From contig JAVXUO010002151.1 in NCBI GenBank assembly GCA_033065855.1, positions 111,968 through 175,967 on the forward strand: DNA of 64,000 bases. The letters run 5' to 3'. A program made the translations under genes and the position numbers. Source of the stretch: Escallonia rubra. Its lineage: Eukaryota > Streptophyta > Magnoliopsida > Escalloniales > Escalloniaceae. Within the stretch, counting starts at the first letter, position 1. Each line of letters opens with the position of its first letter. Shown here one piece after another: positions 1 to 64,000 of this stretch. Under the pieces are notes generated by a model. It was not told the DNA's origin and did no database searches. It saw only the letters and a program-made list of their open reading frames with translations.

Positions 1-236
1 TGTACGTCTGCTATACTATATAGCGGACGTACATATGGCCGAAAAAAAAAACTAAGTGTTGGGGAGGCTTCCTTCTGCTTGACTGTCCGCCATATAGTAT
101 AGCGGACGTACATAGGGCCGAAAAAAAAAACTAAGTGTTGGGGAGGCTTCCTTCTGTTTGACTGTCCGCTATATAGTATAGCGGACGTACATAGGGCCGA
201 AAAAAAAAACTTTAAGTGTTGGGGCAAAAAGGTGTC
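1..236. repeat. Tandem repeat of about 78 bp, three copies, each with one palindrome
   Basis: Three units share the 23-bp palindrome, GTACATAGGGCCG, a run of 9-10 A, and CTAAGTGTTGGGGAGG. Read on the other strand this is the same unit (palindrome, CAGAAGG.., CCTCCCCAACACTTAG, T-run, GGCCCTATGTAC) as the 14-copy 82-bp array at 26050-27200 inside MULE-1. The array is therefore a family feature and not a private expansion of one copy. Confidence 0.8.
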
Positions 237-516
237 AGCCTAAGGACAGGTGTCAGCCTAGGGACGTCCGGTACACAGTATCGCGGACGTCTTTTTGGCT
301 GTCTCCCATTAGGACTTTAATGTCCTCCGCCATACAGTTTAGCGGACAGGCGCGGAGGGGCAATTTGGTAAAAAAAACCGTCCGCCATACTGTATGGCGG
401 ACGACTGACAGCTTTCGAAAAAGGCGCGATCTGGCCCGTCCATCTTTCGGGATGGACGGTCAGATCGCGCTTGCAACTTCTCCTATTTTGCCCATGCTCT
501 CAACGGATCAGCTCCC
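1..516. mobile_element. Right end of a MULE of the MULE-1 family (MULE-0), cut by the window edge
   Basis: The last ~300 bp match the terminal inverted repeat of the complete element at 19487-31506, in the same orientation as that element's right end, and stop at the same CAGCTCCC terminus at 516, followed at once by TA repeat. By eye it differs from the MULE-1 TIR at several percent of positions, so it is an older copy. Six palindromes of the GTCCGCYATAC type lie at about 10, 88, 166, 268, 328 and 380. No coding part is inside the window; the rest of the element lies to the left. Confidence 0.85.
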
Positions 517-556
517 TATATATATACACACTTGCATAATGTAGCGGACCATTGAT

Positions 557-590
557 GGCTGATGTACAATTTTAAAATTGTACATCAGCC
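557..590. repeat. Perfect 34-bp palindrome
   Basis: The sequence from GGCTGATGTACAATTTT at 557 is exactly reverse-complementary to its own second half, with no spacer. It lies between the end of MULE-0 and the start of the TA/TACATATG repeat. No element termini are recognisable around it; function unknown. Confidence 0.8.
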
Positions 591-1006
591 TATATATATA
601 TATATATACATATGTATATATGTATATATACATATGTATATATATGTATATATACATATGTATATATATATGTATAGATATACATATGTATATCTATACA
701 TATATATATACATATGTATATCTATACATATATATATACATATGTATATTCATATATATATACATATGTATATATATACATATGTATATCTATATATATA
801 TATACATATGTATATATATACATATGTATATCTATATATATATACATACATATGTATATATACATACATATGTATCTACATATGTATATATACATATGTA
901 TGTACATACATATGTACATACATATGTATGTACATACATATGTATGTACATACATATGTATGTACATATGTATGTATATCTATACATATGGATATACATA
1001 TGGTTG
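591..1006. repeat. Complex TA microsatellite (TATACATATGTA-type)
   Basis: About 416 bp built from TATA, TACATATG and TATGTACA words. Long open frames of alternating Tyr/Ile/Cys/Met residues across it are translations of the repeat and not genes. Confidence 0.95.
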
Positions 1007-1672
1007 GGCCTACCCCCAGAAGGCCTCCGGTAAATCCAGAGACTACTATGAAGAAATTCTTCGTTTAACAAAATCAGCTGTCTTTACTCATAATTTTGAG
1101 AAACCTCCTCGTCATTCTTCCAGAAATATTGAACTTCCATTTCAATTCTCAAAAATAGAAATCGTAAAGTTCATCACCAAAAAACAATGGGGAATTGACC
1201 CCACCAGAATTAGAGAACTTCCACCTCACTTCTCCCCTCGCCATTACAATTATTTTGACTATATTGATGCTTGGAACCACGTCCTCCTTTACCAAAACCC
1301 AAGCCATAAGCATTCTTGGTTTATTTTCTTTTCCCGCAATTTTGATGGAATTTTTCCAAATTGGATTAATAATTGGTGGCTAAATTATGGACCAGATTTA
1401 GAGGAATGGCCCTCCACTCAGGTAACCGAAGCATATCAATTATATGCCCTTATGGTTAATGGATTATCTAAATTACAGTTCATGGCAGACTTCGGTATTC
1501 CCTGGATTTTATGCTGGCAATACGCCATCCAGAAAAGCACCAATTCCTCACTTGAATATCCACCAACTCTGGTGCGACAATTTGGGTCAAAATGGTGGCC
1601 TAAGTTCGATGATAATCATTGCAACATCGAAGCAGTCACAGAAATATTTCCTGCCTTTATGGAAACCTTATA
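1007..1672 (+). mobile_element. Fossil pararetrovirus fragment (Caulimoviridae, florendovirus-like), coat/ORF1-type segment
   Basis: A ~215-residue open segment lies between two blocks of TA microsatellite. It contains [61 protein letters not shown] and [10 protein letters not shown]. This arrangement (FSK..II, EWG, Y.Y.DY..A....L..N...KHSWF, W...WW...GP, KWW.KF) is what I recall from endogenous caulimovirid, especially florendovirus-type, polyproteins in plant genomes. Florendoviral loci are reported to favour TA-rich sites, which fits the flanks. It is a partial fossil: no reverse transcriptase or other part is present. The family is assigned from memory of motifs, not a search. Confidence 0.5.
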
Positions 1673-1884
1673 CATATGTATATACATATATACATGTATA
1701 TGTATATATATACATATATACATGTATATGTAGATATATACATATACATATGTACATATGTACATATGTATACATATACATATGTACATATGTACATATG
1801 TAGATATCTACATATGTACATATGTACATATGTAGATATGTACATATGTACATGTATGTAGATATGTACATATCTACATATATG
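1673..1884. repeat. Complex TA microsatellite (TACATATG-type)
   Basis: About 210 bp of TACATATG/TATATG words resuming on the right of the pararetrovirus fragment and abutting the truncated outer edge of the Tat LTR. Confidence 0.95.
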
Positions 1885-1887
1885 AAG

Positions 1888-2535
1888 GGCTAGAATAGCT
1901 TATTCTTGAACCGCTACGTTGAATTCTCTTTTGAAGGCGATTCTTGACTTGTAGAATCTCCACGGTTGAAACTGAATTTCTCTTTGATGTTGAGGATCAA
2001 AGAGTGATGAATCTTTAACGTCGAGAATGCTCGATTGAAGAACGGCACTAGATTAGTGCTTATTATTCTTCAAATAAAGCGTAATTCTCGATATGTCGTA
2101 TACTTGAGACAGAGTTCTGGCAGACCGCTGGCTTGTTGGCAGAAACTCGGTGTGTCCTTCTTCCCTACCCAAAGTCCTCTATTTATAGGTAAAGAGGTGT
2201 GGTTAAATTTAGAAAACCCATAATTTAGGGCTTTGTCTGTTAATTAAAGGGATTTTGTCCCCCTTAATTACATGATCTTGATTAATTAAATGGATTTAGT
2301 TCCATTTAATTTCTTTTCGTCAAACCTAACATAATTGAACTTTCTGGTAGAAGACCATGGGCCGGACCGCATAATCTTACTTGGGCTAATTTTCTAGACT
2401 TAATCTTGATTTGGACCCACTACTTTTGTTTGACGCCAAGTCAGCATCTAGCCCGCATTTTTCGCAGCGTTGAATATTTGACCAGTTTTAAAAATAATTT
2501 ACCATTGTTCGGTAAAATTATTTTTAATGTCTACA
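1888..2535 (-). repeat. LTR of the Tat element, left copy, truncated outside
   Basis: Read on the minus strand it starts TGTAGACATTAAAAAT just after a GGGGGCAAT polypurine tract, and runs to about 1888, where TA microsatellite replaces its outer end. It is the reverse complement of 15823-16490 with only a handful of differences. A TATAAATAG box reads leftward near 2185. Confidence 0.85.
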
Positions 2536-2649
2536 AATTGCCCCCACTTCGAGACTTGTGCGGTACTTTTTTTTTTTTTTTTTTTTTTAAACGTACGTCA
2601 CAAGACTCGAAGTAAGTACTCTCTTTTTTTTTTTTTTTTAGGGGAAGCG

Positions 2650-4230
2650 TCAGCACGCTGGATTGGAGCCTTGGACTTACGGCCCACCCATGGACCAAGC
2701 CGTGTACTGGACTGATAAGCCTTGGGGTTAAGGCGTATCCACGTACCAAGTCGGTGTTAGCCTAATTTTTTTTTTTTTTTGCCGCCTAGAGGAAAAGTTA
2801 AGGGTTTTGTGCCCTTATATAAGGTGGTCCCGTACTGCTATTGACCATTGTCTATGCTATTTGGCGGCTTGCGGACGCTTTGTCCTCGCGGTTGATTCCT
2901 TCGCTTTGACGGCGCTGGCTTTTGTCTCAGTGACTTGACACGCTCATTTAACAGGTATAGCTTCTGACGGTACCCTCCTCGCAAGTTCTTTATCTGTACT
3001 TCTTTTGTCAGAGAACATGCTTCAGTTTGCCCAACTCTTGATTTCATTCATTGCAATTTTGCTTTCATGCCGCCATCAATATACCGTTAATCTGCTCATC
3101 CTTGACTGATGTCATATATTGCAATCTCCTGCTCATTATGTTACCATAAATCTTCTTATGCGATTTGCCAACCCAATATCCCATTACAGTAGGAAAAGAA
3201 AATCACTGATCCAGATAAAATTTGTTATCAATAACCGTGTGAATTTCATTATTTAACAACCGAATATGCTTTCGTGCCGCAATTCCATGTTTCGGATACA
3301 ACGCCGTCGGAACGCGTATGTTAGAAATTCGGAGATCATGGCATGATACTCTTGAATAAACCTAAAAAAATTGAACAGCCCTCTTACTGGATCTGATTGC
3401 ACCCGCGATGTCCAAACCCAAACTTGTGTTGCAGCGCGTCGGTACCGTCTCTTCGCCGCAAGGACACGTCGTCGCTGCCGATGGCGCGCCATGGTTGCGA
3501 CCGGTGGTGCGTCATGGCCGTTGGATCTCACAACCGGGTCAGGCCTGTGGCTGCCTTCCTTCGCCGCGGATGTCGTCGGTCGCCGGTTGCTGATTACCGT
3601 GGTTCCGTCGCTGGTCACTGTAGTCCCGTCACCGTCTGCTTCTTTCTTCCTGTTTTCTTCTTCTGGCATTTCTTCAGACTTTCTTCTTTCTTTGGGCTGA
3701 ACACACCCACCTTTCATTACTTTGATTTCCTTTTGTTTCTTTTTCGTGGGCCCACTTGCCCTTTTCTTCTTTCTGTCTACTCTTTGGGCATAATGCCCAC
3801 TTCACTGTAGCTCTCAATTTTTTTTTTTTTAATGACCATGTTTCAGTACATTAACATGGAAGCACGAGAATCCAGGGTAGTTCCATTTCTTCTAGGCAAT
3901 ATACCCCGGCTCTCTTTTTTTTTATTTTTATTTTATTAATAGCATATATGAACGTATATACTTTTCTTCCTTTCTTGTCTTGTTAGCGAACAAAAGTAAT
4001 AATAATTTTTTTTGTTAAACAACGTTCTTGAGATTGCTCGTCCATAACTGCTAGCTTGTACATTGACTTCTTTGAAGGACATCATACTGTTGAGATGACT
4101 CATATTTAATATACTGACAATTCTTCTCATATCTGGATTCAATGGTGCTGATAATTGTCAATTAGTTTTGTCAATAATATGCTGGACAGGACTCAGATTC
4201 TATTTTTCCGTATCTACACGCCATCTGCTG
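2650..4230 (+). other. Tat element non-coding region between LTR and antisense PMD gene
   Basis: About 1.6 kb with poly-T runs (2564-2588, 2621-2640, 2766-2780), a TATA box on the plus strand, and a pyrimidine-rich stretch at 3600-3830. It is probably the promoter, leader and intron of the antisense PMD transcript. Open frames on both strands at 3250-3810 (Arg/Ser/Pro-rich) overlap each other and match nothing I know. Homologous sequence recurs, inverted, in the second Tat fragment at 44636-45667 and 51375-51867. Confidence 0.5.
2811..2826 (+). promoter_or_regulatory. Candidate TATA box of the antisense PMD transcript
   Basis: CCTTATATAAGG is a self-complementary strong TATA element inside the 3' region of the Tat element, oriented so that it could drive the plus-strand PMD frame about 2 kb downstream. 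Inference from position and sequence only. Confidence 0.35.
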
Positions 4231-4277
4231 ACTCGACTTATGTGATCATAGCAAGCTCGCCAACTGACTCTAATAAT

Positions 4278-4727
4278 GCGCTCGACACTTCTCGCACGTG
4301 GACTTCTCCCTTCTGTGCGAGTCCTCTGTTGACCAGCATTATGACCGCGACAGCAGCATCGCTCCATCAGCCAGCTTCATAAATGCGCTCGACATGTCTC
4401 GCACGTGGACTTTCCGTCCTGTGCGAGTCCTCTGTTGACTAGTATTATGAATGCGACAGCAGCATCGCTCCATCAGCCAGCTTCAGAAATGCGCTCGACA
4501 TGTCTCGCACGTGGACTTTCCCTCCTGTGCGAGTCCTCTGTTGATCAGCATTATGACCGCGACAGCAGCATCGCTCCATCAGCCAGCCTCAGAAATGCGC
4601 TCGACATGTCTCGCACGTGGACTTTCCTTCTTGTGTGAGTCCTCTGTTGACCGGCATCCTGGGCCCAACTGCAGCAAGATTTTCCCAACTGGCTTCAGAA
4701 GTGCATTTGACACGTCTTTCTCATGAA
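4278..4727. repeat. Tandem repeat of about 106 bp, four copies plus a degenerate fifth
   Basis: Units start with GCGCTCGACATGTCTCGCAC at 4278, 4385, 4491 and 4597 and contain GTGCGAGTCCTCTGTTGA and CATCGCTCCATCAGCCAGC. They lie in the leader/intron of the antisense PMD gene. Inverted, more diverged copies occur at 44690-45260. Confidence 0.85.
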
Positions 4728-4815
4728 TCTTACTTGCATTATTTACTCTTTTCTCGTGCTCTTATCATGGTTATTTTCAGTCATGCAGCACGCTTCTTTG
4801 GCCATTCTATAATTT

Positions 4816-4818
<3 letters not shown>

Positions 4819-4874
<56 letters not shown>
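4819..4874. repeat. TA dinucleotide microsatellite
   Basis: About 28 TA units ending in TTTTGCAG, which looks like a 3' splice site just ahead of the PMD frame. In the second Tat fragment the corresponding TA run is the site where MULE-2 sits (44598/44635). Confidence 0.9.
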
Positions 4875-4882
<8 letters not shown>

Positions 4883-4893
4883 GACTTTACAAC

Positions 4894-6465
4894 ATGGTCT
4901 ACTTCAAGGAAACTGTAATCTCTAACCGGCCGTATCTTGTGATTGTGGATGAAAAGGATGATAGCATTGATGACGACACTCTTTTGTTGACACGACCGTC
5001 TGCCGAGGTGAGGCTTGCCAAAAAGTGGAAAAACAAATATGACCCGCCAAACTTGTCATCGTGGTCGATCAATTTGACTGAAGATGGAGGCTCGAAGATG
5101 CTCGTGCTGAGATCCTCTAATCATGGGGATGTCTCTCGGTGTGATCCCTATCCTTTCCTTGGACAAAGAATAATATCCAAGAAGACGACTTGGGGGACCA
5201 TTTATAAAATAAGCGGCGAGTTTTTATACACCCCTTTTTATTGGGAGTGGGTGGAAGATGTCCTTGGTCGCAGCAGGGAGATTCTCATAAAAGCCCATCT
5301 TTACGATGCTGTTTACGCTTCCTTGTTCCCGTACGACCGAAATGCAAACATTTTTCGAGCGTTTTGCGAATGTTGGTGTCCCACCACTAACACGCTGCAT
5401 ACTGCTATTGGAGAAATGTCCATCTCTTTATGGGACTTGTATCAACTCGCCAGACTTCCTATTTATGGAACAATCTACGAAGAAATTGTGTCGAGTAGAG
5501 ACGATCTTTTGGCAAAGGATGAACACGGAAATTGTCTTGTCCCCGTTAGCTGTCAATATCTGTTCGCAGCGTATCATTACATTCTTCAAAACAAAGAGAC
5601 GAAGCGCCAAAAGATCACCATTACAGAATGGATAAAGTTTTGGTGTAACGGGCCCCTTCGTTATCAATTCAAAAAAAATGGAAAGAACGGTCAAGGTTCC
5701 GGTTCTGCAAGCACTCCTTTGGGGACATTCACTTCCTCGCGGAGTTGGGCGGCAAAACATCACAGTGCATTCACTGACATCGGAGTGGATGATGATTGCC
5801 GCGAAGAGGTGTACCTGGCAGCTTTATTGTCTTGTTGGCTATGTATCTTCTGTCTCCCAGTTAGGGAACTGCAGCAGATTCGTCCTGGCACCTTTAAAGC
5901 TGCCAGTATGATGGCCAATGGTCATATATTTGGCCTAGCTGTTCCCATCTTGACGAGCATTTACAGAGGGCTTAATGGAATTTCTGTGTCCTCACCTCTT
6001 GGAAAGAGCAGTACCAGCTTTCCGGTGCACTATGTTTACGTCTGGCTGGCACAGTATTTTAACACTCATCATTCCACAGCTAAAAAAGCCGGTCCTCCAA
6101 TGGTGAAGTACTCGGGCGAAGGTTCTGCTGTCATGTATGATGAATTTGCTGCTCGTGAACATATCATGCAGGCAAAGGGCTTCGTTTGGCATTCGAATGC
6201 GATGCAAAAAGGTAAAGCCCAAACGTTCACTGACAACCGTGAGCTTTCACTCTCAAAGTTCAACTACTTCGTGAGCCTTCGTTCCAGCTATCTAACTTTG
6301 CACTGCGAAGATCTTTACGCCCTGGAGCCATATTCTCCGCATAGGTTTTCAAGGCACTTCGGGTTTCACCAGGATCTGCCTGGCGAACACGATGGGGAGA
6401 TTCCTATGATCTCTTTGGATCGTCTTCACCACTTCTACCTTTCTAACCACGAACTCCACAGTTGA
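4894..6465 (+). CDS. Plant mobile domain protein, antisense frame of the Tat element
   Basis: This is a 523-residue frame opposite in strand to gag-pol. It shows the PMD pattern: YTPFYWEWVEDVL, a FRAFCECWCPTTNTLHTAIGE segment (broken here for length as FRAFCECWCP then TTNTLHTAIGE), ISLWDLYQLARLPIYG (the conserved hydrophobic SLWDL..L..LPI.G core), and a C-terminal FSRHFGFHQDLPG. PMD proteins include host MAIN/MAIL1, and a separate PMD group lives in retrotransposons and MULEs. Its role in the element is unknown; a silencing-related or transcriptional role is only a guess. The start follows a GCAG acceptor-like site after the TA run. It is part of a fossil element. Confidence 0.7.
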   Translation: MVYFKETVISNRPYLVIVDEKDDSIDDDTLLLTRPSAEVRLAKKWKNKYDPPNLSSWSINLTEDGGSKMLVLRSSNHGDVSRCDPYPFLGQRIISKKTTWGTIYKISGEFLYTPFYWEWVEDVLGRSREILIKAHLYDAVYASLFPYDRNANIFRAFCECWCPTTNTLHTAIGEMSISLWDLYQLARLPIYGTIYEEIVSSRDDLLAKDEHGNCLVPVSCQYLFAAYHYILQNKETKRQKITITEWIKFWCNGPLRYQFKKNGKNGQGSGSASTPLGTFTSSRSWAAKHHSAFTDIGVDDDCREEVYLAALLSCWLCIFCLPVRELQQIRPGTFKAASMMANGHIFGLAVPILTSIYRGLNGISVSSPLGKSSTSFPVHYVYVWLAQYFNTHHSTAKKAGPPMVKYSGEGSAVMYDEFAAREHIMQAKGFVWHSNAMQKGKAQTFTDNRELSLSKFNYFVSLRSSYLTLHCEDLYALEPYSPHRFSRHFGFHQDLPGEHDGEIPMISLDRLHHFYLSNHELHS

Positions 6466-6625
6466 GGTTCCAGCTTACTCATTAGACTTTGGGGCCCGTG
6501 TTTCTCGGCGTTATACTGAATGGTGGAGTAGAGCATATAAGGAGTATTTCTTGACCGCTCCCAAGCTGCTAGCTGACCATGCATGCGGAACTTTTTTAAC
6601 TTCTGAACCTTAGGGACATGATGGT

Positions 6626-7990
6626 GTGCCCAAAATTGTCAGCAGCTCTTTGTCACGTAAGCGTCCTCAATTGGCCAACGAGGGCGATGGTGGTTCAGAC
6701 AGACCTGTCGAGCATATGACCGCCTACAGGCCTGATGGAGAGGACATCGATGCACCCCCTCGTCGAAGGCGTTTGAGAAAGATGGGTGAAACCTCTGTCC
6801 AACCAGAAATGTTGATTTGTAGGGAAATAATGCATAGTTGTGACGATGCCCAGATAGCTGCCTTTGACAGAATACCCGTTCCTATGGATCCCGTAATGAC
6901 TATGGATTCTTCGCTGCATAAATTTTTTGATGATGTTCCAAGTTCATCGCAGCCTATTGAGGGCATACAGGTACAACTCTTGATAAGACAAACGTATAGA
7001 TTTTGTTCTCATCATGCTCTTTATTTGCCTTTTTTTTATCTACAGTTGGAGAGTGCTGGTTTTGACGACGAGAATGACATCACTTGCGAGGGTAGTGACG
7101 ATTCAGTGGAGGGACTATGCTCCTTCGATCACGTGATAAAGGGAGCTCCGATGTCGTCACACTCTCTTGTTCAAAATGCCCCGTCGTGTGCAGCTCAGTC
7201 AGGTCCCGGAAGTGCATCACTTACCTCTGTGTCAACATCAGCTAAGCTCGTAACTTCTGATGGAATAGTAAAATTTGGACATCAAGTCGGAACAAGTTCG
7301 CCCGCGCTCCCTACTCATCAGCTTGGCAGGCAACGTTGCAATCAACCTGCATTTGTAGCAACACTTGCTTTTAGTGTTGGAGTGATTTATTCAGAAGCGC
7401 ATCGCAAGGCTGCCTACCAAATGGGTGAACGTGTAAAGGAACAGTTCGTTAAAGCGTCTCCCGAGCAGCTATTGAGTCATGAGGAGAAGTTCAACCAAAT
7501 TTTTGAAGTGATTAAAACGGATGGGGTGGATCCGTCTCCACTACAGAAGCGAGTTGAAGCCTTTATGACTCATGTTAGAACGTATCAGGAATTACAGTCG
7601 CAGCATGCTGGGGTACTGACTTCTTTTGCACTTGCCGAACGATTGGCCGACGTTGAAGGTCGCATCAATGAGGCTACTTCTGTTGAAAAAGAAAGAGTTA
7701 GCTGCAGTCAGACTCTTCGAGACCAGCTGTCACGAGTGGAGTCGAAACATGAGGCTTTGAGGCGAGAGTTGGTGCAGCTAGAGTCAGAAGCAGGAAAACT
7801 TCGGTTCGAGATAACTCAAGTTGACGAGGAGATACGTGGGAGTCAGATGGCCATTGCTAAGCTGAAGGAAGATCACATGGTTGTTCAGCAGACTCCTATT
7901 GTTAGTGCTGATGATGCTGCTAAACTTGAAGCATTACAACAGGTACTCGAGGATGAGCGTAAGGAGATCTCCGAACTACGCTGGATGTGA
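6626..7990 (+). CDS. Second part of the Tat antisense frame: basic and coiled-coil region
   Basis: This is about 450 residues downstream of the PMD part on the same strand, probably the C-terminal half of the same product. Near residue 45 is a basic cluster PPRRRRLRKM, a possible nuclear localisation signal. An intron-like segment lies at about 6971-7046 (GTACAACTC ... CTACAG). From about residue 290 a long heptad-rich stretch (LADVEGRINEATSVEKERV, LRRELVQLESEAGKLRFEI) predicts a coiled coil. Such PMD plus coiled-coil products are typical of Tat additional frames. No catalytic motif is visible. Confidence 0.55.
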   Translation: MPKIVSSSLSRKRPQLANEGDGGSDRPVEHMTAYRPDGEDIDAPPRRRRLRKMGETSVQPEMLICREIMHSCDDAQIAAFDRIPVPMDPVMTMDSSLHKFFDDVPSSSQPIEGIQVQLLIRQTYRFCSHHALYLPFFYLQLESAGFDDENDITCEGSDDSVEGLCSFDHVIKGAPMSSHSLVQNAPSCAAQSGPGSASLTSVSTSAKLVTSDGIVKFGHQVGTSSPALPTHQLGRQRCNQPAFVATLAFSVGVIYSEAHRKAAYQMGERVKEQFVKASPEQLLSHEEKFNQIFEVIKTDGVDPSPLQKRVEAFMTHVRTYQELQSQHAGVLTSFALAERLADVEGRINEATSVEKERVSCSQTLRDQLSRVESKHEALRRELVQLESEAGKLRFEITQVDEEIRGSQMAIAKLKEDHMVVQQTPIVSADDAAKLEALQQVLEDERKEISELRWM

Positions 7991-8245
7991 TGATTTATAG
8001 TTTTTTTTTTTTCAACATGTTGAGATCAAGCATATTGAATGTAAGGAAGAGGAATATCTAGCAACAATGGTTTTCCTTATTTGTAAATTTTCTTTATGTT
8101 CGTTTGACTAGGCTCGAAAATTTTTCGAGTGGCCTACGTACCCAAGAAAGGATCAAGTCATAACGTAGTTCAAGTACAATAGAAATGATTTTTTTTTTGG
8201 GCCGTTCACAGTTTTAGCTCGTGCGGGCCAGGAACATTGGCGGCT

Positions 8246-9330
8246 TCAAGGGTAGTACTGCTTCAAGAACTTCCCGTTTATGGGTCCCACTCGTAGACCG
8301 TCTTGATCAACTATCTTGTAAGCTCCATTGGTGTAGACTTCCTTTACCACGTAAGGTCCATCCCATTTTGAGGCGAATTTGTTCCCTGTGCGATGGGTGA
8401 TGATGATGGGTCTCCGGACAGCCAAGACCAAGTCGCCGACAGTAAAAGATCGTGGCCTAACTCTTTTGTTGAAGGCCCTTGAGAGTCTGGCTTGATAGCA
8501 CTCCAAGCGTTGCTGCGCTTCAAGTCTTTTTTCATCGAGTGCTTCCAATTCTTCAAGGCGGAGTCGTGCATTGTCTTCATTTGTCAAACCCTCCTGGATT
8601 GCGATCCTTAACAAAGGAATTTGCTGTTCAAGCGGCAAGACAGCTTCGACACCATAGACAAGAGAGTACGGAGTTGCTTGAGTGGGAGTACGATATGTTG
8701 TTCGGTACGCCCATAAGGCTTCTCCAATTTTCTCATGCCAATCCTTTTTAGACTTGGCCACGACCTTTTTGAGCAAGTTACACAAGGTCTTGTTGAATGC
8801 CTCCGCAAGGCCATTAGCTGGAGCGATATACATCGAGGACTTATGCTGCTTGAAACCAAACTTCGTGCAGAGTTGATCCATCAAGGTATTATAGAAAGGC
8901 TTTCCATTGTCTGTGATGATGTAACGAGGCACCCCATATCGAAAGATGAGGTTACTTTTGATAAAGTTCACCACTGTCTCTTTTTTCACTTCTTTAAGCG
9001 GAACTGCTTTTGCCCATTTGGAGAAATAATCTGTCGCGGCCAGGATGTATAAGTGACTTCCGGATGACTTCGGAAGAGGGCCAACTACGTCTAGTCCCCA
9101 CGCATCAAAGGGCCAAGGCAACTGTAGGATACAATGGTTCTGGAGGTTGATGGATGAAGTTTGTATGAAACTGGCAAGCTTGACATCTTTTTGCATAGTC
9201 CAAGCAGTCTTTGACCATAGCCGGCCAGTAGTAGCCCATCCTCTTGATTCGAAAGTGAAGCTTCGGTCCTGATTGATGAGCACCACATACACCCGAATGA
9301 GCTTCGTCCATGGCTTGAGCAGCTTCCTCT
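8246..9330 (-). CDS. Tat element integrase (zinc-binding and catalytic core)
   Basis: From the right come an HHCC-type zinc region (HSGVCGAHQSG ... CQACQFH) and the rve core with WGLDVVGPLPKS, YFSKWAKAVPL, IITDNGKPF and the downstream NGLAEAFNKTL segment carrying the third acidic residue. A C-terminal GDLVLAVRRPI...KWDGPYVV region follows. It inserts the cDNA in family members. The reading is interrupted in this copy. Confidence 0.85.
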
Positions 9331-9589
9331 TCTCCTAAGCAACGTAGAAACAATCCTTCATAGGAGCGACGAAACAGAGTATCCTTATAGTAGATGAACC
9401 TTGGTGCTCTCCTTTGGATTTCGGTCTTATGCCTTATGTCTTCAGGCAGTCTTCCATGTTCGAGATAGTCGATGAGGGGTTGCCTCCAATCTTCAGCTTC
9501 GACGACTCGGACCGAGATAGCATCAGTCTCTTCAATTCGGCAGTCAAGCAGTTCGGGCAAGACCCATTGTTGACAAACCGGGATATCAA

Positions 9590-11384
9590 CTTTATCTTCA
9601 CCTCGTAGTGCCAAAGTTGTTGCCAGGTTAGCCAAGGCATCCGCCATACGGTTTTCCTCCCTGGGGACATGTTCAAGTTCCACACTGTCAAATTTATTTA
9701 TCAAAATAGTGGCATAGCAAAAGTATGGAACAAGATCTTCCTTCTTGACTTCATACTCCCTAAGAAGCTGGTTGATGACTAGCTTGGAGTCGCCGCAAAC
9801 TGCAAGGCTCGAAATTCCCAGTTCTAATGCCATTTGGAGACCAATGATAAGGGCCTGATATTCGGCGACATTATTTGAGCATTTTTTGCCAAGCGTGAAT
9901 GCGTATGGTAAGACTTGTCGCTGTGGTGAGACAAAGATTACTCCGGCGCCTGCCCCAACCGACTGTGCTGCTCCATCGAAGAACATCATCCAAGGTTGGA
10001 AGGTTTCAACAAAGAACACTTCTTCGTCAGGGAAGTCTTCAGAAATCTCCCAATCTGCCGGGATAGGATGGTCTGCGAGGAAGTCTGCAAGGGCTTGCCC
10101 TTTGATTGCTGTCCTCGGAACGTATACAATTTCAAACTCATTAAAGAGTATTGACCATCTCGCTAAACGCCCTGATAGGACTGTCTTGGCCATGACATAT
10201 CTTAAAGGATCTGCTTTTGAAATTAAATGCACTGTGTATGCCAAAAAATAATGCCTCAGTTTTTGCGATGCAAAAACCAATGCTAGGCACGTTTTCTCGA
10301 TCGGGTTGTACTTGAGTTCTGTTTCCGTCAACCTACGACTCAAGTAATACAATGCCTTCTCCTTTTTATCCTGGTCATCTTGTGCCAGCATCGCACCTAG
10401 GGATTCTTCTTGGGCCGCAATGTAAAGGATCAACGGCTTTCCAAGCGTTGGGGCTCCCAAAACTAGAGGGCTAAGAAGGTACTTCTTGATCCTGTCGAAT
10501 GCATTCTGGCAAGCTTGATCCCATTCGAAAGACGTATCTTTCTTCATGAGACGATTGAAAGGCTGACAGCGACCTGCTAGATTTGAAATGAATCGCCTGA
10601 TGTACGAGAGTGATCCTTGAAGACTTCGAAGTTCTCGCAAATTTTTTGGCGGAGGCATCTTTTGTATTGCCTCGATTTTAGATTGATCAACTTCGATGCC
10701 TCGGTGACGGACGATGAAACCAAGGAACTTTCCGGATGAGACCCCAAACGCACACTTAAGAGGGTTCATTTTGAGTTGATGTTTCCTCAACCGGTTGAAT
10801 ACAATGCGTAAATTTTGCAGGTGATCTTCTCTCTTCTTTGTTTTGACCACCAAATCGTCAACATAGCATTCCACAATTTTGTGTAGCACGTCATCGAATA
10901 TTTTCTGCATGGCACGCTGATAAGTTGCCCCCGCATTCTTCAGTCCAAAAGGCATTACTCTGTAGCAGTAGATTCCTTTTGGGGTGCGGAATGCAGTTTT
11001 TTCCTCATCTTCAGGTGCCATGCGTATTTGGTTGTACCCCGCGCATCCATCCATAAAGGATAAAACCTCATGCCCAGTTGTCGCATCCACCATGAGTTCG
11101 ATTATGGGTAGAGGGAAGTCGTCTTTTGGACATGCTCGATTTAAATCGCGAAAGTCTACACATACGCGTATATGCCCATTTTTCTTGCGCGCCGGCACTA
11201 TACTTGAGATCCATGTGGGGTACTTTACTTCCCTGATAAACCCAGCTTCAATCAACTTGTTGATTTCAACTTCTATCTCTAAGACAACCTTTGGATGGAA
11301 TGTGCGTTGAGCTTGCTTGACAGGGCGTACCCCACTTTTAACAGCAAGATGATGAACCGCGATCTTAGGACCTTGTATGTCCAC
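9590..11384 (-). CDS. Tat element reverse transcriptase, RNase H and second (archaeal-type) RNase H
   Basis: RT motifs: IRVCVDFRDLNRACPKDDFPLP, MPFGLKNAGATYQR (split across F.. helix) and the catalytic YVDDLVV at about 10.86 kb. The first RNase H follows at 10.1-10.5 kb. A second RNase H at 9.6-9.99 kb shows MFFDGAAQSVGAGAG, NVAEYQALIIGLQMAL, VCGDSKLVINQL and ENRMADALANLA. This duplicate archaeal-like RNase H separates Tat from Athila and chromoviruses. Confidence 0.9.
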
Positions 11385-11399
11385 GCAAAGACATCTTTG

Positions 11400-13480
11400 A
11401 ATTCTTTCAGCACTTCAAAATATTTTTTCTCTTCCTCGAGGTTCAGGTGAGCGCTGATGAAGATGGGCCTAGGATCTTCAGATGTTCCTAAGTTGAGTTC
11501 TTTAAGGTCGTCAACCGTAGGTTGCCCCCCGTCCTCGAGCTGGGGAGGTGCCTCCATCAGATCATCTTCGGAAGCATCTAGAGTTGCGTCTTCTTCCACT
11601 GTGATGTGATACACAGCTTCAACAACCTCCTCATCATTGACTCTCTTTTTCTCGACTTGATTTTTACCTTGGCCAGTAATGACAATAGTCCTTCTTTTAG
11701 CTTTAAGAATTCCATCATTGCTGACATCTATCTTGGTCTTTCTCTTCATTCGAGACGGAACAAGGCTTCTAGTTTCTTTATCTTCCTTGTGTCTGGCCTC
11801 CATCTCTGCTATCGCTTCAGAGTTCTTATCATCGATCTTACCAGTTGGGCCACCCAATCTTGAGAATATGGAGGCTCGGGGACGTCTTGTAGAATCTATC
11901 TTGTTCTTATTAAGGGTCGTAACCCCTAACCTCTTAAAGGCAGAAGTTCGAGAGGATTGGTCGCTCGAGCTAGTCTCGCCTTGGTTCAAACTGGGTGAGG
12001 TTTGAATGCGATCAAACACCGAGGTCCGTGGCAGGGCAGCCTGTTCATCACCTGACTCATCAACTTCCTCAGCAGTGATGTACTTTATGCTAACTCTATT
12101 TTGTTTGCTTTTCAAAGGTACTCGGATAGGTCGATCGGGTTTATAACCAACACCCATCCTTGGTGGGCTGACTCGATGCCCTTGTTGTCTTAACCTCTTT
12201 TGGGTTTCGTTAAGTCCATGAACCTTTTCACCCGTTAGTTCTGGGCTAAGTTCTCCGAGCGGCGCCGGATTTTCAAAGTCATAACCCGAATTTTTAAACA
12301 GCTTTTGGGCTTTAGCATCGAAACCTTCATAAGTCTTCACAGAGGGTGGATGTGGATGCTTGGCCATGCCTCGTGAAGGTTCAACAAATCCTTTAAGTGG
12401 CAGCTTGACTGTCCCAATGGTTGTAAGAGGTATGGTTAACTCTTCTTTTAGGACGTGGACATCCACCGTCTTTGGAACTCTTTCAACTTTGACCTCTTTT
12501 AGCTCGACCAGTTCAACAAAGGGTGACTGTCCCTCTGCTCTTCGAGATACTGGGACGTACCTAAAGACAGGTGACTCCTTTCGTGCCTCTTCCGATGGTG
12601 GCTTCTTTTCCCCTGATACTGATCCTTTCGAGATTTCTTTAGGTTCAGGTTGCGAGGTCACCGTAACTTGTTTACCTTTTTGGGGCTCGTTTTTCTTTGC
12701 AGAAGAGGTTTCCCTTGGAAGACATTCTAGGGACGTCTCGGACTCCATGTAGAACTTTGCATCTGCAAAATAAGACTCTGCTTCGGTAAATGGTCTACAG
12801 TCGCCATCAACCTTCTTTTCTCCATCCCTGTAGAATTTGAGACATTGATGAAGAGTGGACGGCACCACCCCATTCTCGTAAGCCCAAGGTCGGCCTAACA
12901 ACAAGTTGTAAGACGTTTTGGCATCAATAACATGGAACAAAGTGTCTGACTTTAGCTCCCCAATAGTAAGCCCGAGACGAATCATGCCGATCGCCCTTTG
13001 CCCGCCTTGGTTGAAACCTTGTATCACCAGTCGAGACTTGGAAAGTTCATCCATTGTAATTCCAATTTGTTTCATGACAAACTTTGGCATGATGTTCACT
13101 GTCGACCCTCCATCAACGAGCATCCAGTTCACCTTTCTTTCCCGGATATAACCTGACACGAAGAGAGGTCTATTGTGAGGCTTGGGACCCAACTGCAGGT
13201 CCTCGTCCGTGAAGGTTATAGATGCACAACAGGACGTACACGTCGCCGTTGTAGTCTTAAGGTCATCAATTTCACGAATGGCAGAGCTGTACTTCTTAGG
13301 TTCTTCCAAAACCCTTCTCAGCACTTCGTGTGCTGATTGGGGCAGGTCAAACATCTCTTGAAGTGTGAACCGCAGAGGTAGGCCTCGTAGAAAGGTTAGC
13401 ATGCTCTCGTTGTTTTCATCAATAGTCTCCTCGTCCGAGTCATGTTCGTCTTCGTGCACTGAGAGTCTGAGACCATGCAA
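11400..13480 (-). CDS. Tat element protease region and linker
   Basis: The aspartic protease signature is WMLVDGGSTVNIMPKFV (DGGS form, common in this lineage), followed by TSYNLLLGRPWAYENG with the LLGRPW flap-distal motif, at about 12.9-13.2 kb. The remainder is a long Lys/Glu-rich linker typical of Tat polyproteins between PR and RT. Confidence 0.8.
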
Positions 13481-15639
13481 ACAGTTTCGACCGGATCATC
13501 TTTCAAGTATCCACTCGGAAAAAAGTCTCCAAGCGTTTTTGATTTGGGAATCTCCTGTCGAAAACCTTCATCAACTTCCTTGCAACTCTTCTTAGCAGCG
13601 TGCCTTCTCCCCTTACGGCGTTGTTGCTTGCCCTTTTTAGTTCGCCTATTCTCTCGACGAAATAGTTGCAAAGGAGTTGCTGGTTGCTTCTTCGGTTTCC
13701 TCCGCGTGACTAGTGTCCACCCACCATCGTCCGTATCTACCAACTGGTCAGCTTGAGTTGACACTTCCGATATATTCTGAGGGAGTTGAACTTTTACGGG
13801 GTCCAACGTTCCAAACTGGATAGTCATCATCCGTGCCCCCATTGTCAATATATTATTTAACGTATTTGGCCCCTTCGAAGGAGTCACGTCACTTGAGATG
13901 ACTGAGGCATGATTCGACTCTTCCACCCCATCAATGTCTAATTCGATTTTCCCTTTCTTGGCCAAATTCATGATCAACTCCTTGAGTATGAAGCATTTTT
14001 CAGTCTTATGGCCAAGGATGCGGTGATACTTGCAATACTTTGGCTCGTTGACTCGCCCTGATTCCTCCGAACGCTTCGACTCTGGGAGCTCGATGATTCC
14101 CTTTTCGAGTAAAAAGTCGAGTATGCCTGGTACGTCAGAATCTGGGAAGGGGTAGCCCTTTCCTTCCAACTCCTTCAATGAAGGTTGTTGCCTGGGTTTT
14201 TCCTAGAGGTGTTCTGGTGCCTTTTCCTCCTTGTGCTTGTCTTTCTTTGGAACTTTCAAAGGAGCCGTGGTAATTGCCAAGGACTCTTTCCCAGTCATTT
14301 TAGAAGACCGTTCAACCTTTTTTCCTTCCCTTGTCTCCTTACGGGGGTCAGGCAATGCAGGACTGCTGCCACCATGATTGGCAATGCTGATTTCCATATC
14401 ATGGGCCCGTGTTGCTAATTCTTCAAAGCTTGTTGGTCTGTTACCTTGAAGAATGTACAACAAGCCCCAGTGCATGCCTTGCATGCACATTTCTACTGCC
14501 GAAATCTCCGACAGCCTTTCTTTGCAGTCTAAACTTAGCGAGCGCCATCTGTTAATATAGTCCACCACCGGCTCGTATTTCCACTGCCTGGTGTTTGTGA
14601 GTTCCATCATGCTAACCAAGCGTCGCGTGCTGTAAAACCGGTTCAGGAACTCACGTTCCATTGCTTCCCAACAGTCAATTGACTCGGGCTCGATGTCAGT
14701 GTACCAGTCGAACGCATTTCCTTTGAGAGACCTGACGAATTGTTTGACAAGGAGGTCTCCTTCAGTGCCTGCATTGTTGCAAGTCTCAACGAAATGAGCA
14801 ACATGTTGCTTTGGATTGCCTTTCCCGTCGAACTGCTGGAACTTTGGTGGCTGATACCCTGTTGGCATCCTCATGTTGTCGATTCGCTTTGTGTAAGGTT
14901 TCGAATACATGAAGTTGTTGCGAGAAGGTCCTCCGTATTGTGCCCTGATTGTGCTCGTTATCATGTCTTGTAACTGTTGCACCGAAAGGGAGGCGACAGA
15001 GTTGGACCTGTCCTCTTTTTCGATCCCGTCAAAAGTGGACTCATCGTGACGTCCATTAGCGCCACCCTTCTTTGAGGTTTCATTGACCTCATCTCGGTTA
15101 GACTCCTCGTTGGCTTGCAACTCCAACTTGTTCATGAGAGTCGCAATTTGAAAGTCTTTCTCTTCTACAGTCTTGGTCAGCTTCTCAAAGGCCCGAGACA
15201 TAGTAGCAAGTTGTTCCTCAATTGACATTGATCCGGTCATCATGACTTGCATGGTAACGGGAGGCGCAAAAGTGTGCGACTCGGAGCGCAGTGACGACAC
15301 GAGGTGTTTCGGGCTTCCGGGGGAATATCCCGATTGCGAACCGGTGCTGGAATCCGCATCTGAGGCATACTGAAATGATGGTGGAGGCATTTGGTGAAGG
15401 GTATCCAACTCGAGGTGGGGGACTTTTGATCCCGACACCTTGTCTTTTTCGTAACGCGAGACCACGACCTCCCTGAATTGTACGCGTGGCTTGACCGGCG
15501 GTTTAGAAACTGGTACCACCACTTGATTGGGGACAAGATTTTCATCCCTGGCCCTGCTTCGAGTCACGGGGCCGGTTGAAGTGCTGCTGCTACCACTCCT
15601 TGCGGCGGCACTCTTCGAGGTGTTCTCTATGGCTTGCAT
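13480..15639 (-). CDS. Tat element gag
   Basis: The retrotrans_gag core includes YQPPKFQQFDGKGNPKQHV, FVRSLKGNAFDWYTDI, WEAMEREFLNRFYSTRR and VVDYINRWRSLSLDCKE. A zinc-knuckle-like CKYHRILGHKTEKCFIL sits further downstream. It would form the particle shell and bind element RNA. A TRSRAR basic N-terminus is present. This is part of a broken element. Confidence 0.85.
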
Positions 15640-15822
15640 CTACTGCACTTTCTTTGGGGCCATTGATGTGTTGGAGGTGATCTGAAAATCTTCTTCGGAG
15701 AAAGAGATGGGAGGCAGTGTGCTGACGCTTCCCCTAAAAAAAAAAAGAGAGTACTTACTTCGAGTCTTATGACGTACGTTAAAAAAAAAAAGTACCGCAC
15801 AAGTCTCGAAGTGGGGGCAATT

Positions 15823-16634
15823 TGTAGACATTAAAAATAATTTTACCGAACAATGGTAAATTATTTTTAAAACTGGTCAAATATTCAACGCTGCGAAAAA
15901 TGCGGGCTAGATGCTGACTTGGCGTCAAACAAAAGTAGTGGGTCCAAATCAAGATTAAGTCTAGAAAATTAGCCCAAGTAAGATTATGCGGTCCGGCCCA
16001 TGGTCTTCTACCAGAAAGTTCAATTATGTTAGGTTTGACGAAAAGAAATTAAATGCAACTAAATCCATTTAATTAATCAAGATCATGTAATTAAGGGGGA
16101 CAAAATCCCTTTAATTAACAGACAAAGCCCTAAATTATGGGTTTTCTAAATTTAACCACACCTCTTTACCTATAAATAGAGGACTTTGGGTAGGGAAGAA
16201 GGACACACCGAGTTTCTGCCAACAAGCCAGCGGTCTGCCAGAACTCTGTCTCAAGTATACGACATATCGAGAATTACGCTTTACTTGAAGAATAATAAGC
16301 ACTAATCAAGTGCCGTTCTTCAATCGAGCATTCTCGACGTTAAAGATTCATCACTCTTTGATCCTCAACATCAAAGAGAAATTCAGTTTCAACCGTGGAG
16401 ATTCTACAAGTCAAGAATCGCCTTCAAAAGAGAATTCAACGTAGCGGTTCAAGAACACTATTCTAGCCCTTGGATCGTGACCAAAAGCGGATATTGAATC
16501 AGAGGACTCATATTTATTTTCTGATTAAATTAGAGAGTGGTGTAACCCTTAGTTTTAAACAATATATATCTTTAAATTGTAGTTTGTGCATTATTTCTTG
16601 TCTTGCAGTTTTAGACACGAAATTTGTGTGTACA
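15823..16634 (+). repeat. LTR of the Tat element, right copy, inverted relative to the left
   Basis: On the plus strand a GTGGGGGCAAT polypurine tract is followed by TGTAGACATTAAAAAT. A TATAAATAGAGG box near 16170 reads rightward. The end is either TTGCA at 16607 or GTACA at 16634. Sequence shared with the left copy extends about 100 bp beyond the LTR on the gag side (15725-15822), including T/A runs and GACGTACGT. Confidence 0.8.
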
Positions 16635-16654
16635 AATTTTTAACGTACGTCCAA

Positions 16655-17245
16655 GGCATATATGTAGATATGTACATATATGTAGATATGTACATATGTA
16701 CATATATGTAGATATGTACATTATGTACATATGTATGTAAATATGTACATATCTACATATGTATGTACATATGTACATATCTACATATATGTAGATATGT
16801 ACATATGTACATATGTGTACATATGTACATACATATATGTACATATGTACATATATGTAGATATGTACATATCTACATATGTGTACATATATACATATGT
16901 ATATATGTAGATATATACATATATCTACATATATACATATGTATATATCTATATATATACATGTATATATGTACATATATACATATGTATAAATCTATAT
17001 GTACATATGTACATATATACATATGTATATATCTACATATATACATATGTACATATGTATATATATATACATATGTATATATGTACATATGTATATATCT
17101 ACATGTATATATGTATATATCTACATGTATATATGTATATACATATGTATATATGTACATATATATATGTATATATATACATATGTACATATGTATCTAT
17201 ATATGTATATATATACATATATATGTATATATATATATATATATA
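16655..17245. repeat. Complex TA microsatellite (TACATATG/TATATG words)
   Basis: About 590 bp of the same repeat type as 591-1006 and 1673-1884, now on the far side of the Tat element. It has no gene; open frames across it are repeat translations. Confidence 0.95.
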
Positions 17246-18171
17246 GGGGAAAGCGAATATAAGGCTAGCCTCGCGCAAGTTGCGTGAGGCTAGCAATCAA
17301 AACTACGTAGTTTTGGCCCAAACAAACATGATTATTATTTTTTGTCTCTTTTTCTCTCTCCCTGCCCGCTATTTTTCTCTCTTCCCTTCTCTCTATCGCA
17401 TGCCTGTCTTAGCAAGCCACGGCCACCATCATACCCACCATGCCGTAGACCACCCATCTTCAATCGCCGGCCATCCCTGCCGCAAATAGTTTCCACCACC
17501 CACATCTTCTCGCCGCTCAAATTTGGTGAAGATGAGGGCGGAGATGGGTTGTCATTCACTGCTGCAATTATCATAATCCCGATCTCCACTGCTATAATTG
17601 TTTGCCGCTGCCTTCAACATCATCATGCTGAGTATTCGGTGGTGGCGGTAAAGGGTTCAATGGTGACGGTGGTGGGTTTTCTATGTTGGTGGAAGTGGTT
17701 TGATTCACCTGTGGCGGTGGTTGATCTCTGTGATCCCGGTGGTCCTTAGTTGTGAAGGTGGGTTGGTGCGGCGAAGAAGCACCTTAAAGATGGTAGGCCG
17801 ATGGTGTAGTGGTGGCAAGTTGATACTGTATTGGTGGTTGATCGGGGTTCAATAAGTCGCGGTGATGGTGGGTTGGGATTCGAAAGGTCACGGTTGTGAT
17901 GATGGATCAATGTTTGGAGGCTCACAGTGGTTGTTTGTGGTTGCAAAGCAGAGATGGCAGGTGAAGCGATTCAAAGTGGTGGTGAATCGACCGGTGGCGG
18001 TAGCGACAGTGGTGGGTAGTGGGGGTGGGCTGGATAGCGGGTGAGAGTGAAAGAAAGTTAGGGAGAAGAGAGAGAAAAAAAAAAAGCTTAAGGAATTTAA
18101 CCAAAACTACGTAGTTTTGATCGCTAGCCTCACGCAACTTGCGCGAGGCTAGCCTTATATTCGCTTTCCCC
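17246..18171. mobile_element. Non-autonomous TIR element A (926 bp)
   Basis: It begins GGGGAAAGCGAATATAAGG and ends with the reverse complement. The TIR is about 72 bp with two internal palindromes: GCTAGCCTCGCGCAA paired with TTGCGTGAGGCTAGC, and AAAACTACGTAGTTTT. It lies in TA repeat with TATA on both sides. The interior is pyrimidine-rich on the left and purine-rich on the right; it has no coding signal, and small frames there are not conserved. The superfamily is not certain because the target duplication is hidden in TA repeat. Confidence 0.75.
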
Positions 18172-18176
18172 ATATA

Positions 18177-19338
18177 GGGGAAAGCGAATATAAGGCTAGC
18201 CTCACGCAACTTGCGTGAGGCTACGGCAAAAACTACGTAGTTTCGTTAAAAAAAAATGAGCTCAGATATTATTTTCTTTTTCTTTTCCTGTTTTTCTGTC
18301 GCGCATTGTCTCTCCCTTCCCCCTGTTTCCTCTCATCTCTTCCCTGTCTTCTCTGAGCAGGCTCTAGCATCATCGCCCTAACCTTCCACCGTCGGCCATC
18401 ATCACCCATCAACGCCCTAACATCATGCCGCAACTGTAACAGGCTAACTGTCATCAACGTTTTCTCTCTTCCCTTCCCCTGTTTTCCTCTCGTCTCTTCC
18501 CCGTATTTTTTGTCGCAGGCCCTAGCACAGTCCCAACCTTCCTGTGCCAGCGTCAACCTTCCTACACCGGCCAACATCACGCCCACCAACACCCATCCTC
18601 CTGCCGTGACAGTTTCCCCGTATTTTCTGTCGCAGTCCCTAGCACCGTCCTAACTTTCCTGTGCCGGCGCGTTAACCTTCCCACTGTCCCAACCTTCCTT
18701 TGCCGGCGTCAACCTTCCTCCTGCCGTGACAGTGCATTACCAACACCACAGACAAACGCCACAGTTTTCACTGTCAAGCCACCGTAGACCACCCATCTTC
18801 CATCTCCGGCCGCCTTAGACCAACAACCTTCCATCTCCGGCCGTCGTATATATCCGTTCCTGCCGCAAACGTTCTCCACCGCCCATTGCCTCCACAGTTT
18901 CCACTCCCCACGAGCAACCCACCGTCACATCCTTCCTGCGCCGGCCACCCTCACACCCACTGTCACCCATCTTCCTGCCACATTCTCTGGTTCATGTAGC
19001 CAAATCCAGTACTGTGGGTGAGCAAGCAAGCAAGCATAATCATCTACGGTAGCTTATGGTGGTCTACAGTGGAAGGTTGAGGCGTTGATGATGGTGAATG
19101 TGTTACTGTTGCTGCAGGAAGGTTGGGGCGTTCATGGGTGATGGTGGCCGGTGCAGGAAGTTTGGGGCGGTGGTAAGGCCTGCGACAGAAAAGACAGGAA
19201 GGAGATGAGAAGAAAACAGGGGAAGGGAGAGAGAGAGAAAAAAAATTATATCTGATCATTTCTGTTAATGAAACTACGTAGTTTTTGCCGCTAGCCTCAT
19301 GCAAGTTGGGTGAGGCTAGCCTTATATTCGCTTTTCCC
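18177..19338. mobile_element. Non-autonomous TIR element B (1162 bp), same family as A
   Basis: It has the same terminal sequence and the same two palindromes as element A, from which it is separated only by ATATA. The interior is C-rich with reiterated CCTTCC(T/A)..CCGGC words (18530-18900) and poly-pyrimidine at 18270-18350. No transposase is present. Side-by-side insertion in one TA tract is notable. Confidence 0.75.
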
Positions 19339-19352
19339 TAGGTATATATATA

Positions 19353-19398
<46 letters not shown>

Positions 19399-19486
19399 TA
19401 TATATATACCTATATATATATCTATACCTATATATATATATATATATACCTATATATATAGGTATATATACAGGTATATATATATA
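19339..19486. repeat. TA microsatellite with interspersed CC/GG
   Basis: TATATATACC/GGTATATA words separate TIR element B from MULE-1 and form its left flank, so any 8-9 bp target duplication of MULE-1 is masked. Confidence 0.95.
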
Positions 19487-19784
19487 GGGAGCTGATCCGT
19501 TGAGAGCGTTAGCAAAATAGGAGAAGTTGCAAACGCGATCTGACCGTCCATCCCGAAAGATGGACGGTCCAGATCGCGCCTTTTTCAAAACCTGTCAGAC
19601 GTCCGCCATACAGTATGGCGGACGGGTTTTTTTACCAAATTGCCCCTCCGCGCCTGTCCGCTATACAGTAGCGCGGAGGGCATTAATGTCCTGATGGGAG
19701 ACAGCAAAAAGTCGTCCGCCATACAGTATGGCGGACGTCCCCTAGTCTGACACCTGTCAGGGCCTGTCCCGTCAGTTTTTTCAC
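19487..19784 (+). repeat. MULE-1 left terminal inverted repeat
   Basis: About 298 bp containing GATCTGACCGTCCATCCCG with its inverted partner and three of the GTCCGCYATAC palindromes (19601, 19657, 19714); a fourth lies just inside at 19821. In Mutator elements the TIR carries transposase binding sites and promoter; here that is inference. Confidence 0.9.
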
Positions 19785-20498
19785 TGACCCCTGCCTGACA
19801 CGAGACAGCAAAAAAGGTGTCCGCTAGACAGTATCGCGGAATAATTTCCTCACACGCCCGCGGACAGGTGCTTCCCGTATACCCCCGAGGTTCCTGATTC
19901 TCAGCTCTCTTTCCTGAATTCTCAGCTCATCCCGCAAAATTCTCCAGCTCTTCCCGCAAAATTTTCTTCTCCTTCGGATTCACCTGGCTTCCATTTCTGG
20001 CTCCCCTCAAGCTTCTTCGAGTAAAACTTGCTTCAATCTTCTTCACTCAAACAAGGTAAGTTTCTCATCTCAGATATTTTCTGGGTGGATTGACTGATAA
20101 AGTATATTTTTTATTTTGGGCAAAAAAATATAAATTTCTGATGATGTTCTAGAAATTAATTTGTTAACTTTAAAGAAGTTTATTGTAGTTAATTTTGGAT
20201 TTTTTTGAGGGCCGCTAACTTCGGCACATCTATCCTATTTAAATTCGAATTTTTTTAGATACGTTTGTTGTATTTTGGCATGATGAATTTGTCTAACGCT
20301 CTTAGTAATTGTAATTTGTTATGTTCAATAAATCTATAATTAGCAAAATGGGAGACTTTTGAGATTATGTATATAGTATATTTGTCATCTTAAATTTGTC
20401 TATTTGTCACGATAATTTTAAGGTAATATTTTCAGTTGAAAATGTCATTTGATTGTTCAGCGTAGTCTATATTTCTACATATAGGGAGCTGTTTCACA
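19785..20498 (+). promoter_or_regulatory. 5' leader of the transposase gene with a probable intron
   Basis: The interval holds a pyrimidine-rich leader (CTCAGCTCTTCCCGC repeats at 19910-19965) and a consensus 5' splice site AAG/GTAAGT at 20054-20060. An AT-rich stretch follows, with ATATAG at about 20483 as a possible acceptor before the ATG at 20499. No other gene is seen. Confidence 0.5.
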
Positions 20499-22796
20499 AT
20501 GTCTGATTTCGTGTCGAGCTCGAACACCCCCGTAGATGCTAGTGATCCGTATCTAGGACGAACCTTTCAAACATTGGAAGAAGCTGGAGAATGTTTCCGA
20601 GCGTATTCATTGAGGGTTGGATTTGGCATTAGAATAAAGACTTCAAGAACGAGCAACATAACGAGAAAGATATGCTCTCGTATGTACGAGTGCCATAGGG
20701 GCAGAAACCCAGTGCAAAATGAGACACGCGTAGGCAACGAGGACAGTGATGATGAAATAGGCTATTCGCGCAGAAGACGGGACTTCTTTGCGCGAACGAA
20801 TTGCCAGGTCAAGATGTTCGTAAGCTATAAACCCAAGCAAGATCATTGGCTTATTAGCAGCCTGGAACTGGCACACAATCACCCGTTAGTAACCCCTTCT
20901 AAGGTGAGTCAGATGCATCAACACAAGAAGATGGGAAAGGTCGCGAGGAGCCTCATTCACACAATGAGCGATGCGCGTCTAGGACCTACCGACATGATTA
21001 ATGTTCTTGCTGAACAGGCCGGGGGAATTCAGAATTTAAACTTTAACACGACAGACGTTCGCAACGCGGTCCGAACCCATAGACGAGCCGCGTATGACCT
21101 CAATGATGCTCAAGCCACAATGAGCCTATTGAAGCGGATGCAGATGGAGGACCCGCAGTTTACTTTCGATTATAAACTTGACGACGAGCATCGAGTTAGC
21201 ACAATTTTTTGGGTCGACGGTCGTTCCAGGCTTGCTTATAAGCATTTTGGGGATGTCGTGACTTTCGACACCACATACCGTACCAACAAGTACTCGATGC
21301 CGTTTGCCCCTTTCACGGGGGTCAATCATCATTATCACTCCATCCTGTTCGGGTTCGCTTTGTTAAGGGACGAGAGCGAGAGTTCTTTTGAATGGTTGTT
21401 TAGTGTGTGGCTGGAAGCCATGAACTTCAAAGCACCCAACGTTATCATCACCGATCAAGATTTGGCAATGAAGAAGGCTATTGCCACCGTCTTCCCAGAT
21501 ACTCGACACAACTTGTGCACTTGGCACATAAGCAACAAATACCCCGAACGTTTGCATCACGTGTACGCAAAGTTTCCAGAATTTAAACAGGATTTTGACA
21601 CGTGCGTTAGCAAGTCGTTAACTATTGAGGAATTTGAGGAGAGGTGGGAAAAGCTTGTTCAGGATTACTCATTGCAAGACAACGGGTGGCTCCAGCACTT
21701 GTACGAGCTCAAAGAGCAATGGATTGGCGTTTACACGAGGAGGCATTTTTCTGCGGGCATGAGAACGACGGGCAGGAGTGAATCTATGAATGCCACGTTC
21801 GATAGTTACGTGGGTACAGCTACCAATTTGAAGAGTTTCGTCACATCCGCACAGAAAGCGGTTGCGTCGTTGTTCGTGAAAGAAAGGGCTGCGGACTTTG
21901 CAACCACGTACAAACAGAGGAGAAGGTTGCTTGAGACCCCGCTGGAGCTGAACGGTGCCAAAGTCTATACGAAGGAGATCTTCTTGCTATACCAAGTAGA
22001 GCTGCAGAAATCGGGACGGTACTGTATAAACAAGGTGGCGGAGAAGTCTACGCGTGAGTACAAGGTTTATTCGCTCGTGAATGACCTCGTTCCTGAGAAG
22101 CTGCGCAGAATGTATACGGTGAGCCACGACACATTGACGGACTCGGTGACATGTGTTTGCAAGAAGTTTGAGTTCCATGGCATCCTGTGTAGACACATTC
22201 TGCGCTTTTTCACCCAGAAGAATATCAGGACAATCCCCGATAAATACGTCTTGCCACGGTGGACGAAAGGTGCAAACAGGTTGCACGCTACCATTGCTTT
22301 TCCGGAGCACCCGTATACTGACTTTGAAGAATCGGAGACGTTGCGGTATAATCATCTGGTGACGAGTTTCACCCGTTTGTCCGTAAAGGCTGCTGCTTCA
22401 ATGGTCGGTTATAAACATCTCCTCGAGGTAGCTCAGCAGCAAGAGCCCATCATCGACCAGTTGGAAGCAGCCGCTGTCACCAGTGCGATTGACACCGAGC
22501 CTACGACGGGGGTATCAGAAGATGACGAGCCGGGGGAGGAAGACGACAATGATATTTGTTTGTTGGACCCAATTATATCGCAAACGAAAGGCCGCAAGAG
22601 ATCTACGCGGATGAAAAGCTCTATTGAAACGGCAACTCAACCTAAAAAGCTGCGAAGGTGTGCATTGTGCAACAAAATGACCGACCACGACAAGCGGAAC
22701 CATTACAAGGCACTGGGGATAAGTTCGGGGGGTTTGCAAGACGGGGAAGAAGGTGACGCTGAAGACGAGGACGAACAAGCTGCAGTGGACCTTTAA
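20499..22796 (+). CDS. MULE transposase of FAR1/FHY3-like type, full length (765 aa)
   Basis: It should catalyse cut-and-paste transposition of MULE-1. Domains in order: an N-terminal FAR1-type WRKY-GCM1-like DNA-binding region (residues ~18-130; GECFRAYSLRVGFGIRIKTS ... TNCQVKMFV ... HNHPL); the MULE DDE domain with Asp in VTFDTTYRTNKYS (~257), Asp in IITDQDLAMKKAI (~318) and Glu in GRSESMNATFDSY (~427); a SWIM zinc finger CVCKKFEFHGILCRH (~550-566); and a C-terminal CALCNKMTDHDKRNH zinc-binding motif with an acidic tail. All three catalytic acids are present and the frame is open in one exon after the leader intron. The product closely resembles the decayed transposase at 41121-43403. Host FAR1 genes derive from such transposases, but TIR context and cargo argue for the element gene. 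Confidence 0.92.
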   Translation: MSDFVSSSNTPVDASDPYLGRTFQTLEEAGECFRAYSLRVGFGIRIKTSRTSNITRKICSRMYECHRGRNPVQNETRVGNEDSDDEIGYSRRRRDFFARTNCQVKMFVSYKPKQDHWLISSLELAHNHPLVTPSKVSQMHQHKKMGKVARSLIHTMSDARLGPTDMINVLAEQAGGIQNLNFNTTDVRNAVRTHRRAAYDLNDAQATMSLLKRMQMEDPQFTFDYKLDDEHRVSTIFWVDGRSRLAYKHFGDVVTFDTTYRTNKYSMPFAPFTGVNHHYHSILFGFALLRDESESSFEWLFSVWLEAMNFKAPNVIITDQDLAMKKAIATVFPDTRHNLCTWHISNKYPERLHHVYAKFPEFKQDFDTCVSKSLTIEEFEERWEKLVQDYSLQDNGWLQHLYELKEQWIGVYTRRHFSAGMRTTGRSESMNATFDSYVGTATNLKSFVTSAQKAVASLFVKERAADFATTYKQRRRLLETPLELNGAKVYTKEIFLLYQVELQKSGRYCINKVAEKSTREYKVYSLVNDLVPEKLRRMYTVSHDTLTDSVTCVCKKFEFHGILCRHILRFFTQKNIRTIPDKYVLPRWTKGANRLHATIAFPEHPYTDFEESETLRYNHLVTSFTRLSVKAAASMVGYKHLLEVAQQQEPIIDQLEAAAVTSAIDTEPTTGVSEDDEPGEEDDNDICLLDPIISQTKGRKRSTRMKSSIETATQPKKLRRCALCNKMTDHDKRNHYKALGISSGGLQDGEEGDAEDEDEQAAVDL

Positions 22797-22947
22797 TTTT
22801 TTGTACAACGTTATGACATTTGTAATAATTTTCGGAGGGATAATTTTTCCTCCGAATGCTGGAACTATTAAAAAATGGAGAGAATGAGAGGCCATCGAAT
22901 TAAATGTATAGTCTCTTATTTTTGATTTTTTTTTTTTTTTAAGTCTC

Positions 22948-23295
22948 GTCCGCTATAAAATATAGCGGACATCGTTGAAGAGAAACTTTTGGTCTGCTTT
23001 CACGTCCGCTATAAAATATAGCGGACGTCATCGAAGAAAAACTTTTGGTCTGCTTTCACGTCCGCTATACCATAGAGCGGACCTCATGAGCAGTAAAACT
23101 TTTGGTCTGCATTCACGTCCGCGATACAATATAGCGGACGTGATCGAAGAAAAACTTTTGGGCTTTCACGTCCGCTATACCATATAGCGGACCTCATGAG
23201 CAGTAAAACTTTTGGTCTTCATTTACGTCCGCTATAGAATATAGCGGACGTCATCGAAGAAAGACTTTTGGTGTCCGCCATATAAAATGGCGGAT
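22948..23295. repeat. Palindrome array of ~56 bp, seven copies, upstream of the B3 gene
   Basis: Palindromes of type GTCCGCTATAAAATATAGCGG start at 22948, 23004, 23060, 23117, 23170, 23227 and 23273. Spacers carry a (G/A)AAAACTTTTGGTCTGC core. From the third copy they alternate between GTCATCGAAGAA and CTCATGAGCAGT versions. The array lies between the 3' end of the transposase and the start of the B3 gene, so it may act as regulatory or protein-binding sequence. Confidence 0.85.
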
Positions 23296-23471
23296 AACTC
23301 TATCCTACTATATATATTAATCATATCGCTAATTCAGCTGTTATCAGTCCTATCTGAGGGCACCTCTCTCTGTCTCGAACATCTGGCTGCCGCTACTCCG
23401 TCTCCGGCACCCACATCTCCGGTGGCCCAGAACTCCGGCGTTAATCCGTCCTCCCCTCAACGCCGACCTCG

Positions 23472-23940
23472 ATGGCTTCTGGATCGGAGACCACCAACGA
23501 TTTTATTGGCAACTTGCACCTGGCAGGCAAACACTTTTTCAAAGTCATGATGCCGGGGTTTGAGAATGAACTTGTAGGCCATCCCTATTTCTCTGTATTT
23601 TCGTGTGTTAAAGGTTTGATGTTTTGGTTAAAAACTAACGTATTTTTTGTGTTGTGTTTGTTAGGACATACCGGAAGCCTTGACCAATCAATTTACAACA
23701 ATTCATGACAGTGCAAGATTATATAGCCGCAAGGGGGCATGGCAGGTTGAAATCAAGCTGAAGCCCGGCCGACCCCAAAAAAAGCAATTCGCAGAGGGTT
23801 GGAACGTCTTCGTGCGCCAGCATGGCCTCGAACTCGGGGACTTTGTAGTGTTTGAACACCTTGGGTGGTGGGATTTTCAAGTTGTAATCTTTGATCGGAG
23901 CACTTGTGAAAAAATTTCTTTCCCCCAATGTGAACCCTAA
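23472..23940 (+). CDS. B3-domain DNA-binding protein, two exons, about 125 aa
   Basis: Exon 1 is 23472-23573 and exon 2 is 23665-23940, joined by a GT...AG intron. Together they give 126 codons including the stop. The product reads KHFFKVMMPGFENEL, DIPEALTNQFTT, WQVEIKL, FAEGWNVFVRQHGLELGDF and VVFEHLGWWDFQVVIFD. This is the plant B3 fold signature (F.K...PG.....L.IP..F ... W.V.... F..GW..F.....L..GD...F). The protein is essentially one B3 domain, like short REM-type proteins, with no other domain. B3 proteins bind short DNA sites in the nucleus. Its place inside MULE-1, next to palindrome arrays, suggests it binds element DNA; that is inference. It could instead be a captured host gene. Confidence 0.8.
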
Positions 23941-24008
23941 TTTATTATTAATAAAATTATTTATGTTGTTGTTGAATCACCTCGAAATTTTTCCTCGCTT
24001 AATTGTGC

Positions 24009-24130
24009 TCAATTGTGTCGTTTGAGATTCCCTCGATATATTAAGATCGTTGATTGTGAATCGTACGTTAATTGTGTCGTTTGAGATTCCGTCGGTATAT
24101 TGAGATCGTTGATTGTTAATCATACGTTCT
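24009..24130. repeat. Two tandem ~66-bp copies
   Basis: TTGTGTCGTTTGAGATTCC(C/G)TCG(A/G)TATATT.AGATCGTTGATTGT appears twice in a row in the spacer after the B3 gene. No gene is here. Confidence 0.7.
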
Positions 24131-24280
24131 TTATTGTTTATCGATATTGAGGTTGTTGATTCTGACGCAGAAACAAGTCTTCGGGGCGCCAATTTATTAA
24201 AACAGCATTATGCTACAATGCGACTAAAACAAGCCAATTTATTAAAATTGCAGAACGCTACAACTTCTAGCTCTACTACA

Positions 24281-24693
24281 TAGTGGACATAAGGGCCTCC
24301 GCTTAGGCCGGGGTTCGGGAAGGTCGGAACTAAGTGTTTGGTTCGTGCCAACCATTTTCTGGTCCAAGTTGCAGACAACGATCTGCTGCACCACTATGAC
24401 GTAAGCTTCGTACTGTATTGTGCGGGCCCGCTGCGGAGCTGTCCGCTATACTATATAGCGGACATCTCGTACGGACAATCAAATCAACGAGACTTTGCCT
24501 CTGCGGGGATGTCCGCTATACTATATAGCGGACAGCTCCGCAGCGGGCCCGCACAATACAGTACGAAGCTTACGTCATAGTGGTGCAGCAGATGGTTGTC
24601 TGCAACTTGGACCAGAAAATGGTTGGCACGGACCAGACACTTAGTTCCGACCTTCCCGAACACCGGGCTAAGCGGAGGCCCTTATGTCCGCTA
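24281..24693. repeat. Large imperfect hairpin: 183-bp inverted arms, ~47-bp loop
   Basis: 24281-24463 and 24511-24693 are reverse complements with roughly half a dozen mismatches. Each arm ends at the loop with a perfect GTCCGCTATAC-type palindrome, and the outer tips again show CGGACATAAGG. It sits between the convergent 3' ends of the B3 gene and small gene A, so read-through from either side would give long double-stranded RNA. Confidence 0.9.
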
Positions 24694-24706
24694 TAGAACT
24701 CGATCT

Positions 24707-25138
24707 TCAGGCATCTTCATCTGAAACTGGAGCATCGGAAACATTTCCTTCTTCGAAGCTCATGTTCCAGTATACTTGTGCTTCATTGTTGTTGCCATCT
24801 TCATGTGCATCACGTGCCATACGACGTAAGTTATGCCTACTTTGACGAACTCGCATTCTATTATTTTCCTCGCGTATTCGATGAAGTGCCCTTTCAAGCT
24901 CCATGTGCGTAATTCGAGGCATGTTGATTGCCTTTTGTCGAGGTATGGGTATATTCATGCTCCGTGAATCAGCTACTAGGACCTCGTGTTCATTCATCCG
25001 ATAAGACCATTCTGCACGTAATGTATTCACATAGCTTGATGAGTAACGCAAACTTGGACGCAAAGAATAGTAAAATTCATCTTCGCCCGCCCAGTAACGA
25101 CCCATTGCTTCAAAAATATCTCGTGGAGTATATGACAT
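24707..25138 (-). CDS. Small gene A: unrecognised basic protein, 143 aa, paralogue of gene B
   Basis: Single exon starting MSYTPRDIFEAMG. The central part aligns with gene B at 25528-25962: LRAEWSYRMNEHEVL against LRREWAYRVKESEAL, then IPRQKAINMPRI against VPQRRSLTMSRR, then HRIREENNRMRVRQSRHNL against RQIRMENNRMLLRRKRFYM. An acidic C-terminus SDAPVSDEDA corresponds to DEYMSNEE. The basic helix around ENNRM..R looks amphipathic and could bind nucleic acid or dimerise. I do not recognise the family. A TATA-like TATATATAAG lies about 65 bp upstream of the ATG. Confidence 0.65.
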   Translation of the reverse strand: MSYTPRDIFEAMGRYWAGEDEFYYSLRPSLRYSSSYVNTLRAEWSYRMNEHEVLVADSRSMNIPIPRQKAINMPRITHMELERALHRIREENNRMRVRQSRHNLRRMARDAHEDGNNNEAQVYWNMSFEEGNVSDAPVSDEDA

Positions 25139-25527
25139 TTCCAGAGTTGTTATGAAATTGGGAGTATATCACTCTATGCCCATTGCAATGAGCAATGCAT
25201 GTACTTATATATACTTTGAAACGGGACCACTTTATGAAAGAGCTACAGTTTCAACTTTATGAGATGTGACCCAACGTTGGCAATAGACTAGAGACATGTC
25301 TTGTCACCAAAGAGAATTGTCTTGTCAGCAAAGACTTGTCAACTTTATGACACGGGCATGCTGTTGTCTCCAACTATTGTCATCTAACTACGGTCCAGCG
25401 ACTTGTCTTGTCACAAGAGATAGACAGACTATTGTGTAGCTATCACACCAATATATTGTGTATGGGTATGTGGGCTTATTTATATATGTTAGCCATGCTC
25501 ATCGCTTTAGAACCAAAACAAAGTTAA
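25139..25527. promoter_or_regulatory. Divergent promoter between small genes A and B, rich in TTGTC
   Basis: 389 bp between two head-to-head start codons. TATA-like boxes face outward: TATATATAAG on minus at 25203-25212, and TTATTTATATATG on plus at 25477-25489 (about 40 bp before the ATG). Between them TTGTC occurs about eight times, twice as CTTGTCTTGTCAC-like doublets (around 25292 and 25402). These may be binding sites for a shared regulator. Confidence 0.5.
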
Positions 25528-25962
25528 ATGGCAGGAGTTCCTGGGAGTTCTAGTCTGCGGGGACGTGAGACTGTGTGGTTGTTGTGTGAAAGGAACGACG
25601 ACTACAAAGAAGTGAAGTACACGGATCCCAGAGAGTATTATTGCGGTTTACGGAGAGAATGGGCATATCGAGTTAAGGAATCAGAAGCGCTACACCAGGA
25701 TCTCACCACGCTGAGTGCACCTGTGCCGCAACGTCGTTCACTTACTATGTCGCGGCGTAATGTTAAGCAGTGTAAGAAAGCTGTGCGCCAAATTCGTATG
25801 GAGAATAACCGGATGTTGCTGCGTAGAAAACGATTTTATATGCTTCAACTTGCGGAAGAAATGGCCGAGGCTAGTGGGAGGCAGCTCACATCAAACGAGA
25901 GAAACAATATTTTAACCAATGATCAGTACTTATCTGATGAGTATATGTCAAATGAAGAGTGA
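25528..25962 (+). CDS. Small gene B: unrecognised basic protein, 144 aa, paralogue of gene A
   Basis: Single exon MAGVPGSSSLRGRETVW... with REYYCGLRREWAYRVKESEAL, PVPQRRSLTMSRRN, AVRQIRMENNRMLLRRKRF and a C-terminal acidic DEYMSNEE. Similarity to gene A runs over about 110 residues at roughly 30-35% identity by eye, with conserved EW.YR..E.E.L and IR.ENNRM..R blocks. Conservation of two copies as open frames in opposite orientation argues that they are real genes. Function unknown. It ends just before the 82-bp array. Confidence 0.65.
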   Translation: MAGVPGSSSLRGRETVWLLCERNDDYKEVKYTDPREYYCGLRREWAYRVKESEALHQDLTTLSAPVPQRRSLTMSRRNVKQCKKAVRQIRMENNRMLLRRKRFYMLQLAEEMAEASGRQLTSNERNNILTNDQYLSDEYMSNEE

Positions 25963-26049
25963 TATATATATATCTCTTTCTACTGCATGCTAGGATTTCA
26001 TTCCAACCGGCACTCATCCACATGTCATTCTAATTGTGGTGTATCCCGT

Positions 26050-27200
26050 CTTCTGGGGCCCTATTTACGTCCGCGAAACTATATCGCGGACAGCCAAGCA
26101 GAATGTACCCTCCCTCCCCAGCACTTCGTTTTTTTTGGGGCCCTATTTACGTCCGCGAAACTATATCGCGGACAGCCAAGCAGAATGTACCCTCCCTTCC
26201 CAGCACTTAGTTTTTTTTGGGGCCTTATTTACGTCCGCGAAACTATATCGCGGACAGCCAAGCAGAATGTACCCTCCCTCCCCAGCACTTCGTTTTTTTT
26301 GGGGCCCTATTTACGTCCGCGAAACTATATCGCGGACAGCCAAGCAGAATGTACCCTCCCTTCCCAGCACTTAGTTTTTTTTGGGGCCTTATTTACGTCC
26401 GCGAAACTATATCGCGGACAGCCAAGCAGAATGTACCCTCCCTCCCCAGCACTTAGTTTTTTTTGGGGCCCTATTTACGTCCGCGAAACTATATCGCGGA
26501 CAGCCAAGCAGAATGTACCCTCCCTTCCCAGCACTTAGTTTTTTTTGGGGCCTTATTTACGTCCGCGAAACTATATCGCGGACAGCCAAGCAGAATGTAC
26601 CCTCCCTCCCCAGCACTTAGTTTTTTTTGGGGCCCTATTTACGTCCGCGAAACTATATCGCGGACAGCCAAGCAGAATGTACCCTCCCTTCCCAGCACTT
26701 ATTTTTTTTTGGGCCCTTATTTCGGCCCGCGAAACTATATCGCGGACGGCCAAGCAGAATGTACCCTCCCTCCCCCGCCCTTAGTTTCCTTTGGGGCCCT
26801 ATTTACGTCCGAGAAACTATATCGCGGACAGCCAAGCAGAATGTACCCTCCCTTCCCAGCACTTAGTTTTTTTTGGGGCCTTATTTACGTCCGCGAAACT
26901 ATATCGCGGACAGCCAAGCAGAATGTACCCTCCCTCCCCAGCACTTAGTTTTTTTTGTTCCCTATTTACGTCCGCGAAACTATATCGCGGACAGCCAAGC
27001 AGAATGTACCCTCCCTTCCCAGCACTTAGTTTTTTTTGGGGCCTTATTTACGTCCGCGAAACTATATCGCGGACAGCCAAGCAGAATGTACCCTCCCTCC
27101 CCAGCACTTAGTTTTTTTGGGGCCCTATTTACGTCCGCGAAACTATATCGCGGACAGCCAAGCAGAATGTACTTTCCACAGCACTTAGTTTTTTTTCGGC
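26050..27200. repeat. 82-bp tandem array, 14 copies, each with a palindrome; 164-bp higher-order pattern
   Basis: GTCCGCGAAACTATATCGCGG-type palindromes begin at 26069, 26151, 26233, 26315, 26397, 26479, 26561, 26643, 26725, 26807, 26889, 26970, 27052 and 27133. Spacers read CAGCCAAGCAGAATGTACCC then TCCC(T/C)(T/C)CCCAGCACTTAG and TTTTTTTTGGGGCC(C/T)TATTTAC. Units alternate between a CTCC...GGGGCCCTAT form and a TTCC...GGGGCCTTAT form, so the true repeat is a 164-bp dimer. It is not coding, although frames run through it. Confidence 0.95.
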
Positions 27201-27422
27201 CATATCTAGTCTCCCCTGCTGAAAGCAAATCACACAGAACAAATAAAACACTCAGCTGAACAACACAACCATATCACTGAATCAAATCAATCGCATTCAA
27301 CAACGATCACATCTCAAGTCAACACAGATGAAATCGTCAATCGCATTCAAACGATAAGAGTCAAGAAGTTTAAGGACAAATAGCCAAGTCAATATAGCGG
27401 ACGTTATTATACGCAAACATTG

Positions 27423-30400
27423 TCAATTACACGGATTTACAATATATCTAATATGTCTAGGCCGGCCATTGATAATTTGCCAAGCCATCCTATACCTAAA
27501 GCAGTCTATGCAGTCTTGTGTCCAGACGGTCTTCTTGAGGCTCTCCGACCGACAGATGTAATCCATGTACATGCAGAGGTAGACGCCGCAGTCCGAGGTA
27601 TTAAGTTGCTTGGGCCTAGTCCTCTTCAATCGGAAAACAACCTCCCTATCGCCCACTGCCCTCCCTCGGTTCTCTCGAGAACGCTCTCTATTGACCATGG
27701 CAGCAAATAGATTCTGCGAGTAAGAGGATAAGCATTAAACATTAAACATAGCAAACATAATACGATTAATCAGTTCTACATTATGCAAGTTACAATAAGA
27801 AGTAAACAGGCTCTTACCATTGGATTCAACATCCCTAAGCCTACGTACATGTCAATCACACCAATCGCGTCCGTATCATCGTAGAGACTGTCAAGGACTG
27901 ATACGGTATTCGTTACCGGTTCATAGCAAATCAAGAACCAGTGGGCATTAATTATAGCAGGGAGTAGAAACACATCCGCCACACTTGCGCGCTCTGGACT
28001 CGGCCGACCAATATATGCGAGTAGGTTAGCGGACGGTCTCCACTTCATCTCGGCCTTCGCCTTTCTCGCCTGCTTCCTCGCCTTGTCCCACTCGTTAAAG
28101 TCTTGTACTAGCATATTGTGAAAGTAAGCGTCGAGAATAAAAATGCGCGGACCGTAGTTAGGCTGCTCCCGACTCCTTTGCCGCAGAATTTGCACGTAGT
28201 GCGAGATGACGAAGTTGTCTAACCACATCCCCGGCGCCAGCGTGGACAGTTCTTTCCACGAGACACTGTAATCCAAGCCCTGCGGGTTTTTCACGGCATA
28301 CGACTCTTCGTCTGGGGGGGCCCGCTAAAATAACGGTGATGGATTAGGTGGTGTTTATGCGGCTTCAGGGGCCTGGCTGGATGCCCTTTCGGATATTGCC
28401 CTCGGGGGTCGACCGGTTGCTCTTGCCCTCCGCCGGGGGGCAAGAGCAACGGAAGAAATTGGCCTCCAACCAACGGATCGGCCGGCTGATAGTCGCCTTC
28501 GGCGGCCCCGGCCGGCTGATAATCGCCTTCGGGGGCGCCTGCCGGCTGATATTGCTCGCCGGCCATTTCTTCCTCCCGCTGATATTGCCCTTCGGTGCCG
28601 CCAATCGGTCCCGCCCACGGGACAATGGGCAGTGCCTCGTTAAAACCGTATTGCCACTCTTGCGTGACTTGACTCTGAGAGAGGGGTTGGGGTTCCGGGA
28701 ACGAATCGAAGGTCGGGCCGCTGTAATCGGCCCACGACGCTTGAGCATGTCCCATCCCCGGTACAGAGGGACCACCAACTCCCTGGCTCACCCCTGAAGC
28801 TTGCCCGGAGGGATCAACGTTATACGGGCTGGCGCCCGTATAACCCATTCCCGGGCTGTCGACCGAAGACTGTCCCGATGCTTGCCGCACAAAATTCCCG
28901 CAGCCTATAGCCAGTGCAGCCGCCTGTTGGCGAAGATCCTCGCCCATTGCGCTCATCAGATCCTTCCGCTCACTCAACTTCTGGAAGAATGCAAGCGAGG
29001 CATTAACCTACATCCAAAGAGATAACAAATAAGTAACTTTAATCAGTTCTGATATATTGAAGACAAGTTCGGCAACTTACGAGATTGTATGCCATCTGCT
29101 CGTCGATCTGACCCCTAGGCGCATACCTCGCCCCGCGTTCAAAGTTGACTGGGGCTACTCTCCTCCGCGTGATGCGGGAGTACCACTCATCATACTCCGC
29201 GATGCTGATAACGGGGTCCGGCTCCGAGACGATGGCCGCCAGTGTGTCCTGCCAAGAAGTCCAGAGCTCTAGTTCGGCCGCGCACAATTCTTGCGCATTG
29301 GCCTTGCCAAACCGCCCGACATCCGGTGGGTCCCTGTTAACCCTCATATCTGGGGCACCGGCGGGCAAACCCTGCTCCAACTCAAAATGGCGCATTGCTC
29401 GGTCTGGCAGCTGCCACTCTGCGACCTCGAAGTGGATGAGGGGTGTGCGCTGCAACCCGGATAGCGTGAAGACGAACGACTCTTCAACCCGTCGCGCCAA
29501 ACCTATGTACGGTGCCCAACGCAATTGGCCCGGAGATAGGCGGTCGAACTCCCCTCGATAGAACGTGATGTTGTGATGGGGATCGGCTCTCCTGCGGTAG
29601 TGGCTATTATTCCGGCTGTACTCCCAAGCACGCAACCGAGGCCACACTCTATCGGTTCCATCCCTACGCGTCGGTGAACCGGGAGCAAGGTGTTCATAAG
29701 ACCACACCTGAAAAAATGGACAAATTATATTTATATCGTCGATTCAACAAAAGCGAAAACAAAAAAAAACAATAACGAAGACAGGATTTATATGATATAC
29801 CTGCAATAGCGAGAGACATGCACATATGGCTTTGGAGTCGGGCCTCGTTGCCTTGTGCAATGCTCGGTACAGATACGAAAGAACCGCTGCACCCCATGCA
29901 TAATCTCCAACCTCAGCCAGGTTACTCAACAACGGTAAATATTTCACGCTGGCCGTGTTCTTCGACGTCGTTGGGAATAAAATTGCCCCCATCACCCACC
30001 AGAGGAAGGCTTTTGTGTAAAGCACAAGCTCATGGCCCGTATAGTTTTCCGGCAATACCCCGTACGTATCTACCAACCATTTCAACTTTATACCACCACT
30101 GCTAAATTTATCCTGGGGTATCGAATGGAGGAAGTCCCTAGCGGTTCTCGTCTTCGTTGCTTCTGACGGAGGAGCAATTACCGGCAGCCCCGTCACCGGC
30201 AACCCTAAGATGAACCCTACATCTTCTAGCGTAATTGCCAGCTCTCCGAGCGGGAAGTGAAACGTATTCGTTTCACTTCTCCACCTCTCAACAAGGGCAC
30301 CTATCAAGGCCCGGTCAAGCTGTTGAAATATCTGCCCATGCGTGAAAATCCCAAACCCAATTCCACGCAGTATCCTCTTCTGGGCGGTGTTCAGTTTCCA

Positions 30401-30621
30401 CGATACTATATCGCGAGATACTTCTACGGTGTTGACAAGTTCTCTTTCCTACGAATTAATAAATACAATTTAAGCGCTCTCAACGGCATATACAACGTTC
30501 GTAAGAATAAGAAAAGTTTATAAATAATGTATCTTACTCCACCATCCCATATGAGCGTACTGATATGGTTAGCTTGGTCGTATAACACGGATGGGTCTTC
30601 AGGTCCAGGGTTAAATTCCAT
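27423..30621 (-). CDS. PMD-Ulp1 protein: plant mobile domain fused to a C48 SUMO-type cysteine protease
   Basis: Exons that can be read are 30538-30621, 29801-30448, 29081-29707, 27818-29007 and 27423-27713, all with GT/AG borders; the product is about 945 aa. The N-terminus MEFNPGPEDPSVLYDQ and the PMD core ALIGALVERWRSETNTFHFP ... ITLEDVGFILGLPV are in exons 1-2. A PMD-associated region PLIHFEVAEWQLPDR is in exon 3. A Gln/Gly/Pro-rich linker follows (EGDYQPAGA repeats). The Ulp1 domain has His in NAHWFLICY, Asp in VLDSLYDD, Gln in RPKQLNTSDCGVY and the catalytic Cys there, so the active site is complete. Near 28320 the frame changes at a G/C run; a TTTTAG acceptor there allows an extra short intron, otherwise it is a one-base indel. 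The gene reads inward from the right TIR. Confidence 0.82.
27714..27817 (-). other. Last intron of the PMD-Ulp1 gene
   Basis: GTAAGAG at the 5' side (27817 downward) and TCGCAG at the 3' side (27714) bound 104 bp. It separates the His/Asp part of the protease from the Gln/Cys part, in phase 0. A matching intron position exists in MULE-2 (about 40046-40131). Confidence 0.7.
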
Positions 30622-31210
30622 TTTTTGCAACTGAAATTATGGAAAAACCTTCTCAGTTTGGATTTTACGTTTTGGATTTTCATAATAAGAAGCGAAACTA
30701 CGACGCTAGCACATGCATAATACATATAACGAGTTAGGACATGAATGATACGTACAATGTTAGCATATGTACTCATATGTATAAATATATATACTATTAC
30801 GGAATCGGATTTTGCAAACGCTTGCACAAGAACAAGAACATACATATATAAAACGCAATATTCATCATAACCGAATATTACAGACAAAAAATCGTAGATT
30901 TTGTGAACTTACGTGATCGATTTAGGGTATATTGAACACCGGAATGTCGCCGATATGCTTGCCAACGCCGGTGGTAAAGATTGGATATTGCGTAGAAAGT
31001 GTATATTTTGTGAGTAGAAAGAGTGGAGAAGAGTGGTGCCGTAGTTACTGCCGTAGTTACTGCCGTTTGCAAGTATACTGAACGTCCGCAATACAGTACC
31101 GCGGATGGCTACTACATCCGCGATACAATATCCCGGATGGCTAAACGTCCGCTAAACTGTATAGCGGACACTGTTGACGTGACAGAAAGGACAAGATAAC
31201 CGTCATTGCC

Positions 31211-31506
31211 GAAAAAACTGACGGGACAGGCCCTGACAGGTGTCAGACTAGGGGACGTCCGCCATACTGTATGGCGGACGACTTTTTGCTGTCTCCCATC
31301 AGGACATTAATGCCCTCCGCGCTACTGTATAGCGGACAGGCGCGGAGGGGCAATTTGGTAAAAAAACCCGTCCGCCATACTGTATGGCGGACGTCTGACA
31401 GGTTTTGAAAAAGGCGCGATCTGGACCGTCCATCTTTCGGGATGGACGGTCAGATCGCGTTTGCAACTTCTCCTATTTTGCTAACGCTCTCAACGGATCA
31501 GCTCCC
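31211..31506 (-). repeat. MULE-1 right terminal inverted repeat
   Basis: Reverse complement of 19487-19784. It carries palindromes at 31257, about 31317 and 31370; three further palindromes lie just inside at 31083, 31115 and 31146. Confidence 0.9.
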
Positions 31507-31537
31507 ATATATATATACCTATATATATATAGATATA

Positions 31538-31608
<71 letters not shown>
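31507..31608. repeat. TA microsatellite between MULE-1 and MULE-2
   Basis: About 100 bp of TA with a few CC/GG interruptions. The two large MULEs sit in this single tract almost back to back. Confidence 0.95.
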
Positions 31609-31610
<2 letters not shown>

Positions 31611-32127
31611 GAGCCGATCCACACCCACCGGTGGAGAAATAACAATTTCTCCACCATAAATCTAGCCGTCCAGATGTAGTCGTGGATGGCCCAGATCTGT
31701 TTTTTTTTTTTTTAAAGTTGCAACCGCCGCTCTTTCAAGCGGTTGCAAAATGGACAAAAATGCCCCGGAAAGCTGAAAAAACCACAACCGCAAGAAAGAC
31801 TTGCGGTTGGGGGCCCACAAATTTCCTCCCAACCGCTACAAAGTGTAGCAATTGGGAGCACACCCAACCGCTACACTTTGTTGCGGTTGGTGATGATTGC
31901 AAATAGTTTTTTTAAGCATTCTTTTGGCCCTATTTCGTGAGACCAAAGCACAAGCCGCCGCCACTAAGTGTAGCGGTTGGCATCTTGACACATTTTTTTT
32001 TGCAGCCATAAACTTTGTCATAACAAGACAAAGTGGCCCCACAATAGTCCCTAACCTCTACTCTTTGTAGCGGTTGGCATCCATCCAAGTTTTTTTAATG
32101 CAGAACTTTCGTGTGACACAAGGACAT
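31609..32127 (+). repeat. MULE-2 left terminal inverted repeat (continues at 35673 after an insertion)
   Basis: It matches the reverse complement of the right end from 44598 down to about 44060, including CTCCACCATAAATCTAGCCG, poly-T, and the AACCGC palindromes at about 31721, 31791, 31826, 31866, 31952 and 32045. The homology is interrupted at 32127 by the solo LTR and resumes at 35673 with GACATGGGGACAAAGTGG. Confidence 0.88.
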
Positions 32128-35100
32128 TGTCACGACCCAAACCCACGGGTAAGCCCATGTGCTAGGCACGTGACCGGCCGCAGACCCATCCAGACAACTA
32201 ATTAGGGTTCTGCCTGGCCTTATTTAAGCACGTACACAATTTGAAAACCATACATTAAACCAACACCATAATATGAATTTCTAAAGATACCCTTACAGCT
32301 CTTTCCAAAATTATCTCAACTAAATTACTCCATAAAGACTAATAGCATTTATTTAAGAGGAAACCTCCTGGGATTCAGCTACGAACAATTCAAGTAATAA
32401 ACTGGCAGTTCTACAAATTTCTCAAGGATTAAATCAACATCCTAACGAACATCTCTTGCAGCTTCATTTTTATTACTCTCATAGTACTGAGGCTCATCTA
32501 GGTGTTCACCTGAAAACATTTATAAAAAGGGGTGAACTGGGGGCCCAGTAAATACACATGCCATATCCCTAAAATAAATTTGAGGGTTTCGACTATACCA
32601 TGGTTTTCCTTTTTTTTTTACAATAAAATTTCAATGTTACCAAAATAAATACGCTCAACATATCCACGTATATATATGTACTTGCATCAAAAGATTCTCG
32701 AATTAGAATGGGATCAACAAAGAGTTTTCACCAAGGATTATCACAATTAATCATAACATGTATACTGCGGTCAGCGTATGGTCCCACTGACTAGGACCCA
32801 AAATCCCTCCTCCACCCAGGATAACAAAGTGTGGACGCAAGGGCGAACCACGGTGCAACAGTACTGTGCGTCAACGTATGGTCCCGTTGACCAGGACCCG
32901 GAATCCACTTTCCCCCGTGGATATGGGGCGCAGTAACACAGTCAATTATCATTTCGTTCCACAGAAATCGATCATGATTCAAATACTCATACAACAATCC
33001 ATGGCATTTCTTTTCAATTTATGTTTCAAATAAAATACTTTAGAAATAAACATATGCAGTATAGAACTTTAAACTTTAAATGATCAAATCATAAATACAT
33101 ATCATAGGTTTTGCAAATAAATATACAGAGGAACATGACAGGGGTACTTACCTCGCTCAAAATCTGTTTCTGATATTTGCTCAAATGCCGGCCCTAGCTC
33201 TTGACTATCAAAACCTAAATAACAAATCATACAAATGTCATTTATTGACGCTCGGGCACGCTTAGGTATTATGTTTCTTTTAGATGAGTAAACTTTACCC
33301 AACCATCCCCCGACTTCTGTATAATTACCTATTAGTACTTTGTCTGAATCTATTCAGAAGAGGTCCTTGGAACTAATTTAATAACTATCGTGACAATGAA
33401 GCGTTACGCTAAAACCGCTCGGGCGCTACGCCGCTAACATAGTAAACGACCTTAAAATATTTCGAAACTTTAGAAACTACCTTATCTTAGCTACATAAGA
33501 TTATTGCAGGATTTTCAGAATTTAATAACTTAGTTTACTATTCTATAATACACTAACGTCTCTATCACAAATAAAATTAGTTAACATGCTTCCCGAGCTC
33601 CGAAAAATCTAAAAGTTTTACTGTGTGTCGGTCTTGAAAAATAAACCTAAGTTACTTCTTTGAGTTTTGCCCAAAAGAGTTTCTAGATATATTTTAAAAT
33701 TTCGAAAAGAATCTGCTGGAATACGATACCTTTTTAGTGACACTTTTGAGTTAAACTTTAGAAACAAAACTTTTCCCTCTCTTGCTACAATATCATCTTC
33801 CTCATGCAACTCAGTCGTCCTCTTTTACCCAAAATCACCCCACCTCTTCATTTTCTCTCTCACTTACCACCTACTTTAAATATGGTTATACACATGTTAC
33901 ATATACACCTACTCACACCATTCATTCATAACCCATCCGTATATAAGACATTCTCTCAACTCATGGACAACACCCAGATACATGCTTACAACCTTTTCAC
34001 ATACATGACATGAATCTATGCATATGTATCCACAACATTTTCATAACTTACACAACCCTTCAAAGGCAATAGCTTCCTTTCACTTGTGTAACCCATTTAT
34101 GTGCAACCCATCAGTCTACTCCTTCCCCAAACACTGTTCACGCAGCCTTGGCTCCCTTCCTCCTTACAGACATACACTCCCAAACACATATGTACAAACC
34201 CATTGCAATAACTCCTCAACTCCATTACAGCTACTGCCGCTTGTTTCCTCTTGCCAAACTCTTTTTCACAGCTCACTTCTCACACCAAACACAAGTAAGC
34301 ACTGCCTATACTCGCTGCCACAACCCAATTCGCAAACCCATTTCTCTCACCATTTCACTCGTACACCAATCCTTCACAGTTTCTTGCCCTTGCCTTTTTA
34401 TACACAAACAATATTCGCTCTCTATTCAAACCATAACTTCTTCAAAACCTTCATCTTCTTGCCATTCTTTCATGGGCACAGCGTCACAGCCATACATAAG
34501 TTCCCCCCTAAGACACTTACCCACTACTCCCCACAATACAGTATAGGTGCATCTCATGTTTTTGCTTCATATTCCCTTCGTCTCTTTGACATACATAGCG
34601 CACCACATCTTTCACGCACGCACAAACTCACGCACCACCACCTGCATGTACCCACTTCTTGTTCCCTCCTCCAACCAATGCTTTACCCATTACTCATTCC
34701 CCTTCCTTTCATGGCAGCCACCATGGCTGCCTTCGTGCTCCCTTTAGTAACCTATGGTTGCGCCGGAATATATATACTAACGGCAACCTTAATCTCACGG
34801 CCCTTAACCCACCAAAACAATTCCGTATAGGTGCAAAGTCACAGCCACCATGGCTGTGACTTGCTTAACCGTCCATACAGTGGCTTCCGTGGCACCACAT
34901 ACACAGCACTATGAATCCAAAACCTCACAACCCAATACCCACGATGCACAAAAACACACAACATACGCTAATGCCTGCAAACATTAAGCCCTCTCGCACA
35001 CGTACAGTAGTAAACACACCTCACAAAGCCACAAGGCTTCTCTTCACGCATACTCAAGCGGCAGATCCATAACGTAGAGACAATACCACTTATATGATTT

Positions 35101-35672
35101 ATACGCATTAGAATTATCATAATAAGGTGAAGAGGCTTACCGAAATCTGTCGAAACCCTTCTTTTCTCTCTTTCTCTGCCGCTGCTCCACGCCCTTCTCC
35201 TTCAGCCGCTCTCCGAAATCTTGTTAGGAGAAATTAGGGTCGGCTGCTAAAGAATATCATGCTTATATATAACCCAAATCCCTAATTGGGCAAAGACAAG
35301 AAAAACCCTCTCACCCTTTGGTCGCTAAAACTTCTTAACCGAATTTAATAACTTAAAAATGGTCCAACAATAAATCTTTATGATAATTTATGTGTTAAGA
35401 AAATTATCAACGAGTTATTACGCTATCATGTTTGTCAAAACGTCGCTAATATTAAAAGCATCGATATTTTAAATAACTTGTCGCTAATATACATCAGTCA
35501 ATATCCATAATATCTGCTATTATTAAATTATAATTTATGATTCTATAATTGTCACTAAAGATCATCATATAATGCTCCCCAAATTCGTCGCTAAAAACTC
35601 AAAAGGACATTACTCTTAAAAACTGTCGCTAAAGTAATAATAACCGGTTAAGCCTAGGTTCGGGGTATTACA
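32128..35672 (-). mobile_element. Solo LTR, 3545 bp, Ty3/gypsy chromovirus (Tekay-like), in the MULE-2 left TIR
   Basis: One end is TGTCACGACCC and the other GGGGTATTACA; on the minus strand this gives the TGTAATACCCCG start and GGGTCGTGACA end common in Tekay/Del-type LTRs. It is flanked by a perfect 5-bp target duplication GACAT (32123-32127 and 35673-35677). No internal retroviral part is present. A TATATATAAG box near 35270 faces left. Several long frames in 33.8-34.9 kb are compositional and not genes. Confidence 0.85.
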
Positions 35673-35677
35673 GACAT

Positions 35678-37543
35678 GGGGACAAAGTGGCCCCACCTAG
35701 CATAGTGTGGAGGTTGGTATCACAAGCCAAATAGTCCCCAACTTTTTCTGGCCTGCCCGAAATGTTGATTTGCAGCCTTACTTTGATCAAATTATTGTCC
35801 ACTTAACTGACACACACTCACGGGTCTTCTTTCTTCTTTCTCCTTCACTTTTCTCTCTTTATAATCTGTTCTCCCCAACTCTTTCTGGACAGAACTCTCT
35901 CTTTCACTCTTCATCATCTTTCCCAACTCTTTCTTCCAACTTCTTGATACTCTAAATCTTACCTACATAATTTCCACAATAACATAAATAAAAAAATTCT
36001 ATGCTAGAAGATCGGTGGATAACCGCTAGAAGATTAGTGGAATTTTTTTAAAAATATATCAAGTTTAAAGCAAGTAAGTATTTCGAATTTTCTTATAATT
36101 CAATGTTAATTTCAAATTGTTCTTACCATAATTGTTCTTACCAGTGGATTGTTTAAATTGTGTTATGCTTAAATTGTTCTTACATAGTCTAAAATTCGTG
36201 TTTTTTAGAGTTTGAAATTAGGGATTGAACTAGCGTTTAGGTTATGAAATTAGAGGTTTACTTGATATTAGAAATTAGGGTTATTTTATTTTTTCAAGAT
36301 TGGGGTTTTATTAGGGCTCCAACATTATGGGTTTTTTATGGATTCAAAATTGGCGGTTTTTTAAGACGTCAAAATTAGGGTTTTTAGGGCTTCAAAATTG
36401 GGAGTTTTTTATGAATTCAAGATGGGCGGTTTTTTAGGGCGTCAAAATTAGAGTTTTTTTTATAGTTCTCAAAATTAGAGTTTATTAGCGAATATTCATT
36501 CGAAGTCCAAAAATAGTCATTGTAGACTCAAATCGAAGAGAACAAAAATACAAATTGAATGAAACAAAAATCAGATCAATCGGAGATCGGATGAGTGAGA
36601 TATGAGTTGGGTGAAAATTTTAGATAAAAACTTAATAGCACGAAGATCGACAAAACTTTTTAAAAGAAATAGTCACCCAAAAGTGACACGTGGCGTGTCC
36701 TTTCTCTATAAATTCTGAAACCAATCTATCACGAAGGACAACTTATAAATTTAAGATAAAAAAGGACAAATGACTACTGTCCTTTTCTTTAGAGAAAAGG
36801 CGGCCACTGTTCTTAAAAAAAAAACCGACAGCTCGACTTGACTGTTCGTAAGAATTATATATATATATATATATATATAAAAGTCAAAGACCGATTGAAG
36901 AGAGACGTGAGACTAAAATTTTTGAAAGTAACTTTTTGACCCCGAACAAAGAACGGAAAGGCACAAAGTTATGGTGAACAACTTTTTACGATAAAACGAA
37001 CACATAATTTTATAAATCACATTAGAACTGTCTTTAACGCAACTTACAAGACAGTAAAACAAGATCATTGATAACGTTACAAAAAGCGTGATGATCAACA
37101 ATATGCTCAGAAGCAAATTCAATTTTGAAATCAAACGAAGATGCAAAGATTCTCGTGCATGAAATGAAAAGACGGCGTAAAAACCCCTTATTTCGATAAA
37201 ATGAATATCATGTCGTAAATCTCCTATTTATCTTAGATCGTTACTTCAAAGTAACGAACATCATGTCAAAAATTCAAAAATATAATAATTTTTAATTGTT
37301 CTTTACACAAGTACCCAAAAACCCGGGGTATTACATTTATGGATTCCAAAATAGCGGTTTTTTAGTGCGTCAAAATTAGGATTCTTTATGATTTTCAAAA
37401 TTGGATTTTATTAGGGCATCGAAATTGGCGATTTATTCGGGCTTCAAAATTAGGATTTTAGGATTACGTGTTCTCATTTAGTTTTGGAATGTAAATATTA
37501 TGGACGCTAAGTTGGTTTACGATTATATTTTGTTCTTAGAGAT
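35678..37543 (+). other. MULE-2 leader region of the PMD-Ulp1 gene
   Basis: AT-rich with degenerate ~60-70-bp reiterations of (T)CAAAATTAGGGTTTTTTA...GGGCTTCAAAATTGGG (36290-36485, and 37336-37480 after an insertion). It is interrupted at 36486-37335. It probably corresponds to promoter and leader of the PMD gene; no coding sequence is seen. Confidence 0.5.
36486..37335 (-). mobile_element. Probable second solo LTR, 850 bp
   Basis: The right end ACCCGGGGTATTACA is like the end of the 3.5-kb solo LTR. Both sides carry TTTAT (36481-36485 and 37336-37340), consistent with a 5-bp target duplication, and the leader repeats continue across. The left end lacks a canonical terminal dinucleotide, so the assignment is less sure. 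Confidence 0.55.
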
Positions 37544-40417
37544 ATGGATTTCAACCCCGGACCTCATGATCCATCAATCCTATACGATGACGATGACCAC
37601 GTTGTGAGGCACGTATTTGACGGTGTCGATAGGGGTGTTTTGGAAACAATTCAAAGCACAAGTCACCTCGAAGAGTGGGTACTAAACGAGGAACAAATAC
37701 AAATATTACACCGTCAAAATTTATCTATGTTCACCGATCTTCATCATTGGTCTCGGCACGACGATTGCCTTATATCCTCTCTAGTTGAACGATGGAGGAA
37801 CGAGACGAACTCATTTCACTTCCGGTTTGGTGAAATGACTATTACATTAGAGGACGTCGGATTTATACTTGGAATCCCATGTCATGGAAGACCCATTACT
37901 TTGAGCAAAACGTCTGCATCCATAGCGAAGATGGCTTGGCAGTATTTTCCGGGAATTTCGAGGGAAGCTCTTACAACCAACGACATCAAACTTAAATGGC
38001 TGAGAGAGCAGTATGGCGTGCTACCGGATGAATACACTCCTCACGATTTAGTGACGTATACGAAGGCATTCCTTCTGTATATTATTGGAGCTATATTACT
38101 TCCGACACATTCGAAAAACACAGTGCATCTGAAGTATATGGTGTTCTTGGAGGATCTTGAGGAGGTATACTCGTATTCGTGGGCTTCAGCTCTCCTTACG
38201 CACCTATATCGAGCACTGCACAGAGCTACGAGAAAGGGTGCTAAGTCCATTGCCGCCTGCCTCACTTTATCACAGGTTTGAGCATTTGTATTCTTGGTTG
38301 ACGTGTCAATATATTCGTGATTAATTACTAATTCCGTATAATGTTTGCATTCACAGGTTTGGTCTTACGAGAGGCTACGCACGGGTCGTCCATAGCCGCG
38401 GGATGATTTTGATGAGACGTGGCCTAGGGTGTTGGCCTGGGGGCCTACGCCCAACTGGAGGAGACGGGTAGACCCTCACCACCATCTAAAGTTCTATCGG
38501 GGGGAACTAGAGGTACTGGATGCATCACATATGACGTGGCAGCCATATTGCAAGGTGATGCATCGGTTGGATGAGTGGTGTTGGCAACTTTCGGTGTCAT
38601 ACGTGCTGGCAGGTTTGGTTCTGGTGCCGCTTATTCACTTCAAAGTATGTGAGTTTCAGATGCCCGATTGAGCTATGAGGCAAGCTGGCTGTCTATAAGG
38701 GATACCAAAACCCGCTGTAGACATGCGGTCATACATGAGTAGTCTAGGGCCGAACTTCGAGGTGACTGATGCTTTAAATTTGTTGAGCGATGAGGTGTAA
38801 CAGTGGAATACTTGGCATGAAATGTATGATAGCCTTGTATCGCTGAAGGACGACGACATCAGTATTGAGGAGTACCTACAATGGTTTCTCAAGGTGACGG
38901 GCAACGAGGGTGAATCGCCCTTCCCAGGTGAGGAAGACATCGTATGCGCCACGTGAGATCTATGACCAGTTCTGGGCATTGAACATTGTAAGTCATGCTA
39001 GTGTTGTTTCAATTTTTATTTGTGCACCTTATCGACCATGCCTGAAATGATTAGCCATATTTTCTATGCATGTTTTTTAAGTTGACCAGGGCACTGAGGT
39101 GTTCAAGCAGCTAGGGGGGTTTGACTGGTTTGTCGCGCAGGCTCCTGACAGTCTCAAATGGTCCATTGAGAGGTACAAGACTGAAGTTCACAACTTTAGT
39201 CTTGCGTACCGGGGTTACTAAGGGGAGCCGTCTAGTCGCTTGCCTCATGACGCATACGACTCTCAGCCCCAGATTCAGGTGTGGGAGCCGTCTAGTCGTT
39301 TACCTCCTGACGCGTACGACTCTCAGCCCCAGAGTCAGGTGTGGGAGCCGTCTAGTCGCTTGCCTCCTAATGCATACGACTCTCAGCCCCAGAGTCAGGT
39401 GTGGGAGCCGTCTAGTCGCTTGCCTCCTGACGCGTACGACTCTCAGCGCCAGAGTCAGGTGACCCAAGTAGGAATCTAGACGCCACGCCCAAGCATCTGG
39501 TCGGATAAAGGACAAGCGACGAAGCCATTGAGGCCGGACAAGCGGGATTGGATCGACCGACACTACTTCGGGCCTGAGCCCGTCGATACAACAGACTTTC
39601 CTCTTTCGACAATCCTAGGTCATGCGAATGTGAGAATGTTGGCGCCGAAGACAGATATTTCAAATTTTGTCACGGGCGCTTATATAGATCTGCTCCGGAT
39701 TAGAGAGCTACATTATAACCACTGCCTAGATTTGAAGCTTAACATGTATGCCACTTATTTTGTGGGAATAATGGTGAACATCATAAGGGATTTCACATAA
39801 TGGAGGAGGCGAGGGGCAGGCAAGAGTAAGTGGAAACCATCTGGAAACGTGTTAGGCTTGTTGAACTCGGACTATCAATGTCACGCTGCTAAGGCGAACC
39901 TTATCATGATACCCTGTCATCATGCAAACCACTTCTTCTTATTAGTTCTCCATTCAGCGAACAAAGCGGTCCACATATACGATAGCCTAAGGGAGGACGG
40001 ACCTGGGCGGCTGCTGCACAGATGTACAGCAAGTACATCACTGCAGTGGTTAGTTTTTATTTGTTGACCTTGGCTCATAGTATATTCTTCTTGTTACATA
40101 GGCTTGATGACATTTTTTATTGTTGGATGCAGACTACTATCCTCTCGCTAGCGTGCCAACATTATTTGGGGAAGACCATCACCAGCAATTCAACGGTAGA
40201 GCCTTGGACGATCGTGATGATACAGGACCGACCAAAGCAATATAACAGTCACAATTGCGGGATTTACGTCCTCAAGTACATGGACTACATTGCTCGCTCG
40301 GAGGTGCTCGAATATACGTCGTGGACTAGGAGCGATGCCTTGACGTTTAGGTATAGGATAGCCTGGGAGCTAAAAAAGAATAAAGCTAGACGCCTTCATT
40401 ATCATTATCCTAAGTAA
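37544..40417 (+). pseudogene. PMD-Ulp1 gene of MULE-2, decayed
   Basis: Exon 1 (37544-38275) is open: MDFNPGPHDPSILYDD, then the PMD core CLISSLVERWRNETNSFHFR and MTITLEDVGFILGIPCHG. Exon 2 starts at 38357 (VWSYERL...) and soon meets stop codons (TAG at 38393), with PLIHFKVCEFQMPD ending at another. A 4 x 20-residue repeat at 39224-39463 replaces the MULE-1 linker. The Ulp1 part keeps the residues: His in HHANHFFLLVL, Asp in HIYDSLRED, and Gln/Cys in RPKQYNSHNCGIYV. There is also an in-frame stop near 39800. It was once equivalent to the gene at 27423-30621; a functional protease is unlikely now. Confidence 0.82.
39224..39463 (+). repeat. In-gene tandem repeat, 4 x 60 bp (20 residues)
   Basis: GGGAGCCGTCTAGTCGCTTG at 39224, 39284, 39344 and 39404. 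It encodes reiterated WEPSSRLPPDAYDSQPQS, a hydrophilic linker between PMD and Ulp1 regions. The 60-bp period keeps frame. Confidence 0.85.
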
Positions 40418-41012
40418 CGTGCCTAAGATGCAATGAGCAAAACAAAGTGAAAAAAATTTACATAATTTTTCGGAAGTTAAGAATTGGGCGCTAAAGTGTG
40501 TGCGAATAGGCGCGTCGTAGGAAAACCGAAAAAACAATTTGTCTCGATTTTTGCCAAAATTCATAGAAATGGGCTAACTAGCATGCCTAAGGTGCAATGA
40601 GCAAAAAAAAGTGACAAAACAAATTACAACATTTTTCGCAAGCTATGAATTGGGCGCTAAAGTGTGCGCGAATAGACGCGTCATAGGAGAATCAAAAAAA
40701 TAATTTGTCTCGTTTTTCACCGAAATTCATATAAATGGGCTAACTAACGTGCCTAAGGTGCAATGAGCAAAAAAAAAGTGACAAAAAAAATTATAATATT
40801 TTTCACAAGTTATGAATTGGGCGCTAAAGTGTGCGCAAATAGGCCTTTCATAGGAAAATCAAAAAAATAATTTGTCTCATTTTTCGCCGAAATTCATAGA
40901 AATGGGCTAACTAGCATGCCTAAAGTGCAATGAGCAAAAAAAATGACAAAAAATTACAAAAATTTTCGCAAGCTATGAATTGGGCGCTAAAGTGTGCACG
41001 AATAGGCCCTTC
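40418..41012. repeat. Tandem repeat of ~166 bp, 3.6 copies
   Basis: Units start with (C/A)(G/A)TGCCTAAGGTGCAATGAGC at 40418, 40582, 40749 and 40915 and include GAATTGGGCGCTAAAGTGTG and AATTTGTCTCG. It begins directly after the PMD-Ulp1 stop codon and lies between the convergent ends of the two MULE-2 genes. No palindromes of the AACCGC type were seen inside. Confidence 0.85.
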
Positions 41013-41120
41013 CAAAAATATCAAGATTCCACAAACCAATTCACAAATTAAAGATTCCACAAACCAAATCACAAATTTAAACATTATAAAAGTTCAATTT
41101 AAACAACTGAAACATTAACC

Positions 41121-43403
41121 CTAACACTCTTCCTCATCATCGTCCTCCTCGACGATACTGTCAGGTTTGATACCTAGAACTTTATAATGGTTTCTCTTAT
41201 CATGATCCGTCATTTTATTACATAACGCACACTTTCGCAATTTGTTTTGACCCGTTGCTTCTTCAATCGGACTCTTCATACGTATTGCTCGTTTTCGCCC
41301 TTTTGTTTGAGACAGAATTGGATAAAAAATATCGTCCTCCTCGCCATGCAGGCTAGTGCTGTCAATGACTGGCTGTGAAGCTCGATTGAATCTACCGGCT
41401 GGAGTCGCCCGAGTAGTCGGAGTGTCCCGTCTTTCTGGTAATGCCATCCTAAACTGTGCAAGGTTAGCCTTATCCCGTGCGGCTGCTTCAACTTGATACA
41501 TGTACCCATAAAATGTTGATGCTGCATCCAATGATAAACCGTGCATGATGTTACAAAGGTGATTATATCGCAGCGTCTCAGATTGCTCGAAATCAACTGA
41601 AACATTGGGCGCGTAAGGAATGTGACCGTGTACTCTATTGGCTTGCTTCGTCCACCGATCCAAGCTTCGTCCACCAATCCAAGATATACTCTTTCAGAAT
41701 TTCACGAGCATTCTTGGCACTAAAAAACCTCAACGCGTGTCGACAGAGTATACCTTTATGCTCAAACAGTTGACAGTTGCAATTAAGGAACCCGATGTCC
41801 ATACAAACTGCTACGGTAAAATGTCTTCTGTTCTTCGGAGCCGACGAAGAGCACGGATTGGAAAAATTCGTCACATTTGTCAAAGCATAAACCTTGAGAT
41901 CTCTGGTGCATAGCTTGTGCAACTTTGTCATGCTATATTGATTCGACTTTAGTAGTTCCTCTTGAAACTGTCTAAACATTTCCTTGGTATAGACATGGCT
42001 CTTTCTTTGTAAACTGTAGCCGCGTCAGCTTCTCTCTCAAGGAAAAATTGCTTGTCAAGGGCTTTATGCATCTCTAGTACGAACTCTTTTATACTTGAAG
42101 AATGACCTACGTACCCATCAAAGAATGCATTCATACCTTCGCTTCTCGAGGTCGTATTCATTCCGACTGCAAAAAACTTTTTGGTGTAGGTACCGACCCA
42201 CTGTGTCTTGATCTCATACAACGCTTGCAACCATTCATGACTGTGCAAATAGTAGTCATCCATTAACTTGGCCCATCTCTCCTCAAACACGTCTACCGTC
42301 AACGATTTCTTCACACATGTATTAAAGTCACTCTTGAATGTCGGATGGTTTGCATATACATTGTGAAGCCGTTCGGGATATTTGTTGCTTATGTGCCATG
42401 TGCACAGGCCATGGTGAGTATTTAGAAGGACCTAGCGATTGCATTTTTCATTGCCAGATCTTGGTCGGTGATGATGATCTTTGGAGGAGTATGATACATT
42501 GCTTCAAGCCACGTTTCAAATAACCACGTAAATGACTCCTCCGTTTCATCCTTAAGCAGGGCAAAGTGAAACAAGATTGACTGATAGTGGTGGTTTACCC
42601 CGGTGAACGGAGCAAAAGGCATAGAGTACTTATTTGTGCGGTATGTGGTGTCAAACGTTGCAACATCGCCAAAATTTTGGTAAGCAGTTCTAGAACGGGC
42701 ATCCGTCCAAAATATAGTACTAATGCGGTTCTCATCATCCAGTTGGAGACTATAGAAAAAGCCAAAATTCTCACTCTGAAGGCGCTTGAAGATATCAAGT
42801 GTAGCTTGAGAATCACTCTTACTAAGAGACTCTCTCCTCTGAGCACGAAGTTCATTTCGAAGGTCTACTTCGTTGAAGCTCAACTTGTCAATCCCCCCAG
42901 CCTAGCTTGAGAAAACCCCCATCATTCTAGAAGGTGGAATTTTAGCCTCAGCCGTTGTAAAAATATCAGTTGTCTGTGTGCCGCGCTTATTTGTCGGTGC
43001 TGATGAATTTGACCAATCTTACTAGGGGTCATTAACCGATGGTTATGGCTCAACTCCACTCCCGTCACAACCCAATAATTTTCATTTTTTGGTGTACTGC
43101 ATACACATGGGCTTTGCAGCCGGTACCCAAAAATGTGTCCCTTTTTCTTTGTCTTGTTGGCCCTTCGTCACTGATCCGAACAACCGGGGGTACATGCAGT
43201 GCTCATCTATGACACTCAAATAGTCGGGAACAAATTTCGTCTGTATTCACCCGTTTTCTAGTCGTCTTAATTCTAATACCGAAACCTATCATTTTTGAAT
43301 ATGCTCTATAGTATGCTTCAACTTCGTCCAGTGTTTAAAAAACTTGACCTTTGTAAGGTGGATCAAAATCTTGACAAAAATTATTTCCTCCAATTGTATC
43401 CAT
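41121..43403 (-). pseudogene. FAR1-type MULE transposase of MULE-2, decayed
   Basis: It begins MDTIGGNNFCQDF at 43403. The FAR1 region (AYYRAYSKMIGFGIRIKTTR ... EICSRLFECHR) is cut by stops. The DDE part is readable at 42422-42883: ATFDTTYRTNKYS, IITDQDLAMKNAI; then GMNTTSRSEGMNAFFDGY, a SWIM motif CNCQLFEHKGILCRH and the C-terminal CALCNKMTDHDKRNH. Several frame changes and stops lie between 41.6 and 43.4 kb. Protein similarity to the intact MULE-1 transposase is high, notably the shared ILSQTKGRKR..RMKS.IE tail. Confidence 0.85.
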
Positions 43404-43829
43404 ATTTATATTGAAATCTAAAAAATAAAAATTATATCATTCTCCACAAGTCATAGAATTAAATGAATTTTTTTGTAAAGAAACATAAATAAAATCGAAT
43501 GAAATGAAATGAAAAAGGCAAAACTTACAATGTAGTATTGTTGCTTTCAATTGCCTCCTCCTTCAAGATAATTGCTCCAATATTAGCTTTTTTGATAATA
43601 TCACCAAAGTTGGATAAACTGATTTCAAGATAGTGCAAGCAAACACTAAAAGTCTGTGATGTTGGAAGAATTTTTGAGTGTTTGTTTGATGAAAAAATGG
43701 GAGTTTAGGGGTTATAGAGGATGAAGAAATGGTTAGGGTTCGATAGTGAGTAAGTGGGAAGAAAAAGAAAGAGAGAGATATATAGCCAGAAAGAAAAAGA
43801 CTGATCCTGAAGTAAAGGGAAACCCCCAA
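43404..43829 (-). other. Leader region of the MULE-2 transposase
   Basis: AT-rich upstream segment between the transposase start and the palindrome-bearing subterminal region, presumably promoter and leader. I see no coding sequence in it. Confidence 0.5.
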
Positions 43830-44029
43830 ACCGCTACTCTTTGTAGCGGTTGGGGCATTAATTGCACCAGCTCGGGGTAAGTGGGGGCAGCTGGGGGTTT
43901 TATTAGGGTTTTTAATTGCATTTGTGGGGTAGCTGGGGGTTTATTTATGGTAGGTGGGGCAATAATTTCTAGGGCTCATATCCTTGTGTCACACGAAACA
44001 ACTGAAAAAAAAAATATTTGATGATGGCA

Positions 44030-44598
44030 ACCGCTACACTTAGTAGCGGTTGGGTAGTGAGTGGTGGGCCATGTCCTTGTGTCACATGAAAGTTCTGCAT
44101 TAAAAAAAAAAAAAAAAAACTCGAATGGATGCTAACCGCTACAAAGAGTAGCGGTTGGGGACTATGGTGGGGCCACTTTGTCTTGTTATGACAAAGTTTA
44201 AGGCTGCAAAAAAAAGTGTCATGATGCCAACCGCTACACTTAATGGCGGTTGGGCTTGTGCTTTGGTCTCACGAAATGGGGCCAAAAGAATGCTTATAAA
44301 AAAAAATTGCAAGCATCACCAACCGCAAAAAAGTGTAGCAGTTGGGTGTGCTCCCAATTGCTACACTTTGTAGCGGTTGGGAGGAAATTCGTGGGCCCCC
44401 AACCGCAAGTCTTTCTTGCGGTTGGAGTTTTTTCAGCTTTCTGGGGCATTTTTATCCATTTTGCAACCGCTTGAAAGAGCGGCAGTTGCAACTTTAGAAA
44501 AAAAAAACAGATCTGGGTCATCCACGACTACACGTGGACGGCTAGATTTATGGTGGAGAAATTGTTATTTCTCCACCAGTGGGTGTGGATCGGCTCCC
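44030..44598 (-). repeat. MULE-2 right terminal inverted repeat and subterminal palindromes
   Basis: Reverse complement of 31609-32127 and the start of the segment at 35673. AACCGC palindromes lie at about 44031, 44134, 44230, 44322, 44352, 44400 and 44462, with one more inside at 43832. Spacers are conserved between left and right ends. Confidence 0.85.

Positions 44599-44635
<37 letters not shown>
44599..44635. repeat. TA microsatellite at the right edge of MULE-2
   Basis: Short TA run continuous with Tat-type sequence, equivalent to the TA run at 4819-4874 of the first Tat element. It marks the MULE-2 target. Confidence 0.85.
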
Positions 44636-44637
<2 letters not shown>

Positions 44638-45667
44638 AGGGAATCATGCTGCATGACTGAAAATAACGATGATAAAAGCACAAGAAAAGGTAGATAATGC
44701 AAGTACAGTTCACGAGTGAAACGCGCCAAATGCACTTCTGGAATCAGTCGGATAAGTCTTGCTGTAGTTGGGCCCAGGATGCAAGACAACCGAGGACTCG
44801 CACAGGAGGGAAAGTACACATGCGAGACGTGTCAAGCTCAGTTATGGAGCTAGCTGGTGGAGTCACACTGTAGTCACATTCAGAATGCCGGTCAATAGAG
44901 GACTCGCACAGGAGGGGAAGTCCACGTGCGAGATTTGTCGAGCGCATTTCTAAAGTGAGTTGGAGAAGCCTTGCTGCAGTTGGTCCCAGGGTGCGGGTCA
45001 ACAGAGGACTTGCGCATGAGGGAAAGTCCACGTTTGAGACATGTCGAGCGCATTCCTGGAGTCAACTAGTTTGGTCGCATCCATAATGCAGATCAACAAA
45101 GGACTTACACAGGAGGGAACGTCCACGTGCAAGACATGTCGAGCGCATTATTAGAGTCGGTCGGTGAGCCTTGCTGTGATCACGTCCATCAACTCAACAA
45201 ATGAATTGCACACGAAGGAAGTCACAATCTGGATCATGTCAAGCACATTACTGGCAAAACTAATTCGACATTATTGTCACTATTATATCCAGACATAAGC
45301 AAAAGTGTCAATAAACATATAATCTCAAATCATTAGAACAAGCCAATTTCCTCTAAAAAGATCAAGGTACAAGCAAGCATATACGAATAAGCATAAGCAT
45401 ACTCAAGTACGTTGTGTTTAGAATTTTTTTTTTTTTACTTTTGTTCGTTTTACATCCCATTAATCTAATGAGAAACGAAGAAAAGTATATATATTTATCA
45501 AGACATATGTAGTGATTGTCACACACAAAAAAAAAAGTCAAAGATAGGAGAAGATAAGAAGTGGGCGTTGAGCCCAAAAAAAAAAGGAGAAAGAAACAAG
45601 AAAACTAGAGAGACAAGAAGTGGGCGTTGAGTCCAAAGAAAAAGAAAAAGAAAACAGAAGAAGAAAG
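44636..45667 (-). mobile_element. Fragment of a second Tat element (antisense-gene leader region)
   Basis: Reverse complement of about 3650-4800: TATTTTCAGTCATGCAGCA matches at 44640-44660, diverged ~106-bp GCGCTCGAC...GTGCGAG repeats occupy 44690-45260, and ACTTTTCTTC..TTT and GAACAAAAGTAA matches occur at 45420-45500. Only non-coding parts are present. Its remainder resumes after the chromovirus at 51375. Confidence 0.7.
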
Positions 45668-46179
45668 TGTAACAGCGAAGGAGTGATTCGCAGCTATTGA
45701 AAGAAGATGAAAATCAAACTAAAAGAGAATCCAGCTCAGCTGGCCAAATACAGAGAAGAAGATAGAAGATAAACAGTGAATCTTTTCATATATATCTTCT
45801 TTCTCTCCTGATTTTCCCTTTACATAGCCTTTTTCAATCTTTCTTCCCAAGTCAGAAATATTTGAATAATCCTGGAAGATCAGAGAATGTAACAAACAAC
45901 TAACTGAAAATCAAAAGAAAAACATTAATGCTGCTAGAAATCCTAACGGCCAAATCCTCCTTGGAAATCTGCTGAGCGCGTGGCTGTTACTTTCCCACTC
46001 ACTTATTGCTTCACGCGCCTCACTCTCACTTCCTTCTTAATGGCTGTTGCTTCCCTCCATATTTCTCTGTTCAATTTCTTCCCACACCTGGTGGCATTTT
46101 AACTCTAATCTTCAGTGGCCTGTGCTACTGGTTATTGACTGCTGGTGCAGCTGGGTCTCGTGGGGTGTCATTCATGACA
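45668..46179 (-). repeat. Chromovirus 3' LTR (left copy)
   Basis: 512 bp, on minus TGTCATGAATGACACC ... CGCTGTTACA. It is directly repeated at 50856-51374. The right copy has a short extra AGAAGATAG unit. Confidence 0.92.
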
Positions 46180-47906
46180 TTCCCTTCCCCTTTAAATTTC
46201 CCATCCTCTCCTGTAGCAAAGGCTGAAAATTTTCTCTGTACTGTAGCCCAGTCCTCCCATGTGGCCTTATTTTCAGGTAAATTAGTCCAACCAATTAGTG
46301 CTTGTGGCACTGCTTGACCCCTTCTCTTAATCATCCTGCGATCCAAGACCTGAGCAGGTTCTAAAAGTATATGTCCTCCTTCATTGACTGGTGGTAGCAT
46401 AGGAGTAATAGTAGTGTGCTGACCTATAGCTGGTTTGAGTAGAGAAACATGGAAAACAGGATGAATCCCAGTACCTTGAGGTAAGTCCAGTCTATAGGCT
46501 ACTGGTCCAACCCTTGCCAACACCTGGTATGGTCCAAAATACTTAGGGGACAATTTAAGGTTTCTTCTGATGGCTAAGCTGGTTTGTCTATAGGGCTGAA
46601 GCCTGAGATAGACTCGATCCCCTACAGTAAACTCCCTCTCACTTCTGTGTTTGTTTGCATTCTGCTTCATCCTAGCTTGGGCAATAGTCAAGTTATCCTT
46701 CAGATGGTTCAATACCTTGGTTCTTTCCACCATATATGCATCAACTGCAGCAACATGAGTAGTTTCAGGGCTGCCCAAGTTCAAAACTCTAGGAGTATAA
46801 CCATACAGGGCCTCAAAGGGAGTCACCTTGAGTGAGCTATAAAATGTAGTATTGTACCAATACTCAGCCATTGTTAACCATTTACTCCAGGTTTGGGGTC
46901 TATCCCCACAAAAGCATCTTAGGTATGTCTCAAGGCACTGATTGACCCTTTCTGTTTGCCCATCTATTTGAGGATGATAGGAAGTACTTAGGTGAAGATT
47001 AGTACCAATTAAGCTAAAAAGCTTCTGCCAAAAGTGACTAAGGAAAACATTTCCCCTGTCACTTATGATACTATCTGGTGTGCCATGTAGTTTGAATACC
47101 TGGTCAAAATAGGCTTGAGCAACTTCTTGGGCTGTGTAAGGATGGCTCAAGGATAAGAAGTGTGCCACCTTGCTTAGCCAGTCAACTACTACCATTATCG
47201 CTTCCTTGTTTTGTGATTTTGGTAGACCTTCAATGAAATCCATTGAAATACTGCTCCATAGCTGTTGGGGTATAGCTAAAGGCTGAAGTAGACCAGGGTA
47301 AGCCACATGTTTTGATTTACTCCTCTGGCAAATGTCACACTGCTGGACAAACCTTTTAACACTCTGTTGAAGGTTTGGCCAAAAAAATATAGCTGCCACC
47401 CTTTTAAATGTAGCATTTTCTCCAGAGTGCCCCCCAATGCTGGAACTGTGCAAAGTTTGGAGTATTTGTTGCCTTAAGTTCCCTTGCTCCCCCACAAATA
47501 ATTTACCTTTGAACTTCAAAGTACCTTGTTCATACAAATATTCTGAAGTGGCATAAGGGTCTAGGACTAATTGCTGAATTTGCTGTTGAACATAATCATC
47601 ACCTTCATAGCTATCTTGTATTTCTTGTATCCATAAGGGTGTTACAACAGAAATTGCTGAGCAATTCCCTTCTTGATCTCCTGATGTTGCTAACCTTGAT
47701 AATGCATCAGCTGCCCCATTCTCTCTTCCAGTTTTGTATTGAATTTCAAAATCAAATCCCAATAGCTTTGATAGGCACTTTTGTTGAAGTAGGGAAGTTA
47801 CCCTTTGGCCTAATAGATACTTTAGGCTGCAATGATCTGTTTTGATTATAAAATGGCTGCAGCTAAGGTAGCTATGCCAGTGTATTATAGCTTGGACTAA
47901 AGCCAT
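46125..47906 (-). CDS. Chromovirus integrase and chromodomain region (with RNase H tail)
   Basis: RNase H end HFIIKTDHCSLKYLLGQR; zinc region GGHSGENATFKRV ... CDICQRSKSK; core SSISMDFIEGLPKSQ, VVVDWLSKVAHF, DSIISDRGNVFLSHFW and GQTERVNQCLETYLR; GPYQVLARVGPVAYRLDLP; and a chromodomain ending ALIGWTNLPENKATWEDW near 46230-46330. The chromodomain directs family members to chromatin marks. Confidence 0.9.
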   Translation of the reverse strand: MALVQAIIHWHSYLSCSHFIIKTDHCSLKYLLGQRVTSLLQQKCLSKLLGFDFEIQYKTGRENGAADALSRLATSGDQEGNCSAISVVTPLWIQEIQDSYEGDDYVQQQIQQLVLDPYATSEYLYEQGTLKFKGKLFVGEQGNLRQQILQTLHSSSIGGHSGENATFKRVAAIFFWPNLQQSVKRFVQQCDICQRSKSKHVAYPGLLQPLAIPQQLWSSISMDFIEGLPKSQNKEAIMVVVDWLSKVAHFLSLSHPYTAQEVAQAYFDQVFKLHGTPDSIISDRGNVFLSHFWQKLFSLIGTNLHLSTSYHPQIDGQTERVNQCLETYLRCFCGDRPQTWSKWLTMAEYWYNTTFYSSLKVTPFEALYGYTPRVLNLGSPETTHVAAVDAYMVERTKVLNHLKDNLTIAQARMKQNANKHRSEREFTVGDRVYLRLQPYRQTSLAIRRNLKLSPKYFGPYQVLARVGPVAYRLDLPQGTGIHPVFHVSLLKPAIGQHTTITPMLPPVNEGGHILLEPAQVLDRRMIKRRGQAVPQALIGWTNLPENKATWEDWATVQRKFSAFATGEDGKFKGEGNVMNDTPRDPAAPAVNNQ

Positions 47907-47981
47907 GAGTTCTTTCTCATAAGTTGATAGGGCTAAGGCTTTGGGTCCAAAAGCTTTGCTGAAGTAAGCCAGAGGTTGACC

Positions 47982-48854
47982 TTACTGCATCAACACTGCT
48001 CCCATGCCCATATCACTAGCATCAACTTCCACAGTGAATGGGAGAGTCCAGTTAGGTAAGGCCAAGACAGGAGTTTGAGTCATAGCATTCTTCAAAACTT
48101 CAAAAGCCTTTGTTGCTTCAGGATGCCACTTGAAGTTGTTCTTTTGAAGCAACTTGGTCAAGGGTTTGCTCTTAATGCCATAGAGAGCTATGAACTTTCT
48201 GTAATAACCTGTGAGGCCTAGGAAGCCTCTTAATTGCTTGAGAGTTTTTGGGAGTGGCCACTGTACCATAGCTTGAATCTTGGCAGGATCAGCTGTGACT
48301 CCTTGTCCTGTGACAATGTGGCCTAAGTACTCCACTTTTGAGGAAGCAAAGGTACATTTAGACTCTTTGACATATAAGGTGTGGTCCCTGAGGGTCTGTA
48401 GAACAATGGTGAGGTGCTGGATATGGTCTGCATAACTCTTGCTGTATACTAAGATGTCGTCAAAGAAAACCAAGACAAATCTTCTCAAATAAGGCTCAAA
48501 GATGGAGTTCATAATTGACTGAAATGTGGCTGGTGCATTTGTGAGCCCAAAAGGCATTACCTTGAACTCAAAATGTCCAAAATGGGTTGAAAAAGCAGTT
48601 TTATGAATATCAGTTGGAAGCACCCTGATCTGATGGTACCCACTCCTTAGATCAAGCTTGGTAAACACCTTGGCACCATGTAGTTCATCCAACAAGTCAT
48701 CCACTACTGGAATTGGAAACCTGTTTTTCACAGTGAGTTTATTCAACCCCCTGTAATCCACACACATCCTCCATGATCCATCTTTCTTCTTCACTGACAA
48801 AACAGGGGACCCAAAAGGTGAAGTGCTAGGTTGCACTATTCCAGATTCAATCAT
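47982..48854 (-). CDS. Chromovirus reverse transcriptase region
   Basis: KKDGSWRMCVDYRGLNKLT, KLDLRSGYHQIRV, FGLTNAPATFQSIMN and the catalytic LVFFDDILVYSKS are all visible, followed by the start of RNase H (TVEVDASDMGMGAVL). Confidence 0.92.
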   Translation of the reverse strand: MIESGIVQPSTSPFGSPVLSVKKKDGSWRMCVDYRGLNKLTVKNRFPIPVVDDLLDELHGAKVFTKLDLRSGYHQIRVLPTDIHKTAFSTHFGHFEFKVMPFGLTNAPATFQSIMNSIFEPYLRRFVLVFFDDILVYSKSYADHIQHLTIVLQTLRDHTLYVKESKCTFASSKVEYLGHIVTGQGVTADPAKIQAMVQWPLPKTLKQLRGFLGLTGYYRKFIALYGIKSKPLTKLLQKNNFKWHPEATKAFEVLKNAMTQTPVLALPNWTLPFTVEVDASDMGMGAVLMQ

Positions 48855-49352
48855 CTCATGAACAATGTTCTCTATTTCAGTTTTTTAGGTGTATGGCACT
48901 CTGTATGGTCTGATGTTGATGGGTTGAGCATTAGGAATTAAAGGTATTTGGTGGTCTTGGGGTCTTGTAGGGGGTAGTCCCTTGGGTTCTTGGAAGACAT
49001 CAGCAAACTGATGTAATAGTGCAGTCAATTGAGGCTCATGGGTGTGGGGGTTTGGTAGAGTGGTTATAGTGTAAACTTGGCCAAATAAAGCCCCTTGATT
49101 CTTGGTAAGGTACTTGTACATTGACTGTGCTGACATTAACTTGATTTCAGCTTGTACTTCTCCCCCATATAATGTTATTTCCTTATCCCCCATCCAGATG
49201 GTCATAGTCATTTTCTGAAAATCAAAGGCCACTCTTCCTAAGTCCTTCAACCATTATAAACCCAAGACACAATCACAGCCCCCCAAAGGAATCATAAACA
49301 GATTAGCTTTAAATTGCTGATTCTGCATAGTCCAGCTGAATTCACTACAAGC

Positions 49353-50801
49353 TCAGTCACTGCACACCTTGTTGCCATCTGCCACCATAACTGTCATGGG
49401 GGCAGTAGGGGTCACCAAACAGCCCAATCTTTCGGCTGTAGCTGGGTCCATAAAGTTATGGGTGGACCCAGTGTCCACTAGTAGGGAGAATTTCGTGTTA
49501 CCATGCTGACCCCAAAGCTTAAAAGTGGATTGAGTTTGGTTTCCTGTCAAAGCATTGACAGTGATCTCCATCTTCTCTGGGTGTTCATTATTTTCGGTTG
49601 CATGTGGTTGAGGGTGGACTTCTTCATCATAAACAGGTGGGGGGTCTTCCTCTTCACCTTCATCAACCACCAACATTGACACCTGTTTGTTTTTACAAAC
49701 ATGTGCAGGACTGAAAGTCTCCTCACACCAATAGCATAGGCCTCTTTTTCTTCTATCATCAAAGTAGGCCCTAGTCAACCTTTGTTGGGGGACATTTGGG
49801 GTAGGTAGTAAGGCCTTGTTCTGGTTGTTAGGTTGAGCTTGAAGTGGTTGGGGGTTCAGAGTTAGTGCAGGGTTTCTTGGTTTAGCAACTGTGTTGCTCA
49901 GGTTAGGTTTAGCAGAGGTCATGGGATTATAGGTCGACTGAAATTTAGGAGTGGTTCTGGACTGGTACCAGCTATTATTGATAGTAGCCTCCTGCTTTCG
50001 AGCTAGATAAATTGCCCTTGAGAGGTTGTGTACCTCAAACTTTTCAACCTCCAATCTGAGTTCATCCTTGAGACCACTAATGAAACTTTGCACAAAATAC
50101 ACTTCCTCAAACTTACACCCTTCATTAACTAGCACAGATCTTAGGGTGGTCTTAAATTCATTATAATATTGTTCAACTGACCCAAGCTGTCTTAATTTAT
50201 GAAATTCCCCTATTATGCTTTCTTTAAAGAGTTGGGCAAATCTAGAATTTAAATCTCGTACAAATTCAGTCCAGGAAACCTTGCCCTTGGCCTTAGTGTA
50301 AGTACCAAACCAGTGTTCTGCTTGGCCTTCAAAGTGTACTGAGGCAAAGTTAACTTTGAGCATTTCATCCATAGGATGAAATTCAAAGTATCTCTCAGCC
50401 TTTCTAACCCACCCATAAGAATCACCTCCATAAAACTTAGGAAATTCCAGTTTAGGTAGCTTAGGAAAAACATTACCATTGTTATATGGAAGGAAATCTC
50501 GTTGGTTAGTTTCCCAGTTCTTGTTTCCTCTTGTCTTTGAATGAGAACCTTCTGCTCCCTCATTACCTTTAGAGTAAATCAGCTGCTGTATCAAACCCTG
50601 CAACTCTGAGAGAGCATGCCTCATAGCTGGTAATTCCTCGTTTAGTTGATCTATTGAGAGCTTCAATGCAGGTAGCTCCTCTACGTTTTGCCTTAATTCC
50701 GTCAATTGATCATCAAGAGATCCAAAGCGGTCTGCAAACTGAGCTTCCATCAAACTCACATGCTCATCTAGTTGCTGTTTATTTCGGTTACCATACCCCA
50801 T
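49353..50801 (-). CDS. Chromovirus gag and protease start
   Basis: Gag core YGGDSYGWVRKAERYFEFH, SVHFEGQAEHWFGTY, SVEQYYNEFKTTLRS and FISGLKDELRLEV; a CYWCEETFSPAHVCKNK zinc knuckle; and the protease active site FSLLVDTGSTHNFMDP. The N-terminal 90 residues are rich in heptads (coiled coil). Confidence 0.9.
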   Translation of the reverse strand: MGYGNRNKQQLDEHVSLMEAQFADRFGSLDDQLTELRQNVEELPALKLSIDQLNEELPAMRHALSELQGLIQQLIYSKGNEGAEGSHSKTRGNKNWETNQRDFLPYNNGNVFPKLPKLEFPKFYGGDSYGWVRKAERYFEFHPMDEMLKVNFASVHFEGQAEHWFGTYTKAKGKVSWTEFVRDLNSRFAQLFKESIIGEFHKLRQLGSVEQYYNEFKTTLRSVLVNEGCKFEEVYFVQSFISGLKDELRLEVEKFEVHNLSRAIYLARKQEATINNSWYQSRTTPKFQSTYNPMTSAKPNLSNTVAKPRNPALTLNPQPLQAQPNNQNKALLPTPNVPQQRLTRAYFDDRRKRGLCYWCEETFSPAHVCKNKQVSMLVVDEGEEEDPPPVYDEEVHPQPHATENNEHPEKMEITVNALTGNQTQSTFKLWGQHGNTKFSLLVDTGSTHNFMDPATAERLGCLVTPTAPMTVMVADGNKVCSD

Positions 50802-50840
50802 TCTGATCTGATTTCTTCACGAGCCCAGGTAACGTAGCTT

Positions 50841-50853
50841 GCTCTGGATACCA
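50841..50853 (-). promoter_or_regulatory. Chromovirus primer-binding site, initiator Met tRNA type
   Basis: TGGTATCCAGAGC on the minus strand, two bases inside the 5' LTR, close to the standard TGGTATCAGAGC. Confidence 0.75.
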
Positions 50854-50855
50854 AA

Positions 50856-51374
50856 TGTAACAGCGAATGAGTGATTCGCAGCTACTGAAAGAAGATGAAA
50901 CTCAAACTAAAAGAGAATCCAGCTCAGCTGGCCAAATACAGAGAAGAAGATAGAAGATAGAAGATAAACAGTGATTCTTTTCATATATATCTTCTTTCTC
51001 TCCTGATTTTCCCTTTACATAGCCTTTTTCAATCTTTCTTCCCAAGTCAGAAATATTCGAATAATCTTGGAAGATCAGAGAATGTAACAAACAACTAACT
51101 GAAAATCAAAAGAAAAACATTAATGCTGTTAGAAATCCTAACGGCCAAATCCTCCTTGGAAATCTACTGAGCGCGTGGCTGTTACTTTCCCACTCACTTA
51201 TTGCTTCACGCGCCTCACTCTCACTTCCTTCTTAATGGTTGTTGCTTCCCTCCATATTTCTCTGTTCAATTTCTTCCCACACCTGGTGGCATTTTAACTC
51301 TAATCTTCAGTGGCCTGTGCTGCTGGTTATTGACTGCTGGTGCAGCTGGGTCTCGTGGGGTGTCATTCATGACA
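50856..51374 (-). repeat. Chromovirus 5' LTR (right copy)
   Basis: 519 bp direct repeat of 45668-46179. A CATATATATC stretch and poly-pyrimidine tract are shared. Confidence 0.92.
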
Positions 51375-51867
51375 GAAAGCTAGAAAGAAAGAAACAGAAG
51401 AGAAAAGGCGACGACGGCAGAGGATCAGGACATCGCGGCGAACGACGACTGCCTTGGAGAACGCAGGATGGCGATTTTCGCTATTGGTGGATCAGATTTG
51501 TGAAAAAAAAGGACCGAGCTGCGATGGAAGCCGGCGATGGCAAGTTGACCGGTTTTAGGGTCGTCAACAGCCACGACGGCGCCGGAGACGCTGGGTATAA
51601 CCGGTTCGTGCAGGGGAATAGGGTGATTTCTGAAATTTTTTCAAATTGAAATTTTCAGAAAAACAGGCGCGCGTTTTCACTCTACCTTTTTGTGAAAAAC
51701 ACGTTTATAAAAAACACGTTTATAAATTTTCAGATCAGATTTGTGAAAAACACGTTTTCAAATTGAATTTTTTTCCTTTTTAGGCTCATTTCTGAAAATC
51801 CAACAAAACTTAACAAAATAAAACAAACGGTTATAAAAAACAGGCGCGCGTTTTCACTCTACCTTCT
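51375..51867 (-). mobile_element. Continuation of the second Tat fragment after the chromovirus
   Basis: It starts with the second GAAAG and continues the GA-rich sequence cut at 45667. Composition resembles the reverse complement of the 3.2-3.7 kb region of the first Tat element. A 27-bp motif containing AACAGGCGCGCGTTTTCACT occurs twice (51664 and 51839). No convincing gene is present. Confidence 0.45.
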
Positions 51868-52640
51868 GGGAGCCGATTTGTGTATGGTGCAGTGCATAGT
51901 GATGGATTAATAGTTTTCTTCGTTTGTTTGTTTATCGCGCCGATTGAAGGTGGCGTAAACAGCGGTGAGGGTGCATCGAGTTTGAAAACAGGTGGATATG
52001 ATGTAATATGGAGTCTCTCAAGCGGGCATTTTCGTAATGAAAATGTGTAGAAACATGTTTAAACAAGTAGACACTTTTTATGTAGAGAGATGGGTAGAAA
52101 CATGTTTAAACAAGTTACACTTTTAATGTAGAGAGATATATAAATATATGGTTTAACCATGATTTCATTTTCATGCTGCCAACCTCAACTTATATGCTGT
52201 TGCGCTAATGAACAGACTGATGGAGAGCATTCTCATCAATTGCTATTGGATGGTGCTCTATTAGCATATTTCATCTTGGAACTAAAGAGCCAAGGTTCGC
52301 CACAAATTCTTACTCTTTACTTCTAGTTTATTGACGGGGTGCTATGTTTTCTAGTTTATTTTTTATCTTTTTGATGCACAAATTTTCGTCGTGCCTTACT
52401 TTTACTGCTGTTTACTTCCGTTTGCTTGAAGAAGAGTAGAGTTGAATGTGAGCATGTACTTTTGAAGTGAAATATCCAACAAGTTTAAAATGCATGTAAT
52501 TTAAGCAGGTAATGAACCCACATTTTGCATTTTGATTAGAATTAAAGGTTAAGAAACAAAAAAGTACATATTGAAGCTTTTAAGTTTGGAAGTTGCACTA
52601 CAAAGCTGCCTTAACATGTCAGTCCTCTAGGCTTTATATA
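51868..52640. other. Unassigned AT-rich sequence
   Basis: It starts with GGGAGCCGAT, the same first ten bases as the MULE-2 terminus, but no matching inverted end was found. A ~46-bp tandem duplication (GTAGAAACATGTTTAAACAAG) lies at 52046-52140. No gene is recognised. Confidence 0.35.
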
Positions 52641-52649
52641 GGCTGTAAC

Positions 52650-52770
52650 AACCACTAGTATAACCTCCTTGTGTCCTGATTTAGGTAACCCTTCAATGAA
52701 ATCCATGGAGATGCTACTCCATAATTGATTTGGGATAGGTAAAGCAAGCCTCATCCTTGCACTGATGTTT
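52650..52770 (-). mobile_element. Short Ty3/gypsy integrase relic
   Basis: TTCAATGAAATCCATGGAGATG matches the integrase segment encoding SMDFIEGLP in the nearby chromovirus (47221-47290). Only about 100 bp remain; old and incomplete. Confidence 0.6.
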
Positions 52771-53024
52771 GTTTATAAACGCAGCATAGTACTAACACAA
52801 TTTATCACACATCACAGATGTTTGTGTTTTTTTAATGCATATACACTCAGTTATATTGAACTTAACATGATTTTTTATCTTCATCTTTAGTAGATGTTTG
52901 ACATAACATAAAAACCAAGAAAATTGCTGAGAGAGCACAGCAGAACTTTGAAGCACTTCAAAGTTCAGGAGCTTCCAACCAACACCCCACACCCCCCGCG
53001 CGAGCACGAGTGCTCTGCTTAAAT

Positions 53025-53330
53025 GGAGGTGAGGCTATGTACATCTGACCCTTCTCAAACCCTGTAGCAGTTGGAGTCTCGTGCACAGGGCCAAGCTTCT
53101 ATAGGATCACCAAATGGCAACCAATAAAAGACAAATTTGATTGTGAGATAAAGAAACAGAATTGTAGGGTTATGTCAACACCACAGTTTAGTGGCTCCAT
53201 CATGACCTTGAAAGTCACGAGTCAGAAATACGAGGGTCTCTGCTAAATCGGGCATAAGGATACGCACATCTAACCCTCCTCAAGCTCTGTAGTACTTGGA
53301 ACCTCGTGCACTTTTTAGCGAATTCTTTTT
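53025..53330. repeat. Two tRNA-derived SINE relics
   Basis: GTACATCTGACCCTTCTCAAA followed by GTAGCAGTTGGAGTCTCGTGC (53037-53085), and a second diverged copy GCACATCTAACCCTCCTCAAG...GGAACCTCGTGC (53260-53310). The pattern resembles the Au-type SINE family of flowering plants (GTACATC.GACCC...CC...GGGAGCCTCGTGCAC). Confidence 0.5.
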
Positions 53331-54330
<1,000 letters not shown>

Positions 54331-54613
54331 TCAAGTATAAATGCATAATATTCTTACTCTCTGCCTTAACATCATTCATGCACCAATTACTAGTGCGGGC
54401 ATGGGAAGGAAAGGGAAGAGACAAGCCACCATTTCTTCCCCATGCAAATGGAGGAGGGGATTGAACTTTTTGACTATATCAACACGGTTCCTTTTCCCCT
54501 GCTGGGAGACAAATTGTGTTAGTACTATGCTGCGTTTATATCATGCTTTGTAATGACACATAGTTTGTATAGAAAACCTAATCATATTTCTATGTAAACA
54601 TTGAAGGTTCGCC

Positions 54614-57277
54614 ATGGCTCCTTCCGTAAGGCTGCTGTGCTACTGGGGAGGAAATGCAGTAGAAGATTCAGATGGTTATGCATATGATTGTGGACCAAAG
54701 AAGTTGATCAAGGTGGAGGGGAACTGCACATTTAATTGCTTGATGGATAAGTTGTGTAGCTGCACAAGATTGGACAAGGAACATTTCAGGTTGAAGTTGA
54801 ATTGTAGGTATCCGCGGATGGTTGGAAACAGTGCTCAGACCTTTTATATCAAAGTACCGATTGAGGATGATGGAGATGTAGAAGCTATGTTTGATCTCCA
54901 ATCTCAATTCTCGCAGCTGAGCGCCATTGAGTTATTTATTGAAATGGAGGCTATTGTGACGGGATATGGTTCCTCTTCCCGGAATCTTGTGTCAAACTGT
55001 GACAGGCTATCCCCTCCGCAACGTAGCATGTCCACGCCCATAAGGGATCTAACCTCGTTGGACATTGGTGATCATGCCACACAAAGTTCGATTTTATCTC
55101 CCGTAGACAACGATATTAGAGCTAGTTACTGTGGCGGGATTTCCAATGTCACACCTCAGGGTATAGGTGTGACTGGTCTTGTTTCCTCTTTGCTTTTACC
55201 GCTGCATAACATGATTGACTTGGGGAATGAGGCATCAACCATCATTGAGGCACCTAATCTGGATAATGAACATGAGAGGACAGATTCGGAAGGCGAAGAA
55301 GATGCATTCATGGATAGGCTAAATGAAGATGACAATGGGGAGGATTATGGTAACGGTACAAGTATTGAGCTAGAAGCTCAGAGACACGTATACGAGCCTA
55401 ACGAGCATTTTTTCACAGACGTTGATTGGGCACCCGCTGCAGTTATTACAAGTCCTCTTGAAAGCAATCACGCTACAGTATGGCATCCCGAGCACGATGA
55501 GTTAAGAGTGGGTCTAGTTTTCAAGGATAAAAGCGAGTTTGTGAAGGCTATTTTAAGGTACCACGTCAAGCATAATTTGATCTACAAGGTGAAGCAGTCT
55601 ATCCCAACTATGGTGGCTTTGAAATGTAAGTTTCCGAATGAGTGCAATTTTTATCTCCGTGCAACGTGTAAGAAGAGTCATAACTATTTTGAAGTTACAC
55701 GCTATCGAGGACCTCACACATGTCCATTGAGGATGGCCTTGAACCAAGACCAACACCACGTAAACTATAGACTGATTACTGAAGCAGTCCGCAATATAGT
55801 TGAAGCTGATCCGATGGTTAGAATTAGCTCTTTAATCGCAGCTGTGAAGGAAAAATATGAATACACTGTTTCATATAAAAAGGCGTGGAAGGCCAAGGTT
55901 GCGGTTATTGCTGATTTGTATGGGAATTGGGAAGAGTCATATCGGGCATTGCCAAAATTTTTTGCTGCCATCCAAAAGTATAATGCCGGTACCATTGTCG
56001 AATACGACCCAAAAGGGCGTGGAGAATCTGATGCAATACGCTTTAAACGAGTTTTTTGGGCATTTAAGCCATGCATCATGGGATTTAGATTCTGTCGTCC
56101 TGTTATTAACATTACTGGCACCTTTCCACAGGGAAAGAATCTAGTCACCATTTTAATTGCCCTATCAGCCGATGGAAACAACCAAATATTGCCGCTTTAA
56201 TTTGCTATCGTTGAAGGGGAGAACCATGATAGCTGGAATTGGTTTTTGCAGCATGTTAGAGATTACGTGGTCCCAAGAGATAGGTGTATTTGCTTGATCT
56301 CAGATCGCCATCCCGGTATCTTAAGCACTGTGAGGAGAAACCAATTATGGCAACCACCTTATGCCCATCACCGGTTCTGCTTGAGACATATTCGTAGCAA
56401 TTTCACAAAAAAATTCGGTAGTTCGGAGCTGAAGAAGCTTATTTGGGCTGCTGGGAAGGCTACTCAAGTTCGCAAATTCAACGAGTTGATGGAAGAGGTC
56501 AAAAATCTGTCGTTAGAAGCAAAAAAGTGGTGTGATGAGATACCCGTTGAACAATGGACACTTGCACATGATGGTGGTAAACGTTTTGGAATGATAACGA
56601 CCAACATCTCTGAAGTCTTTAACAGTGTTTTGAAAGGATCTCGAGGCTTACCTATCACAGCACTAGTCCAAACCTCTTTTCACCGTTGTGTACATTACTT
56701 TAATTTGAGAAGAAACCTTGCGGCATCCTCTATGGCAGATCAACAGCATTATGTCCCTTCCGTCATTCTTGCAATTCAACAAGCGAAAAGGAAAATTGGT
56801 TCTATGTTTGTGCAACCTTATAACACGACCGGTGATCGGGGGGATTTTTTGGTGAGAAATAGACGCGGCCAAAATGCACAGGTTGTGCGGCTTCAAGATA
56901 AAACATGTACATGCGGGAAGTTGACGACATATGGAATCCCATGTTCTCATGTTCTAGCATGTTGTGCAGTGGCAAAGCTAGATCCTTGTGCATTTATCAG
57001 TTCCTGGTTTTCGGTTGAGGAATATAGCAAGATATGGGCTGAAATGTTTCAACCACTGGAGCATCAAGATTACTGGGAAGAATGGACCGGCTGTACATTC
57101 ATGCCCCCTGCTGTAAATAGAGGGAAGGGTCGACCAAGATCAGTCCATTTGCGTAATGAAATGGATATTCGTCTAGAGCGGCAGCCAAAACGTTGTGGAT
57201 TATGCAAAAATACTGGCCACGACAAGCGTACATGTCATGCAAGGCAGACAGCTCAAACCACAACGTTTGACACTTGA
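54614..57277 (+). pseudogene. MuDR-type MULE transposase (third MULE), one internal stop
   Basis: N-terminal PB1-like segment VRLLCYWGGNAVEDSDG...KLIKVEGNCTF (residues 5-45); acidic linker; MuDR DNA-binding region VGLVFKDKSEFVKAILRYHV ... YRGPHTCPLRM (~295-375); MULE domain FRFCRPVINITGTFPQGKN; a TAA at 56198-56200 where the family usually has ILPLAFAIVEGEN; LISDRHPGI; NISEVFNSVLKG; SWIM finger CTCGKLTTYGIPCSH; and a final CGLCKNTGHDKRTCH knuckle. The first catalytic Asp (usually I.IDGT) is replaced by Thr (INITGT). Together with the stop, this makes it inactive. It belongs to a different MULE clade from MULE-1 and MULE-2 (MuDR/PB1 type and not FAR1 type). Confidence 0.85.
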
Positions 57278-57639
57278 CAAGAGTCGGCTCCCTAGCATGT
57301 TTTTGTTCATATTGTCTGCGTTGTATATTATGGTCAAACTTTTGTACAAACTAATGTAGTCCTTTGGCTGAAAACTCTATGTCATGTTCCTATTATTAGT
57401 TTTAAAACTTTTGAAAGTTTGAAGTTTATCTCCACATGGAATGCTACACAATGTTGTGATACAAACACAATTGACAAACCTTATTTCATCATATAAGGTA
57501 GTCACTTCGTAGGCCCTTTTTTGCATGTGCCATCTCACGTAAGCAATCTTGTTTCACAGGTTAGTGATGCAAAGAAGCTGGTTATTAACGAAATAGCATT
57601 GGATAGCATTGGATGGTTATTAACAAAAGAAGCTGGTTA
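57278..57639. other. 3' flank of the third transposase
   Basis: AT-rich. GAGTCGGCTCCC at 57281-57294 resembles the MULE-2 terminus over nine bases, but no partner end is convincing. GAAGCTGGTTATTAAC is duplicated at 57576 and 57630. Confidence 0.35.
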
Positions 57640-58060
57640 TTAACAAAATAATCTTGTCACAACTTTGAGGATGTTTTTGATGAACCAAGGGGCTTACCAC
57701 CAAAAAGGCCACAGGATCATCACATACCCATTATTCCAAATGCAACACCTGTTAGCCTTAGACCATATAGACAAACGTAGTATGCACAGAAAACAGAAGT
57801 AGAAAAGATAGTGCATGAGATGTTGGATTCAGGGATTATACAAACCAGCTCATTTGCTCTTTAGTTCACCTGTATTATTGGAAGAAGCACTCAACCTTTA
57901 ACTGTTCTAACAGATCATTGTAGCCTGAAATATTAATTAGGCCAGAGAGTGACTTCACTACTCCAACATAAATGTTTATCTAAACTGCTGGGGTTCACCT
58001 TTGAGATACACTATAAGGCTGGAAAAGAGAACAAGGCTACAGATGACAAACCTTGAATTG
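57640..58060 (+). mobile_element. Ty3/gypsy relic (protease-RT border and RNase H pieces)
   Basis: Sequence corresponding to FEDVFDEPRGLPP..., DHHIPIIPNATPVSLRPY and a later RNase H stretch (LTDHCSLKY... LLGFTFEIHYKAGKENKATD-like) is recognisable by comparison with the chromovirus at 47.7-49.0 kb. It is old, internally shortened and without LTRs. Confidence 0.65.
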
Positions 58061-58241
58061 TAAGCGGCATTAAGTGACAAAATAGACATTAGGTGATAAA
58101 ACTTGAACTAGGTGACAAAAGTGAAATTAGGTTGACAATGCTTGAAAAGCGAGATGAAGATAATAATGAGTTTATTATTATTTCGTGCATTGTGTTTTTT
58201 CACGCTAATTAACATAGAGTTTGCATTGGTTTTTTGTAGAG
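58061..58241. other. Spacer before the PMD gene
   Basis: It contains three or four diverged (A/G)TTAGGTGACAAAA units (58075-58140). It is probably promoter/leader of the following gene; no TATA box is obvious. Confidence 0.35.
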
Positions 58242-61200
58242 ATGGAGGGACTAAGACATGAAGGACCTAGACAGGGGGAAATTGTGGAGCATTTGGTAAA
58301 TCCAGGGCCCGTCGATCCTCATGTACTGGATTTGCAACATTCTCATCGTTCTAGCTGTGTCTGGAATGGAGAGGTACTTGATTTTGTTATCAACTTTAAT
58401 TATTCATGTTTAATTTGACTGATATAGAAAATGCATGCAGGTTGATAAGGTATTGACATGCCGACGAGCCTTAGGACCACTAGTTCGGAATCGCGGTGGG
58501 AATCGAAGGATGGAGCCACATGCCCGTGTCATGCAGTACTTGGTGCGAGTGGTTTTTATGGGCTTTACCGGATCATGGAGGTTAGACTTGATCATGCTTT
58601 CATCACAGCACTTGTTGAGCGATGGCGGCCTGAGACCCATACTTTTCACCTTCGTGTTGGGGAGGCTGCAATTACATTACAGGACGTGGCAGTGTTGTCT
58701 GGGCTACCCGTTGACGGTGATGCTGTTACAGGTGTTGACACTACACGTTCCACGGATGCGTGGCAGGAGTATTGTCATATATGGTTAGGTGTCAGACCAC
58801 CTGAAACGGTCATTCGTGGAGGGTCAATACAACTTCGTTGGCTGATGGATCAATTCATGGTGTTACCAGAGGGTTCAGATGATGAGATTGTACAACAGCA
58901 TGCCAGGGCTCTTATATTGGCCTTGATTGGTGGTGTTTTACTCCCAAACCTATCTGGCGCTAGGGTTCCTCTTATGTACTTAACTTTGCTTCAAGACCTT
59001 AATGCTGCGAGTCGGCGTAGTTGGGGTAGTGCAGCTCTAGCTTACTTGTACCGTGAGATGTGCCGAGCAAGCAGGAGTTCAGCATATGAGATTGGGGGAC
59101 CCCTAATTCTGTTGCAGGTAAGCTAAAGTGTTAATCTCCTTCTTTTTCTATACGATATTTTATCATTGATCATTCTTTGTAAAATACCTTATCAAATAGT
59201 TATGGGCTTGGGAGAGGTGCCCTAACATGCGTCCCGAAAGAGGCCCTGAAAGAGTTCCCCCCGTAGAGGACCGGGCACAACCTGCTGCTGTTGACATACA
59301 ACATAATGAGGCCGCTGGTGATGCACCTGTTGCTGGTGGAGGCCCTCCCCAGCCGCATGAAGTCGAGCCTTTACCTCGAGACCCTTTGGGTAGGAGGTAT
59401 GCCCTTATTTATGGGCTACAGTAACAGTTGGACAGTTTCATCGGAATTGTATGCTTCTATGGTTACTTTCATGCTTGTGATAGTATGAAAGTCTATAGGA
59501 ATTGTATGCGTCTATGGTTACTATCACCTTTTATGTTTATTAACCAAACTTGAAAATAACATTGACAGGTGGCTTGTAGCACTGGAAAGTGACAGGGTAG
59601 GATCACAGTGTCTCAGGGGATACAGGGATCAGCTGGACAATTTAAAGTCATCAGAGGTTTGGGCTTAAGTATTCACATGTGGCACCTAAATGTGGAGTTG
59701 GCTTGTCTAGATGTTATTTTAAAAAAATATGCCTTTTACATCCCGCAGTTCATATGGCAACCGTATGACTTAGCTTCGCTACCGGAGTACTGCTTGACCG
59801 GAAGGCATGTTTGGATGACTCGATCGCCGCTTATCTACTTCGAAAGAGTGGAGTGGCACTTCCCGGACCGTGTTTGCCCGCAATACAACATGAGCCAGGT
59901 GATCCCCTGTGATTGTGACACTGGTGGTGAGGTCCTTCATAAGATTGATCGTCGGGGCCACCCGAACACCGACTGGGAGCTAAAACATCGTGTCTACATT
60001 GACATGTGGAATGCTCGTGCAGATACTATATACCGTATAGACGCGGTAGGAGAATATGTTGATGCAGGGTACTCTAGCCCATACATGTTGTGGTACCGCT
60101 CGATCACCCGTTTGTTGGTTGGCAAACCGGTGCAAAATATACCATCTGGATACCAAGGAGGGCATGCTACTGTGGAGATGTTGGTATGTATCTTAGGCCC
60201 TTCCTCCATTTAAACGCTAGCAAGTATCTACATCTTATTAATGATAGTGACCATTCCCCTAACCTTCACCCTTAGTTATGCTCTAAGATCATTTTCTAGA
60301 TAGAATGCTCAAGGCACAACGACATGCATCCCTTTTGATTTACTTAGGATTGTGTGTGTACGTTTGGGGCATGCGAGCGTGTGTATTAAGGTATGGTTAT
60401 GCATGTGGGTTGAATAGTGGGCAAAGAAGTCAAGCTACTGCCGAGAGGCATTAGCTGATTTTTTTTTGTGGGAGGGGGGGTGTTTGTATTTTTGTATTTT
60501 TGGGCAACTGTGCGGAATGTGAGTATGAGGGGTGTTTGGTGTGTGTAAGGGAAGAGAGTGAGTGAACCGTCTGTGTAAGTGTGCGGGTGTCCGTGAGTTT
60601 GATGTGCTGGTTATGGTGCAGTGCATAGTGATGGATTAATAGTGGTCATTGTGGCTAGAGATCTGTTGGGCAGAAGTGGGTTTTACTGTGCGCGTGGTGG
60701 AGAAGGATTGCGTGAGGTATGTATGACTGAGTTGGCTAGTGTGCATGTGTTCTGTGTGATATTGTGGGTGCCATCATCCGTTAGAGAGAGAATGTGTTGC
60801 GTGAATTGTGCACTATGTGTGTGTGGGAAGCAGGGAGTGCAAGGTGCATTAAGGTAGTGAACAGAAGTGCAGGTGTGTATACATAGTGTGGCCGTGGGGT
60901 GATGCTGCCTTGGAGGGAACTGGGTATGTGAAGAGGGCAGCTGTGTGTGGTAGGTGTATTGTGTGACTGTGTGTAATATAACACATGGTGGACTGAAATG
61001 GGTATGGTGAGTGAGTGGAACAAGAAGAGAAGCTACTGCTGTGAGGCAGTAGCTGTGTGAAACGTACTGATCATCTGGATCAGAAAAGATTGAACTGGGG
61101 CCAACTCAAGAAAAATGAAAATATGCCATGTGCTGAAGTAAAAACAAGAAATGACTGGTGAGAGCTTGCGTTGTGAAAGCTTAATTGTCAACAACAAAGT

Positions 61201-62899
61201 ACTGCTTTTGGTAGAAGTTAAGAAAACCAACACTAACCAACCTGTAGTGTGGTGCAGTATGAAGTGCTTCAGTGCAGTCCACTGAGTCTTGGGTGAGTTG
61301 TTGCTGAAGTCTTCTTTTGTAACCATTTGTCCAAGCAAGAAATAAGACTTGTTTGATGGAGAGAGATTTAACATGTAGAACTGGGAGTTTCTTCAGAGAA
61401 AATTTTAATTGGGACTTTACTTGGTAAAAGTTTAGTGTAATTTGAAGTTGAGTGGGTTGGTGAATTCGGATCTTGATATGGTTTGGCGGTGAACCTCATT
61501 TCAGTTTATATTTTTCTGTGAATTATTTTCTTGCCGTAAAAGGACTCGAACCAGATCTTAATGCCATTATTTATTATTGTATTTCCATCCACCTATCAGA
61601 CAAAGTCCAACACGTATCTGCAACCCTTGGCCTAACACACATCAAGTAGAACCTAAACAACAAACCAAAACAGTCACAGCAATTATCACTTTACCTTTCC
61701 TTGCATTATTGAAAACTCAAGTCCTTATCAGTTTCCTGCATGTTTTTAAAGTCCTAAACCTAAATGCCGCGGCAATTTTTGTAGTTCCATATAATTGGAT
61801 TAAGCCTTAATTCTTTTTTCATGTATGGGATATAGTCTGTACGTATTCTTGTAGTGCAAAGGGCATGTTACTAACGAACTTGCTTATTTTGCAGGCACAA
61901 CAAATCAAGCGCATATTCCACCTTGCTGATTCTACTGACCCTAATGCAGCCATTGAATCCCTTGCAAGAATTAAGGTTGTGTGTCGAGAAGCACTGTCTG
62001 CCATTTGTGAGGCTGAACGAATCTCAGCCGGTGCACAACCAGAGCCACGAATCCAGGATCCGACACAACCAGCTACTCAGGCCCGACGACCACCGCGGGC
62101 ACGCCGAAAGGGACCGAGACCGACCACGGAGCCGGTCACCGTAGCACCGATAGGTGCACCAGCACCAAACACTGCATCAACATCACACGTGCCACCATCA
62201 GTCCAACCTCATATGCAGGTTTTGCCCTCACCATCACCTGTAACAGCTGCAGAGCATGAGCCTTTGACATCCCATTCCACATCTAGGACACCCCCTGCTC
62301 ATGGGCCATCATCTTCCACACCTAATAGATTCGATCGACCTCATACACCAGGAGGCCCAGCACCTATATCAGCAACTGAGACAGTAGCTGTACCTACTAT
62401 GCCATCCCTGCTGCTTCGTGAATCTGAGATGGAAGGTATAGTCAAGGATATACCTTCCGAAATCCCTCCCATTTCTACTGATCCACTTGCTTGTAATGAG
62501 ATGGTACAAGAACAGCTGGGACCTATTGAGAAAGAGACACATGGGTCGGTTCCATATCACAGCTTTAGCAGTGGCGTTACAGGTGGAAGCCGAGTATCAA
62601 GTCCTGGATGAATCACTGGTCAAGGTAGAGGAGGTTGCATTTCTGACCAGTTTTTTAATGCCATTCCACGAGCTCGACGAAGTCAACATCCCCATCGTCT
62701 TAGAGCACCTCATGGGATTTGTTCACCTGTGAAAGATTCAGTTTCACAGGTTACAGAGGAGCCTCCTCCTACGTCGTATGCTTGTGCAACACAATCAGTA
62801 CGTGAGGAGCAGCTTGCAAAGCGCCCTAAACTCAAGACATACGCCAAGAGGAATCCTCCGAGGGCAAAGAAAGGAGTACGAGCACCATGTGGAACTTAA
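58242..62899 (+). pseudogene. PMD protein gene (annotated in other plants as PP7 long-form homologue type), six exons, lightly damaged
   Basis: Exons: 58242-58373, 58441-59117, 59200-59396, 59569-59656, 59749-60183 and 61895-62899, all GT/AG and phase-compatible. Exon 1: VNPGPVDPHVLDLQHSHRSS. Exon 2: PMD core HAFITALVERWRPETHTFHL and AITLQDVAVLSGLPVDG, RLRWLMDQF-like QLRWLMDQFMVLPEG. Exons 3-5: LWAWER, FIWQPYD, PLIYFERVEWHFPDRV, HPNTDWELKH. Exon 6: AQQIKRIFHLADS, a Pro/Ser/Thr-rich tail and a basic end LAKRPKLKTYAKRNPPRAKK (nuclear signal). Exon 2 is one base out of multiple, so there is a frameshift between RVMQYLVR and SGFYGLYRIM; exon 6 has a TGA at 62609. There is no Ulp1 or phosphatase domain. 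It follows the transposase in the same direction. Confidence 0.78.
60184..61894 (+). other. Large fifth intron of the PMD gene with low-complexity G/T sequence
   Basis: From 60360 to 61030 the intron is rich in GTGTGTG/GGTATG words. AAGCTACTGC(T/C)G(T/A)GAGGCA occurs near both edges (60431 and 61031), hinting at a duplicated or inserted segment. A 32-nt stretch TATGGTGCAGTGCATAGTGA... (60612-60643) is identical to 51883-51914. No coding sequence is recognised. Confidence 0.5.
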
Positions 62900-63065
62900 C
62901 TTTTTTAGATTAGTAGACTCATGAAAACCAGTCCCCTAACCTTAGTACAGGCAACATGTTGACTTAGCTATTTTGAAAACATGCTTTGTAATTGTGTGGC
63001 CTTTTTGGGATGGTGTGTACTGGTTATTTCCTTTCTGTATTACTTCCTGTGTATGTTAACAGAGC

Positions 63066-63151
63066 CTGTGAGGAGAATTACTCATCAAAGGTCGCGACAT
63101 GTGTTTAGCTACCAGGAACTTCAGCTGGCAACATCCAACTTTTTACCTGGT
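63066..63151 (+). pseudogene. Possible exon relic with receptor-kinase-like motif
   Basis: HVFSYQELQLATSNFLP resembles the segment just before the kinase domain of plant receptor-like kinases (RxFSY.EL..AT.NF). It is followed by a duplicated CCTGGTTTGTAATCT and then unrecognised sequence. It is too short to be sure. Confidence 0.25.
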
Positions 63152-64000
63152 TTGTAATCTCTCTTAAGTCTTACCTGGTTTGTAATCTAGTCTAATCACT
63201 CAAGGATCTTTAATATAGATGTCTACTTGTATTTCAGAGAGAATCCTCAAAGGATTGACAGTGCGTCTTCCAACAAACGTATTGCATTCACCTATGAGCA
63301 GGTAGATTTTTGTGCTTTGTAATCTGGAATCGTTCTGTTTCACTGGTCTGTAGAGTTCTACTATATTCTTGGCAGTGGCAAAGCTATGAGAGGATCGAGC
63401 TGTACTATGGTCCCCCCTGGTTTTTGTAAATGACTACTTAGGGCAGCAAGACAATTGTTTCACTTTACAGATTTGGTCTCCCCCATTTTCTTTCTTTTTC
63501 TCGCTTCCCCATGCTCTTTTATATCCCCAATGCTTTTTCTTCACTCCAACCAAGTCACGGCTTTAACCAAGAAACACAGTAAAATTTTTGACTTCTTTCC
63601 AGCTTGTTGATGGGACTGCTGAATAACACCTAAGTTTGTGTTCGAACGATGATCTATGTTATTTTGGTGGTTTGCAATGATCAAAGGTTTTCCGATAACT
63701 TTAATTCATTTTGGGGTTTATAACTGGGATTCTTAACATTTTTAAGTTTCTGATGAGATTCTGTGATATTAATTCAATTTCTAGTTCTCTGATTTTGCCT
63801 ATAAGTGCTCTACATTTGGAATCTTTTCATGTTTTAGTTGAAATTTAGAAAAAAAATCTCTTTGAAATTTGGTTACACCAGGTTTGGGCTCCTGGCTTGG
63901 CCCTGAGTCTAGGAAGCACAACCATATTCCTTATTACATAGCAAGCACAACCACTATAGAAGTGGTTATATACTGGAAACTTGATTGATTGTGTTGAACT
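63152..64000. other. Unassigned sequence at the right edge
   Basis: AT-rich. Two short open segments with GT/AG-like borders (63239-63300, encoding NPQRIDSASSNKRIAFTYEQ; 63376-63429, encoding WQSYERIELYYGPPWFL) could be exons of an unrecognised gene. Nothing else is seen. Confidence 0.25.

Follow-up and report, generated by a model that had tools for sequence, protein, structure and literature searches.

An amplified plant MULE whose B3, gene-pair and PMD-Ulp1 modules are set apart by arrays of a fixed-spacing palindrome

The window, the whole 64,000-nucleotide stretch of Escallonia rubra DNA analysed here, holds a MULE in which a transposase gene is accompanied by four further genes. This raises the question of whether these genes are chance captures or parts of a system. 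The sequence-only reading had proposed a 12-kb MULE with a transposase, a B3 gene, two small paralogues and a PMD-Ulp1 gene, and the element was confirmed with that content at 12,020 bp. Its features, and those of a diverged neighbour, are as follows.

19487-31506: whole MULE, 12,020 bp
19487-19782, plus strand: left TIR, starting GGGAGCTGATCC, with three palindromes inside and a fourth just inward at 19820
20499-22796, plus strand: transposase, 765 aa, with FAR1, MULE and SWIM domains (Pfam)
22947-23303: array of seven palindromes between the transposase 3' end and the B3 gene
23472-23573, plus strand: B3 exon 1
23665-23940, plus strand: B3 exon 2, with a Pfam B3 match in the ORF at 23680-23940
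24280-24694: inverted repeat of 187 bp (95%); two palindromes lie near its loop
24707-25138, minus strand: gene A, 143 aa, paralogue of B, no known domain above cut-off
25139-25527: 389-bp A-B intergenic stretch, putative shared promoter region
25528-25962, plus strand: gene B, 144 aa, no known domain
26054-27196: tandem array of 14 x 82 bp with 12 exact palindromes
27423-28294, minus strand: Ulp1-type protease exons (Peptidase_C48), matches at 27776-28294 and 27423-27698
28291-28977, minus strand: fast-evolving linker piece, out of frame with the next piece in the window's copy
29039-30307, minus strand: plant mobile domain (PMD) exons, matches at 29744-30307 and 29039-29707
31211-31506, minus strand: right TIR, terminating in GGATCAGCTCCC, with three palindromes inside and two more just inward
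31609-44598: diverged sister element, end GGGAGCCGATCC, with transposase, PMD and Ulp1 pieces

This is a real plant MULE that was recently active. The TIR arms are 100% complementary over 296 nt without gaps (19487-19782 against 31211-31506), in keeping with the identity claimed earlier over ~297 bp, and the copies show the 9-bp target duplications that, within the 8-11 bp range, go with MULE TIRs. An exact 9-bp duplication was found in 13 of 17 copies; the flank match of the window's element says little by itself because the element ends within TA repeats, and of the 13 only L009, set in complex sequence, is informative. Judged by eye, 16 of the 17 copies were flanked by TA-rich sequence, as expected of insertion into (TA)n. 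The Pfam MULE match of the transposase had an E value of 2.8e-32, as for a MULE-type DDE transposase. The frame is open, as had been claimed, and across 20 aligned transposases (the window's included) D257, D321 and E428, which we take to be the catalytic acids, were invariant and D319 nearly so. The sequence thus suggests a recently amplified, potentially autonomous MULE of the TA-microsatellite-targeting kind. A search of solved structures gave no match for the transposase, for B3 or for the first PMD exon.

The earlier statement that every gene is open or nearly so holds in general, with one exception: the frame changes between the linker and the first Ulp1 piece. By eye a C-run sits at their junction in the window's copy, whereas in L009, L012, L015 and L021 both matches fall in one frame; an assembly error is possible at this break since the source assembly is likely Oxford Nanopore based.

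The non-coding DNA was marked by a 23-bp palindrome of fixed spacing, GTCCGC-N11-GCGGAC; the sequence-only reading mentioned neither the palindromes nor the adjoining sister element. It occurred 30 times inside the window's element and not once in 100 dinucleotide-Markov sequences of equal length. In the window's copy and 17 further stretches, 18 sequences in all, TCCGC-N11-GCGGA was counted 318 times, while no alternative spacing between 0 and 40 exceeded 4. A strict form was found 18,172 times genome-wide against none for the reversed control. In 17 transposase-bearing copies all 326 palindromes fell outside coding matches, which covered about half of the bases. The inner positions vary without pairing. 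When the window's copy was compared with L024, most coding bins were 98-100% identical and the array bins far lower. Short copies (L026-L028) retain seven palindromes each. Three of eight 3-kb stretches (L004-L006 among L001-L008) have none, so not every 12-mer end carries a palindrome, and two 10-kb stretches hold one (L034) and none (L035).

These arrays separate modules that recur and are exchanged among copies. At 20 of 20 hand-picked gene-A loci, a divergent B lay 367-397 bp away and B3 was present, whole or partial. Together with the near-identity of A and B in the best-150 sets described below, this upholds the earlier view that the cargo is not a random capture. A Pack-MULE would be non-autonomous and carry host fragments and no transposase; the window's element has an open transposase and whole, recurrent cargo genes. 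It had also been asked whether other copies consistently lack B3 and A/B, which held in part: among 18 transposase-bearing copies, B3 was found in 15 (all except L010, L011 and L014) and A/B in 6 (A alone in one). Private capture of B3 and A/B was ruled out by their recurrence in many copies, and the 12 copies without A/B and three without B3 point to a modular family. The count of 18 leaves out L018, L023 and L026-L028 (no transposase match), L034 and L035 (no match to any element protein), the C116 copy (pieces L036, L037 and L039; all of A, B and B3 are present) and L002, which has a transposase piece; six of ~40 unpaired TIR ends were taken. Palindrome arrays mark the breakpoints of these changes: L016 and L031 carry A/B in inverted orientation, with one breakpoint beside the 187-bp inverted repeat, L010 and L014 lack the B3 block, and among copies B3 varies between present, absent and exchanged.

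The sister element next door carries a second form of the same palindrome, AACCGC-N11-GCGGTT, in and beside both of its TIRs; genome-wide this form numbered 3,980 versus 7. Both elements thus share the core CCGC-N11-GCGG and differ in the outer bases (AA..TT in the sister, GT..AC in the window's element), although BLAST of their left ends found nothing beyond a 19-bp match with an E value of 0.65. Transposase identity between the two is 38% over residues 3-111 (the FAR1 region), 61% over 153-332 and 43% over 331-741, so the C-terminal part is nearly as diverged as the FAR1 region. The sister has transposase and PMD-Ulp1 pieces and gave no match to B3 or A/B, which makes the transposase or PMD-Ulp1 the more likely binder of the palindrome.

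The best explanation, to which we give an even chance, is a MULE built of cassettes (transposase; B3; the A/B pair; PMD-Ulp1), set apart by arrays of a palindrome that would be bound by an element-made dimer, most likely of the transposase, using the FAR1 zinc finger at its N-terminus. The palindromes at the ends would serve mobilisation, and at the internal arrays the same or an allied protein would control the promoters or chromatin of the element, with B3, A and B as putative accessory regulators. On this sequence evidence the element probably carries its own control system. The transposase as binder is a choice and not a result, because PMD-Ulp1 is also common to both palindrome dialects. 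The motif of FHY3/FAR1, given as CACGCGC (PMC13306707), does not lie within the palindrome. Against the best explanation, transposition as such does not require internal arrays.

A wider proposal, which we regard as tentative and rather doubtful, is that each MULE lineage has its own xxCCGC-N11-GCGGxx read by its own protein, in a VANC-like arrangement that arose separately. The arrays would then be platforms for anti-silencing or promoter control and also joints at which B3 and A/B were gained, lost, inverted or swapped between lineages.

The main rival, unlikely in our judgement, is that PMD-Ulp1 targets the arrays and counteracts silencing in a sequence-specific manner, much as VANC does in the VANDAL elements of Arabidopsis, of which it would be either a distant relative or an independent parallel. 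The motifs targeted by VANC are found in non-coding DNA, form tandem repeats that change fast, and vary from family to family (PMC5735166, PMC10398659); the palindromes here share these three features. DUF1985 is a VANC domain, and VANC evolves faster than VANA (PMC5735166, PMC10398659); the first PMD exon weakly matched DUF1985 (0.023) and DUF7745 (2.6e-4), both under the cut-off, and between copies the transposase changes more slowly than the linker and Ulp1. Ulp1 is also present in some VANC genes (PMC13317346). However, DUF1985 did not reach the cut-off and DUF287 had no Pfam match in the window's element, the published VANC motifs measure 8-9 bp in the passages cited, the string "palindrom-" is absent from the main texts of PMC5735166 and PMC10398659, and palindromes also end copies without PMD-Ulp1 (L011, L026-L028).

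It is also possible, though improbable, that B3 and A/B came in by a single capture and spread as passengers of a successful element, with no function for it, so that the palindromes matter and the cargo does not. The best 150 of 1,355 candidates, taken for A and for B each, were 95-100% identical, with no inner stop in 146 of 150 for A and 145 of 150 for B; taking the best-scoring rows favours open frames, and a recent burst would also give this near-identity. For A, 9 of 15 copy pairs departed from neutrality at p < 0.05 (window against L031, dN/dS 0.27, p 8e-4) and 6 did not, and for B 3 of 10 did (window against L016, dN/dS 0.27, p 5e-4) and 7 did not, the pairs being non-independent and uncorrected and L020 outside both this comparison and the count of palindromes against coding matches. 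Among 22 other recent copies, B had a pN/pS of 0.45 (p 0.01). The two B3 exons are spliced via GT..AG into 125 aa; of 14 B3-bearing copies compared, 10 had a match for every codon, and B3 variants showed no significant departure from neutrality. Selection keeping B3 frames open was likewise rejected, the simulated chance of no stop for the window-L016 difference being ~0.06 and not significant. B3 is, however, common to two lineages at a dS of 0 whose transposases differ at 0.17, which argues against mere passage. The sequences carry signs of purifying selection in A and B and none in B3. The proposal of a coordinated set stands in that the extra genes recur together; it is weakened in that the modules have different histories, B3 standing at a dS of 0 and the first Ulp1 exon at 0.55 in one and the same pair of copies, and that A/B and not B3 bear signs of selection.

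A still less probable reading dispenses with an element-encoded reader: a host protein could bind the palindromes, or they could work through DNA structure, as hairpins, in recombination or through siRNA. Extrusion or siRNA production is possible from the palindromes and the 187-bp hairpin, and the arrays are where breakpoints cluster. An element-encoded reader, however, accounts better than a single host factor for the two dialects that two related elements of the same genome carry, and hairpin formation alone needs neither a fixed 11-bp spacer nor unpaired variable inner positions. That B3 or the A/B proteins bind the palindromes is highly improbable despite the DNA-binding nature of the B3 domain, the two arrays flanking its gene, and the basic sequence and long predicted helix of gene A, since palindromes are kept in copies without B3 (L010, L011, L014), in copies without A/B and in the sister element. 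The structure model of gene A was itself poor (pLDDT 61.6). A and B are 29% identical; the best Pfam candidate for A, FAM167 at 0.028, was below the cut-off, and of eight word-sharing candidates in the protein collection none reached E 0.001.

Several known systems resemble parts of this element. TA-microsatellite targeting is known for MuTAnT (PMC4486113), SaTar/Micron (PMC5907723) and Ac-mMITE (PMC8449440), which share a MULE transposase or MULE-like ends, (TA)n insertion and many short non-autonomous copies. AutoMuTAnT differs in having a single transposase ORF, and the accessible text of these three papers reports no B3, A/B pair or palindrome arrays. VANDAL elements are also MULEs with genes beside the transposase and a family-specific motif in fast-turnover non-coding tandem arrays, but their TIRs are described as degenerate or absent and their VANC carries DUF1985/DUF287, whereas the window's element has long, identical TIRs, PMD-Ulp1, a 23-bp palindrome found also in the TIRs, and B3 and A/B. 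An Ulp1 gene, seen here from the Peptidase_C48 matches, is also carried by Kaonashi (KIU) and further MULEs (PMC13317346); KIU, unlike this element, is non-TIR, and the accessible text describes no B3 or A/B pair for these MULEs. PMD is listed in several MULE groups, antisense in one row (PMC6446971). Mosquito Muta1 (PMC5225508) likewise has subterminal repeats inside long MULE TIRs, though these are 12-bp tandem repeats and one 504-aa transposase is described. No B3-carrying MULE or comparable palindrome arrays were reported in a literature search that covered few subscription papers.

The window's element offers an open candidate autonomous partner for TA-microsatellite targeting, for which the partners described in the accessible literature are mostly defective or transposase-only. 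If an element protein reads the palindrome, the genome would hold a ready natural experiment, with two dialects in neighbouring elements, thousands of sites, and copies that have or lack each accessory gene. It would allow tests of whether MULEs evolved VANC-type, sequence-specific self-recognition on more than one occasion, and of how transposons acquire and trade regulatory genes.

The MULE in the window is inserted in TA repeats and is bounded by 296-bp TIRs that are identical to each other. It and the adjoining sister MULE are arranged as follows.

19487-31506: window MULE, 12,020 bp
within it, + strand: transposase
within it, + strand: B3-domain gene (B3), two exons
24707-25138, - strand: small gene A
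25528-25962, + strand: small gene B, divergent from A
within it, - strand: PMD-Ulp1 (plant mobile domain and Ulp1-type protease)
31609-44598: sister MULE with end GGGAGCCGATCC; its TIRs measure 519-528 bp (91%)

A genome-wide count of the terminal 12-mer of the window MULE gave 1,725 + 1,795 sites, whereas the reversed control gave 9 + 2. Window positions 1-516 are the right end of a third family member, and the stretch to their left (L029) carries a diverged transposase (83%), B3 (53%) and PMD-Ulp1 in split pieces. A further PMD-like stretch (58599-60123; 38% and 29% identity) is distant from every transposase match in the window. MULEs that target TA (PMC4486113, PMC5907723, PMC8449440) and the presence of Ulp1 and PMD in MULEs (PMC13317346, PMC6446971) are described in passages of earlier papers; in the literature searched, neither a B3-carrying MULE nor an A/B pair nor a palindrome code was found described.

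The sequence-only reading proposed that the five genes form a coordinated system rather than a random capture. The copies compared were 17 further stretches, 16 of which have ends in both orientations, plus two others and five that start from unpaired ends. A transposase match was found in 18 sequences including the window copy; some stretches stop short of the element's end. B3 was present in 15 (absent from L010, L011 and L014) and PMD or Ulp1 pieces in 17 (absent from L011); A and B were both present in five: the window copy, L016 with L017, L024 with L025, L030 and L031. One more, L033, had A without B and looks like an internal deletion. In the genome protein search, the best 150 of 1,355 candidates were 96-100% identical for A and 95-100% for B, with an inner stop in 4 and 5 of them, respectively. 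At all of 20 A loci hand-picked down the list of the best 150 of 1,355 candidates, a divergent B lay 367-397 bp from A and B3 lay on the A side, though only partial in L045, L048 and L058; 19 had at least one palindrome in the 2.6-kb stretch examined. TIR ends are located for the contigs through C125; five of the best 150 A matches fell there, and all five were less than 7 kb from a TIR end. The recurrence of A, B and B3 across loci means that these are genes of the family and not private captures, although part of the membership is without them.

Pairwise comparisons with the window copy (Nei-Gojobori counts) gave a dN/dS for A of 0.27 against L031 (P = 8e-4) and for B of 0.27 against L016 (P = 5e-4) and 0.54 against L031 (P = 0.08); the decay of copies L016 and L031 raises dN/dS. 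Against L030, A had 4 synonymous and 0 non-synonymous changes (P = 2e-3). P fell below 0.05 in 9 of the 15 pairs compared for A and in 3 of the 10 for B, the pairs being non-independent and P uncorrected. Single-base variants pooled from 22 other recent copies, skipping multi-change codons (A 6, B 1, B3 12), gave a pN/pS of 0.21 for A (P = 1e-4), a low value being favoured since the protein score of A had set the ranking of the loci, 0.45 for B (P = 0.01) and 0.63 for B3 (P = 0.19, no significant departure). Adding three older copies gave 0.34, 0.50 and 0.64, with B3 again non-significant.

The modules of the element differ in apparent age. Between the window copy and L015, another family copy, dS was 0.17 in the transposase, 0.00 in B3, 0.22 and 0.41 in the two PMD exons, 0.60 in the linker, and 0.55 and 0.47 in the two Ulp1 exons. 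L010 is a sister of L015 (dS at most 0.07 in every gene other than B3) without B3, and L014, at 93-95% to L015, also lacks it. L015 and L010 are collinear on both sides of one block that has palindrome arrays as its boundaries. Thus, either one branch acquired B3 through exchange or the other branch lost it; the near-identity of L015's B3 to that of the window copy points to exchange. The A/B block is reversed in L016 (87.5%) and L031 (84.5%) with both flanks aligning forward, and its ends lie at the hairpin (a 187-bp inverted repeat near A, 24280-24694) and ahead of the 82-bp array (14 tandem units, 26054-27196). The older members L016, L029, L031 and L032 carry B3 of a second lineage, with about 42-54% identity across the larger part of the match; for L016, dN/dS against the B3 of the window copy is 0.93. 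The sole B3 protein relative found was P0121 of Escallonia herrerae (77% identical), which is annotated as a TF-B3 protein, lacks the terminal stretch of exon 1, and may be transposon-encoded and misannotated. For A, no relative at E 0.001 was found when 5.8 billion proteins were searched by shared words.

The palindrome TCCGC-N11-GCGGA occurs 30 times within the window MULE: 3 in each TIR, 3 just inside the TIRs, 7 ahead of B3, 2 in the hairpin and 12 in the 14-unit array. In 18 sequences totaling 139.8 kb (the window copy and 17 stretches, 5 of these without transposase), 318 sites had the N11 spacing, and no other spacing between 0 and 40 gave more than 4. The search itself imposed ten letters, whose constancy is therefore not informative, but it left free the flanking G, present in 304 of the 318 sites, the flanking C, in 290, and the inner A, A, T and T, in 314, 318, 316 and 303. 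Across 17 transposase-bearing copies, sites with 0, 1 and 2 mismatches numbered 326, 70 and 41, whereas four rearranged controls gave 0, 0-5 and 34-56. Coding matches (83.5 kb) contained no exact site; all 326 were in the remaining 78.2 kb. Genome-wide, a strict form was found 18,172 times and its control 0 times. Near-identical copies diverge mainly at the palindrome arrays: between the window copy and L024, coding bins were mostly 98-100% (gene A as low as 95%), whereas identity was 72% and 54% in the bins of the array ahead of B3, 68% in that of the hairpin, and roughly 74-89% in the 82-bp array depending on unit pairing. Exact 12-mer ends do not always come with a palindrome: of eight 3-kb stretches that surround such ends, L004-L006 have none, and in 10 kb L034 had one and L035 none. 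Two adjoining short palindrome-bearing elements in TA repeats (L038, G000:C9:42400-46300) have the end variants GGGAGTTGATCC and TGGAGCTGATCC; the palindrome is therefore common to more ends than the exact 12-mer.

The sister MULE is TA-flanked and more decayed than the window MULE. Its transposase is split over frames and is 38-61% identical by region to that of the window MULE, and PMD and Ulp1 pieces are present, but no B3 or A/B match was found in it. The left ends of the two elements had no BLAST similarity except one 19-bp match at E 0.65. The sister contains 8 exact copies of AACCGC-N11-GCGGTT (6 in the TIRs and 2 just inside the right TIR) and 9 of CCGC-N11-GCGG, for which no other spacing between 5 and 19 gave more than 2. 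Genome-wide, AACCGC-N11-GCGGTT was found 3,980 times (control 7), and part of these sites may come from other families. A 166-bp tandem array (40410-41009) lies between the convergent Ulp1 and transposase ends, and no CCGC-N11-GCGG palindrome was found in it.

Only the transposase and PMD-Ulp1 were found with both forms of the palindrome, and because no other gene was, one of these two is likely its reader. PMD-Ulp1 may be that reader, as an anti-silencing factor like VANC, whose targets, in the passages cited, are short motifs within non-coding tandem repeats that differ among related VANDALs (PMC5735166; PMC10398659); this would account equally well for the fast turnover of the arrays. The transposase is the favoured candidate because palindromes sit at the ends of the examined transposase-bearing copies, as they also do in the short copies L026-L028 (7 palindromes each), and because the FAR1 region is the least conserved between both elements, though barely below the C-terminal part. 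With the transposase as reader, the element-encoded protein would bind the palindromes at element ends and the internal arrays would have a control role, the one upstream of B3 controlling B3 and the one between convergent genes controlling chromatin or transcription ends. The strongest indication that something recognises the palindrome, and that this recognition shifted between the two lineages, is the common architecture with altered outer bases in otherwise unalignable ends.
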